Positions 1 through 40,552 of a stretch of DNA of 40,552 nucleotides are shown in pieces. The DNA is from Candidatus Nitrosopelagicus sp. (GTDB taxonomy: Archaea > Thermoproteota > Nitrososphaeria > Nitrososphaerales > Nitrosopumilaceae). Position numbers and translations under genes: made by a program. The notes beneath the pieces are model-generated. The model had not been told where the DNA came from and ran no database searches. It was given only the letters and a program-made list of their open reading frames with translations. Positions within the stretch are counted from its first letter, which is position 1. The number at the start of each line of letters is the position of its first letter. The stretch lies in the NCBI GenBank assembly GCA_028343215.1, contig JAOLYB010000010.1, positions 1 through 40,552 on the forward strand. The letters are read 5' to 3'.

Positions 1-216
1 TCATGGGATTATGGAATGGACACATTGTTTGTTAATGCTAGGTTTAGAACATCAGGTGGTAAAATTATGAATTTTTTTAGATTATTTTTAATTGGAACTC
101 TAAATAATAATGGTCGAACTTTTCCATTAGGTATAATTGGATTTTTATTTCATGAACGAAGTATGTGGAAAACCAAATTTTTAGAAATAATTTTAGGAAA
201 ATATGCTTTAAAATGA
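1..216 (+). CDS. C-terminal fragment of an unidentified protein (5' truncated)
   Basis: The reading frame is open from the first base of the window to a TGA at 214-216, giving about 71 residues. The first in-frame ATG (16) is internal, because the frame continues upstream of it, so this is the tail of a gene that starts outside the window. The visible part holds a hydrophobic stretch with several Phe and Leu (roughly residues 25-55) and ends in a Lys-rich tail. I recognise no family motif. Its same-strand position ahead of a GT2 and a methyltransferase suggests another glycan gene, but that is only context. Confidence 0.6.
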   Translation, partial: SWDYGMDTLFVNARFRTSGGKIMNFFRLFLIGTLNNNGRTFPLGIIGFLFHERSMWKTKFLEIILGKYALK

Positions 217-270
217 GTTTAAACTGAATAATTCATAGATGGATAATCAGTAGTATGATTCATCTGATAA

Positions 271-278
271 TTTTAAAT
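271..278 (+). promoter_or_regulatory. TATA-like box for the GT2 gene at 301
   Basis: The AT-only octamer TTTTAAAT is centred 26.5 nt before the ATG at 301. That is the distance expected between an archaeal TATA box and a transcription start lying on the start codon. It implies a leaderless transcript and a new transcription unit after the truncated upstream gene. Confidence 0.5.
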
Positions 279-300
279 GATCTAATTTTTTGGTTATCAT

Positions 301-972
301 ATGTATGCCATAGTTTTTGTTTTGACATTAGATGAGATTGACGGTGTATCTGAAATTATGCCTCAAGTAAACAAAGAATGGGCTGATAAAATCATTTTTG
401 TAGATGGAGGTTCTACAGATGGAACAATTGAAAAAGCTAAAGAATTAGGATTTGATGTAATTCATCAGAAAAATAAGGGTGAAGGAAACGCATGTCGAGT
501 AGGAACTGATGCAACAGAATCTGATTTTGTTATGTTTTTTAGTCCTGATGGAAATGATGTACCTGGTGACATACCAAAGTTAATTCAAAAAACAAAAGAA
601 GGTCATGACGTTGTACACATTTCTAGATTTGGAAAAAATTCAATTAGCGATGATGCAAATTGGCTTGACCGATTCGGAAATAACATGTTTACTTTTCTAG
701 TTAATACATTCTTTGGAGGAAATTATACTGATGCATTAAATGGATTTAGAATTATTAAACGAAGTCTTTGGGATGAACTAAAAACTGATGCACAATGGCT
801 CAATATTGAACAACAAACTTGTATTAGATTAGCCAAATTAAAAATACCAATATATGAAATCGAAGGTAGGGAACCAGATCGTATAGGCGGTGAAAGAAAA
901 ATGAGACCTTTGACAACAGGCGCTCAATTAAGTTATCAAATAATAAAGGAATTTGTTAAGTGGAAATGGTGA
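301..972 (+). CDS. Family 2 glycosyltransferase, small Dpm1-like catalytic domain
   Basis: A 223-residue GT-A protein that should transfer a sugar from a nucleotide or lipid donor to a glycan or polyprenyl phosphate on the cytoplasmic face. The N-terminus gives the GT2 start (YAIVFVLTLDE), then VDGGSTDGT near residue 35, where GT2 enzymes bind the nucleotide. The usual DADGQ-type metal motif is replaced by SPDGND near residue 80, followed by the acceptor-side NGFRIIKRS. No membrane segment follows, unlike full Dpm1/GtrB proteins. The stop codon bases (970-972) form part of a GGTGA ribosome-binding site for the next gene, so the two are tightly coupled. Family call is firm; substrate unknown. 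Confidence 0.85.
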   Translation: MYAIVFVLTLDEIDGVSEIMPQVNKEWADKIIFVDGGSTDGTIEKAKELGFDVIHQKNKGEGNACRVGTDATESDFVMFFSPDGNDVPGDIPKLIQKTKEGHDVVHISRFGKNSISDDANWLDRFGNNMFTFLVNTFFGGNYTDALNGFRIIKRSLWDELKTDAQWLNIEQQTCIRLAKLKIPIYEIEGREPDRIGGERKMRPLTTGAQLSYQIIKEFVKWKW

Positions 973-977
973 AAACT

Positions 978-1652
978 ATGGGAGAAACAAAATGGGATAT
1001 TCTGTATGATCCCAAAAAAAAGTCTTTATTTTCAAGAATAGAAGAATTTGCAATTAACACATATTTTTCAGATGCTTTTGTTAAAGCAATTTTATCTGCT
1101 TCAAAAATAAAAAGTGGAAAAATATTTGAACCTGGTTCTGGTGGTGGGATGGCATGTGCTAAATTTGCTCAAAAGGGGTTTGAAATAATATCTATGGATT
1201 TATCTGAAAATGCTTTAAAAAAAGGAAAAGAACTTTTTAATTTTTTGTCACTTGATGGAAAATTCACATTAGGTGATCTTTTTAATTTACCAATTAAGAA
1301 TAATCAATTTGACGTTGTTTTTAATCAAGGAGTGATGGAACATTTCAGACTTGCAAAAATGGATGCACCTGCAGGAGTTAAAGAAATGATGCGTGTATTA
1401 AAAAAAGATGGCACCCTTGTAATTCTTGTTCCTGCATATTTTTCCCCGCTATATTTTATTTACAAATTTTTTAAATTTTTTAATTTACTTGAAAAATATT
1501 GGCCTTATACAGATCAAGATTTTCTTCATAAACATGAATTATACCAAATGATGCATAAGGCAGGATGTAAAAATATCACTGTAAGAAGATTATGGTCATC
1601 ATTTTTTTTCTCAATGATAGGTTATTGTAAAAAAAATGATGAGGATGAATAA
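978..1652 (+). CDS. Class I SAM-dependent methyltransferase
   Basis: Predicted to methylate a sugar or another small part of the glycan using S-adenosylmethionine. Motif I (FEPGSGGGMACAKFA) binds the cofactor. It is followed by an acidic residue in SMDLSENALKKG that contacts the ribose, and by DVVFNQGVMEHF (motif IV region) and a VLKKDGTLVILVP strand typical of the methyltransferase 11/25 group. In-frame starts also exist at 960 (GTG) and 966 (ATG). I prefer ATG 978 because GGTGA at 968-972 sits 5 nt upstream as a Shine-Dalgarno site and overlaps the stop of the preceding GT2. Substrate not predictable; a sugar O-methyltransferase is the natural guess from the neighbours. Confidence 0.85.
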   Translation: MGETKWDILYDPKKKSLFSRIEEFAINTYFSDAFVKAILSASKIKSGKIFEPGSGGGMACAKFAQKGFEIISMDLSENALKKGKELFNFLSLDGKFTLGDLFNLPIKNNQFDVVFNQGVMEHFRLAKMDAPAGVKEMMRVLKKDGTLVILVPAYFSPLYFIYKFFKFFNLLEKYWPYTDQDFLHKHELYQMMHKAGCKNITVRRLWSSFFFSMIGYCKKNDEDE

Positions 1653-1658
1653 AAATTT

Positions 1659-3284
1659 ATGAAAACAAAAACTATTTTTGGATATTTAATTGTAATATCC
1701 TTGGTTTCTTTAGGTTTTAAATTATATCTTGCAGATTTTTCAATTCCCGTAAACTCTGATAATCTTTCATATGTTCTAAATGGAATTGCACATACAAATG
1801 GTGATTTCTCGCATCCTCCACAAAGAGCAATTGGTTGGTCAGTATTTTTATCATTATTTTTTAATTTTTTGGATTCGGAAAATTTTCTTGATTATTCAAA
1901 TTTAGCAAAAATTATTAGTATTGGTGTTTCCACTTCAACAATTTTTTTAATTTATTTTGTGGGTCGCAAATTCTTTGATCAAAGATACTCTCTCACTGTT
2001 TCATGTCTCTTTGCATTTTTGCCTCATCTTAACCATAATTCTGGTTTAGCGTTAAGTGAACCACTTTTTATTTTAGCTATTATCGGATCATTTTATTTCT
2101 TATTACACGAAAAATCTAAATTTATAATTATTTCATTAATACTTGCAGGTTTTGCTTATTGGATCAGACTAAATGGAATTGTCATATTTTTTATTATTTC
2201 CATAACCTATCTTTTGACTTTTAAGAAATCTCAAATTTTTCTAAGAAATTATGGTATTGGACTTATTTTATTTATGATTATAATATCCCCAATGTTAATA
2301 CAGAAAAATGATCAATACGGGGATCCATTTTATTCAGCTTATCAAGGAACCTTATTTTCAAAAAATTATGAAGAATTAATTACTAATTTGGATACCGAAA
2401 CTAAAACTTCTGCTTCTGAATTTATTGATAATGAAGGAATTTTTAGTTTTATTAATAATTTTATTTTTGCGGGAATTGTTAATTCATTAAGTATACTATC
2501 AAAACTCGCTTTCCCATACTTGTTTATTTTAATTCCATTTGGAATTATGTTTTCGTTTAGAGTTATTGATCAAAATCCTCAACTTATCAAAATAAATTGG
2601 ATTTTTATTTTAAGCTCATTTTTCTCAATGTGTATACTGGTTGCAGTTGTTCCAGAAAAAAGATTTCTATTTTTTATTCTCCCATTCCTTGTATTATTTT
2701 CTGTAATACCTATTCAACGTGTTATAGAATATGGACTAAGTACATTCAGTTTTTCAAGAAAACAAAAAGATATTTTCCTGGTCATCGTGTTAATCATTGT
2801 TGTAATACTTTCAGGACTTTTTACATTGAGATATGAGCAAACAGATCCGGTCCTAGAAAGTGAAAAAATTGATTTTGCGCGTTTTGCATTAGAAAATCTA
2901 AATGGAAACACATTACGTGATTTTGGCGGTGCCACTGATTATGTTACTGATGTTGTACTCTTAGAACATAATAATTTTAAAGACTTTCAAATGGATTATT
3001 GGGTAGATAAAGCAGAACGTAAAGAATTTATTTTTAAAACAATTTCTATTTCTGCAAATAATATGGATGAGCTTATTCTTAAAGGTGAAAATTTAAATCT
3101 GAAATATTTAATATCTAATGATAAAAATACCTTCTACTATCCGTTTGTTGATCAAATTTATTATAATGAAGATGACTATAATTATCTCATAAAAATTTTT
3201 GATTCTGATAAATATGGTTATGAAAAATTAAAAATTAAAATTTTTGAAATAGATTACAAAAAATTTCATGAATTAGGGAATTAA
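1659..3284 (+). CDS. Polytopic membrane glycosyltransferase, GT-C fold (PMT/ArnT-like)
   Basis: 541 residues with a signal-anchor-like first helix, about ten further hydrophobic helices up to residue 390, and a soluble C-terminal domain of about 150 residues. This is the layout of GT-C enzymes that use polyprenyl-phosphate sugars on the outer face of the membrane. The first extracytoplasmic loop carries an acidic residue (PVNSDNLSY), as expected for the catalytic Asp of this fold. It lacks the WWDxG motif of AglB/Stt3, so it is not the oligosaccharyltransferase. It begins 6 nt after the methyltransferase, so the two are probably cotranscribed. It resembles the convergent neighbour (3273-4934) in sequence and layout. 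Donor and acceptor unknown. Confidence 0.75.
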   Translation: MKTKTIFGYLIVISLVSLGFKLYLADFSIPVNSDNLSYVLNGIAHTNGDFSHPPQRAIGWSVFLSLFFNFLDSENFLDYSNLAKIISIGVSTSTIFLIYFVGRKFFDQRYSLTVSCLFAFLPHLNHNSGLALSEPLFILAIIGSFYFLLHEKSKFIIISLILAGFAYWIRLNGIVIFFIISITYLLTFKKSQIFLRNYGIGLILFMIIISPMLIQKNDQYGDPFYSAYQGTLFSKNYEELITNLDTETKTSASEFIDNEGIFSFINNFIFAGIVNSLSILSKLAFPYLFILIPFGIMFSFRVIDQNPQLIKINWIFILSSFFSMCILVAVVPEKRFLFFILPFLVLFSVIPIQRVIEYGLSTFSFSRKQKDIFLVIVLIIVVILSGLFTLRYEQTDPVLESEKIDFARFALENLNGNTLRDFGGATDYVTDVVLLEHNNFKDFQMDYWVDKAERKEFIFKTISISANNMDELILKGENLNLKYLISNDKNTFYYPFVDQIYYNEDDYNYLIKIFDSDKYGYEKLKIKIFEIDYKKFHELGN

Positions 3285-4934
3285 CTCAATCTGCCTTTTG
3301 AATTTATCATAGTCAATTTTGAATAGTTTCAAATGATAATTATATCCATTTTCCACTGAATCGTATTCTTTATCTAAATATGAAAACTTTTTTTCATCAT
3401 CAAAAATATTTCTAAATTCTATTCTAAGATCATTTGTTATGTCATGTGATTTATTTTCATAATCAATTAGTAAATGAGTAATTTTTTGTTTTTCCAAGAA
3501 AAATATATAATCATTAATGTTTGTAATTCCCATTTTTTCACTATACATTGAATTTCTTTCCCTTAGTTCCTTTCCTTCTTCAATTATGTTTTGTTCTAAC
3601 CATCCAATGTTAATTTTTGGCAAATCTTTTTTCAAAATTGGAAATTCTTCTTCGCCATTGATTCTTAACCAATGGAAATATAGAAACTCACATCCATTTT
3701 TACAAGTTCCAAAATCTGTATTTATTTTTACATCCATTTGTTTAATTTCTGAAAGAATTTCAAATGTTTCTTGATAATGTTCATTGTCAAGAGATTTCCA
3801 TTCAACATATGCTACTGATCCAATAATTACTGCAGTGATTATGACAACAAAAACTAAATTTTTTCTTTTAAATTTTTCAATAAAAATTTTTAGTGAATAA
3901 CATGAGATAAGACACAAAAATGGATATAATGCAAATAGATACTTTGTTTCTGAAAAATCTCTTGAATAAGCATAGAATGCTGGAATGAGTATCATAATTA
4001 TTATTGATATTATTGTAATTTTGTTAATTTCTAATTTTGTAAAAATAAAAAATATTCCCGCTGGAAGAAAAATAATAAACGTAGGTATAACTATCCATCC
4101 AAAATACATTGTTGTTTTTGATATTCCATTTTGCAGAAAATTTATGGAAGATGAATTATTTTCATCTATTGACTTTTGATAAAAACTAGGTCCCGCCGAA
4201 ATATGCTCAATAATTTGGACATTTTCATTAGATTTATTGTCTAAATACACATTTGGTAGTAGTATTGCAACAAAAATTGCTATGCAAATTAAATATCTTA
4301 GATAATATTTCTTATTTTGCCTGTATCTGACAAAAAATAAAACAGTCAACGGTAATAATATTAGAAATCCTTCAAAACGTACTAAACTTAAAACTCCTAA
4401 TATCGCAAAGGAGAGATATTGTTTTTTAGAATCATTTGATAGAAATGCTGCTATAGATAAAGCAACTAATAAAATATAAAACGCTTCAGGTGTTCCATTT
4501 AATGAATTAATTATTAATCTTGGCTCTAAAATGAATAGTGATGCACCTATTAATGAATAACTTTTTTTAAAAAACTTTGAGCATAAAAAATATACTGGAA
4601 AAAATGTCGCTAATGAAATAATCATTGAACTAATTCTTTGCAAATTTTGAAAATCTAAAAAATTATTTGAATCAGTAACTTGAAAAATAATTGATAGTAA
4701 TAATGGCCAACCATTATTTAATGTAGGATATTCTACTGGTATTGAGTTTAAAATACTAGAATCAATTGCATACCAAAAATAACCTTGAGCATCGTTAAAC
4801 AGTGGAACATCAAAAGGTAAAAAGTAAACTCGAATAATTAATCCTACTGTAAGAATAATTGCTACATAAACACATTGTGCAAATTTTGAGTTTTCTAAAA
4901 CATTGATTATGTTTGCCTTTTGAATATTTTCCAT
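3273..4934 (-). CDS. Polytopic membrane glycosyltransferase, GT-C fold, paralogue of the convergent neighbour
   Basis: 553 residues: a cytoplasmic N-terminus, about ten or eleven hydrophobic helices to residue 380, then a soluble C-terminal domain. The first outer loop has VPLFNDAQGYFWY, matching the acidic loop position of the adjacent GT-C protein. Both share a DS-x-NFLD segment after the second helix, an R-x-(E/N)-G motif later on, and a final IDY-x-KF block. Its 3' end overlaps that of the other GT-C gene by 12 bp on the opposite strand. It is the last gene of a minus-strand unit after the flippase (12 nt gap) and Dpm1-like GT. Together they look like a set for lipid-linked sugar synthesis, flipping and transfer. 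Confidence 0.75.
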   Translation of the reverse strand: MENIQKANIINVLENSKFAQCVYVAIILTVGLIIRVYFLPFDVPLFNDAQGYFWYAIDSSILNSIPVEYPTLNNGWPLLLSIIFQVTDSNNFLDFQNLQRISSMIISLATFFPVYFLCSKFFKKSYSLIGASLFILEPRLIINSLNGTPEAFYILLVALSIAAFLSNDSKKQYLSFAILGVLSLVRFEGFLILLPLTVLFFVRYRQNKKYYLRYLICIAIFVAILLPNVYLDNKSNENVQIIEHISAGPSFYQKSIDENNSSSINFLQNGISKTTMYFGWIVIPTFIIFLPAGIFFIFTKLEINKITIISIIIMILIPAFYAYSRDFSETKYLFALYPFLCLISCYSLKIFIEKFKRKNLVFVVIITAVIIGSVAYVEWKSLDNEHYQETFEILSEIKQMDVKINTDFGTCKNGCEFLYFHWLRINGEEEFPILKKDLPKINIGWLEQNIIEEGKELRERNSMYSEKMGITNINDYIFFLEKQKITHLLIDYENKSHDITNDLRIEFRNIFDDEKKFSYLDKEYDSVENGYNYHLKLFKIDYDKFKRQIELIP

Positions 4935-4946
4935 CTTACATTTCTC

Positions 4947-6107
4947 CTATTTTTTTTTATATTCCATTTTAGTTGAAATAAAAAGTAAAGATGCCTGTAA
5001 TACTGATGCTAAAACAAATATCCATGCTAAACCTACTATTCCAAAAATTGGACCCATTATAATAAAACCAACTATTATTGTAAATAAAGACAACAATTTT
5101 ACAATTAAGATAAATTTACTTTTTTCTTGTCCTAACATTTGAGACATACATAACATCGTCACTGCTTCTGGAATTACTGCTAAGCTCATTATTCCAATTG
5201 CATCAATTGTGTCGATAAATTTTGGGAAGATCAATGGAATTATTTTTGGTAATACTGTGAATCCTAAAACTGATATTATAATTGAAATAAGTATTACAAA
5301 TTTTTTTATTTTTTTATTAGAAAATCCACTTGCATCTTGTGGTAACAAAAATTTAAAAGCGACAGATGAAAACATGACCAAAATAGTAAAAATTTGAAGT
5401 GCTAAAGAATAATTTCCTAAAATTGTAAATCCCAATAATGGAGCAAGAATTATTTTATCAATTTGTCCTCCAAAACTACCTGAAATTGTTAAAAAATAAT
5501 TGTTTATTATGAATTTTTTTTTATTTTTTAAAAGTGAAAAACTAATTTTTGTAGTTTTAAATTCTTTTACAAAAATTGTTAAATGTGGAATGAACGTTAA
5601 AACCAATGCAAAAATTATTCCACTTGGTCCAAATGCATAAAAAAAGATAATTCCTAAAATTACTGTAAGTGATTTTTGAATTAAGATATTTTTGGCATAT
5701 TTTCGATAAAATTTCCTACCTAGAATGACAGAATTCACTGATTCAAAAATTACATAGCCTATTACCAATAATGCAGTATCAAATCTAGTAAATATTATAA
5801 AAATTATAATTGATGAAACTATGGTTGGGATTATTGATAGTAAAAATAATGTTGACTGAATATTTTCATTTTTTGCAGAGTATACTGTAAGCGCATGTGG
5901 ATTTCCAAACATAGAAAAAATTTGTGCCATTCCTGCTATTCCTAAAAAATAATGTATTTCTCCATAATCTCCCGGTTCTATCACGGATGCGATGTAAAGC
6001 CAAAAAATACCTGAAAGTCCTGAACCAATAATGTCTGAAATTCCTATAGAAACTATTCCATTTTCATTTACAAATTTTTCTTTAATCTTATTCCAATATT
6101 TTGTCAT
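4947..6107 (-). CDS. Wzx-like polysaccharide flippase (MOP/RfbX superfamily)
   Basis: 386 residues, almost entirely hydrophobic helices (about 10-12) separated by short Lys-rich loops, as in O-antigen and lipid-linked oligosaccharide flippases. The N-terminal pattern (two helices with SDIIGSGLSGIFWLYIA, then a YGEIHYFLGIAG segment) is typical of the polysaccharide synthesis protein family. The predicted role is to move polyprenyl-linked glycans across the membrane. It is slightly short for the family (commonly 400-480 residues) but shows no obvious break. It lies between a Dpm1-like transferase (16 nt upstream) and a GT-C transferase (12 nt downstream). Confidence 0.8.
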   Translation of the reverse strand: MTKYWNKIKEKFVNENGIVSIGISDIIGSGLSGIFWLYIASVIEPGDYGEIHYFLGIAGMAQIFSMFGNPHALTVYSAKNENIQSTLFLLSIIPTIVSSIIIFIIFTRFDTALLVIGYVIFESVNSVILGRKFYRKYAKNILIQKSLTVILGIIFFYAFGPSGIIFALVLTFIPHLTIFVKEFKTTKISFSLLKNKKKFIINNYFLTISGSFGGQIDKIILAPLLGFTILGNYSLALQIFTILVMFSSVAFKFLLPQDASGFSNKKIKKFVILISIIISVLGFTVLPKIIPLIFPKFIDTIDAIGIMSLAVIPEAVTMLCMSQMLGQEKSKFILIVKLLSLFTIIVGFIIMGPIFGIVGLAWIFVLASVLQASLLFISTKMEYKKK

Positions 6108-6123
6108 ATTTGATCAATATGTA

Positions 6124-7005
6124 TTAATTTTTTTCACGAACCACACTAACGAGAGTGTATAATAAAATACTAGTTAACAACAAGACAATTGCAATTAAAA
6201 TTGTACCTGCTGCAACAATTGTTAGATTTGTATTCAATCTTCCAATTTCTGCATAATATTGTGCTGAAAGATATGTGAATGATATTCCTACAATGAAAAA
6301 TATTATTGATGGTATACCATAAAATTTCAATGGATGTTCAATTGATGTATATTTTATTGTACTTAGAATCACTGAAGATCCATGTGAAATAGGATTATGT
6401 GTAGATGTGTCTCCAGAATACAATATTTTGATTGGTACTTCTAAAATTTTAAAATTTTTACTACTTGCTTTAATTAAAATTTCTGTTGATATTCCCATAC
6501 CTAACTCAGATGGATTTAATTCATCTATCACTTTCTTTGAATAAGCTCTAAATCCACTTTGCGAATCAGTTAATTTTTCTTTTATACTTGCATTTGTAAT
6601 TTTGGTAATTAGTTTTATTCCAACTTTTCTATACTGTGGAACTTCTTTTTCACTATCATCTAAAAATCTTGAACCAATTACCAATTCAGCTTCTTGATTA
6701 ATTATTGGTGTTGTCACGTTTTCAATATCTTCAATTCTATGTTGACCATCTGCATCAAATGTCACCAAAATGTCACCATCTAATTCTTTAGCTTTAAGAA
6801 AAATACTTCTTATTGCACCTCCGTAACCCAAATTTTTTTTATGATTAATTACTAATGCTCCCATTTTCTCCGCTATTTCTGAGGTAAGATCATTTGAACC
6901 ATCGTTACAAACAATTATTGAATCTGTAATATTCATTAATTTAGTAATTATCGAGGCAATATTTTTTTCCTCATTAAATGCTGGAATTCCAATAATTATC
7001 TTCAA
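6124..7005 (-). CDS. Dpm1/GtrB-like polyprenyl-phosphate glycosyltransferase (GT2) with two C-terminal membrane helices
   Basis: Predicted to make a polyprenyl-phosphate hexose from a nucleotide sugar. The GT-A domain has IIIGIPAFNEEKNI at the start, VCNDGSNDLTSEI, the metal motif TFDADGQHR near residue 83, and the SGFRAYSK acceptor motif. Two hydrophobic segments near residues 228-250 and 258-290 anchor it, as in GtrB/AglD-type enzymes. The start codon is TTG (7003-7005). It is the first gene of the unit leading to the flippase and GT-C transferase, so it probably supplies their lipid-linked donor. Family very secure, sugar unknown. Confidence 0.9.
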   Translation of the reverse strand: MKIIIGIPAFNEEKNIASIITKLMNITDSIIVCNDGSNDLTSEIAEKMGALVINHKKNLGYGGAIRSIFLKAKELDGDILVTFDADGQHRIEDIENVTTPIINQEAELVIGSRFLDDSEKEVPQYRKVGIKLITKITNASIKEKLTDSQSGFRAYSKKVIDELNPSELGMGISTEILIKASSKNFKILEVPIKILYSGDTSTHNPISHGSSVILSTIKYTSIEHPLKFYGIPSIIFFIVGISFTYLSAQYYAEIGRLNTNLTIVAAGTILIAIVLLLTSILLYTLVSVVREKN

Positions 7006-7113
7006 TTTTGACCCTTTTGATGATTTTAGGATTTTAGGCTATAAAATATACTACTCAAAGTTTTTCCATTTCTTTGAAATTTTCAAGCCATCTTCATTGA
7101 TTTGAATAGAAAA

Positions 7114-7121
7114 TATAATTA
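7114..7121 (+). promoter_or_regulatory. TATA-like box for the 2,3-dehydratase gene
   Basis: TATAATTA is centred 26.5 nt before the GTG at 7144, so the transcript is likely leaderless. It supports the GTG as the true start. Confidence 0.55.
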
Positions 7122-7143
7122 AACAACTTATTCAACTTTCTAC

Positions 7144-7893
7144 GTGACTATTGATGAAATTAAAGGGGTATTAGAAAAAAATGGATATGATTTAGATTCT
7201 GATACAATTTCAAGAATCCAAATAATGCTTGAATCCATAAGAGATGATAATCAAATCAATAAACTTGATTACATTATTGACTGGTTTAACAAAAAACGTG
7301 AGGAGTCAGATATGGTAGTAGAAGAAATTGGAATTAATGATTTGGATAAATGGAATGTGGATCCAGATACGGGTAATATCAAACATGAATCTGGAGGATT
7401 TTTTGAAGTAATTGGTGTCAAAGCATCAAATACATTTGATCGTGAAGTTGGAAAGAAAGGTTGGACTCAACCAATGATTGCAAAAAACCCTGGTGGCATT
7501 CTGGGAATTCTAATGAAAAGAATTAACGGTATACCACATTATCTCTTACAGGCAAAAGCAGAACCAGGTAATATTGGAAAACTACAACTATCGCCAACTC
7601 TTCAAGCCACAACAAGTAATTTACTAAAAGCACATGGAGGATCTAAGCCTTTGTTTGCAGAATATTTTGATGATGAAAACAATCCAAAAATTATTTATGC
7701 AAAGTGGCAATCTGAAGATGGTGGTAGATTTCATTTAAAATCAAACTACAATATGATAATCGAAATCAAGGAAAATGAAAATTTGGAAATTCCAGACTCA
7801 TTCATTTGGGTTACATTATATCAAATTAAACAACTGATGAAGATTGAAAACTTTGTTGGTCCACACGTAAGAGGAATTATTTCTTATTTGTAA
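7144..7893 (+). CDS. NDP-hexose 2,3-dehydratase family protein, single-domain (half-size) form
   Basis: In deoxysugar pathways this family removes the C2 hydroxyl of NDP-4-keto-6-deoxyglucose, giving a 3,4-diketo-2,6-dideoxy sugar. The signature is clear: W near residue 72, a HESGGFFEVIGV block, W-x-QP, GGILGILMKR, LLQAKAEPGNIG, then LQLSPTLQATTSNL with a following HGG. Actinobacterial antibiotic enzymes (EvaA/TylCVI/SpnO type) contain this domain twice in about 450-480 residues. This protein has it once in 249 residues, after a predicted helical N-terminus of about 65 residues, so it would have to act as a homodimer. The start is GTG with a TATA box at leaderless distance. The next gene, 4 nt downstream, is the expected reductase partner. 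Confidence 0.88.
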   Translation: MTIDEIKGVLEKNGYDLDSDTISRIQIMLESIRDDNQINKLDYIIDWFNKKREESDMVVEEIGINDLDKWNVDPDTGNIKHESGGFFEVIGVKASNTFDREVGKKGWTQPMIAKNPGGILGILMKRINGIPHYLLQAKAEPGNIGKLQLSPTLQATTSNLLKAHGGSKPLFAEYFDDENNPKIIYAKWQSEDGGRFHLKSNYNMIIEIKENENLEIPDSFIWVTLYQIKQLMKIENFVGPHVRGIISYL

Positions 7894-7897
7894 TAAA

Positions 7898-8929
7898 ATG
7901 GAACCTCTAAAATTTGGTATAATTGGTTGTTCACGAATTGCAAAACGTTCTGTAATTCCTGCTATAATAAAATCAGAATTTGCAGAACTTGAAATAATTG
8001 GAAGTCGTTTGACAGACAAAGCAAAAGAATTTGCTAAGGAGTTTAACTGTGAAAAATTTGGTACTTATGAAGATGTAATTTCAGATGATTCAGTTGATGC
8101 AGTATACATCTCAACTCCAATTGGAACACATGCAGAATTGTCCAACAAGGCAGCAGCTGCAGGAAAACATGTTTACGTTGAAAAATCCTCTACATATTTT
8201 CTAAATTATGCAAAAGAAATGGTTGAGACTGCAAAACAAAACAATGTACGACTAATGGAGGGTTTTATGTTTCGATTTCATCCACAACATCAAAAAGTCA
8301 AGGAATTGATTAATGAAAACAAAATTGGAGATATTGTGACTTTTAATGGTAGATTTGGATTTCCATCTTTTCCAGAAGGTGATATTAGATATAGCGATCT
8401 TAGAGGTGGTGGATTCTTGAACGATTCTGGATGTTATCCAATTTGTGCAAGTAGAATGATCTTGGATGAAGAACCAATTTCAGTAGGATGTAGATTACAA
8501 TACATTCAAGTAAATGGAATCACTGATTCGGTTGATGTTAAAGGCACATCTTTTTTGATATATGAAAATAACAAATCTGCATCTATTACATTTGGAAACG
8601 GAAATTATTACCAAGCAAAATATGAAGTGTGGGGAACGAATGGCATAATATCTGCAGATAGAGCTTACTCTGTACCTTCAGATTTTACAACTAAGATTAG
8701 TCTACAGTATAATACAGCGAATAATTGGGAAAGCAGAAGAAATGATACATTTGAAATTAAACCTAAAGATCATTTTCTAGAAATTCTGGATACTTTTTGT
8801 ATGGAAATTACTAAAACAAAAAATGCACCATATAATTTTGAAGATGAGTTATTGAAACAGGCAAAAGTAATGCAAGCTCATAGACGTTCATCAGATACAG
8901 GAAAGCAAGTATTTCTTAGTGAATTATGA
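7898..8929 (+). CDS. Gfo/Idh/MocA-family oxidoreductase, candidate NDP-3,4-diketo-2,6-dideoxyhexose 3-ketoreductase
   Basis: 343 residues with an N-terminal Rossmann fold (KFGIIGCSRIAKRSVIP, nucleotide binding) and a C-terminal GFO/IDH alpha/beta domain. The family EKP motif appears as VEKSS near residue 93, with the Lys kept and the Pro replaced by Ser. A later NDSGCYPICAS matches the DxGxY-type catalytic segment that carries the Tyr. Members such as TylCII/KijD10/SpnN reduce the product of the 2,3-dehydratase at C3. The 4-nt gap to that dehydratase makes this the best assignment. Together they should give an NDP-4-keto-2,6-dideoxyhexose. A generic sugar dehydrogenase role cannot be excluded. 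Its 3' end overlaps the convergent aminotransferase by 6 bp. Confidence 0.85.
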   Translation: MEPLKFGIIGCSRIAKRSVIPAIIKSEFAELEIIGSRLTDKAKEFAKEFNCEKFGTYEDVISDDSVDAVYISTPIGTHAELSNKAAAAGKHVYVEKSSTYFLNYAKEMVETAKQNNVRLMEGFMFRFHPQHQKVKELINENKIGDIVTFNGRFGFPSFPEGDIRYSDLRGGGFLNDSGCYPICASRMILDEEPISVGCRLQYIQVNGITDSVDVKGTSFLIYENNKSASITFGNGNYYQAKYEVWGTNGIISADRAYSVPSDFTTKISLQYNTANNWESRRNDTFEIKPKDHFLEILDTFCMEITKTKNAPYNFEDELLKQAKVMQAHRRSSDTGKQVFLSEL

Positions 8930-10081
8930 TGTAGATTTGATTACTCTAATTACTGCATCTTGATGTTTCTTTGATATATTTGGGAATAATGGAAGTGCTA
9001 AAATCTCATCATAAGTTTTTACAGTATTAACAACATTAGATTTCTTTGCAAACTTGCGATATGCTGCGTATTCATGAATTGGCATCCAATACACAGTTGT
9101 TCTAATTCCATTGTCTTTCAGTTTCTTATACAACTGATTTCTTGATAATTTGAAGGGTTTGGCCACGCGAATTGTATACAAATGATATGAATGTGTTTTG
9201 TCATTCACCATATCTGGCAAAATTATTCCAGGAATATTTTGTAAATTCTTATGATAATAGAGTGATGCTTTTTTACGAAGTTCATTTATTTTTTTAATTC
9301 TCTTTAATTGTGTAATTCCTAATGCGGATCTAATCTCATCCAATCGATAATTATATCCTGGTTCAATAATATCAAAAACCCAAGGATACTCACTTGAATA
9401 GCGACTTTTCAGAGATTTTGTCATTCCATGACTACGTAGTTGTCTTACTTTCTCAGCAATTTCCTTTGAATTTGTGGTAACCATTCCACCTTCAGCAGTT
9501 GTAATATTTTTGGTTGGGTAAAATGAAAAACATCCAGTATTTCCTAATGTTCCCACATGTTTTGATTTATGAAATGTTCCAACTGCATGTGCACAATCTT
9601 CTACAACTTTTAGATTGTGGTCTTTTGCCAAATCTAAAATTTCTTCAATATTACAAACTTGTCCATAGATGTGAACTGGAATTATTGCTTTAGTTCTTTT
9701 TGTGATACTTTTTTTAACATTTGAAATGGATAAAAAGAAATTTTCTTTATTAATATCTGCAACCACAGGTTTCGCGTTACAAGCAAGTACTGCATTTGCA
9801 TCTGCCACAAATGTAAGATCTGGAATAATGACCTCATCATTTTCTTTGATTCCCAATGCCATTAATGATAAATGAAGTGCTGCGGTACAATTGGATACTG
9901 CAATAGCATATTTTGCTTTTGAATATTTGCAAAAATCAGATTCAAATTTTTCTAACTGTGGGCCAAGTGTTAACATGCTCTGTGAGAGTGTTTTATTGAT
10001 GATTTTCTTATCATCTCCAGAAATCCATGGTTCATAAGCAGGAAATTTAATTTTTGAATCTTTAAAAAAGTCCTTTTTCAT
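8924..10081 (-). CDS. DegT/DnrJ/EryC1/StrS-family PLP aminotransferase (NDP-ketosugar aminotransferase)
   Basis: Transfers an amino group, usually from glutamate, to an NDP-ketohexose. The PLP lysine lies in SFYPTKNITTAEGG (K196 counting from an upstream TTG). Other family blocks are NCTAALHLSLMALGI, VEDCAHAVGT with the cofactor Asp, and GYNYRLDEIRSALG near the C-terminus. The frame can start at TTG 10096, but ATG 10081 has GGAG nine nt upstream and suits a gene internal to an operon after the GT4, so I use it. Convergent with the 2,3-dehydratase/reductase pair, it could aminate their 4-keto product to a 4-amino-2,4,6-trideoxyhexose, as SpnR does. PseC-like action on a UDP-4-keto sugar is the alternative. 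Confidence 0.88.
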   Translation of the reverse strand: MKKDFFKDSKIKFPAYEPWISGDDKKIINKTLSQSMLTLGPQLEKFESDFCKYSKAKYAIAVSNCTAALHLSLMALGIKENDEVIIPDLTFVADANAVLACNAKPVVADINKENFFLSISNVKKSITKRTKAIIPVHIYGQVCNIEEILDLAKDHNLKVVEDCAHAVGTFHKSKHVGTLGNTGCFSFYPTKNITTAEGGMVTTNSKEIAEKVRQLRSHGMTKSLKSRYSSEYPWVFDIIEPGYNYRLDEIRSALGITQLKRIKKINELRKKASLYYHKNLQNIPGIILPDMVNDKTHSYHLYTIRVAKPFKLSRNQLYKKLKDNGIRTTVYWMPIHEYAAYRKFAKKSNVVNTVKTYDEILALPLFPNISKKHQDAVIRVIKSTS

Positions 10082-10101
10082 ATTCTCATACTCCAAGTCC
10101 T

Positions 10102-11295
10102 CTATTTATTATCATTATTTTCTAATACCTGCTCGTATAATTTCAAAGAATTTTTTGCCATAGAAACACAGTTACATTCTTCATGAACAAAGTCATATCC
10201 GGACATTCCTAATTGTTTTTTTAATTTATCGTCAAGCTGTAATTTTGTTATAGCATTTGATAGTTCATCTGGATTTTCTGGTTCAACAAGAATTCCTGTT
10301 TTACCATCTTTTACTGTAAATGGGACGCCATGTGATCTAGTAGAGATTACCGGTTTTTTGAATGCAAATGATTCGAGTGGAACAAGCGGTGATAATTCCC
10401 ATTGTGATGGAAGAACTAAAAATTCACTTTCTCCATATGCTGAAATTACATCTTCGCGTGGTGGATTTTTAATTACCAAAATTCTATCTGATAAATTAAA
10501 TTTTTTAATTAACCTTTCCATTTCTTTTTCAAATCCAAAATCTACTCCCATTATTACTAATTTTGTATCTGGAATTTCTTTTTTATTTTTTATTTGATTA
10601 AATGAATGAATTAACGTTTCAATTCCTTTACTTTTCGAGAATCTACCTACAAATAAAACAAATTTTGAATCTATATGATACTTTTCTCTAAAATTTTGTT
10701 TACTAACTAAAGTTTCTAAATTAACACCATTACGAATAATCTTTATGTTTGATTTTTGATTAATATCTAAAAAAATTTCTTTTTCATATTCATTTGCAGC
10801 ACTAATTGCTGTAGAATCATTAATTATTTTTTTTATAAAATAATTTTGAATCTTATAAAGAATTTGTAAAACAATGCTGGATTGAGTTAAAAATGGATGA
10901 GTTGTTAGCCCTCCTTGATCTGAAACTATTAATGGAATTTTTAATTTTTTGGAAGCACGCCAAGCAATAATTGACTGATAACTTCTTAATCCTATTGTAT
11001 GTATTATGTCAGGTTTATCTTTTTCAATTTGTTTAAACATTGAACTATTGATAAAGAATAATTTCAATGAAAACCAAACATGAGTTCTATTAATTTTAAA
11101 TTTTTCAAATTTTTCTAAACGTGGAAGATTTTTGTTGAATTTGTTTGGGCCATTACTAAAGTCTAAATCGGTGGTGTAAATTGTCACCTCATGACCCATC
11201 TTGGAAATTTCGCGTGCTAAATCAACTGCTAAAAATACAATTCCCCCAAATTGAGTTGCAGGTAATGATGCCGGACATACCAACGCAACTTTCAT
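10102..11295 (-). CDS. Family 4 glycosyltransferase (GT-B fold)
   Basis: 397 residues with the two-Rossmann GT-B layout. The N-terminal domain opens with VALVCPASLPATQFGGIV and a GHEVTIYTTD segment. The donor-binding C-terminal domain starts with KFVLFVGRFSKSKGIETLI and includes the E-x7-E region in LPSQWELSPLVPLESFAFKKPVI, then GKTGILVEPENPDEL. These are classic GT4 retaining-transferase features. It is first in a minus-strand unit with the aminotransferase and starts at ATG 11293-11295. A plausible weak TATA element (CTAAAAAG on the minus strand, 11316-11323) precedes it. It probably adds the aminodeoxysugar or a neighbouring sugar; the specificity is not readable. Confidence 0.88.
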   Translation of the reverse strand: MKVALVCPASLPATQFGGIVFLAVDLAREISKMGHEVTIYTTDLDFSNGPNKFNKNLPRLEKFEKFKINRTHVWFSLKLFFINSSMFKQIEKDKPDIIHTIGLRSYQSIIAWRASKKLKIPLIVSDQGGLTTHPFLTQSSIVLQILYKIQNYFIKKIINDSTAISAANEYEKEIFLDINQKSNIKIIRNGVNLETLVSKQNFREKYHIDSKFVLFVGRFSKSKGIETLIHSFNQIKNKKEIPDTKLVIMGVDFGFEKEMERLIKKFNLSDRILVIKNPPREDVISAYGESEFLVLPSQWELSPLVPLESFAFKKPVISTRSHGVPFTVKDGKTGILVEPENPDELSNAITKLQLDDKLKKQLGMSGYDFVHEECNCVSMAKNSLKLYEQVLENNDNK

Positions 11296-11350
11296 AAATT
11301 TCTCGTTTTTGTATGCTTTTTAGAGTCTTCTACTCAATTTATGTGAATTA

Positions 11351-11358
11351 TTTATTAA
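11351..11358 (+). promoter_or_regulatory. TATA-like box for the cupredoxin-PQQ fusion gene
   Basis: TTTATTAA is centred 26.5 nt before ATG 11381, again a leaderless spacing. It lies in an 85-nt divergent spacer shared with the GT4 gene. Confidence 0.55.
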
Positions 11359-11380
11359 ATCTCAGTTAGAATTTCTTTCA

Positions 11381-13126
11381 ATGAGGATTTTTCTCCCAAT
11401 AATTTTTTCAATATTCGTTTTATTCTTTTATACTCTACCTGACGTTAACGCAGATTCTGAATTTTTTGTATCTAATACTAAGGGTTCGTATAATCTTGGG
11501 TGTGAATTGGACAATTCTTGCTTTGAACCATATATTACAAATATCTTGGTAGGTGATACTGTGATTTGGACTAATAATGATGATGCAATACACGTGGTTG
11601 TTAGCGGTGCCCCAAACAGTGAATCTTTCAAAGATTTTGAAGATGGAGAACTCTTTGACAGTGGTTTTCTAAAATCAAATGAAACATTTTCTCATAAATT
11701 TCTTGAGGAAGGAATCTTTGGATATTTTTGCACGCTTCATCCTTGGATGAATGGCTTTGTTACTGTTGGTGATGTTGAATTTATTGAGCCATCAATGGAT
11801 GCTGATTTTGAAACACTTCCAATAGTTTTAGACACTGATTTTAAAATTGAAGACTTTGCTTCAGGTCTCTTTGTCCCTGTAAATATGGAATTTGTAGGTG
11901 AAGATCTATTAGTTTTAGAAAAAAATTCAGGAACTGTACGTCATATTAAAAATAATGTACTTTTAGATTCTCCTGTTTTAGATGTTGAAGTGAGTAATTA
12001 TGGTGAACATGGTTTACTTGGAATTACATCAGTTGAAAATAATGTCTTTTTGTTTTTCACAGAAGCATATCATGATGGAGGACGAGCTCTAGAAAATAGG
12101 ATTTATCAATATTCATGGGATGGCACAAATCTTGTTAATCCTATTTTATTAAAGACAATCCCTGGTTTTGAAAGGGAATACGTTGGTGGAGAAATGGTTA
12201 GTGATTTATCTGGAAATGTTTTTGCTGTAACGGGTGAAAATTATAAAATTGGTTTGTTGCAGAACACTCCTCAAAATGAAAGTTATAGACATTTTAGTTC
12301 AGTTGCTTCAACAGAAGAAAAAAACAAACGTACAATTTCTCATAGTTTTGAACATCTACTTTCTTGCTCAAAAGTTTCATTTCAACAATATACAACCAAT
12401 CCATTTGGTTGGCAGTCTGAACAACCTGATTTATCAGAAAATCCTCCTGAAACTAACTTATTCAATATCTTAGGAAATTTGAACTCTTGTCTAAGACAAT
12501 TTTATTATGAAAATTTTTCTGATGGTCATTGGGAAGATACCAGTGCAATAATACAAATTCAACCTGAGGGTGAATATGCTGCAATTGGAATTCGTAATAG
12601 TTTTGGTCTTGCAGTTGATCCTCAAACAGGTTTCATGTGGGACACCGAAAATGGACCTGATGTTTTTGATGAGATAAACCTTATTGATGAAAAATTCAAT
12701 AGCGGTTGGGCAAAAATTCAAGGACCATCTAATGGAAAATCTTTGCCAGTAATACCTGAATACTCTGAATATATTTACAGTGAACCTGAATTCAGCTGGG
12801 AAATACCAATAGGTGTAACCGCCATTGAATTTCCTAATTCTAATGATTTTGAAAAATATGGTAATTTCTTATTTGTTGCTGATACGAACAAAGGAATTAT
12901 TTACAAATTCAAACTTGATGAAACAAGAACTAAATTTATTTTTGAATCTCCACATTTACAAGATCTTGTATTAAACATGCTTCCTGATTCTTCTGGAAAT
13001 GAACCAATGGATGAAATTATTTTTGCGAAAAATCTTGGTCTAATTAGTGATATGAAGTTTGGACCTGATGGTGCATTATATGTAATCTCACTAATGGAGG
13101 GAAAAATCTACAAAATATCATCTTAA
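11381..13126 (+). CDS. Secreted cupredoxin fused to a PQQ-type glucose/sorbosone dehydrogenase-like beta-propeller
   Basis: 581 residues: a signal peptide (about 1-24, cleavage after VNA), a cupredoxin domain (about 27-130), then a propeller (about 140-581). The type 1 copper ligands are visible as H71 and the C117-x2-H120-x2-M123 cluster, the amicyanin/plastocyanin spacing. Propeller hallmarks are GEHGLLGITSV, RNSFGLAVDPQTG and TENGPDVFDEINLI, as in soluble sugar dehydrogenases. Where those enzymes carry the catalytic His before a GG pair, this one reads REYVGGEM, so the His appears to be Tyr; activity is doubtful. It would act outside the membrane, passing electrons from the propeller to copper or binding glycan. 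It is not part of an obvious operon. Confidence 0.85.
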   Translation: MRIFLPIIFSIFVLFFYTLPDVNADSEFFVSNTKGSYNLGCELDNSCFEPYITNILVGDTVIWTNNDDAIHVVVSGAPNSESFKDFEDGELFDSGFLKSNETFSHKFLEEGIFGYFCTLHPWMNGFVTVGDVEFIEPSMDADFETLPIVLDTDFKIEDFASGLFVPVNMEFVGEDLLVLEKNSGTVRHIKNNVLLDSPVLDVEVSNYGEHGLLGITSVENNVFLFFTEAYHDGGRALENRIYQYSWDGTNLVNPILLKTIPGFEREYVGGEMVSDLSGNVFAVTGENYKIGLLQNTPQNESYRHFSSVASTEEKNKRTISHSFEHLLSCSKVSFQQYTTNPFGWQSEQPDLSENPPETNLFNILGNLNSCLRQFYYENFSDGHWEDTSAIIQIQPEGEYAAIGIRNSFGLAVDPQTGFMWDTENGPDVFDEINLIDEKFNSGWAKIQGPSNGKSLPVIPEYSEYIYSEPEFSWEIPIGVTAIEFPNSNDFEKYGNFLFVADTNKGIIYKFKLDETRTKFIFESPHLQDLVLNMLPDSSGNEPMDEIIFAKNLGLISDMKFGPDGALYVISLMEGKIYKISS

Positions 13127-14115
13127 GTATTTTTCATACATTTTCCTATTATCTCTGAATAAAGAATATCATCTGCATCTTTTCCTGAATTTTTTATCTT
13201 ATTCAAGAATGTTTTAAATAAAATTTTATCAGTATTAAAAAATGATTTACTCTGTTTCATTTTTGATAAAAGATGCTTAGTTGCAATTTTTTTCCCATCA
13301 CTTTTCAAATTACCTGTAGAGAATTTCAATAAATTAATGGCTCTGTAAGTTGATACTAATCCGTAATCTATTCTCATTCCTGTAAACTCTGAAATAATTC
13401 TTAATGTTTCAGAGTGTTCCTTGAATTCATCTTCTATTTTCATTTGACCATGAAATCTACCTTGGGTTAAATCCCATGTGATTTGTGGGTTGGGTGTAAA
13501 CAATATTTTTTCACGCTTCAAGGACTCTTTATACGTAAAAATTTCATCTGCATTTATTGGCATATCCACCAGGAATCTATTATTGTCTTTTTTGATATCA
13601 TCTGTTCTATAGATAATAGATTGAATTGGACCAAATGGTAGCAATCCTCTGTTAAGACATTCTTTAGTAAAACATTCGGATTTACATTGAATTATCTCTG
13701 TTGAAAATGATTTTTTTAAATATGAATTTTCAATTTCTTTTTTAAATAGCGATGCAAATCCAATTGATATAGATTCATCACTGTCTAATTTTTTTAGACA
13801 TTCGTGGATATTATTATCTTCATTAATTGTATCATTTGAAAACAGAAAAATTAAAAATTTGGCTGTAGATTTATCAATACATACATTCCAATTTTGAATT
13901 CTTCCCACATTTTCTTGATTTTCTATTAAAATTAAATTACCAATTTTTTTTCTTAATTCTTTAACATTTGAAATTGATTCATCCGTTGAACAATTATCTA
14001 CTACAAGTATTTCATATTCATCTGGTTCAAGTTGTATATTTTTACATGAATTTATTGCTCTTTCTAAATTCTTTCCTCCATTGAAAGTTGGAATTGCTAT
14101 TGTTAGTTTCAACAT
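13123..14115 (-). CDS. Family 2 glycosyltransferase
   Basis: 330 residues. The start, LTIAIPTFNGGKNLERAI, and VVDNCSTDES near residue 40 define a GT2 nucleotide-sugar site. The metal-binding position reads FLFSNDTINED near residue 90. The C-terminal third is helical and Lys-rich without membrane segments, so it is a cytoplasmic transferase. It is last in the five-gene minus-strand unit starting at 18311, 3 nt after the nucleotidyltransferase-kinase fusion. That suggests it transfers whatever that unit activates. The 3' end overlaps the convergent cupredoxin fusion by 4 bp. Confidence 0.85.
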   Translation of the reverse strand: MLKLTIAIPTFNGGKNLERAINSCKNIQLEPDEYEILVVDNCSTDESISNVKELRKKIGNLILIENQENVGRIQNWNVCIDKSTAKFLIFLFSNDTINEDNNIHECLKKLDSDESISIGFASLFKKEIENSYLKKSFSTEIIQCKSECFTKECLNRGLLPFGPIQSIIYRTDDIKKDNNRFLVDMPINADEIFTYKESLKREKILFTPNPQITWDLTQGRFHGQMKIEDEFKEHSETLRIISEFTGMRIDYGLVSTYRAINLLKFSTGNLKSDGKKIATKHLLSKMKQSKSFFNTDKILFKTFLNKIKNSGKDADDILYSEIIGKCMKNT

Positions 14116-14118
14116 AAT

Positions 14119-15759
14119 TTAGACACCAAATATTTCATTTAATCTTTCTATTCCAACACAAAAAAATGCTAACTGTCTTTCAAGATTATCACTATGAAGT
14201 GGTAACATAGAAATGAATAACAAACCTTCGATCATTTTAATTTCATCTAATTTCCAATTTTTTTTGATGTTATAATCTAGTTCTGTACTTAATAATTGAT
14301 TATTTTTTGATTTGAAAACTTTGTATTCAATTTTATTATCTTTTAGATATTTTGCTGAGTATAATCCATTGGTGATTGTGTCAAATCCTCCCGCTATTGA
14401 ATGTCTTATTTTTGCGATATCATATTTTATATCTCCTGATGTACTTTCTCCCCATTTTCCTCTTGGGTCAATTAATTTGTAAATTCCATTTTCGGAATCA
14501 TAAAGTATGTTTGAAAAATATAGATCCCCATGAATCAAACAATTATCTTCTTTATTGAACATCGTGCTAATTTTATCTTTAATCTCATCTTTCATTAATT
14601 TCCAATTTTTGAGTTTTTTATCATTGATTATAATAAAATCCTCATCAAAAATTTTTTTGAAAAAATTATTCGTTTGAACTAATTCATTAATACGATTAGA
14701 TGTTTTTTCTAAGTATATTGAATCATACTCTTGTTTTGTTACTGATTTGTTGAATTTTCTAAATTTTTGAATTATATCAAATAAATCTTCTATAATTTTT
14801 TTCCAAAATTCTACTGAAAATTCACCATATAGCCAAAGTTCTGATAATGTAGGATGTTTAACATATTCGAGTTTAATAAATGGATTATTCTCTGTTGATG
14901 TTTCTAATATCTTTGGAACCAAGTTTGAAATTTCTTTTGGAATGGATTCATACCAATTAATCTCATCAACCAATTTCTCATTATTTGTACTAGTTTTTAC
15001 GATATTTTCTCCTAACTCATCGAATTGTAATTTATTGAAATATCGTGCTTTTAAAACAAATTGTTTTGTTAAAAAATAATTTTCTAAATGTCCTACATCA
15101 AACCATTTTTTTGCATTTACAGATTCAAAGTTTTCTTTTTCCTTTATTTTTCTGATTAATGAACTAATTTCAAGTCTATCGTTATCTGAAAAATCTTTTA
15201 GAATGGTTTTTAACAAATTTACGTTATTGAAAAAATAACATCCTACTAGTGCATCATACCTCTTATCATTCTCAAGTTCCTTTTTATCAAAAATCTCATC
15301 AATTATTTTGCCATTTTTTGTAATTACACACCAATTTTTTGTGTCTGAAAATTTTTCTGATGTCAAAACAAAATTTTTCCCTTTCTCAATCAACTCTATT
15401 AAATTATTATCAATTAACGTATCACCTAATATGATTAATAATTTTTTTTCATCACACTGCTCCATAGAGCTTTTAATAGAATTCCCAGGCGGTTTATTAT
15501 AATCAGTTGGAATAAAATTCAATTTACATTCATTTTTGTATTGTTCTGTAATAATTTCCTGCAGAATTTCTTTTTTATATCCCACTGTAATTGAAATATT
15601 TTCAATTCCTTCATTTAGCAATTTATCAATAATTCTAAAAATTACTGGTTTACCGTTAATTGGAATAAGTCCTGAAGGGATTTTACCAAAAATTTTTGTT
15701 AATTCATTGTTAATTTGACCTGCACTTAGAATTAATGCTCTAACATCTTTATTTTCCAT
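14119..15759 (-). CDS. Nucleotidyltransferase fused to an aminoglycoside/choline-kinase-type phosphotransferase
   Basis: Two catalytic domains in one chain. Residues about 1-230 are a sugar-nucleotidyltransferase-like Rossmann domain (RALILSAG, IPINGKPVIFRIIDKLL, LLIILGDTLID); its signature loop is degenerate, with no GxGTR. Residues about 250-545 are an APH/choline kinase fold with HGDLYFSNILY (catalytic Asp and metal Asn) and KLIDPRGKWGE (the DFG-equivalent). Fused kinase and nucleotidyltransferase imply phosphorylation then NTP activation of one small compound, as LicA and LicC do for choline. The frame could start at ATG 15765, but ATG 15759 has GAGGA six nt upstream. It follows the HAD-nucleotidyltransferase fusion immediately. 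Substrate unknown. Confidence 0.8.
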   Translation of the reverse strand: MENKDVRALILSAGQINNELTKIFGKIPSGLIPINGKPVIFRIIDKLLNEGIENISITVGYKKEILQEIITEQYKNECKLNFIPTDYNKPPGNSIKSSMEQCDEKKLLIILGDTLIDNNLIELIEKGKNFVLTSEKFSDTKNWCVITKNGKIIDEIFDKKELENDKRYDALVGCYFFNNVNLLKTILKDFSDNDRLEISSLIRKIKEKENFESVNAKKWFDVGHLENYFLTKQFVLKARYFNKLQFDELGENIVKTSTNNEKLVDEINWYESIPKEISNLVPKILETSTENNPFIKLEYVKHPTLSELWLYGEFSVEFWKKIIEDLFDIIQKFRKFNKSVTKQEYDSIYLEKTSNRINELVQTNNFFKKIFDEDFIIINDKKLKNWKLMKDEIKDKISTMFNKEDNCLIHGDLYFSNILYDSENGIYKLIDPRGKWGESTSGDIKYDIAKIRHSIAGGFDTITNGLYSAKYLKDNKIEYKVFKSKNNQLLSTELDYNIKKNWKLDEIKMIEGLLFISMLPLHSDNLERQLAFFCVGIERLNEIFGV

Positions 15760-15761
15760 AA

Positions 15762-16838
15762 TCATTCCTCAAATTTTTTTAGATCATTTGGAGTACCTAA
15801 GGCAGTAAATTCGTCTGCTATATCTATTTCAAATTTTGCATTTAATTTCAGAAGCATATTATAAATTTCTGATACATAATATTCGTTTTTTATCTTTTTT
15901 TCTTTTTCAATCATTTCCTGTCCAGCTTTAAAAAACTGTTCAGCTCTAGTAAAAATATACAATCCTGTTGATGCATAGTTTGAGATTTTTTCTTTTTCTG
16001 CAACCTGTTCAACAAAACCTTTTTCATTCAATTTTATAAAACTCAAATTTTCATCATTTGATGGATAACAACCAAGTAATCCATCAACATCTTTATTTTT
16101 CATTGTTAAAATTTTTGATTTTAATCTAGTTGAAATGAAACGTGTATCTATATTATAAATTATTATTGAATTTTCTGGTCTTACCAAATGTTTTGCATTT
16201 AATACTGTTTCAACTTGTCCCCCGGTAATATTTTTAATATAAACAAGTTCATATTTTGAATTTGGAAAATTTTCATCCATTATTTTTTTGATAAATTCAC
16301 TAACTTTGAATTTTTTTTCATGTTCTTCTAAACAAATAAAAATTATTTTTTTAGCAATATTTATTGGTAAACTATCTATTGACCATTCGAATAGTGTTTT
16401 ATTTTTAACTTTAATCATAAACTTTGGTTTTTGAATACCTTCATTTTTGAATCTTTTTCCTTCTCCTGCCATCGGAATTATAATCACTGGCTGTATTGAT
16501 TCTAACTTCTTACCTAATTTTTCACTGGATGAAAATTCAATTCCAAGATCATCAATGTACATATCTGCATATGGTTTACCAAATATTAATTCGTCATATG
16601 GAACGTTCCATTTTTCTAACCAATCTTCTGTCACCTTTCCAACTCTTTCAATAACTTTCCCAACATCTCCATTACATGTTCTCATATGTCTTCCTGTATG
16701 GATGATTAAGTAATGACCTTCTTCTTTCAAATCTCTCATTTTTTGTATAACTTTCTTTTTTGGAATTACTTCCGAGTATGATTCTGAAGGTTTTTTCAGT
16801 TCACAAATTACTCCATCCAAGTCAAATACTATTCTCAT
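15762..16838 (-). CDS. HAD phosphatase fused to a nucleotidyltransferase
   Basis: 358 residues. About 1-110 is a small HAD domain: RIVFDLDGVICEL (catalytic Asp pair D6/D8), IIHTGRHMRT (motif II Thr), FGKPYADMYIDDLGI (Lys and acidic motif). About 115-358 is a nucleotidyltransferase: VIIIPMAGEGKRFKNEG, then QKPKFMIKVKNKTLFEWSI, and a YNIDTRF metal motif. HAD domains of this type recur in bacterial capsule loci. A phosphatase joined to an NTP transferase would make and activate a phosphate ester or sugar phosphate for a glycan decoration. It ends in a TGA that overlaps an ATG of the next gene, so the two fusions are translationally coupled. Substrate unknown. Confidence 0.8.
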   Translation of the reverse strand: MRIVFDLDGVICELKKPSESYSEVIPKKKVIQKMRDLKEEGHYLIIHTGRHMRTCNGDVGKVIERVGKVTEDWLEKWNVPYDELIFGKPYADMYIDDLGIEFSSSEKLGKKLESIQPVIIIPMAGEGKRFKNEGIQKPKFMIKVKNKTLFEWSIDSLPINIAKKIIFICLEEHEKKFKVSEFIKKIMDENFPNSKYELVYIKNITGGQVETVLNAKHLVRPENSIIIYNIDTRFISTRLKSKILTMKNKDVDGLLGCYPSNDENLSFIKLNEKGFVEQVAEKEKISNYASTGLYIFTRAEQFFKAGQEMIEKEKKIKNEYYVSEIYNMLLKLNAKFEIDIADEFTALGTPNDLKKFEE

Positions 16839-16881
16839 ATTCTCACGTTAATCCAAAAATTCATTATGATAAAAAAAAGGT

Positions 16882-17727
16882 TTAGTACAATTTCTCCTTA
16901 TTTTCTTGAATAAACTTACTAAATGATGTAAACTTGAATTTCTCTAACAAATTCTCCATTTTAGAGTAGGCTTTATTGATATTATGAAATGTAATGAAAT
17001 GATCTTTTTTGGGTAGGTTAATTTTAGGCATAAATTCTGGTGTTAATTCCCAAGAATGAATATAGAACACTCCTGGAATTTCCTTCTTTTCATATGATTT
17101 TATTGCATTTTCAATAATACGGGAAGGTAAGGTTCTCAAATAAAATCCTCCTCCTGCAGGTATTTTTTTTCCTAGAAATTTTGTAACTAGTAACGGAAAC
17201 TCCAAAATTTTTCCATCTATGGAATCCTTTTCTAAGAATTGAGTCGTAATTCTATATGGTTTTATCTCTGCATTTGGAATTCCATACAAACTTGTTTTTG
17301 CTGGAACAACACTGCTGTCATAAATATAGCCATTTTTTTCTAATGAATCAATAATCCAAGAACTAGAATCATTTAATGAAAAACTTGGAGCTCTGAAACC
17401 CTTTGATTTTCCATTGGTCAGTTCATTAAATTTTTTTATTTCTTCATTAAATTTTTCTTTAAAATTAACCGAATCTATTCTAGTATGTTTCATTGTATGA
17501 AATGCTATTTCATGTTCATTTTCTAAAATTAGATCTAATAGTTCTGGTTTAAATTCTAAAAGTTCACCAACTACAAAGAATGTAGCCTTTGTTTCATTCT
17601 GACGTAATAATTCAAGTATTTTATGAATTCCTTGAATTATTTTAGGTTCATGATTTTCATTTGTTATATGTTTTTGAATTAATTCTGGATGAAACCAATC
17701 TTCAAAATCTATACCTAAAATATTCAT
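16882..17727 (-). CDS. Polysaccharide deacetylase, NodB fold with DUF3473-like C-terminus
   Basis: 281 residues. The start NILGIDFEDWFHPE supplies the catalytic and metal-binding acidic residues. KATFFVVGELLE and HEIAFHTMKHTRID (H-x4-H zinc site) follow near residue 75, then GFRAPSFSL. The C-terminal part (PAGGGFYLRTLP, then GVFYIHSWEL) is the pattern seen in deacetylases of exopolysaccharide/exosortase-linked loci. The predicted reaction is N- or O-deacetylation of a glycan sugar. There is no signal peptide, so it may act on a lipid-linked precursor in the cytoplasm. It is 2 nt after the hexapeptide acyltransferase, so acetyl addition and removal are encoded together. Confidence 0.88.
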   Translation of the reverse strand: MNILGIDFEDWFHPELIQKHITNENHEPKIIQGIHKILELLRQNETKATFFVVGELLEFKPELLDLILENEHEIAFHTMKHTRIDSVNFKEKFNEEIKKFNELTNGKSKGFRAPSFSLNDSSSWIIDSLEKNGYIYDSSVVPAKTSLYGIPNAEIKPYRITTQFLEKDSIDGKILEFPLLVTKFLGKKIPAGGGFYLRTLPSRIIENAIKSYEKKEIPGVFYIHSWELTPEFMPKINLPKKDHFITFHNINKAYSKMENLLEKFKFTSFSKFIQENKEKLY

Positions 17728-17729
17728 AT

Positions 17730-18311
17730 CTAGTGATTAATTTTTTTAATTACCCTAGCAGGATTTCCTACTGCGATACAATAATCTGGTATGTCTTGAG
17801 TAACAACACTTCTAGGTGAAATGATTGAATTTTTGCCAATTGTTACTCCTGCAATAATTATTGCACCCGGATTGATAACTGCACCTGATTTTATCATAAC
17901 TTTTGAAATTTTTCTAGGAAACTCACCTTGTTTTAAAAATAAATTTGCAGATGGATTACTATGTGCAAAAATCATTGAGTTAGATCCAAGTGTAACATTA
18001 TCTTGTATCTCTACCATTTTTGGATAAATCAGATCAATTAGCACGTATGGATTAAAATGACAATTTTCACCAATTTTTACACCTCTAGATCTTTGCATTG
18101 AAATTGAAAAACTTGATAACGGTGAGGAGTATGCCAAAGAATGCAAAATCCAACTCTTTAGAAATTTAATTTTAATTTTCAGTCTTCCAAAGTTTCCCGA
18201 GTAACCATAATAATCCATTACTTCTTTTTCATTAATTGGAAAAGTATCTTTGTTTTCTTCCATTTCAATCAAAATTTTAGTTAATTTTTTGTTTCTAAAC
18301 CTTTCTAACAA
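17730..18311 (-). CDS. Left-handed beta-helix (hexapeptide) O-acyltransferase
   Basis: 193 residues: about 75 residues of helical N-terminus, then hexapeptide repeats (VKIGENCHFNPYVLIDL, VEIQDNVTLGSNSMIFAHS, AVINPGAIIIAGVTIGKNSIISPRSVVT). It ends with the VGNPARVIKKI tail typical of LacA/WbbJ-type acetyltransferases. The His in MIFAHS is the usual catalytic position. It should acetylate a sugar hydroxyl (or an aminosugar) from acetyl-CoA. The start is TTG with a short predicted leader from the shared TATA element near 18345. It is the first gene of a five-gene minus-strand unit running to 13123. Confidence 0.85.
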   Translation of the reverse strand: MLERFRNKKLTKILIEMEENKDTFPINEKEVMDYYGYSGNFGRLKIKIKFLKSWILHSLAYSSPLSSFSISMQRSRGVKIGENCHFNPYVLIDLIYPKMVEIQDNVTLGSNSMIFAHSNPSANLFLKQGEFPRKISKVMIKSGAVINPGAIIIAGVTIGKNSIISPRSVVTQDIPDYCIAVGNPARVIKKINH

Positions 18312-18327
18312 AAAATAGTTATAATTT

Positions 18328-18370
18328 GTTAAAAGTATTCATAATTTAAATATCAAGTTAAAAGTATTCA
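18328..18370. promoter_or_regulatory. Divergent promoter with a 14-bp direct repeat flanking a shared TATA element
   Basis: The 14-mer GTTAAAAGTATTCA occurs exactly at 18328-18341 and again at 18357-18370. Between them lies TTTAAATA (18345-18352), which can be read as a TATA box in both directions: about 32 nt before ATG 18381 and about 37 nt from the start of the minus-strand gene at 18311. Each repeat copy falls between the TATA element and one predicted transcription start. This arrangement would let one DNA-binding protein control both units. The exact repeat is seen; operator function is inferred. Confidence 0.5.
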
Positions 18371-18380
18371 GTTTGCAGTA

Positions 18381-19322
18381 ATGAATTTTAAATTATTATT
18401 ATCAGTTTTTGTCGCTATAACTTTTACAGGTATTATTTTCTCAACTTCGATGAGTTTTTACATTAATAGCTATGATCCTGATTGGTATGGACTATTATCA
18501 AATAATTCTCTGGATTCAACTCCGAAAGAAAAAATTTTTTTGTTAGGTTCTAGTACAGTTTATTCAGTTAATTCAACATTTGTAAACAATTATTTTGCAA
18601 AAAATGATGTTAATTATGAATTTTTTAACTTGGCTGATATGTCTGATAGTCCAAAAAAACGAATACATAGCATATCGAACATCATATCCAATAATCCTGC
18701 AATTGTAATCTATGGGATAGATGTAGGAGATTTCAGAACAGAAATAAAAAATGAAATTTCTTTAGAGGAAATTATCATTCATCCAAAAAATTTCTTTTTA
18801 TATCAATTTGAAGATTTTATGGAGCCAATCAGAGATAAAATTCCCGGTTCCCCAAAAGATCGATCATTACTCACCATCAAATATTTTCTTTTTGGCCCTC
18901 AACCACATCACCATCCCTTCATAAATTTCTATGAAACATCTGTTACTCCTACTCATGAACTTAAACTGAATTTTAATGACAATTTTGAATCCAAAAAATT
19001 AGATCTTTCTGACGAGAATGAAGAAATAAAATCTCTAAAAGTAATAATTAATGAATTAAAAAAAAATAACATAAAATTAATTTTATTCACGGCTCCAAAA
19101 TTAATTCAAGAAGTAAGTGATTCTGATATACAATTTTTTGAAAAAACCTTATTGACTTATTCAAATGAATATAATTTTCCAGTATATTTTCTTCATGATA
19201 AATATGTAGAACTTGAAATCTGGAGAGATTCACAACATGTGGCGATAAATAATGATACTCAAATCTATACAGAAAATATGACAGAAATTCTACTAAAGGA
19301 GATTAAGAATTTTGCTATTTAA
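18381..19322 (+). CDS. Membrane-anchored SGNH-fold protein, DltD/AlgJ-like partner of the MBOAT acyltransferase
   Basis: 313 residues with a single N-terminal membrane anchor (about 5-28) and an extracytoplasmic domain. FLLGSSTVY (G56-S57-S58) is the SGNH block I in the GSS form seen in DltD, and the C-terminal D283-x2-H286 in RDSQHVA completes a Ser-Asp-His set. Between them are YGIDVGDFR and LILFTAPK strands. The gene overlaps the MBOAT gene by 11 bp. An SGNH protein beside an MBOAT is the pattern of DltD/DltB and AlgJ/AlgI, in which the pair moves an acyl group across the membrane onto a surface polymer. Overall similarity to DltD is only structural, so this is an analogue call. Confidence 0.75.
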   Translation: MNFKLLLSVFVAITFTGIIFSTSMSFYINSYDPDWYGLLSNNSLDSTPKEKIFLLGSSTVYSVNSTFVNNYFAKNDVNYEFFNLADMSDSPKKRIHSISNIISNNPAIVIYGIDVGDFRTEIKNEISLEEIIIHPKNFFLYQFEDFMEPIRDKIPGSPKDRSLLTIKYFLFGPQPHHHPFINFYETSVTPTHELKLNFNDNFESKKLDLSDENEEIKSLKVIINELKKNNIKLILFTAPKLIQEVSDSDIQFFEKTLLTYSNEYNFPVYFLHDKYVELEIWRDSQHVAINNDTQIYTENMTEILLKEIKNFAI

Positions 19323-20787
19323 CTCACTAGATTTTTTAGTATTTTTCTTTGTTATATTATGTATAATTTCATTTTTCAAATTTAGAAGATTTCAACATCT
19401 CTTTCTAATCTTTTCCAGTCTTTTTTTCCTCTATTATACAGATAATTATCTTGTAACTCTATTGATATTTACTATTTTGCTTCATTTTTATGTTGGACGA
19501 GAAATTTATAATTCTCAAACAATTATCCGAAAAAAAATATTTTTTGTTATTGGACTTATAGGTAGTATTGGTGTACTTGGATTTTTCAAATATACTGATT
19601 TTGTAATATCACAACTTAATGTATTTGGAACAATTATAGATCTTAATTCTGAAATTCCTTTGTTAAATTTAGCTTTACCAATTGGAATATCATTTTACAC
19701 ATTCCAATCTATGAGCTACATCATTGATATTTATCGAGGAAGTCTAAAGCCATCTAAAACTCTTAAGGAATATGCATTTTTTGTTGCTTTTTTTCCACCA
19801 CTTGTAGCTGGTCCAATATTAAGAGCAAGTGAATTTTTACCTCAACTTAGAGAAAAAATTTCTCAAAATGAAGTGTCACAAAAATTAAAACTATTTGTTA
19901 TTACCAATACAAATTTAAAATTTGGTATAACGTTAATGTCGATTGGATTTTTCAAAAAAATGTTTTTTTCTGATAATATTGGACCTATCGTAAATAATAT
20001 TTTTTCTAATCCACTTGGATTGGAATCATTTTCTATAATGATTGGAACTATTGCTTTTGGTATTCAGCTTTATTGTGATTTTTCTGGTTATTCTGATATT
20101 GCAATAGGCGCAGCTGCTATACTTGGATTTAAAATTCCATTAAATTTTAACAAGCCATTCTTTGCTTCATCTCCATCTGATTTTTGGACACGATGGCACA
20201 TTAGTTTATCAACATGGGTCCGTGATTATTTGTATTACCCATTAGTTTTTAAAAATAGAAAATCAGAAGGTCTTGTTTTCATTAGTTTAATTATTTCAAT
20301 GCTCTTAATGGGAATTTGGCATGGCGCGTCTTGGAATTTCCTGATTTGGGGTGGTATACATGGTTTATTTTTAGCGTGTTATACGATTCTTAGAAAGAAA
20401 TTTCCTACTGCATCTTCTAATAAATTCTTTAAATCTAAAATCGGTAAAATTTCTAGTATTTTAGTAACTCAGTATTTGATATTCTTTACTTTCATTGCTT
20501 TTTGGATGAAAGATTTTGATCATATGGCATATGCCATGAAGAAGTATGTTCTTTTAGATTTTTCAACAGCTGGTACAATTGAAATTATACGTGATAATGA
20601 ACTTCCGATTCTACTAATGATTTTATTTATGATATTGCATTTTATATCATACAAAAAAGGAAATATCGCTGAAAGAATTTCCAAATTAAAAATTCACTAT
20701 TGGACTAGTATCTTATTCATATTTTTCTTATCAATTGCAATATTTTATGTTGGAAGTGCGCGAGAATTCATATATTTCCAATTTTGA
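19312..20787 (+). CDS. MBOAT-family O-acyltransferase (AlgI/DltB/PatA-like)
   Basis: 491 residues with about 11-12 hydrophobic helices. It has the full MBOAT signature: SFYTFQSMSYIIDIYRG, PLVAGPILRASEFLPQL, YCDFSGYSDIAIGAAAILGF, FWTRWHISLSTWVRDYLYYPL and MGIWHGASWNFLIWGGIHG with the invariant active-site His. These enzymes pass an acyl group from an intracellular thioester donor through the membrane to an exported polysaccharide. In DltB the donor is a carrier protein. The FkbH-ACP-MaoC genes follow 50 nt downstream, so a carrier-protein thioester is a likely donor here too. Family membership is near certain; the acyl group is not known. Confidence 0.93.
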   Translation: MLFNSLDFLVFFFVILCIISFFKFRRFQHLFLIFSSLFFLYYTDNYLVTLLIFTILLHFYVGREIYNSQTIIRKKIFFVIGLIGSIGVLGFFKYTDFVISQLNVFGTIIDLNSEIPLLNLALPIGISFYTFQSMSYIIDIYRGSLKPSKTLKEYAFFVAFFPPLVAGPILRASEFLPQLREKISQNEVSQKLKLFVITNTNLKFGITLMSIGFFKKMFFSDNIGPIVNNIFSNPLGLESFSIMIGTIAFGIQLYCDFSGYSDIAIGAAAILGFKIPLNFNKPFFASSPSDFWTRWHISLSTWVRDYLYYPLVFKNRKSEGLVFISLIISMLLMGIWHGASWNFLIWGGIHGLFLACYTILRKKFPTASSNKFFKSKIGKISSILVTQYLIFFTFIAFWMKDFDHMAYAMKKYVLLDFSTAGTIEIIRDNELPILLMILFMILHFISYKKGNIAERISKLKIHYWTSILFIFFLSIAIFYVGSAREFIYFQF

Positions 20788-20806
20788 TCAAAGCATTCAA
20801 TCATAA

Positions 20807-20814
20807 TATTTATC
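20807..20814 (+). promoter_or_regulatory. TATA-like box for the FkbH-ACP-MaoC genes
   Basis: TATTTATC is centred 27.5 nt before ATG 20838, so the FkbH gene may have its own leaderless promoter as well as readthrough from the MBOAT gene. Confidence 0.4.
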
Positions 20815-20837
20815 ATTGAAAAATTTTTAATGTTAAT

Positions 20838-22583
20838 ATGGAAAAAAACCTTTCAGAATATGTTTCCATTTCAAAAAATATTGAAAATTTAAAACTTGAA
20901 AAAACAGTGAAAATAGCAATAATGTCAAGTTTTACATTAAATGGATTAGATGAAACTATTCGTGTAATGTGTTCCGAACTTGATACACGATGCCACTCAT
21001 ATGTTTCTGGTTACAACCAATATAATCAAGAATTATTAAATTCTCAAAGTAATTATTATGATTTTTCACCTAATATCACATTTTTAATTTTAGATATTAG
21101 AAATTTTCTAGGTGATACTTTTCATTATCCATATGATATATCTGATGAAGAACGAAAATTACTTGTAAAAGAAAAAACTGAACAATTAGAAAATATAATA
21201 TCTCTTTTTGAAAAAAATACAAAATCTAAATTAGTTATTTCAAATTTTAATATTCCATTTTATTCACCTAATGGAATTATTGAAACAAAATCTAATTTTG
21301 GATTTCATGAAATGATTGAAGAGATTAATAGTTCATTACGTCAAATGTGTAAGGAAAAAAATTCAATTTATGTATATGATTTCAATAATTTTGTTTCAAG
21401 ATATGGTGAAAATAATATTTTTGATTATAGACAATTTCACGTAGGTGATATTCAAATTACTTACAATTTAATTCCAAATTTAGCAAATGATTTGATGAGT
21501 TATGTAAAACCATTATTAGGAAAAACTCGAAAGTGTATCGTTTTAGATTTAGATAATACGTTATGGGGTGGTATTGTAGGTGAAGATGGAATTAATGGAA
21601 TTGAATTGGGTCATACCCCGACAGGTAAGGCATTTGTTGAATTCCAAAAAGAATTATTATCATTATGGAATCAGGGGATAATTTTGTCAATAAATAGTAA
21701 AAATAATTTTGATGATGCAATGAAAGTTATTCGTGAACATCCTGACATGATTTTACGCGAAAAACATTTTGCTAGCATTCAAATTAATTGGAATGATAAA
21801 GCAGAAAATATGATACAAATTTCCACTGAAGCAAATATTGGATTAGACAGTTTTGTATTCTTTGATGATGATAAATTAAATCAAGAGAGAATTAAACATG
21901 AATTTCCTGAAATTTTAACAGTTAATGTTTCAGATGATCCTTCTAATTTTGTACCTATACTAAAAGGAATTAATGATTTTAACGTATTACATAGAACAAC
22001 TGAAGATAGCAATAGAGGTGAAATGTATGCACAACAAAGACAACGTAGGAATTTTGAAAATTCTGTATCAAACTTAGATGAATTTTTAAAACAATTGAAA
22101 ATTAAAGTAAAAATCAAAAAAGCAAATAAATTTTTAACGCCCAGAATTTCTCAACTCACACTAAAAACTAACCAATTTAATTTAACAACTAAGAGATATC
22201 AGGAAGAAGAAATTCAAAAGTTGTCCAATAATGAAAATTTTGAGGTTGGATGTGCTCAAGTTTTAGATAAATTTGGTGATAATGGAATTACTGGAGTATA
22301 CATAATCGAAAAAAATAAAAATTTATGGATAATTGATACCTTTTTGCTTAGTTGTAGGATAATAGGTCGAGGAATTGAAACTGCAATTTTAACTGAAATA
22401 GTTAAAAAAGCAAAACAAAACGGAATTACTGAATTAAGGGCTAATTTTATTCCTACCTTAAAAAATAAGCCATCGGAAAATTTTCTTTCCGATTTTGGGT
22501 TTCAAAAAAATAATGATTATTGGATCTATGATTTAAATAATGAAATTAAAACATCAAATCACTTGGAAGTTGAAACTGATTAA
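20838..22583 (+). CDS. FkbH-like HAD-IIIC protein with SGNH-like N-terminus and GNAT-like C-terminus
   Basis: 581 residues in three parts. About 25-225 is the helper domain found in long FkbH-like proteins. About 230-390 is the HAD domain with CIVLDLDNTLWGGIVGEDG (D237 and D239 of the DxDxT motif), then LSINSKNNFDDA and SFVFFDDDKLNQERI. About 410-570 is a GNAT-like domain with LLSCRIIGRGIE and a PTLKNKPSENF block. FkbH enzymes take the glyceryl group from 1,3-bisphosphoglycerate, dephosphorylate it and load it on an acyl carrier protein. All HAD catalytic residues are present. The stop TAA overlaps the ATG of the carrier protein gene by one base (TAATG), so loader and carrier are coupled. The C3 product is an inference from the family. 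Confidence 0.88.
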   Translation: MEKNLSEYVSISKNIENLKLEKTVKIAIMSSFTLNGLDETIRVMCSELDTRCHSYVSGYNQYNQELLNSQSNYYDFSPNITFLILDIRNFLGDTFHYPYDISDEERKLLVKEKTEQLENIISLFEKNTKSKLVISNFNIPFYSPNGIIETKSNFGFHEMIEEINSSLRQMCKEKNSIYVYDFNNFVSRYGENNIFDYRQFHVGDIQITYNLIPNLANDLMSYVKPLLGKTRKCIVLDLDNTLWGGIVGEDGINGIELGHTPTGKAFVEFQKELLSLWNQGIILSINSKNNFDDAMKVIREHPDMILREKHFASIQINWNDKAENMIQISTEANIGLDSFVFFDDDKLNQERIKHEFPEILTVNVSDDPSNFVPILKGINDFNVLHRTTEDSNRGEMYAQQRQRRNFENSVSNLDEFLKQLKIKVKIKKANKFLTPRISQLTLKTNQFNLTTKRYQEEEIQKLSNNENFEVGCAQVLDKFGDNGITGVYIIEKNKNLWIIDTFLLSCRIIGRGIETAILTEIVKKAKQNGITELRANFIPTLKNKPSENFLSDFGFQKNNDYWIYDLNNEIKTSNHLEVETD

Positions 22584-22822
22584 TGACTGATAATGTTCAT
22601 GCAATTGTTGCTAAAGTTTTTTCAATTTCTGAAACTGATGTTAATGACGAATCTGGTCCCGAAAATATTGAATCATGGGATTCATTCAATGGTTTAATTT
22701 TAGTTGATGAACTTGAAAATAATTTTAAAATTAAATTCTCAATTTCTGAAATTACTGATGTAAAAACAGTGGCAGATATTAAAAGACATCTTAAAAACCA
22801 TAATGTATCTGTCAATGAATGA
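22583..22822 (+). CDS. Acyl carrier protein, FkbH-associated type
   Basis: 79 residues, acidic, four-helix ACP size. The phosphopantetheine site is SWDSFNGLIL with Ser34; W-D-S followed by a hydrophobic residue is the form usual for carrier proteins beside FkbH enzymes. The LVDELENNFKIKFSISEI segment after it is the recognition helix II region. It should carry a small acyl group (glyceryl or a derivative) as a thioester. Archaea generally lack fatty-acid-synthase ACPs, so this carrier probably serves glycan decoration only. It overlaps FkbH by 1 bp and the MaoC gene by 8 bp. Priming could come from the AcpS-type gene at 39480-39845. Confidence 0.9.
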   Translation: MTDNVHAIVAKVFSISETDVNDESGPENIESWDSFNGLILVDELENNFKIKFSISEITDVKTVADIKRHLKNHNVSVNE

Positions 22823-23246
22823 TAAAGTTTCTGAATATACTTTTAATGATATTGAAATAGGTTTTTCAAAAAAATTTCAAGTTATTATCACGGAATCACT
22901 TGTAAAACAATTTGCTTCTGTTTCTGGAGACTATAGTCCTATTCATTTGGATGAAAAATATGCAAAATCTACAACTTTTAAAAAAAGAGTTGTTCATGGA
23001 ATGCTGCTGGCGTCATTTCTTTCACGTGTAGATGGTATGTATTTACCTGGTAAACATGCATTATATTTTTCACAAAATATTGAATTTAGAAATCCTTGTT
23101 TTATTGGAGATACAGTCACAATTTTCAGTAAGGTTATTGACAAAAGCGAATCAACAAAAATTTTAAAAATTGAATCTGAAATTATAAATCAAGAAAATAA
23201 ATTACTGCTTTACGGTTTAGGTCGTGTAATTGTAAGAGATGATTAA
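22815..23246 (+). CDS. MaoC-like (R)-hydratase/dehydratase, hotdog fold
   Basis: About 143 residues, single-hotdog size. The hydratase motif is SGDYSPIHLDEKYA, with the Asp-His catalytic pair, then VVHGMLLASFLSR and NIEFRNPCFIGDTV, the family's conserved blocks. Known members add or remove water on acyl-CoA or acyl-ACP thioesters. Being translationally coupled to the carrier protein suggests it works on the ACP-bound group, for example dehydrating or hydrating a hydroxyacyl thioester. ATG 22815 is preferred over in-frame ATG 22803 because the protein then starts just before the conserved YTFNDIEIG segment and overlaps the ACP stop. It closes the unit. Confidence 0.88.
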   Translation: MNDKVSEYTFNDIEIGFSKKFQVIITESLVKQFASVSGDYSPIHLDEKYAKSTTFKKRVVHGMLLASFLSRVDGMYLPGKHALYFSQNIEFRNPCFIGDTVTIFSKVIDKSESTKILKIESEIINQENKLLLYGLGRVIVRDD

Positions 23247-23294
23247 ATAATTTCAATTTTTTTTCTTGTGTCTTTTTTACTTTTTATAAGAATC

Positions 23295-23302
23295 TTTTAT
23301 AT
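23295..23302 (+). promoter_or_regulatory. TATA-like box for the gene at 23325
   Basis: TTTTATAT is centred 26.5 nt before ATG 23325, so a new leaderless unit begins after the MaoC gene. Confidence 0.5.
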
Positions 23303-23324
23303 CCATTAGAAATTTTTATGATAT

Positions 23325-24824
23325 ATGAAAACATTCAATGATGTTCAAAAGACTAGGATGAAATATCATAAAGAACCTGATCTTAACCCTATTCACCGTT
23401 CATCTCTAATGGTGCCTGAAATTCAAGGTAGTATTGCAGAAATAAGCTTTCTAAATCATTTCCTCTTAAAAAGAAATTATGATCATATTGCCTGTGTAAT
23501 TACTCCTATTGGAATTGATGGCAAAAAACTTGATTCTAGATTACATGTGATAGATGAACCACGAGTTTATCGTTTTACATTAACTGGTATATCTGACCAA
23601 TCTGTTTCAAATTACATGGTAGAATTCTTTTCTTCAAAAAATCTATTCATTCCTTTCTCAGCTGTCATGGTGAATCATAGAAATCAAGATTTCTTTAATC
23701 AAGTTCATTCCTTTAATCGAAGTTTAAATGATATCTTCGAAGATGACGAAGTAAATAACCACGTTGTAAAAGAGGCATCAGTTGATCTTATTCTAAATGA
23801 CGACATTGACACATGTTTACTTTTTACAGCTGGTCCTATGGGGTGTAACGATACTGTTGATATTGAAATTGTTGGTGAAAATGAAACTTTTGAATCTAAA
23901 AAACAAATTAATCTACCAAGATTTGGAACTGAATTAATTAGTATTAGTAATACTTTCAAAAATATTCCAAATAACTTTTCTGGAATTTTAAAAGCATCTC
24001 AGCCAAAACAACCTCTTTTCTATGGACGATTGTTGGGAGGTCAATGGAATTCTAGTGGTGATTTTTCAGCAAATCATACATATTATGATTTTCAAAATGT
24101 AGAAGATTACTGGAAAGATAATCAACCTTCCCAAAGCTATTATCCATTTTTTTCAGAATTAATAAATTCTATTAGGATTTATCCATTATCTTCGCCTAGT
24201 GAACTAGAAATTTTTGTTACACCTGTTTTAGATGATTCAACAATTTTGGATGAGATTTTTATAGATAATCTTATTTCTCCGAGCAATAAATTCATTGATA
24301 AAAATTTGAATTCTTTATTTTCTAATTTAAAAATAGATTTGGATAAAATTTCTTCTTATATTGTAACTGCTAAAGTTAAAAATGGAAAAAAACCTGGAAG
24401 AATAAGTTTACAGGTTGTTTATGGAAAGGGAAGTTTGGAATCATCTATAAACATGACATTGTATAACCCTGGAACTTTTGTAGGGAATAAAAAAAGTTTC
24501 AAATGGGGTCAAACCGTTACAAGTAGTAAATTTGAAACGTTAGTTGGAATAACTACTGCACCAATAGACGATCCAACTAAAAAGATCTATGAATGTCATG
24601 TCCAATTTTATGATGAAACAGGAAAAATTGCAGATAAAAATTGGGAGATTAAATCCGGAACATCAAAAAAATTCTCTATATCTGAAGAATTAAATCTCAC
24701 AATAAACCAAGATTCTGTTCCACATTATGTTTGGTGTGTTATTGAGGGTGATCCTGGAATTAGTTTTAATGCTGTAACGTATAACAATAAAACAAATAAT
24801 TGCTCTGGAGATCATGGATTTTAA
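23325..24824 (+). CDS. Unidentified beta-rich protein with repeated domains
   Basis: 499 residues that I cannot assign to a family. There is no signal peptide or membrane helix, so it looks cytoplasmic unless exported another way. The composition (alternating polar and hydrophobic, many Ser, Asn, Phe, Pro) predicts beta-sandwich domains. Three segments share a pattern of a hydrophobic strand, an F-x-(A/G)-x2 turn, an Asn-rich loop and a terminal aromatic with nearby His. They end near VHSFNR (about residue 130), NHTYYDF (about 260) and SGDHGF (499, the C-terminus), suggesting three related domains. It lies between the MaoC gene and the sulfatase-fold gene on the same strand. A glycan-binding or scaffold role is possible but not shown. 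Confidence 0.6.
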   Translation: MKTFNDVQKTRMKYHKEPDLNPIHRSSLMVPEIQGSIAEISFLNHFLLKRNYDHIACVITPIGIDGKKLDSRLHVIDEPRVYRFTLTGISDQSVSNYMVEFFSSKNLFIPFSAVMVNHRNQDFFNQVHSFNRSLNDIFEDDEVNNHVVKEASVDLILNDDIDTCLLFTAGPMGCNDTVDIEIVGENETFESKKQINLPRFGTELISISNTFKNIPNNFSGILKASQPKQPLFYGRLLGGQWNSSGDFSANHTYYDFQNVEDYWKDNQPSQSYYPFFSELINSIRIYPLSSPSELEIFVTPVLDDSTILDEIFIDNLISPSNKFIDKNLNSLFSNLKIDLDKISSYIVTAKVKNGKKPGRISLQVVYGKGSLESSINMTLYNPGTFVGNKKSFKWGQTVTSSKFETLVGITTAPIDDPTKKIYECHVQFYDETGKIADKNWEIKSGTSKKFSISEELNLTINQDSVPHYVWCVIEGDPGISFNAVTYNNKTNNCSGDHGF

Positions 24825-24863
24825 AATATTATTTTTACAAAAATATTATAAAATTTTTCAGAT

Positions 24864-26423
24864 ATGAAACAAGAAATTAAACAGATATCATTCTCATTTC
24901 ATCCTTTACTATTCGCAATTTTTCCCGCTATATCGCTTCTTTCTGAAAATCTGCATTTACTAGTGCCTAGTGATTTATTATTCCCAATACTCATCTTTGT
25001 ATTTGTAGCAATCTCTGTATGGGGAATTTTATATTTAATTTTTAAAAATATTGTAAAAACAAGCCTGATAACCTCTCTTTCACTATTCTTATTTTTTGCA
25101 TATGGTCATTTTGCTTCAATAACCTATGATCTATTTTTTCAAGAAACTACGTTTAAAGAACATTTGATTTTACTATCCATATTTTTTGTAGGAATTATAA
25201 TAATCTCCAGATATATTCTAAAATCAAAACATTCCTTACATAATGTATCATTAATCGCTATGATTGTTGGAATATCAATTTTAATATTGCCTATAGGAAT
25301 AATTGTGACAAATTCTACTGAACAAAATTATTTGGAAACTGATGATATTAAATCAAATTTTTCTAATGTAAAAACTGGTGAACTTCAAAAACCAGATATC
25401 TATCTAATTGTTTTAGACAGCTATCCCAATGAAAAAATACTAAGTGAATTATTTGATTTTGATAATAGTGATTTCATTTCATTTCTATCATCGAAAAATT
25501 TTTTCATACCTGAAAGTACTTTTTCCCATTATCATACTTCATTTTTGAGTATAACGTCTCTCTTGAACATGGATTACATTAATTATTTTACAACTGATGT
25601 TGGGGAAAATTCAAAGAATAGATTTTTAGCTTACAAAATGATTGATGAAAACCAAATTATGAAAATTGCACAATCACAAGATTATGTAACCATTAACATT
25701 GATTCTGGTTGGGAAGCTACGCGGTACATCTCTTCTGCTGATGTTAATTTATGTGGAAAAAATCAATTTTTAAATTCACAAACAATTGTAATGATGATTA
25801 AAAATAGTATGCTGAATCCAATATATGTAAAAATATTTGAATCTGATTATCGAGATAGAATTAATTGTTCATTTGATTCACTTTCAAACTTCCATAATGA
25901 AACAAAACAACCAGTTTTTGTTTTTAGTCATATTTTTTTACCACATGGTCCTTACTATTGGGGACCAAATGGGGAATATAATGTTCCTTCTAAAGCAACT
26001 TTAGAAGGATTTCATAAAGATAAAAAAGGATTCACTGATCAATTACAATTTACAAATAAAAAAGTTAAACAGTTTGTTACAACAATTCTTAACGAATCTG
26101 ATACACCTCCAATTATAATTTTATATTCTGATCATGGAACAATGTTGAGTTCAGATGAAAATACATTTTCTGAAGATTTCATAACTGAAAGAATGTCAAA
26201 CATTACGTATGTACACCTTCCAGATCATGACTATGAATCATTGAAAGAGGATTCAAGTTCTATTAATCTTTTAAGAATGATTTCAAATAATTACTTACAA
26301 CAAAATCTTCCATACTTAGAACAAAAATATTATTTTAGTGATGATGACAAACCTTACAGATGGCTTGATGTAACTGACTTTTTGTTAAAAAATAAGAAGA
26401 TTGATGTAAATTTCTTTAATTAA
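24864..26423 (+). CDS. Membrane-bound alkaline-phosphatase-superfamily (sulfatase-fold) enzyme
   Basis: 519 residues. About five hydrophobic helices (residues 10-150) anchor a large outer domain. That domain shows IYLIVLDSYPNEKIL (first metal Asp), a SHYHTSFLSITSLLNMDY segment holding the likely Ser/Thr nucleophile, FSHIFLPHGPYYWGPNGEY and IILYSDHGTM (Asp-His metal pair). The layout resembles LtaS, EptA and OpgE-type transferases that attach phospho-alcohols to surface polymers, and also membrane sulfatases. The canonical C-x-P-x-R sulfatase motif is absent, which favours a phospho-group transferase or phosphatase. It is 39 nt after the unidentified beta-rich gene. Substrate unknown. Confidence 0.75.
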   Translation: MKQEIKQISFSFHPLLFAIFPAISLLSENLHLLVPSDLLFPILIFVFVAISVWGILYLIFKNIVKTSLITSLSLFLFFAYGHFASITYDLFFQETTFKEHLILLSIFFVGIIIISRYILKSKHSLHNVSLIAMIVGISILILPIGIIVTNSTEQNYLETDDIKSNFSNVKTGELQKPDIYLIVLDSYPNEKILSELFDFDNSDFISFLSSKNFFIPESTFSHYHTSFLSITSLLNMDYINYFTTDVGENSKNRFLAYKMIDENQIMKIAQSQDYVTINIDSGWEATRYISSADVNLCGKNQFLNSQTIVMMIKNSMLNPIYVKIFESDYRDRINCSFDSLSNFHNETKQPVFVFSHIFLPHGPYYWGPNGEYNVPSKATLEGFHKDKKGFTDQLQFTNKKVKQFVTTILNESDTPPIIILYSDHGTMLSSDENTFSEDFITERMSNITYVHLPDHDYESLKEDSSSINLLRMISNNYLQQNLPYLEQKYYFSDDDKPYRWLDVTDFLLKNKKIDVNFFN

Positions 26424-26425
26424 TT

Positions 26426-27466
26426 TTATAAAATTTCTTTCTTGACTTTTTTACTTAATCTTGTTAATATCGAATTAAAATTTTTATTATTTGATTGATT
26501 TGAAACATTTTTTGGAACAAAAATTTCATCTGGAAAATATTTAATTAATTCCTTATCTGAAATAATTTTATTTTTTTCTAATTCTTCATATTTCTTCTCT
26601 ATTTTCTCTCTATTTTTTCTAATATCCAATTCTGCTCTTATCTTTGCACCTAGGAAACCTTTTGAGATATAAAACATCCAGACAAATAGATCTACTACAA
26701 ATAAAGAGAGTTTAATCTGAGAATACGTTTCCTTTGAATAATGTGTTTGTAGACAATATTTTCGATTTCTTTCCAACCAATAGAATTTTTTTGAAGACCA
26801 TTTTAAAGAATAACTTTCTACGTGAAAAATTTTAGATTTTGGAACATAGTATGAATTTATTCCCATTTGTGCAGCTCTCCATCCTAAATCCAAATCGTCA
26901 TGATACAGAAATAAAAATTTGTCAAATAATCCAATTTTTTGTAAAACTTTTTTTGATGTGAACAAACATGTTCCTGAAGCATATCCTATTCTTTCAATTT
27001 CTTCATCTTTATCCGAAATTTTCTCTCCCTTATCTCTTGCAAAACCAAATCCAAAAATTTGTATCATATTTCCGGTACTTTGAATTATTCCCTCTTCATG
27101 TAATGACATAATTTTTGGTTGAAATAATCCCTCTCCAATTTTCTCATATCCTAAAATTAATTCTTTAATCCAATTTTTATCAACAATTGTATCTGGATTA
27201 AGAATTATCAAAAATTCGCCTTTTGCACTAGTTATTCCAATATTATTTCCTTCACAATAACCAAAATTTTTTTCATTTTGAATTAATTTAATATCTGGAA
27301 ATTTTTCTTTACAAATAGTTTGACTATTATCTGATGAAATATTATCCACCACAATTATTTCTAAATTATTGTAATCTGATTTTTTTATTGATTCTACACA
27401 ATCTAGTAATAATTTCCCTGCATTATAGTTTAGAATTATGACACTAACTAGTGATTCTTTGTTCAT
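26426..27466 (-). CDS. Family 2 glycosyltransferase (rhamnosyltransferase-like group)
   Basis: 346 residues. VSVIILNYNAGKLLLDCV and VVDNISSDNSQTIC form the nucleotide site, LIILNPDTIVDKNW (near residue 93) holds the metal-binding Asp pair, and LFLYHDDLDLGWRAAQMG is the conserved ED/HDDxD acceptor block of the WcaE/rhamnosyltransferase-type group. A hydrophobic stretch near residues 245-265 may peripherally associate it with the membrane, and the C-terminus is strongly basic. It follows RmlA by 49 nt on the minus strand, so it may use the dTDP sugar made from that enzyme's product. Its stop lies 2 nt from the stop of the convergent sulfatase-fold gene. Confidence 0.88.
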   Translation of the reverse strand: MNKESLVSVIILNYNAGKLLLDCVESIKKSDYNNLEIIVVDNISSDNSQTICKEKFPDIKLIQNEKNFGYCEGNNIGITSAKGEFLIILNPDTIVDKNWIKELILGYEKIGEGLFQPKIMSLHEEGIIQSTGNMIQIFGFGFARDKGEKISDKDEEIERIGYASGTCLFTSKKVLQKIGLFDKFLFLYHDDLDLGWRAAQMGINSYYVPKSKIFHVESYSLKWSSKKFYWLERNRKYCLQTHYSKETYSQIKLSLFVVDLFVWMFYISKGFLGAKIRAELDIRKNREKIEKKYEELEKNKIISDKELIKYFPDEIFVPKNVSNQSNNKNFNSILTRLSKKVKKEIL

Positions 27467-27515
27467 ATATCAAGTCAAAATTATAAGATATTTACTGTTA
27501 CTAATCAAAAAATTT

Positions 27516-28580
27516 TCAAAATGAAATTTTTGAACCTTCTCCTAAGAGAAATATCTTACCATCATCTGATTTTTCTTTTTGAAAAATTTCTGAATTATTA
27601 GCAATTATACTATCTATAATTTTTACATTTGAATGAATCTTACATTTTTTCATAACTATGGAATTTTTAATTTGACATTTTGAAATTTCTGTGTCATCCC
27701 CAATGCTTGCATTAGGACCTATGACTGTTCCACATTCAATCTTACAATTATTTCCGATAATTACGGGTCCATTAATCACTACGTCTGAATCAATCTCACA
27801 ATTTTCACCTATCACCAATTTTCCATCATTTTTATTTTTATCATATTTTTTTTCAAAACTATTATCCATTTTTTTAATTATTTCTCCATTTGCATGAATG
27901 ATATCCTCTGGTGTTCCTGTGTCTTTCCAGTAATCAGTAATAATTTCATAACTGATATTATCATTTTGTTTTAATAAATTATCTAATGCATCCGTAATTT
28001 CTAATTCATTTCTCCATGATGGTTTAAGATCATCTATAATATTGAAAATCTTTGGAGTTAATAGATAAATTCCTGTTACTGCTAAATTTGATGGTGGATT
28101 TTTAGGCTTTTCTATAATTTTTAAAATTTTATTATTTTTTACTTCTGCTATACCAAATCTACTTGGATTGTTTACTTCACATAAGAGAATCGTTGAATCA
28201 AAATTAGAATTTTTAAATCTTTCAGTAAATTCAACAATTGATTTTTGAATAATATTATCTCCTAAAAAAACAAGAAATTTTTCATTATTGATAAATTCCT
28301 TACAAAGTCGAATTGCATGTGCAATTCCTTTTGGCTCATCTTGTTCTACATATGTAATATTAACTCCAAACTTTCCCCCATTTCCGTAGTATTCTTTAAC
28401 TTTGTCCGAACCTACACCGCCAATAATTATTGCAATATCCTTAATTCCTGTTTCTATGATTGACTCTAAACAATATTCTGACATTGGTTTATTGGCAATT
28501 GGAAGAAGTTGTTTTGGTCCCGTATGTGTCAAAGGTCGTAATCTAGTTCCATGTCCTCCGTGTAAAATTATTCCTTTCAT
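27516..28580 (-). CDS. rmlA: Glucose-1-phosphate thymidylyltransferase, long archaeal-type RmlA
   Basis: Makes NDP-glucose (probably dTDP- or UDP-glucose) from glucose-1-phosphate. MKGIILHGGHGTRLRPLT is the nucleotide loop and GPKQLLPIANKPMSEY the metal/phosphate segment. FLVFLGDNIIQ carries the metal Asp, and YWKDTGTPEDIIHA closes the catalytic domain. About residues 245-350 are hexapeptide-like repeats (GENCEIDSDVVINGPVIIG and onward) forming a beta-helix, as in the roughly 355-residue archaeal enzymes rather than the 290-residue bacterial RmlA. A TTG at 28589 is in frame, but ATG 28580 begins exactly at the conserved MKGIILHGG. It follows the NeuB-like gene by 5 nt. RmlB is not seen in the window. 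Confidence 0.88.
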   Translation of the reverse strand: MKGIILHGGHGTRLRPLTHTGPKQLLPIANKPMSEYCLESIIETGIKDIAIIIGGVGSDKVKEYYGNGGKFGVNITYVEQDEPKGIAHAIRLCKEFINNEKFLVFLGDNIIQKSIVEFTERFKNSNFDSTILLCEVNNPSRFGIAEVKNNKILKIIEKPKNPPSNLAVTGIYLLTPKIFNIIDDLKPSWRNELEITDALDNLLKQNDNISYEIITDYWKDTGTPEDIIHANGEIIKKMDNSFEKKYDKNKNDGKLVIGENCEIDSDVVINGPVIIGNNCKIECGTVIGPNASIGDDTEISKCQIKNSIVMKKCKIHSNVKIIDSIIANNSEIFQKEKSDDGKIFLLGEGSKISF

Positions 28581-28585
28581 GTCAA

Positions 28586-29317
28586 TCAAATTTTCATCTT
28601 TTCGATTTTTCTTATTTGCTGAACCATTTCTGATAATTTTTCAGTTGTTATGGATGTTGATGCGTCAGGACCTTTAGAATCATTTGATTTGACATGTTTT
28701 TCAATGTAAATTCTTTTTGATAATTTCTGCTTTTTTAACATTGAATACAAAACTGGTGCCAAAATATCCATTGTGTGATCTGAAAAACCATCATATTTTA
28801 TAGCATCTTTCCAATTAATTTTTTCAAATGATAATGGGTATTCTGATATACAGTAACAATATGTAATATTTTTTTTATTAAAAATTTTAGAAATTTTCTT
28901 TTTATTTCCTCCCATTCCCATGCTAATGAAAATTTCTTTTTTTGAATTATTCTTTTCTTCTAATACTTCAAGAGAATATGGATCTGTAAACTTGCACGTT
29001 CTTGATGCAACTTTAAATTTTTTTACACCTAATTTTGAAAGGTAAGTTACAGCCTCTGGATAAAATGCACTACAGAAAAATTCAATTTTTTCTTTATCAC
29101 AAAATTCTTTTAATTTTTTTGTAATTTGAAATGTAAGTTCTGACTTTTTTATTTCATTCCAATTCGGGTGATCTTTTGTATAAAGATCTGTGGCTCTCCA
29201 CATCTGGAATTTTACTGCATCTGCTCCAGCTTTTTTACATTCACGAATAATTTTTTTTGCTTTTGAGAAACTTCCTTCCCAGTTTGAACCTATTTCTGCT
29301 ACTACTAGTACTTTCAT
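28586..29317 (-). CDS. NeuB/PseI-family sialic-acid-type synthase lacking the SAF domain
   Basis: Enzymes of this family condense phosphoenolpyruvate with a hexosamine to make nonulosonic acids. The TIM-barrel motifs are present: VVAEIGSNWEGS (the usual NHNG reads NWEG), ADAVKFQMW, KKFKVASRTCKFTDP, FISMGMGG, CYCISEYPLSFE, FDGFSDHT-like YDGFSDHT, and IEKHVKSND with GPDASTS. At 243 residues it ends right after the barrel; typical members have about 340-350 residues with a C-terminal antifreeze-like SAF domain that completes the active site. It may use a partner SAF protein, act on a different substrate, or be altered in activity. A TATA-like element (29341-29348, minus strand) lies 27.5 nt before its ATG. 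Confidence 0.82.
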   Translation of the reverse strand: MKVLVVAEIGSNWEGSFSKAKKIIRECKKAGADAVKFQMWRATDLYTKDHPNWNEIKKSELTFQITKKLKEFCDKEKIEFFCSAFYPEAVTYLSKLGVKKFKVASRTCKFTDPYSLEVLEEKNNSKKEIFISMGMGGNKKKISKIFNKKNITYCYCISEYPLSFEKINWKDAIKYDGFSDHTMDILAPVLYSMLKKQKLSKRIYIEKHVKSNDSKGPDASTSITTEKLSEMVQQIRKIEKMKI

Positions 29318-29389
29318 GTAAAAAGTATCGCTTATCCGTGTTTATTATAATTATAGTACAATTTGTCGAAAAATCTAAAACCACATACA

Positions 29390-29400
29390 TGTTAAATTTA
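29390..29400 (+). promoter_or_regulatory. TATA-like box deciding the start of the WbqC-like gene
   Basis: TGTTAAATTTA lies 12-15 nt before ATG 29408 but about 24-26 nt before the in-frame ATG 29420. The TATA spacing therefore favours 29420, where the protein begins MIRQPGYLP as is usual for WbqC-like proteins. Confidence 0.45.
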
Positions 29401-29419
29401 TTGAAAGATGACAAACGTG

Positions 29420-30112
29420 ATGATTAGACAACCTGGGTACCTTCCAAATATTGGTTTTTTTAAAAAAATTCAATCTTCTGAACTCTTTGTTTTTCTTGAT
29501 GACGCTCAATTTGTAAAGGATCGTTTTGATAATCGAAATAAAATTCGTACTGTAGATGGTTATCGTTGGTTAACCGTACCTCTAAAACGACCTGTTTTTT
29601 TAAAAAAACTCAATGAAATTAGTATATCATATGATACAAATTGGCAAACGGAACATTGTAACTTAATTTTTGAAAGTTACAATAAAACTAATTATTTTAC
29701 ATCTTATTGGACTTCAATAAAAAATATAATTGAAAAAAAATATAAAAATTTGTTTGAATTAAATATTGATTTAATCAAATTTGTAAGTTCTGAACTTAAA
29801 ATCTCAACAGAAACTGTGTTATCTTCTGAACTAAATATTTCTGAAATAAAAACTCAAAAATTAGTTTCTATTTGTTCTAAACTTAATGCGTCACATTATA
29901 TTTCTGGTATTAGTGGACATGATTATCTTGAAGAAAAACTTTTTTCAGAATCCAACATCAAACTAATTTATGAAAACTTCATTCATCCCAAATATGAACA
30001 AATACATGGAAATTTTTTAGAGAATATGTCGATAATTGATTTATTATTCAATATGGGTGAAAACTCAATCCAAATATTGAACAAAAGTAAAAACTTCGAT
30101 CTAACTGATTAA
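29420..30112 (+). CDS. WbqC-like family protein
   Basis: About 230 residues. The family pattern is clear: IRQPGYLPNIGFFKKI, ELFVFLDDAQFVKDRFDNRNKI, and GYRWLTVPLKRPV in the first 75 residues, then ISGISGHDYL and NMGENSIQIL near the end. WbqC-like proteins occur in O-antigen and capsule loci. They may act in aminosugar or acylated-sugar biosynthesis, but no reaction is firmly established to my knowledge. I prefer ATG 29420 over ATG 29408 (see the TATA element). It is divergent from the NeuB-RmlA-GT2 unit and 82 nt upstream of the PseB-like gene. Confidence 0.85.
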   Translation: MIRQPGYLPNIGFFKKIQSSELFVFLDDAQFVKDRFDNRNKIRTVDGYRWLTVPLKRPVFLKKLNEISISYDTNWQTEHCNLIFESYNKTNYFTSYWTSIKNIIEKKYKNLFELNIDLIKFVSSELKISTETVLSSELNISEIKTQKLVSICSKLNASHYISGISGHDYLEEKLFSESNIKLIYENFIHPKYEQIHGNFLENMSIIDLLFNMGENSIQILNKSKNFDLTD

Positions 30113-30164
30113 TTTTCATTTCTTATGTCTTATTTCAGTATGTAAGTATGATAAATGGGTAAGA

Positions 30165-30172
30165 TTATTTAT
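30165..30172 (+). promoter_or_regulatory. TATA-like box for the PseB-like gene
   Basis: TTATTTAT is centred 26.5 nt before ATG 30195, the leaderless spacing again. Confidence 0.5.
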
Positions 30173-30194
30173 TCTCTAATAATCCAATCTTCAT

Positions 30195-31196
30195 ATGTTT
30201 CGTGGAAAAAAAATCCTAATAACTGGTGGAACAGGTTCACTAGGAACTGCATTAACCTCTAGATTACTTAATGAAGGAGTTGACACAATTCGAATTTTCA
30301 GTAGAAATGAGAATAAACAGATTACGATGGAATCAAAATTTAAAGATGATAGACTACGGTTTTTGTTAGGAGATATACGGGATTATTCAAGGCTGGTACG
30401 TGCCATGGAAGATATTGACATAGTGTTCCATGCCGCCGCATTGAAACATGTTCCAATAATAGAATACAATCCATTTGAAGCGATTAAAACTAATGTTATT
30501 GGTTCCCAAAATGTAATTGATGCGTGCCTTGAAGAAAATATACCAAAAGCAGTTGCAGTTGGAACTGATAAAGCTGTATCTCCATTGAATACTTATGGCG
30601 CAACTAAATTACTTATGGAAAAATTATTTGTCACTGCAAGTAATTATTTACAAAAAGATCGACATCAAACAAATTTTGTTGCATTGCGGTATGGTAATGT
30701 ATTAGGAAGTAGTGGATCAGTAATTCCTAAGTTCATTGAACAAATAAAAAATAAAGAAAAGATTACTATCACAGATCCTTCAATGACTAGATTCAGCATA
30801 ACAATGGATGAAGCATTAGATTTCATTCTTAAAGCCACAGAAATTTCCAAAGGTTCAGAAATTTTTATTCCTAAATTACAAGCATATTCGATTTCAGGAA
30901 TCAAAGATGCATTATTTGATTTGTTGGGAAATACTGGTTCCGATATTATTGGTATTCGTGAAGGTGAAAAAATGAATGAAGTTTTGCTCAATCGTGAAGA
31001 AATTCGCTATAGTTGGGAATATGAAAATATGTACATGGTTCTAAATCCTCTGTCAAAAAATAACGTTCCAATTGACGAATATTCAAATGCAACCAAGGTA
31101 GACAGTATGGACGAATATAGTTCTGACTCAGTGAAAAAATTCTCCATTGAAGAAATGAAGAAAATTATTACTAACTCTAAATTATTAACTAAATAA
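30195..31196 (+). CDS. NDP-N-acetylhexosamine 4,6-dehydratase (PseB/FlaA1/CapD short form)
   Basis: 333 residues. It should convert UDP-GlcNAc to a UDP-4-keto-6-deoxy-hexosamine with tightly bound NADP. KKILITGGTGSLGTAL is the Rossmann loop. FHAAALKHVPIIEYNPFEAIKTNVIG, AVAVGTDKAVSPLNTYGATK and MTRFSITMDEALDFI are diagnostic of the PseB subfamily of extended SDRs. The TDKA segment replaces the common S-x-Y-x3-K arrangement of ordinary SDRs. There are no N-terminal membrane helices, so it is the soluble short form. The product could feed the aminotransferase at 8924-10081, the double-GNAT protein or the NeuB-like synthase. A complete pseudaminic acid pathway is not shown. Confidence 0.9.
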   Translation: MFRGKKILITGGTGSLGTALTSRLLNEGVDTIRIFSRNENKQITMESKFKDDRLRFLLGDIRDYSRLVRAMEDIDIVFHAAALKHVPIIEYNPFEAIKTNVIGSQNVIDACLEENIPKAVAVGTDKAVSPLNTYGATKLLMEKLFVTASNYLQKDRHQTNFVALRYGNVLGSSGSVIPKFIEQIKNKEKITITDPSMTRFSITMDEALDFILKATEISKGSEIFIPKLQAYSISGIKDALFDLLGNTGSDIIGIREGEKMNEVLLNREEIRYSWEYENMYMVLNPLSKNNVPIDEYSNATKVDSMDEYSSDSVKKFSIEEMKKIITNSKLLTK

Positions 31197-31204
31197 TTTT
31201 TTAT

Positions 31205-32947
31205 TTATGCTGTATTTTTTCTCCATAGCAAATAATTTGTTAGTAACCAGATAATTCTGATCTCAAAATTTTCTAAAACATCTTCTGTTTCTAATTTACG
31301 TCTTAATTCTTCAATTTTATTATGATTCAATTCATTATACTTTTTTGTTTTGGAGATTGCATCTGAACAAAACTTTCTGAGTTCTGATACATTTTGAATC
31401 CACTCATCAAATGGAACATGAAATCCAATTTTTCCTTTATCTGAAAGATCAACTCCGAATAATTTTTTATGAATTTGCATTAATGGAATTTTTCTTTTGG
31501 TACTGTTATTTTGAGAAAATTTAAACAGAGTATCAATATTTTGTTTTAAACCAAATTCAACTAATTCATTATCTAGAAATGGTGTTCTAACTTCAACTGA
31601 ATGTGCCATTGACATTTTATCTATTCTATTCAATAGTGTGTTTAAATGATGATGAAATTCATAACCTGAAATTCCAGTACTTCCTTTTGAAATCCAATAT
31701 TTAGCTGATTCAGTCTTATTTCCCCAATAATCATTGGTATTTCCAATTAATTCCAAATTCAAATACTCTTTGATTAGATCAAAATCCACAAACTTACTGA
31801 AATTTCTTAAATCTTTGTAATCTGTCATGCTAAGTATTTTTTTGTGATGTTCATATCCTAGAAAAGCTTCGTCTGCACCTTCTCCTGATAATAAAACTTT
31901 AACATGATTTTTTGCAACTTGATATAATTTGAATAATGGAAGTGTATGTGGGTGATTGATTGGCTCATCAAAAAATTTTATAGCTTTAGGCCATATTTCA
32001 ATAAAATCTGTTACAGAAAATGAGATGGAATGATGTTCAAAATTAAATTTTTTTGCAGTTTGAGCTGCCTCTTCTGATTCATCAAATTTACTATCAAGAA
32101 ATTTTATTGAAAATGATTTAATATTATTACCTTTAATTTTGTTAACATACCATGCGAGAATAGATGAATCTATGCCTCCACTCAATTGAATTCCTATTGG
32201 TGCATCAGAAATTAAATGTCGTTTAACTGATTCAAAAATAGTTGTCTCGAGCTTTTCATAATCTATTTTTTCTTCGGTGCGCTCTTTTGTAAAATTATGC
32301 CATCTCCAAATTTTTAATTCACCTGAAGCAACATCATATTCTGCAGCATGACCTGGTTCTAATTCAAAGATATTTTTTATTGTAGTTTTATTACCTGATA
32401 CATACTTGAAAACAGAATATTCTGATAAATTATTCAGATCTGGACTCCATCCTGTAAATTTAGCTATTGCTTTTTGTTCTGATGCAAAAATGAAATCTAG
32501 TCCATCATGGTAATAGTATATTGGTTTTATACCATATCTATCTCTGGCAAGAAAAATTTTGTTTGAGTTTGTATCAAAGAAACCAAATGCAAACATGCCA
32601 TTTAATTCATTTAAACATTCCAAACCTTTTGTTACTAATCCCCTGTACAATACTTCTGTGTCTGAATGACTTTTCCATGGTTGATTTTCATCATACCAGT
32701 TTTTTCTCAGTTCCTGAAAATTGTATATCTCTCCATTAAACACTAGAACTTTACCTTGTTCAAGTTCAAAAGGTTGGTTTCCTGCATCTGTTAAATCAAT
32801 AATCGCAAGTCTTGAATGTTCAAGCTTGACATCATCATTTTCCCAATTTCCTTCATTATCTGGTCCACGGTGACACAATAATGTTGATCCGCTAACATCT
32901 ATCTCATGGAATTCTGATTTTCGTGTTATGCCAAAAATTCCACACAT
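31205..32947 (-). CDS. AsnB-type glutamine-dependent amidotransferase (asparagine synthase family)
   Basis: 580 residues. The start MCGIFGI exposes the Cys2 nucleophile of a class II glutaminase domain, with HRGPDNEG and LVFNGEIYNFQELR following (residues 1-200). The synthetase domain has the PP-loop QLSGGIDSSILAW near residue 250, LLSGEGADEAFLGYEHH, and MSMAHSVEVRTPFLDNELVEF. It may make asparagine, but AsnB-like enzymes in capsule and O-antigen loci often amidate sugar carboxylates such as uronic acids, which fits here. It begins 1 nt after the double-GNAT gene (TGATATG), so the two are translationally linked. Family certain, acceptor open. Confidence 0.9.
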   Translation of the reverse strand: MCGIFGITRKSEFHEIDVSGSTLLCHRGPDNEGNWENDDVKLEHSRLAIIDLTDAGNQPFELEQGKVLVFNGEIYNFQELRKNWYDENQPWKSHSDTEVLYRGLVTKGLECLNELNGMFAFGFFDTNSNKIFLARDRYGIKPIYYYHDGLDFIFASEQKAIAKFTGWSPDLNNLSEYSVFKYVSGNKTTIKNIFELEPGHAAEYDVASGELKIWRWHNFTKERTEEKIDYEKLETTIFESVKRHLISDAPIGIQLSGGIDSSILAWYVNKIKGNNIKSFSIKFLDSKFDESEEAAQTAKKFNFEHHSISFSVTDFIEIWPKAIKFFDEPINHPHTLPLFKLYQVAKNHVKVLLSGEGADEAFLGYEHHKKILSMTDYKDLRNFSKFVDFDLIKEYLNLELIGNTNDYWGNKTESAKYWISKGSTGISGYEFHHHLNTLLNRIDKMSMAHSVEVRTPFLDNELVEFGLKQNIDTLFKFSQNNSTKRKIPLMQIHKKLFGVDLSDKGKIGFHVPFDEWIQNVSELRKFCSDAISKTKKYNELNHNKIEELRRKLETEDVLENFEIRIIWLLTNYLLWRKNTA

Positions 32948-32948
32948 A

Positions 32949-33914
32949 TCAAACCAAATTATTTTTTAAACTCATTATAATAAACTTTTTAGAATTTATT
33001 TTTTCACTACCAATAACTTTGAATCCTAATTTTTGATTCAAGTGATTATTTGCAATATTGTCAGATCTTGTAATTGAATATACTTTTTTTAGATTTAACT
33101 CTCTAAATGCAAAATCTAATAATGTTTTAGTAGATCTATATGCAATTCCTTTACCTCTGATTTCTTTAGTACCGAGAAGTTTTCCAATTTCCGGTCTATC
33201 TGAAAAAACATTTGTAAGTGAAAAAGTTCCATGCGGTCTTCGTGTTTTTTTATCAATTAAAATAAAATCTATACGATTCAATGCTGAATAATTTTTTAAA
33301 AATTTTTGTTGTTTATTTTTAGTTAATTTATCTTGGTCTGCAAGAAATTTAAAATTTGATGGCTCATTTCTCCATTTAATTATATGTTCAGTATGTTTGT
33401 CATCTATTACTTCAAATTTAAAATTTGGTTCTAAAAATTTAAATTTTTTACTGGCGTTAACAAAGTTGGATGCAATTTTAATTAAATCATATTCTAATGT
33501 GTTTTGTATTAACGAAAAACCATTTGTATTTAGGAATTTTAATTGTTCAAGATTTTTTGGATTTACATTGATAAAGTACTTTTTACCTGGATTTTTTTTA
33601 ATTAGTTCTTGAATTGCTGCTTGTCTAATGGATTCATTTGATATTTTTGGAAGAAAGTGAACACCAATTTCATTTTGTTTAGAAAAATAAATTGCACCTA
33701 TTTTCTTTCTATTTTTTTCAATAATATACCATTTCTGATACGGTCTGGATTTCACAAATTTAATATGTTCTTTGTAACTTGGCATTTCCTTATGTGAAAT
33801 ATTTTCTTTCGAATCTCTTTCTTTTAGTAATTTGTAAAGGAAAGTGAAATCTGAATCTTTTATTTCTCTTAATTTTAATTCCACTAAAAGTTCACTCCAT
33901 ACTGTAGTTTTCAT
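32949..33914 (-). CDS. Tandem GNAT-fold N-acetyltransferase
   Basis: 321 residues that read as two GNAT domains. The second (about 165-321) is clear and RimJ/PseH-like: EHIIKWRNEPSNFKFL, GTFSLTNVF, then the acetyl-CoA loop EIRGKGIAYRSTKTLL and the LNLKKVYSITRSDNIANNHLNQKLGFKVIG tail pattern. The first (about 10-150) has LREIKDSDFTFLYKLLKERDS, YIIEKNRKKIGAIYF and an NLEQLKFLNTNGF segment but lacks an obvious R/Q-x2-G-x-G/A loop, so it may be non-catalytic. The likely role is N-acylation of an NDP-aminosugar. It leads the unit with the AsnB-like gene and has a TATA-like element at 33940-33947 on the minus strand. Confidence 0.8.
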   Translation of the reverse strand: MKTTVWSELLVELKLREIKDSDFTFLYKLLKERDSKENISHKEMPSYKEHIKFVKSRPYQKWYIIEKNRKKIGAIYFSKQNEIGVHFLPKISNESIRQAAIQELIKKNPGKKYFINVNPKNLEQLKFLNTNGFSLIQNTLEYDLIKIASNFVNASKKFKFLEPNFKFEVIDDKHTEHIIKWRNEPSNFKFLADQDKLTKNKQQKFLKNYSALNRIDFILIDKKTRRPHGTFSLTNVFSDRPEIGKLLGTKEIRGKGIAYRSTKTLLDFAFRELNLKKVYSITRSDNIANNHLNQKLGFKVIGSEKINSKKFIIMSLKNNLV

Positions 33915-34011
33915 TTATTATCAAAATTATATTTTGGTCAAATTTATAATTCTCTATTGATTATTTTTCATTAGATTTTCTCAAATCTTAAAAGTATCAA
34001 TACTACAATAG

Positions 34012-34020
34012 ATATTAAAA
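34012..34020 (+). promoter_or_regulatory. TATA-like box fixing the start of the DUF4910-like gene
   Basis: ATATTAAAA is centred about 27 nt before ATG 34043. An upstream in-frame TTG (34028) would be only 12 nt from it. The spacing supports 34043 as a leaderless start. Confidence 0.5.
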
Positions 34021-34042
34021 TGCCTGATTGTTTTTTGATTTG

Positions 34043-35431
34043 ATGGAAAATACATCTAAAATTGGTAATGAAATGTATAATTTAATTGAAAATTTGTATC
34101 CAATTTGTAGAAGTATAACTGGGAATGGTACGAGAGAAACTTTACAAATTATTTCAAAAATAATTCCTATCCAAATTCATGAGGTATCTTCTGGAACAAG
34201 TGTTTTTGATTGGACAATTCCAAATGAATGGAACATAAAAGACGCGTATATCAAATCTCCAACAGGTGAAAAGATAATTGATTTTAAAAAATCTAATTTA
34301 CATATTTTATATTACAGTCTTCCAATAAATAAAAAAATTACATTAAACGAACTTAAAGAACATATTTTCACACAACCTGATAGGCCGAAAGACATTCCTT
34401 ATAGAACTTCTTACTATTCTGAAAAATGGGGCTTCTGCATGAGTCATGAACAATTTTTAAAACTTGAAGATGGTGACTATGAAGTTGTAATTGACTCTGA
34501 ATTAAAATCAGGAAGCTTATCGTATGGTGAGTATTACTTTAAAGGAAATTCCGATGAAGAAATACTACTTTCTTGTTACATTTGTCATCCTTCTTTATGC
34601 AATGATAGCTTATCTGGGGTTGTTACTGCTGTTGAATTAGCTAAATTTATTGAAGAATTAAAACAAAAAACAAATTACTCATACAGAATTTTATTCATAC
34701 CTGAAACAATTGGTTCTATCACTTGGTTGTCTCGTAATCAAGAAAAAATTAAAAATATTAAACATGGTTTAGTTATAACTTGTACCGGAGATAAAGGAAA
34801 AATAAATTATAAGAAAACTCGTAATGGAAATTCAGAAATCGATAAAATAGTAATTGATGTTTTAGAAAATTCAAATGAAGACTTTTCAGTTCTTGATTAT
34901 TTCCCTTTTGGTTCTGATGAGCGTCAATATTGTTATCCTGGAATTAATCTAAACATGGGTTGTTTAACCAGAACTGTATTTGGTGATTTTCCAGAATATC
35001 ACACATCTGCAGATAATTTGACATATGTTAGTCCGTTACCTCTTGCCAACACATTAAAAATATACATTAGAATAATTGAAAAACTGGAAGAAAATTATGC
35101 CAAATTCCAGTTGAACGGCAGTACCACTAAAAAAATTAAAAAATCATTGTCTGTTGATCCGGTTTTTGTGAATCTTGTAAAATGTGAACCTCAACTGGGA
35201 AAAAGAAATCTTTACCATGATCTCGGCGGTCCAAAACTCAAACCTTTTCATGGAAGGGGTTCCAAAGATACAACAAAAATAAAAGAAAAGGCAATGATGT
35301 GGATTTTAGCTTATTCTGATGGCACCAACTCACTAAAAGATATTGAAGTAAAATCTAACATTGATTTTGAAACATTAATTCAAATTTCAAATTTGTTATG
35401 TGATCACAAATTAATTAAAGAATTAAAGTAA
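34043..35431 (+). CDS. DUF4910/DUF2172 aminopeptidase-fold protein with C-terminal winged-helix-like segment
   Basis: 462 residues. This family has an M28-like metallopeptidase core interrupted by an inserted domain and followed by a small helix-turn-helix-like domain. SICRSITGNGTRETL-type residues (CRSITGNGTRETLQ) open it. Metal-ligand candidates are CYICHPSLCNDSLSG (His and Asp), FIPETIGS (Glu), FGSDERQYC (Asp) and FPEYHTSADN (His). The last 80 residues (GLNDL-like SDGTNSLKDIEVKSN region) form the winged-helix-like tail. Members are common in bacterial capsule and O-antigen loci, where their substrate is unclear. An amidase or acyl-hydrolase acting on aminoacylated sugars would fit this setting. 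All ligands appear intact. Confidence 0.82.
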   Translation: MENTSKIGNEMYNLIENLYPICRSITGNGTRETLQIISKIIPIQIHEVSSGTSVFDWTIPNEWNIKDAYIKSPTGEKIIDFKKSNLHILYYSLPINKKITLNELKEHIFTQPDRPKDIPYRTSYYSEKWGFCMSHEQFLKLEDGDYEVVIDSELKSGSLSYGEYYFKGNSDEEILLSCYICHPSLCNDSLSGVVTAVELAKFIEELKQKTNYSYRILFIPETIGSITWLSRNQEKIKNIKHGLVITCTGDKGKINYKKTRNGNSEIDKIVIDVLENSNEDFSVLDYFPFGSDERQYCYPGINLNMGCLTRTVFGDFPEYHTSADNLTYVSPLPLANTLKIYIRIIEKLEENYAKFQLNGSTTKKIKKSLSVDPVFVNLVKCEPQLGKRNLYHDLGGPKLKPFHGRGSKDTTKIKEKAMMWILAYSDGTNSLKDIEVKSNIDFETLIQISNLLCDHKLIKELK

Positions 35432-35462
35432 TTATTCACAAAAATATTAATTCATAGATAGA

Positions 35463-35470
35463 GATATTTT
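35463..35470 (+). promoter_or_regulatory. TATA-like box for the second carrier-protein operon
   Basis: GATATTTT is centred 25.5 nt before ATG 35492, consistent with a leaderless promoter driving the AAC(3)-like/ACP/VOC/AMP-ligase unit. Confidence 0.4.
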
Positions 35471-35491
35471 CCTAATTATTATTTACATTAC

Positions 35492-36289
35492 ATGAATGAA
35501 TTTCAAAATTATGATGATCTTGAGAATTATTTCTCTGATACATTTGTTAAATTAGGCGTAAAAGATTATGATTTTTGTTATATCTATAGTGATTTGAGAT
35601 TTTTTGCTTCATCTATGAAAATTGATATTGAAAAAGACAGATTTTGCAACTCAATAATTTCTCCTTTACTTAATCTCAAAAAAACAATTATCATACCTAC
35701 ATTTTCTTATACAACTGAAGGCGTTTTTGATGTTGAAAAAACTCCTACTTCACTTGGTACTCTCAACTCATGGATACTTAGGCAATCAAATGTAAAAAGA
35801 TCTAATCATCCCTTATTTTCATTTGGAGCACTGGGTCCTAAATCATCCCTAGTTGAAAATTGTGGAAAATCTGCTTTTGGAAAAAATTCAGTTCATGACA
35901 ATTTAAGAGAAAATAAATGCTGTTTCATAAATATTGGAAGAGCAATAGAAAAAGGTAATACAATAATTCATAATATTGAACAATCTTGTGAGGCTAAGTA
36001 TAGATTTAACAAAGTTTTTAAAACTTCTGTATTAAAGAAAAATAAATTGTTTGATTCTGATTATTCTGCTTTTGTAAGAAGACAAGACGTACCTGATCAT
36101 GATTTTAAATTTAATTTCATTGAAGCTGCAAAAATAATTTATTCAGAAGGAATTGTACATGAAGTTGGTGATTCAGAGTTATTATCAAATATTTCTTTAT
36201 ACGATTATGATAAAACTCGTGCCATTCTTGTTAAAGCTTTTATAAAAAATTCATCTATCTTTTTGTCTAAGCCTTTCACCCAATTTTGA
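35492..36289 (+). CDS. AAC(3)/YokD-family acyltransferase
   Basis: 265 residues. The family that includes aminoglycoside 3-N-acetyltransferases moves an acyl group from a pantetheine thioester to an amine. Visible blocks are a LGVKDYDFCYIYSDL N-terminus, IIIPTFSYTTEGVFD, GTLNSWILRQSNVKRSNHPLFSFGALG (the conserved HP-x2-S-x-G region), and a NTIIHNIEQSCEAKYRF segment with the active-site His-Glu area. It is the first gene of an operon with an acyl carrier protein 10 nt downstream, so it probably uses an ACP thioester to acylate an aminosugar rather than conferring drug resistance. The TGA stop overlaps the GAGG ribosome-binding site of the ACP gene. Confidence 0.82.
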   Translation: MNEFQNYDDLENYFSDTFVKLGVKDYDFCYIYSDLRFFASSMKIDIEKDRFCNSIISPLLNLKKTIIIPTFSYTTEGVFDVEKTPTSLGTLNSWILRQSNVKRSNHPLFSFGALGPKSSLVENCGKSAFGKNSVHDNLRENKCCFINIGRAIEKGNTIIHNIEQSCEAKYRFNKVFKTSVLKKNKLFDSDYSAFVRRQDVPDHDFKFNFIEAAKIIYSEGIVHEVGDSELLSNISLYDYDKTRAILVKAFIKNSSIFLSKPFTQF

Positions 36290-36298
36290 GGTTTTTAA

Positions 36299-36538
36299 AT
36301 GGAATTTTCTAAGAAAGAAAAAATCATTTGTAATTTCTTTGTTGAACGTGAAGGTGAAGAAATTTTGAAAGTTATAAAAAAAATTGATTTCATAGATGAA
36401 GGTATTTTAGATTCACTTGATGTAGTAAGCTTGGCAGCATTTCTACAAAAAGAATTTAAAAAAAAGATAGATGTCACAAATTATGAAACTATGCAAGCTT
36501 TTCATCATTTTGACGATATTGTAAAATTAGTAATATGA
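36299..36538 (+). CDS. Acyl/peptidyl carrier protein, canonical GxxDSL type
   Basis: 79 residues with a basic N-terminus and the carrier-protein signature FIDEGILDSLDVVSLAAFLQ; Ser39 in D38-S39-L40 is the 4'-phosphopantetheine site. It differs clearly from the other carrier protein of the window (WDSF type), so each probably has its own loading enzyme. GAGG at 36288-36291, inside the stop of the AAC(3)-like gene, sits 7 nt before the ATG as ribosome-binding site. Its stop overlaps the VOC gene start (ATGA). The AMP ligase two genes downstream is the likely loader, as DltA is for DltC. Confidence 0.9.
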   Translation: MEFSKKEKIICNFFVEREGEEILKVIKKIDFIDEGILDSLDVVSLAAFLQKEFKKKIDVTNYETMQAFHHFDDIVKLVI

Positions 36539-36945
36539 AAAAAATGCATCATATCGGTATTGTTTCTGAAAACATAGATCTTGCATTAAATGCACTTAAT
36601 TTGAATAAATCTGATATCAATGAAATAATTGATGATCATGTACAAAATAATTACTTACATTTTATTAGATTAGAAAATAATGATCCTTGGATAGAGATTA
36701 TTACTCCAAAAAATAATAATTCTACAATTTTTAATTTTTCTCAAAAATATAAAATGGGATTACATCATATGGGTTTTTTGTGTAATAGTATAGAAGAAAT
36801 CAAATCTAAATTCAATACTAATACTAATGTAGTAACATTGGGTACGTACGAGTTAACAGTAAACTCTTTTGGTGGACAAATTTCAACCTTATTCATGTCT
36901 GCTAACAATTTGATTACTGAATACGTTGAACTAAAAAATGAATAA
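36535..36945 (+). CDS. VOC-superfamily protein, methylmalonyl-CoA-epimerase/glyoxalase-like
   Basis: 136 residues forming two beta-alpha-beta-beta-beta units. MHHIGIVSENI and LHHMGFLCNSI each bring a His, and PWIEIITP and LITEYVEL each bring a Glu. This is the two-His two-Glu metal set of methylmalonyl-CoA epimerase and related enzymes. Those abstract a proton next to a thioester carbonyl, so in an operon between a carrier protein and an AMP ligase it may epimerise or isomerise the carrier-bound acyl group. Its start overlaps the ACP stop by 4 bp and its end overlaps the ligase by 8 bp. The reaction is inferred, not shown. Confidence 0.8.
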   Translation: MKKMHHIGIVSENIDLALNALNLNKSDINEIIDDHVQNNYLHFIRLENNDPWIEIITPKNNNSTIFNFSQKYKMGLHHMGFLCNSIEEIKSKFNTNTNVVTLGTYELTVNSFGGQISTLFMSANNLITEYVELKNE

Positions 36946-38449
36946 AAAAAATTTTTCTGACATAATTCATCAAAAATTAACTCTGTCTGAGAAAATTATT
37001 TTAAAAGATGGATGGAATGATTGGACCTGGAAAAATTTGATTTTTCGTTCATTTGCGTATGCTGAATTTATTAAAAATAATTATTCAGATGTAGATATTC
37101 CTGCAATTCCAATAATCGTAGGACGTTCTGGTGAAAGTATTGCTGCTATGATGGGATCAATTTTGGCCGGTTACCCATTTGCACCTATTTCTCATACTCA
37201 GCCATCTGTTCGAATTAAGAATATCATTGATTCCTTAAATGCATCTCATGCAATTTCTGGTCTTCATTCATTGGAACAAAAACCAGAAAAATTAGAAATT
37301 TTAGAATTATCAAAAAATAAATTACTCCAAAAATTTTCTTCTCAATCTAAAAAAAGCAAAATATTGTATCTTTTGTTTACATCTGGGTCAACTGGAAAAC
37401 CAAAAGGTGTACTATGTTCTACTAATAATATTATGAATACTATGAATTGGAGTAAAAAATACTTAGATTGGAATAAATCTGATGTAATAGGTTGCGCTAC
37501 ACAATTCTCTTTTGATATTTCATTATTTGATTTCTTTACAATGTTGTATTTTGATGTCCCACTAGCCATTCTGGATAAAATTTCTAGTCCACAAGAAGTC
37601 ACTAAACAAATTTCAACTTTTAAGGTGTCTTCTATTTTTTCTGTACCTGCATTTTTTTCACAATTTACAACAAAGAGTTCAATAAAAAATATTTCTGAAA
37701 CTAAACTTAGAAGAATAATTGCTGGAGGTGATTTTTTTTCACCTAAGCATATTCATTTTTGGATGAAAAACTTTCCAAAAATATCCATATACAATGTTTG
37801 GGGACCAACTGAAACTTCAATTGTCAATTCAATGCATAAAATTACGAAAAGAGATATTAAAAAAATTGAAAAAGGTCAATACACTTCAATAGGAAAATCC
37901 ACACTTTTAATGCAATTAGTACTGGTAAATTCAAAAAATGAATTGATTTCAAAACATAATGAAATTGGAGAATTAGCAGTTCTTGGAAAATCTGTAAGCA
38001 TGGGTTACTATAATTCTCCTAGTGAAACAGAGAAAAAATATTTCATGTTTAATAAAAAACCTGCATTTAAAACAGGAGATTTAGGATATAAGGATAAAAA
38101 TGATAATTTTTACTTGGTTGGAAGAAATGATAATATTGTAAAAATGCACGGTTACAGAATTGATTTGAATGAGATTGAAAAAACATTAAATAATTTTTCT
38201 AACGTTTATGCAACTTCTGTATTTGTAAATAAAATTTCCAATGCCCATAGTGAATTATGGGCAGCTTTAGAGTTACAAAATAAGAATGTAAAACTAAATG
38301 TATTTGAAACTAAAAAGAAGCTCCGAAAATTATTACCAAGTTATATGGTGCCAAAACGTCTACTTGTCATGCCTAAATTACCTCTAACTATTAATGGAAA
38401 ATTAGATAAAAAAGAGGTATTGAAATATGTTCGTCAAAATGCAATATAA
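36938..38449 (+). CDS. AMP-forming acyl/amino-acid ligase, DltA-like adenylation domain
   Basis: 503 residues, the length of DltA and free-standing NRPS adenylation domains. Core motifs are present in order: A3 LFTSGSTGKPKGV (about 147-157), A4 FSFDISLFDFF, A5 NVWGPTETSI, A7 FKTGDLG, A8 GRNDNIVKMHGYRIDLNEIE and A10 LPLTINGKLDKKE with the catalytic Lys. It should activate a carboxylic or amino acid with ATP and load it on the carrier protein encoded two genes upstream. There are no condensation or thioesterase domains, so this is not an NRPS. An amino acid is likelier than a fatty acid given the A-domain type motifs, but the substrate cannot be read. Confidence 0.9.
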   Translation: MNKKNFSDIIHQKLTLSEKIILKDGWNDWTWKNLIFRSFAYAEFIKNNYSDVDIPAIPIIVGRSGESIAAMMGSILAGYPFAPISHTQPSVRIKNIIDSLNASHAISGLHSLEQKPEKLEILELSKNKLLQKFSSQSKKSKILYLLFTSGSTGKPKGVLCSTNNIMNTMNWSKKYLDWNKSDVIGCATQFSFDISLFDFFTMLYFDVPLAILDKISSPQEVTKQISTFKVSSIFSVPAFFSQFTTKSSIKNISETKLRRIIAGGDFFSPKHIHFWMKNFPKISIYNVWGPTETSIVNSMHKITKRDIKKIEKGQYTSIGKSTLLMQLVLVNSKNELISKHNEIGELAVLGKSVSMGYYNSPSETEKKYFMFNKKPAFKTGDLGYKDKNDNFYLVGRNDNIVKMHGYRIDLNEIEKTLNNFSNVYATSVFVNKISNAHSELWAALELQNKNVKLNVFETKKKLRKLLPSYMVPKRLLVMPKLPLTINGKLDKKEVLKYVRQNAI

Positions 38450-38473
38450 TGAATATATTATAATCAATAGTAG

Positions 38474-38481
38474 TATTAATA
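38474..38481 (+). promoter_or_regulatory. TATA-like box for the formyltransferase gene
   Basis: TATTAATA is centred 27.5 nt before ATG 38505, indicating a separate leaderless transcript. Confidence 0.45.
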
Positions 38482-38504
38482 TCAAAAATAAATTTTAGAT
38501 TATT

Positions 38505-39479
38505 ATGAAAATTGTTGTTTTTGGATTAAATCGAAATGTACTTGAATTAATTGATATGTTAATTGATGGTGGGTATGAAATTTTATCATTAATTCCTCCA
38601 ACTGAGAAAAAAAATAGTGATTACACAAAAGATCGTCTTTTTGGTAAGAAAAAAATAAAGATATCAATTTTACACACCAAAAATATTAACGAGACTGATT
38701 TCATAAAACAAATTAAAAATCTAAAGACTGATCTATTTGTTAATTGGGAACATTCACAAATTTTTTCAAAAGAATTACTTTCATGTCCAAGAATTGGTTC
38801 ATTGAATTTTCATAGAGGTTTGTTACCTGATGCACGTGGATTTGATCCTATCCTTGGTGAGAGATTGAATGGAATTGAGACTTTAGGTCAAACTGTACAT
38901 TTTATGACGAATAAAATAGATAAAGGAAAGATTATCAGTAAACGAAATTTCAAAATTGATAAAAAATTATATCGAGTTGAAATTGATAAAATTTTTCAAA
39001 ATGGAGTCGTAGAATTTTATTATGATGCAATAAAAAAAGCAATTGACGGTCATTCAATCAAACATGATGATACTTTTGGAAGATATTATCCTAAATCTGC
39101 TTTTGATAAAGAAATATTGGATTGGCAACAAAAATCAGATTTAATTTTAGCACGTATAAGAACTGCTAATCCATTTAATCCGTGCGTTACTTACCTATCT
39201 GGTTCGTATGATGAAGTGAAAATACTAAAATCTACTGAAAGTGATGTAAAAGATTACAATTCTACCATTGGGCAAATAATTGATCGAGATAATTCCTTAG
39301 GGAATTTAGTCAAAACTCTGGATAATGCAATTTGGTTAAATGAAATAAAAATAAATGAAAAAATTCAAACGCCATCATTTCCAATTGGAACTACATTTGT
39401 TTCCAATTGGATTCATGAAACTATGTCCTTACATAAGAGACTAAAAGATTTAGAAAATAGAATAAATCATTTGGAATAA
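38505..39479 (+). CDS. Formyltransferase-family protein, candidate sugar N-formyltransferase
   Basis: 324 residues. The N-terminal domain starts KIVVFGLNRNVLELIDML and holds the catalytic set of 10-formyl-tetrahydrofolate transferases: N101 and H103 in SLNFHRGLLPDARGFDP and D139 in NKIDKGKII. A C-terminal domain follows (about 200-300), then a short coiled tail (LHKRLKDLENRINHLE). It is not a methionyl-tRNA formyltransferase: archaea do not formylate initiator Met, and the setting is glycan synthesis. Formylation of a 4-amino sugar such as that made by the aminotransferase at 8924-10081 is a good guess, as for VioF-type enzymes. Its stop abuts the stop of the convergent AcpS gene with no spacer. 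Confidence 0.85.
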   Translation: MKIVVFGLNRNVLELIDMLIDGGYEILSLIPPTEKKNSDYTKDRLFGKKKIKISILHTKNINETDFIKQIKNLKTDLFVNWEHSQIFSKELLSCPRIGSLNFHRGLLPDARGFDPILGERLNGIETLGQTVHFMTNKIDKGKIISKRNFKIDKKLYRVEIDKIFQNGVVEFYYDAIKKAIDGHSIKHDDTFGRYYPKSAFDKEILDWQQKSDLILARIRTANPFNPCVTYLSGSYDEVKILKSTESDVKDYNSTIGQIIDRDNSLGNLVKTLDNAIWLNEIKINEKIQTPSFPIGTTFVSNWIHETMSLHKRLKDLENRINHLE

Positions 39480-39845
39480 TTAATTATTTTTTATAGATAT
39501 AGCAACTGCAATCGCAAATTCCTTTTCATGTGAAATCGATGCTATAAAATTATATCTGTTCGGTAGTGATTTTTTTATTTTGACTGTCGGTTTTGAATTT
39601 GTATGACCTGTTACTATTTCTAAGAATCCGACATCTTCATTAATTGATTTGATTACTGCTTCCTTTAGTGCAAATTTACCCGCAAAATGCTCATATGGAG
39701 ATTTAAATTTTTTACAATATTCAATTTCATCCTCTAAAAATATTTTTTTATAAAAATCAAGATTTGCTTTAAATGGTTTGTTCTTAAATCTACTAACATT
39801 TACGATATCTATACCAATTCCAAATGTATTGTTCACAGTTTTCAA
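39480..39845 (-). CDS. acpS: AcpS-type holo-ACP synthase (4'-phosphopantetheinyl transferase)
   Basis: 121 residues, the size of bacterial AcpS. FGIGIDIVNVSRF carries the magnesium Asp, FAGKFALKEAVIKSI the second acidic ligand, and FIASISHEKEFAIAVA the conserved SISH block. It transfers phosphopantetheine from CoA to the Ser of carrier proteins and is the natural primer for the two carriers at 22583 and 36299. The start is TTG (39845) with a GTG three codons later as alternative. It lies 48 nt after the capsule-type gene on the same strand, so the two may be cotranscribed. AcpS-type enzymes are uncommon in archaea, which makes its placement here informative. Confidence 0.9.
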   Translation of the reverse strand: MKTVNNTFGIGIDIVNVSRFKNKPFKANLDFYKKIFLEDEIEYCKKFKSPYEHFAGKFALKEAVIKSINEDVGFLEIVTGHTNSKPTVKIKKSLPNRYNFIASISHEKEFAIAVAISIKNN

Positions 39846-39893
39846 AAAGATCTCTTTTGAATTTAAACAATTAGAATAATTCTAAAAATAGAA

Positions 39894-40552
39894 TCAATTA
39901 CTTAAAGACATTTTTTTGATATATTCATCAGATAATATTCCAATTTTCTTTTTTTCCTTTTCTAAAAATATATTCATTTTATTTTCAGTTATTTCAACAT
40001 CTACTAGTTGACCTGAAAAATGAAAAAAGTCACTTATATCTTGTGAAAATGCTATTGGATTAAATTTGAAAGAGATTTTTTCTGAAAACTGAATATATTT
40101 TTCTAAATCTATTGGGTTAACTTGTTCCTGTAACATTTTTTTAATATTATCAGGTAATTCAAGAATATTTTTTATTTTGTGTATTGATGGTATAACTGAA
40201 ATATAATTTTCAGCAAACATCATAACAGGTTTTTCAGCAAATAAGGCATCCAATGCAACATTACTAGAAATAGTAATGACTAACGAAATTTTTTCAATAA
40301 TTTCTTTCACTTTTACTTCTGGATGCAGTAATATCACTTGTGGTATATTCATCATTTTTTTGTATGTCTCAATACTTCTCCAACTTCTGGATTTAGCCAT
40401 TGGATGCTCTTTTACAATTAGTTTATAATTTATTGGCATAGACTTGGCAATTTTTTCAATTATTTCAATTTGATTATTCTGTAACGGTGATTCAATTAAT
40501 AATGCACTTTCAGCTTCTGTTTGCAACGGAAATAAAATATATTTATCATCAT
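39894..40552 (-). CDS. Capsule-polysaccharide-biosynthesis-type protein (KpsS/KpsC-like), N-terminus outside the window
   Basis: The frame is open to the right-hand window edge. The TTG at 40524-40526 is internal, because the codons beyond it continue as ...DDKYILFP before LQTEAES, matching the FPLQ-x-EPE segment of the capsule synthesis family. The visible 219 residues also show YKLIVKEHPMAKSRS and ITISSNVALDALFAEKPVM, the donor-binding half of this GT-B-like family. KpsC and KpsS add Kdo linkers in bacteria; related proteins occur in many glycan loci with other sugars. The missing N-terminal half lies outside, so nothing can be said about the start or promoter. It ends 48 nt before AcpS. 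Confidence 0.8.
   Translation of the reverse strand, partial: DDKYILFPLQTEAESALLIESPLQNNQIEIIEKIAKSMPINYKLIVKEHPMAKSRSWRSIETYKKMMNIPQVILLHPEVKVKEIIEKISLVITISSNVALDALFAEKPVMMFAENYISVIPSIHKIKNILELPDNIKKMLQEQVNPIDLEKYIQFSEKISFKFNPIAFSQDISDFFHFSGQLVDVEITENKMNIFLEKEKKKIGILSDEYIKKMSLSN

Follow-up and report, generated by a model that had tools for sequence, protein, structure and literature searches.

A predicted FkbH-ACP-MaoC cassette in a marine ammonia-oxidizing archaeon raises the question of which acyl unit its carrier protein would hold and which enzyme would pass that unit on. The cassette lies within 40,552 nucleotides of Candidatus Nitrosopelagicus sp. (assembly GCA_028343215.1, contig JAOLYB010000010.1, positions 1 to 40,552), and this whole stretch is called the window below. 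Archaea are stated, at least in the accessible parts of two papers, to lack acyl carrier proteins (ACPs) or to include only a few unrelated species that have ACPs by transfer (PMC6138646, PMC3533463). FkbH enzymes, again going by the accessible parts of the sources, are known with a stand-alone ACP from polyketide pathways (PMC7489565, PMC3679948) and as domains of peptide synthetases (PMC8949500, PMC10099666).

Organization of the cassette in the window

Three genes lie head to tail on the forward strand at 20838 to 23246, as the initial annotation had described. The first (20838 to 22583, +) encodes a putative FkbH-like glyceryltransferase/phosphatase of the HAD-IIIC type, which matches TIGR01686 with 291.9 bits against a cutoff of 146.65 in the NCBIfam profile search and FkbH_N (PF21211) in Pfam. 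Its HAD motif, DLDNTLWGG, and its SCR cysteine (C506) are intact, and the DxD aspartates D237 and D239 are invariant, together with C506, in an alignment of 12 sequences. C506 presumably has the role of the conserved cysteine of these enzymes. The second gene (22583 to 22822, +) encodes the carrier protein ACP1, which has its serine in the motif WDSFN, scores 23.0 bits for PF00550 in Pfam (cutoff, 20.8), and is the sole match to that family in the window genome at an E value of ≤0.001; all 23 archaeal ACPs in the alignment (23 of 23) retain the modified serine. The third (22803 to 23246, +, with the likely start at 22815) encodes a MaoC (R)-hydratase/dehydratase with 67.5 bits for PF01575 against a Pfam cutoff of 27. 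Its nearest solved structures are 1iq6 and 5cpg, and it has the catalytic D and H, both of which are invariant in set A3.

The FkbH and ACP1 genes share one base (TAATG). The overlap of MaoC with ACP1 depends on the MaoC start codon and is 8 bp with the ATG at 22815, where the gene starts in relatives, and 20 bp with the first ATG (22803). The overlaps of 1 and 8 bp and the intact HAD motif reported initially are thus confirmed, and all three products score above their family cutoffs. The window genome is a 1.06-Mb assembly, 75% complete, in which a phosphoglycerate kinase is present. The FkbH sequences nearest to that of the window come from two Marine Group I archaea (L072 and L073, with 72% and 65% identity, respectively). 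Contamination is unlikely, as FkbH is carried together with ACP and AcpS by single-contig relatives (G009, G065, G096, G099, G171, and G239).

Conserved gene order and a dedicated AcpS

Comparison with relatives, which the initial annotation had proposed, indicates that this arrangement does not reflect chance, since the FkbH-ACP-MaoC order recurs across the Nitrosopumilaceae. A search for FkbH in 300 genomes of the order gave matches in 37, of which 25 scored above the cutoff. In most of these neighborhoods, genes for a polysaccharide deacetylase and a hexapeptide acyltransferase share a strand, and FkbH-ACP-MaoC-AcpS lies on the opposite one, with a glycosyltransferase gene and an RmlA-like gene after it. 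On the basis of this conserved order and of Pfam matches, we recognize in the window the usual neighbor of the hexapeptide gene, a polysaccharide deacetylase-like gene (16882 to 17727, −; PF11959/PF01522), and the usual downstream neighbor, a family 2 glycosyltransferase gene (26426 to 27466, −; PF00535).

The gene for the 4'-phosphopantetheinyl transferase AcpS, which directly follows MaoC in relatives, is found in the window about 16 kb from the cassette (39480 to 39845, −), and the slot after MaoC is instead filled by two unrelated genes (23325 to 24824 and 24864 to 26423). The product is the only PF01648 match in the window genome (52.5 bits) and contains the AcpS motifs GIDIV and KFxxKEA. 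It scores 57.3 bits for TIGR00556, above the cutoff, and 55.8 bits for the equivalog TIGR00516, just below the cutoff of 59.8.

To count neighbors, we used the 28 of 43 archaeal FkbH loci that have at least 2.5 kb on both sides, a set that excludes the window, which would miss on AcpS. An ACP gene is present at all 28 and an AcpS gene lies within 2.5 kb of FkbH at all 28, followed in frequency by the hexapeptide gene (26 loci), MaoC (16), a VOC gene (5), a reductase gene (4), and an MBOAT gene (1). The set includes Asgard archaea, one Nanoarchaeota genome, and one Methanospirillaceae genome, and AcpS is also found at FkbH loci of Bathyarchaeum and Micrarchaeota that are on short contigs. No hexapeptide gene was seen at L042, L043, and L013, where the contigs are short, and one surveyed archaeal locus (L054) combines an FkbH-like frame with VOC but lacks both ACP and AcpS. 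Some of the Nitrososphaerales loci served as training data for our own hidden Markov models (HMMs) of ACP, AcpS, MaoC, and the hexapeptide enzyme, and matches there arise partly by construction; the 12 AcpS matches among 13 loci of other archaea fall outside the training set, and the sequence of the thirteenth locus (L211) extends just 766 bases to one side. When sampled genes were scored with Pfam, nine of nine archaeal AcpS genes were above the cutoff, as were 7 of 10 archaeal ACPs, with 2 just below it and 1 without a match.

A scan with one genome per species gave counts for bacteria and archaea together. The best 80 of 586 FkbH loci were taken (15 archaeal and 65 bacterial), and AcpS is found within 3 kb and on the same strand as FkbH at 13 of the 15 archaeal loci versus 1 of the 65 bacterial loci (P = 4.5e-12, in a Fisher test that, like the others on FkbH loci, ignores kinship among the sampled loci). 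This contrast would follow from bacteria having the AcpS of fatty acid synthesis, which archaea mostly lack. Locus counts from the best-80 set ignore MaoC matches below 50 bits (L109, L112, L115, L123, L126, L127, and L147) and 12 plasmid loci. Across the 300 genomes of the order, 20 have both FkbH and AcpS, 5 have FkbH only, 15 have AcpS only, and 260 have neither (P = 1.8e-17); two of the five FkbH-only genomes (G080 and G239) do carry AcpS when read directly. An AcpS of its own, overlooked in the initial annotation, completes the FkbH cassette in archaea.

A quickly built FkbH tree places most archaeal sequences, across phyla, in one group (SH-aLRT, 93), the exceptions being a bacterial sequence (L078) inside the archaeal group and two sequences outside it (L106, from Methanospirillaceae, and L054). 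A complete ACP set with its own activating enzyme recurs in archaea, contrary to the stated near-absence of archaeal ACPs.

Candidates for the transferase

Transfer of the acyl unit was initially assigned to a DltB-like MBOAT encoded just upstream (19312 to 20787, +), and this assignment is not borne out by gene order, since an MBOAT gene adjoins FkbH at 1 of the 28 archaeal loci and the hexapeptide acyltransferase gene does so at 26 of the 28. The window MBOAT scores 97.3 bits for PF03062, and its best NCBIfam match is TIGR04091 (DltB; 172.5 bits, below the cutoff of 375). The hexapeptide-repeat acyltransferase (17730 to 18311, −), a putative user of acyl-ACP, scores 51 bits for PF00132 and has a His117 that is invariant among 12 archaeal sequences. 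Four genomes without an FkbH match above the cutoff (L212, L213, L214, and L216) have AcpS with an AMP ligase, and an ACP-like frame is also present in three of them; in L212 and L213 this frame is recognized by our own HMM alone (37 and 31 bits) and has no NCBIfam match. L212 to L214 keep the same hexapeptide gene (288 to 295 bits). The loader is exchanged between FkbH and AMP ligase, and the hexapeptide transferase stays. The constant archaeal partner of FkbH is the hexapeptide acyltransferase, alongside AcpS, and the MBOAT is not.

Transfer by the upstream MBOAT, together with an SGNH-like neighbor, of a glyceryl unit dehydrated or altered by MaoC is unlikely in our judgment, despite several points in its favor: the MBOAT gene is 51 bp upstream of the window FkbH, 13 of the 65 bacterial loci have such a gene beside FkbH, a Micrarchaeota locus (L089) has the order MBOAT-AcpS-FkbH-ACP-MaoC, and DltB-type MBOATs are generally known to work with a carrier protein. 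Apart from its rarity at archaeal loci, the MBOAT has a more natural donor in the window, namely, a second carrier protein (ACP2; 24.9 bits against a DltC cutoff of 68) accompanied by a DltA-like ligase (261.7 bits against a cutoff of 476). The DltA-, DltB-, and DltC-like genes all score below their family cutoffs and are split by about 15 kb; their joint presence in the window nonetheless makes ACP2 the more likely MBOAT donor. The candidate SGNH/DltD-like partner (18381 to 19322, +) was recognized by motifs only (GSST and DSQH, read by eye), with no Pfam or NCBIfam matches and with a structure model of insufficient quality (pLDDT, 38.8).

Among solved structures, the closest kin of the hexapeptide enzyme are maltose and galactoside acetyltransferases, which use acetyl-CoA, a point that counts against its proposed use of acyl-ACP. 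In NCBIfam, it best matches heptaprenylglyceryl phosphate O-acetyltransferase, which could mean that it acylates an archaeal polyprenyl-glycerol or glycolipid rather than a glycan. We regard a lipid target as very unlikely, since this match (64.5 bits) is far under the cutoff of 300, the other matches are to polysaccharide and sugar acetyltransferases, and the locus is rich in glycan genes.

Linkage of MaoC to FkbH

A housekeeping role for MaoC was rejected, since strong MaoC matches in the Nitrososphaerales are confined to FkbH genomes: all 14 such matches in 201 genomes are in genomes with FkbH, which scores above the cutoff in 13 and is a fragment at a contig end in the remaining one (G110). 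In a tree of 56 MaoC domains, from which L057, L102, L123, L074, and L076 were left out, the 21 archaeal FkbH-linked MaoCs form one clade (99/91) and 18 unlinked MaoCs form a separate clade (98/90), while four further archaeal sequences, also unlinked and joined by a very long branch, fall elsewhere. The FkbH-linked enzymes mostly share M75 and S111 (79 and 115 in another numbering), residues that are found in 0 of 22 unlinked MaoCs.

MaoC is missing from 12 of the 28 archaeal FkbH loci and is thus optional, so glyceryl-ACP itself is presumably usable. The decoration might then be plain glyceryl throughout, with MaoC editing or removing misloaded acyl groups or serving another substrate. This is improbable, in our view, as editing would not explain the retained D/H dyad, the overlap with the ACP gene, the FkbH-bound clade, or the tie to a reductase in bacteria. 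Bacterial FkbH loci with MaoC have a short-chain reductase (SDR) gene in 9 of 11 cases, versus 1 of 54 loci without MaoC (P = 1.7e-8, again with kinship ignored). MaoC and SDR are one protein at seven bacterial loci (L092, L098, L099, L101, L102, L107, and L110), and at the Maritalea locus (L060) a single MaoC-SDR-ACP chain, the ACP part of which was read by eye and has no Pfam score, lies beside an acyltransferase-FkbH fusion.

Phmmer found no ketosynthase near 19 of the 20 loci that carry MaoC, nor at 28 loci of the Nitrososphaerales; the one MaoC locus with a KASIII-like gene is L098. The lack of a ketosynthase nearby, the dedicated clade, and the pairing with a reductase suggest that MaoC, with the reductase where there is one, seemingly has only the FkbH-loaded unit as its substrate. 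The same context (clade, reductase pairing in 9 of 11 loci, and ketosynthase absence) favors the part of the initial annotation in which FkbH and ACP would load glyceryl and MaoC would tailor the loaded unit. The ketosynthase absence argues against chain building of the fatty acid or polyketide kind, in which MaoC would dehydrate a 3-hydroxyacyl-ACP made by condensation, as for a tetronate or polyketide. FkbH is best known from such clusters, as far as the accessible part of the source goes (PMC7489565), and the KASIII-like gene of L098 would fit them. Even so, we give chain building almost no weight: neither a FabH nor an E2 partner was found in the archaeal loci, and the PF00109 match in the window genome covers only part of a 368-amino-acid frame (29.6 bits against 20.8, model positions 137 to 217 of 252), which we interpret as a thiolase-type enzyme.

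A reductase of the L050 type was not found in the window genome (75% complete; best identity, 27%) and is present in only 3 of 13 FkbH genomes searched, which points to pyruvyl rather than lactyl as the default there. In some relatives, MaoC is replaced by a gene for a VOC protein (methylmalonyl-epimerase-like). MaoC and VOC occur together at 0 of the 28 archaeal loci (chance, 0.008), a result that is not significant in 80 genome loci. Of the five VOC loci, four (L082, L084, L121, and L209) belong to other archaea, and in three of these four VOC lies on the opposite strand; a true in-operon swap is seen only at L038, plus L047 outside the 28; the evidence for mutual exclusion is weak. A VOC gene in the window itself (36535 to 36945) was dropped as a cassette member because of its overlap with ACP2 and with the AMP ligase, both of the other set.

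Proposed pathway

We propose a self-contained archaeal carrier pathway in which FkbH would form glyceryl-ACP, MaoC would dehydrate it, and the hexapeptide enzyme would transfer the product to a glycan. Resting on sequence and gene context, this proposal has, in our estimate, about an even chance of being right. AcpS would convert ACP1 to holo-ACP, and FkbH, going by the function of its family, would take a glyceryl unit from 1,3-bisphosphoglycerate and drop the phosphate to give glyceryl-S-ACP. As a beta-hydroxyacyl-thioester dehydratase, MaoC may eliminate the C3 hydroxyl of glyceryl-ACP, and the resulting enol would amount to pyruvyl-ACP. MaoC elimination on a 2,3-dihydroxyacyl thioester was not found documented in the searchable literature, subscription papers being outside it. 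Where a short-chain reductase is encoded beside MaoC, pyruvyl-ACP could be reduced to lactyl-ACP; in the window, the unit is most likely pyruvyl, or else a general reductase may act. A VOC protein in place of MaoC may lead to a different form of the same C3 unit. In the last step, the divergent hexapeptide acyltransferase would transfer the ACP-bound unit onto a surface glycan, or a precursor of one, at a hydroxyl.

Rather tentatively, we suggest that AcpS-FkbH-ACP and the hexapeptide enzyme make up a widespread archaeal system (in Asgard, Bathyarchaeia-like, and DPANN archaea and ammonia oxidizers) that tags surface glycans with C3 acids derived from 1,3-bisphosphoglycerate, with MaoC, MaoC plus reductase, and VOC setting a pyruvyl, lactyl, or epimerized glyceryl tag, respectively. 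If this is true, a carrier-protein pathway serves a purpose other than fatty acid synthesis in marine ammonia oxidizers, among others, and it becomes testable which C3 acid decorates the surface glycans of cassette-bearing archaea.

Comparison with known systems

In the searchable literature, which leaves subscription papers outside, FkbH and MaoC were not found together. Nor did the searchable literature link FkbH to lactyl, to bryostatin, or to polysaccharide together with glyceryl, and FkbH is absent from the capsule and O-antigen literature among the matches listed. What the accessible parts of the searchable literature say on FkbH and archaea concerns bacterial natural products. The parts are known, and the FkbH-ACP-MaoC combination and its archaeal setting appear to be undescribed in the searchable literature.

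The methoxymalonyl-ACP pathways (FK520 and Mad11-15 of tetromadurin) share with the cassette FkbH, a stand-alone ACP, and glyceryl from 1,3-bisphosphoglycerate, as described in the accessible part of the source (PMC7489565). They add two dehydrogenases and an O-methyltransferase, whereas here FkbH and ACP stand with MaoC, AcpS, and a hexapeptide acyltransferase among archaeal glycan genes; a methoxymalonyl-ACP pathway was rejected, as that set was not found with Pfam among the window neighbors. The glycerate-utilization operon of tetronate pathways (Mad7/8/16-18, in partly accessible sources, and loci of Methylosinus, L067, and Pseudalkalibacillus, L062) has the FkbH-ACP pair in common. The operon further includes a FabH-like enzyme and an acyltransferase of the E2 type; neither was found in cassette loci, and this reading was rejected with such partners in 0 of 28 Nitrososphaerales loci (phmmer with two KASIII queries, one KS query, and one E2 query). 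The Dlt system (DltA-DltB-DltC-DltD) is alike in that a carrier protein feeds an MBOAT and in the DltA-, DltB-, and DltC-like genes of the window; it differs in that these three matches are split and below the equivalog cutoffs and in a loader chemistry unlike that of FkbH.

The PhaJ-type (R)-specific enoyl-CoA hydratases (1iq6 and 5cpg) belong to the same sequence family as the FkbH-linked MaoCs and have the D/H dyad, whereas the latter stand apart in the tree, mostly with M75 and S111. OzmB reportedly forms glyceryl-ACP in the manner of FkbH. The BryA loading module of bryostatin is said to combine FkbH with a dehydratase and a ketoreductase for a proposed D-lactyl starter. The idea is alike, with glyceryl-ACP dehydrated and then reduced; BryA is a modular polyketide synthase, whereas here the proteins are free-standing and the reductase is optional. 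Bacterial loci with MaoC-SDR fusions (Maritalea, L060; Omnitrophota, L099; Rhodoferax, L101; and SAR116, L107) differ in that the reductase is fused and no AcpS lies alongside, but they have FkbH, ACP, and a MaoC of the FkbH-linked type in common with the archaeal cassette, and in Maritalea the surface-glycan genes NeuB and DUF4910 are nearby.

Variation within the FkbH cassette

FkbH is split into several frames in two loci of other genomes (L053 and L057), yet further cassette genes are kept there, which suggests ongoing loss in some strains. In two further loci, a methylmalonyl-CoA-epimerase-like VOC gene (L038, 8931 to 9329; L047, 4843 to 5247) occupies the exact position of MaoC in relatives, with ACP on one side and the 4'-phosphopantetheinyl transferase gene, AcpS, on the other. 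The position where AcpS stands in relatives is filled in the window by genes encoding a 499-aa protein (23325 to 24824) and a 519-aa protein (24864 to 26423), and Pfam and NCBIfam profile searches returned no matches for either. By eye, the sequence of the 519-aa product resembles that of a membrane-anchored protein of the sulfatase/phosphatase type.

Related acyl carrier systems

Four relatives without an FkbH match over the cutoff (L212, L213, L214, and L216) have an AMP ligase gene facing AcpS, which is MenE/FadD-like in L212 and L213, where families were checked. An ACP-like frame is present in three of these loci, as is, again in three of four, the same hexapeptide acyltransferase found in FkbH loci; L213 additionally contains SGNH-like and MBOAT genes.

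On plasmids of Maritalea (L060, 5218 to 9196) and Rahnella (L070), an Antibiotic_NAT-type acyltransferase is fused to FkbH, followed downstream by MaoC-SDR-ACP or by MaoC and SDR. Because a single chain holds both the loader and the N-acyltransferase, these fusions suggest N-acylation of an amino sugar.

A second carrier-protein set (34028 to 39479) adjoins AcpS in the window and comprises genes for DUF4910, Antibiotic_NAT-like, VOC, DltA-like AMP ligase, and formyltransferase proteins and for the carrier ACP2 (36299 to 36538), which is DltC-like, with a score under the Pfam cutoff. Together with the DltB-like MBOAT (19312 to 20787), this set appears to form an archaeal decoration system with scattered genes, either Dlt-like or N-formyl-aminoacyl in type.

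Follow-up and report, generated by a model that had tools for sequence, protein, structure and literature searches.

The closest described counterparts of the gene cluster analyzed here belong to bacterial nonulosonic acid loci. Genes CA_C2186-2199 of Clostridium acetobutylicum form a nonulosonate neighbourhood, in which CA_C2192-2199 encode a glyoxylase, a DUF4910 protein, an N-acetyltransferase, an ACP and an N-acetyltransferase-HAD fusion, and no role was proposed for the carrier or the glyoxylase (Das et al. 2014, PMC4000134). The flagellin pseudaminic acid region of Campylobacter jejuni (Cj1295-Cj1302) comprises the DUF4910 family gene Cj1295, the adjacent N-acetyltransferase gene Cj1296/7 and, near Cj1295, genes for an FkbH-domain protein (Cj1302) and an annotated epimerase (Cj1301). 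Cj1295 is required for Pse5-(2,3-di-O-methylglyceroyl), and its mutant carries Pse without the glyceroyl-type N-acyl group. A further point of comparison is the D-alanylation system DltABCD, in which the ligase DltA and the carrier DltC are combined with DltB/DltD.

The analyzed stretch of 40,552 nucleotides (the window), from an incomplete MAG (74.7%) of Candidatus Nitrosopelagicus sp., is a nonulosonic acid surface-glycan locus with NeuB, PseB-like and PseC-like genes. Its relevant features are as follows:

8924..10096, - strand, PseC-like sugar aminotransferase (TIGR03588 PseC, 366 bits; cut-off 424)
19312-20787, DltB-like MBOAT
20838..22583, + strand, FkbH-type loader of a second carrier cassette (TIGR01686 FkbH, 292 bits)
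22583..22822, + strand, second carrier protein (PP-binding, 2.4e-4, above cut-off)
22803..23246, + strand, MaoC-like (de)hydratase (MaoC_dehydratas, 1e-18)
28586..29317, - strand, NeuB-family nonulosonic acid synthase (NeuB, 8e-34; N-acetylneuraminate synthase model, 1.3e-38, under cut-off)
30195..31196, + strand, PseB-like UDP-GlcNAc 4,6-dehydratase (TIGR03589 PseB, 344 bits; cut-off 408)
34028..35431, + strand, DUF4910/DUF2172 metallopeptidase-like protein with a C-terminal winged helix (DUF4910, 2.4e-108; HTH_47, 1.5e-17)
35492..36289, + strand, AAC(3)-like acyltransferase (Antibiotic_NAT, 2.4e-13)
36299..36538, + strand, DltC-like carrier with the 4'-phosphopantetheine site GILDSLD (DltC model, 1.6e-5; PP-binding, 0.0013)
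36535..36945, + strand, VOC-fold, methylmalonyl-CoA-epimerase-like protein (Glyoxalase_4, 1.1e-7; metmalonyl_epim, 1.4e-8)
36938..38449, + strand, DltA/NRPS-type amino-acid adenylation enzyme (AMP-binding, 8.3e-45; DltA subfamily, 1.1e-77)
38505..39479, + strand, sugar-type formyltransferase, Fmt/ArnA-like (Formyl_trans_N, 1.4e-17)
39480..39845, - strand, AcpS-type phosphopantetheinyl transferase, convergent to the run (ACPS, 5.7e-14)

The AAC(3)-like, carrier, VOC and ligase genes had been singled out in the initial annotation as a tightly coupled operon. An ORF listing confirmed this run, with all frames intact, all genes on the + strand and the coordinates unchanged; the first two genes are separated by 9 nt (the previously given 10 is the coordinate difference), and the following pairs overlap by 4 and 8 nt, as described. 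The four genes are part of a longer same-strand run: the DUF4910 gene lies 60 nt upstream of the AAC(3)-like gene, and the formyltransferase gene, 55 nt downstream of the ligase gene, likely closes it. Both flanking genes were absent from the initial annotation, as were AcpS, the nonulosonate genes and the second carrier cassette (18381-23246). Promoter-like and terminator-like motifs occurred in the window at chance level, and operon limits were drawn without them.

We propose, with a probability of roughly 0.55, that this run is a cassette for carrier-dependent N-acylation of an aminosugar in a Nitrosopelagicus-like archaeon. The most likely acceptor, judging from the gene content of the locus, would be a precursor or product of a nonulosonic acid of the pseudaminic/legionaminic type. 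AcpS would install phosphopantetheine on the carrier, and the DltA-like ligase would adenylate a small alpha-amino acid and load it onto the carrier. The VOC protein may then take up the alpha proton of the carrier thioester, chelated by the metal, and give it back, which would fix the D or L configuration; after this the AAC(3)-like enzyme would pass the acyl group, in place of the usual acetyl, to a sugar amine possibly freed beforehand by the DUF4910 protein.

The ligase possesses the A-domain motifs, including FDIS with the alpha-amino-binding Asp235 and NGK with Lys517, and it clusters with NRPS/DltA-type ligases with support of 100/100, while its score falls under the DltA equivalog cut-off. 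Its substrate code, read by eye, differs from that of DltA, and the acid loaded is probably a small amino acid. The carrier is of bacterial type and matches the DltC model best (24.9 bits, sub-threshold) and ACP models as well; with 19.4 bits it falls slightly short of the 20.8 bits required for PP-binding, yet has the serine of the DSL motif. AcpS is the only such enzyme detected in the assembly, and both carriers detected there also lie inside the window; AcpS was found in 14 of 31 genomes of the same genus and in none of 30 relatives from outside it. We propose that it activates both carriers. The earlier suggestion that the ligase loads the carrier is well supported by inference from the NRPS/DltA-type A domain with its Asp, the DltC-like carrier and the presence of AcpS in the locus.

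AAC(3) aminoglycoside acetyltransferases belong to the Antibiotic_NAT fold family and contact CoA through a Gly-Gly loop near the N terminus. The window protein shares their H-x-x-E motif (His160 and Glu163) but differs in lacking this loop and in having a carrier in its operon; it reaches only 24 of the 270 bits of the AAC_3 equivalog model. A structure model made without an alignment (pLDDT 29.5) was excluded from the evidence. Relatives of this protein occur in only 6 of 400 Nitrososphaeria genomes, and carrier-adjoining AAC(3)-like proteins were found in Bacilli, Clostridia, Acidobacteriota, Verrucomicrobiota and archaea. Eleven loci couple AAC(3) to a carrier; two others (L021 and L024) contain AAC(3)-FkbH fusions. 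Cassettes of AAC(3), amino-acid ligase and carrier occur in four loci, L023, L113, L114 and L180, in none of which a VOC gene was detected; the carriers of the first three share the GxxDS motif with that of the window. The Gly-Gly loop is kept in 2 of 12 carrier-linked and 17 of 22 unlinked AAC(3) proteins (p=0.001, Fisher test ignoring phylogeny). Among Clostridia, all five carrier-linked genes fall within the 12 weakest PF02522 scores, and none belongs to the 24 that exceed 120 bits (p=0.002, likewise by Fisher test ignoring phylogeny). Recurrent carrier coupling and loss of the loop support the proposed carrier-dependent N-acyltransferase; none of the papers searched reports ACP-dependent AAC(3) transfer.

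The DUF4910 gene adjoins or is fused to an AAC(3)-like gene in nine sampled loci (in L112 as an AAC(3)-DUF4910 fusion), and the window combines genes for DUF4910, an AAC(3)-like enzyme, a carrier and a nonulosonate synthase in one locus. We propose that the DUF4910 protein acts as an N-deacylase or works together with the AAC(3)-like enzyme.

The VOC protein was modeled (AF2, pLDDT 84.6), and its best fold matches are 3HDP, a C. acetobutylicum protein named glyoxalase I, and methylmalonyl-CoA epimerases. It shares with them the fold and four aligned metal ligands, the invariant H6, E54, H78 and E129 (a His, Gln/Glu, His, Glu pattern), at 13-20% identity over the structural match, but its gene context provides a carrier rather than CoA or glutathione. 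The methylmalonyl-CoA epimerase equivalog was not reached (35.3 bits; cut-off 114.95). Because the protein forms a long branch (3.31) and shares only 21-31% identity with its relatives, its place among carrier-linked VOC proteins is unsure; one of these, in L122, is 44% identical to 3HDP. We rejected the view that carrier linkage is general among the VOC relatives, since a large thaumarchaeal subfamily lacks it; 13 loci encode family members without an adjoining carrier. A tblastn search of plasmids with the VOC protein gave zero matches.

A second cassette, FkbH-carrier-MaoC, shares its operon with the DltB-like MBOAT, and its MaoC gene occupies the position that VOC holds in sister genomes. 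Within the genus, the order FkbH-carrier-VOC-AcpS is found in six genomes and FkbH-carrier-MaoC-AcpS in four; in L229, L233, L235 and L236, MaoC orthologues 54-69% identical to that of the window lie between carrier and AcpS. Further FkbH-carrier-VOC cassettes occur in other thaumarchaea, Clostridium, Bathyarchaeota, Opitutales and Acidobacteriota, and none of the papers searched describes them. The location of VOC genes beside carriers and their exchange with MaoC in this genus favour a carrier-bound substrate. An alpha-carbon epimerase of the carrier-bound group, as initially suggested, is plausible from gene context, the metal ligands and the structure model.

Since parts of this architecture, as AAC(3)-carrier, AAC(3)-ligase-carrier and FkbH-carrier-VOC(-AcpS) cassettes, recur across phyla, the adjacency of the four genes is not due to chance. 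The AAC(3)-carrier-VOC-amino-acid-ligase combination was seen once in the sample examined, here, while the cassette type itself is widespread in bacteria. The statement that no described pathway has this order holds for the exact order, unique in our samples, but the C. acetobutylicum and C. jejuni neighbourhoods are related and published, so the principle is not unprecedented. Like the window, the C. acetobutylicum cluster contains NeuB (spsE), glyoxylase CA_C2192, DUF4910 protein CA_C2195, aminosugar N-acetyltransferases and an ACP (PMC4000134); it differs in having the N-acetyltransferase-HAD fusion, presumably FkbH-like as in L021 and L024, where the window has the ligase, and in placing the glyoxylase five listed genes from the ACP. 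The C. jejuni region shares the DUF4910 family gene with its adjacent N-acetyltransferase, but there a glyceryl-derived group is presumably loaded by an FkbH-type protein, and an amino-acid ligase is not known in that step. With DltABCD the window shares a DltA-like ligase adjoining a DltC-like carrier, but its acyltransferase is AAC(3)-like and soluble, and VOC and DUF4910 are additions. A Dlt system proper was rejected: DltB MBOAT and DltD are missing from the ligase/carrier operon, and the MBOAT and SGNH-like genes belong to another operon, the MBOAT accompanying the other carrier. We regard the cassette as a variant of the carrier-dependent route to N-acylated nonulosonates, in which a VOC epimerase is plausible.

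Several other explanations bear on individual steps. Acyl-type ligases without Asp235 in five other loci, and FkbH versions that presumably load glyceryl groups, would suit a hydroxy or fatty acid as the loaded group, but this is unlikely for the window ligase, which keeps that residue and groups with amino-acid A domains. Less likely again, the locus may serve two pathways, in which the AAC(3)-like and DUF4910 proteins acetylate the sugar from acetyl-CoA while the ligase and the carrier supply a different acceptor, for instance via the MBOAT at 19312-20787. The DltA/DltC-like character of ligase and carrier and the MBOAT itself would fit, as would the archaeal DUF4910-AAC(3) pair of L019, which keeps the Gly-Gly loop and in which no carrier was detected; the MBOAT, however, lies in a separate operon, the window enzyme lacks the loop, several phyla have AAC(3) linked with both a carrier and a ligase, and AAC(3)-FkbH fusions occur as well. 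A decayed or mis-binned locus without function is very improbable: the MAG is incomplete and the four-gene combination was seen once, but the frames are intact, active-site residues are conserved, the 27.5% GC stretch is contiguous over 40 kb, and its glycan genes match those of same-genus genomes.

It may be doubted, but is conceivable, that within the same cassette the VOC protein catalyses a metal-dependent reaction of a different kind on the group bound to the carrier, such as glyoxalase-like isomerisation, tautomerisation or hydrolytic proofreading. The solved structures nearest to it, in sequence as well as in fold, are those of C. acetobutylicum glyoxalase I (3HDP/2QH0), and Glu43/Glu48, the base of some epimerases, is not aligned in it. 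C. acetobutylicum probably lacks glutathione, so the glyoxalase activity may be incidental, and the MaoC exchange, together with loaders yielding alpha-OH or alpha-NH2 acyl groups, fits alpha-carbon chemistry. The full proposal, that VOC epimerises the alpha carbon of an aminoacyl group bound to a stand-alone carrier before AAC(3)-fold transfer to a nonulosonate amine, with the phosphopantetheine carriers of these archaea serving surface-glycan tailoring only, is tentative and somewhat short of an even chance. The carrier-based model outlined initially is largely supported in its ligase and AAC(3) steps, and plausible in its VOC epimerase.

If the proposed acylation is correct, marine ammonia-oxidising archaea of one genus keep a carrier-protein system for decorating their surface sugars, the part of the cell that phage and grazers encounter. 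Annotations as AAC(3) family or glyoxalase are probably misleading in glycan loci, and testable roles emerge for DUF4910, carrier-type AAC(3) and carrier-linked VOC, all of them families of which little is understood. VOC would, if an epimerase, be a second fold, beside the epimerisation domains of NRPS, that sets the stereochemistry of carrier thioesters.

The cassette in the window probably constitutes a novel form of carrier-dependent nonulosonate N-acylation. The tight coupling of its four central genes, reported in the initial annotation, was confirmed: 9 nt separates the first pair, followed by overlaps of 4 and 8 nt. Domain searches and the surrounding genes gave the following features (AcpS, phosphopantetheinyl transferase; FkbH, an alternative loader).

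34028-35431, +, DUF4910 protein, 60 nt upstream of the four-gene run
35492-36289, +, AAC(3)-like protein (Antibiotic_NAT)
36299-36538, +, carrier (weak PP-binding/DltC-like match)
36535-36945, +, VOC protein (Glyoxalase_4/MCE-like)
36938-38449, +, ligase (DltA/NRPS-like)
38505-39479, +, formyltransferase, 55 nt downstream of the run
39480-39845, -, AcpS, convergent to the run
18381-23246, second carrier cassette: SGNH-like protein, DltB-like MBOAT, FkbH, carrier, MaoC

The window (27.5% GC) makes up contig C2 in an archaeal assembly of 1.06 Mb with a completeness of 74.7%. Since it also encodes NeuB-family, PseB-like and PseC-like proteins, the likely acceptor of the acyl group, judged from gene content, is a nonulosonic-acid sugar. 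One AcpS and two carriers were found above noise assembly-wide, all three inside the window; this carrier count leaves out a third, weak match (E 0.118). AcpS is present in 14 of 31 same-genus genomes but in none of 30 other relatives. Besides that of the window, 12 of 13 AcpS genes adjoin a carrier that is accompanied by a loader, either FkbH or a ligase, and the remaining one lies at a contig end with NeuB in the same locus. The second cassette resembles a Dlt O-acylation system in which FkbH would do the loading; its SGNH-like member has no Pfam match, the likeness being judged by eye. A comparable block adjoins FkbH-carrier-VOC-AcpS in L234 (L-numbers denote comparison loci from other genomes or contigs).

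In C. jejuni, the DUF4910 family protein Cj1295 is required for a 389-390 Da sugar, identified as Pse with a 5-(2,3-di-O-methylglyceroyl)amino group, and the authors of that work suggested that Cj1295 takes off the N-acetyl, making way for a glyceroyl in its place. Nearby genes encode an FkbH-domain protein (Cj1302) and a putative epimerase (Cj1301). The C. acetobutylicum neighbourhood contains NeuB, a glyoxylase, DUF4910, N-acetyltransferases, an ACP and an N-acetyltransferase-HAD fusion (PMC4000134). The window appears to hold a system of this type in which an amino-acid ligase replaces FkbH.

The window ligase clusters with NRPS/DltA-type enzymes (support 100/100), apart from the cellular acyl-CoA-type ligases of related archaea. 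It retains the A-domain motifs, the A10 Lys and the FDxS Asp, which binds the alpha-amino group (Asp235 of GrsA). Together with the G-x-x-D-S motif of the carrier, also found in the carriers of L023, L113 and L114, these features make the proposed carrier loading likely. The specificity residues (roughly D-I-F-F-I-G-V-I-V-K, read by eye) point weakly to a small or branched amino acid. The Asp is common to ligases of AAC(3) cassettes from Paenibacillus, Clostridia and Acidobacteriota (L023, L113, L114, L180); those of L020, L209, L211, L007 and L008 are without it and should load acyl groups. The former four cassettes also encode a FabH-like synthase, and often an SDR plus another carrier, a gene content that hints that an aminoacyl starter may undergo chain extension.

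Few genomes of the host's class (6 of 400) encode a relative of the AAC(3)-like protein. Their linkage to a carrier or loader is recurrent: the order is ligase-carrier-AAC(3) in L211 and AAC(3)-ligase-carrier in L113, L114 and L023, AAC(3) is fused to FkbH in L021 and L024, and one clostridial protein (L112, 6650-8734) combines AAC(3)-like and DUF4910 domains. The L112 locus also encodes NeuB, a carrier, a FabH-like synthase and a MaoC-like protein. In archaeal L223 (7957-9504), an AAC(3)-like gene adjoining DUF4910 and NeuB runs into an FkbH-like region cut by the contig end. Carrier and AAC(3) genes overlap in archaeal L020 (3569-7819) and Verrucomicrobiota L209 (1960-8822), whose identical order, aldolase-ligase-cyclase-(...)-carrier-AAC(3), suggests cross-domain transfer. 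Among 36 clostridial Antibiotic_NAT loci, all five carrier-bearing ones are within the 12 lowest scores (<120 bits), versus 0 of the 24 higher-scoring loci (Fisher p=0.002, Mann-Whitney p=0.0003, kinship ignored). The H-x-x-E motif is retained in AAC(3)-like proteins. The Gly-Gly loop, a CoA contact in AAC(3) structures, occurs in 2 of 12 linked proteins versus 17 of the 22 that are unlinked (p=0.001, kinship ignored). This loss and the recurrent linkage make carrier-dependent N-acyl transfer, as initially proposed, likely. Among the ~70 AAC(3) loci inspected, only the window combines AAC(3), carrier, VOC and ligase.

Scanning genomes for the VOC family revealed FkbH-carrier-VOC(-AcpS) cassettes in Clostridium and several thaumarchaea; in Bathyarchaeota, Opitutales and Acidobacteriota, VOC genes lie near a carrier or FkbH. 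The FkbH-carrier-VOC-AcpS cassette of L060 (8009-10758) lies in a contig titled Nitrospina, with its VOC within the thaumarchaeal clade, reflecting either transfer or mis-binning. VOC proteins of L029 (a same-genus genome) and L059 (a contig titled Candidatus Nitrosopelagicus) are identical, which marks the host as Nitrosopelagicus-like. The window protein forms a long branch beside bacterial and bathyarchaeal carrier-linked VOCs (91/85); no variation was seen at metal-ligand positions H6, E54, H78 and E129. The AF2 model of the window VOC (pLDDT 84.6) matched 3HDP first, then methylmalonyl-CoA epimerases. 3HDP, a C. acetobutylicum 'glyoxalase I' and perhaps the CA_C2192 product from the neighbourhood described above, shares 44% identity with the VOC of L122 (carrier-FkbH-VOC-AAC(3)-DUF4910-NeuB).

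Between carrier and AcpS in the host genus, VOC occurs in six genomes (L231, L232, L234, L237, L239, L042) and MaoC, a family whose substrates are usually acyl thioesters, in four (L229, L233, L235, L236). This swap in one slot is the best evidence that VOC would act on the carrier-bound group. FkbH loading presumably gives glyceryl, an alpha-hydroxy thioester, and the window ligase probably yields an alpha-amino thioester; the simplest chemistry common to VOC-linked systems would be proton abstraction at the alpha carbon. Epimerization by VOC, the remaining step of the original scheme, is plausible when taken alone, at slightly under even odds, and it is this step that would be new chemistry.
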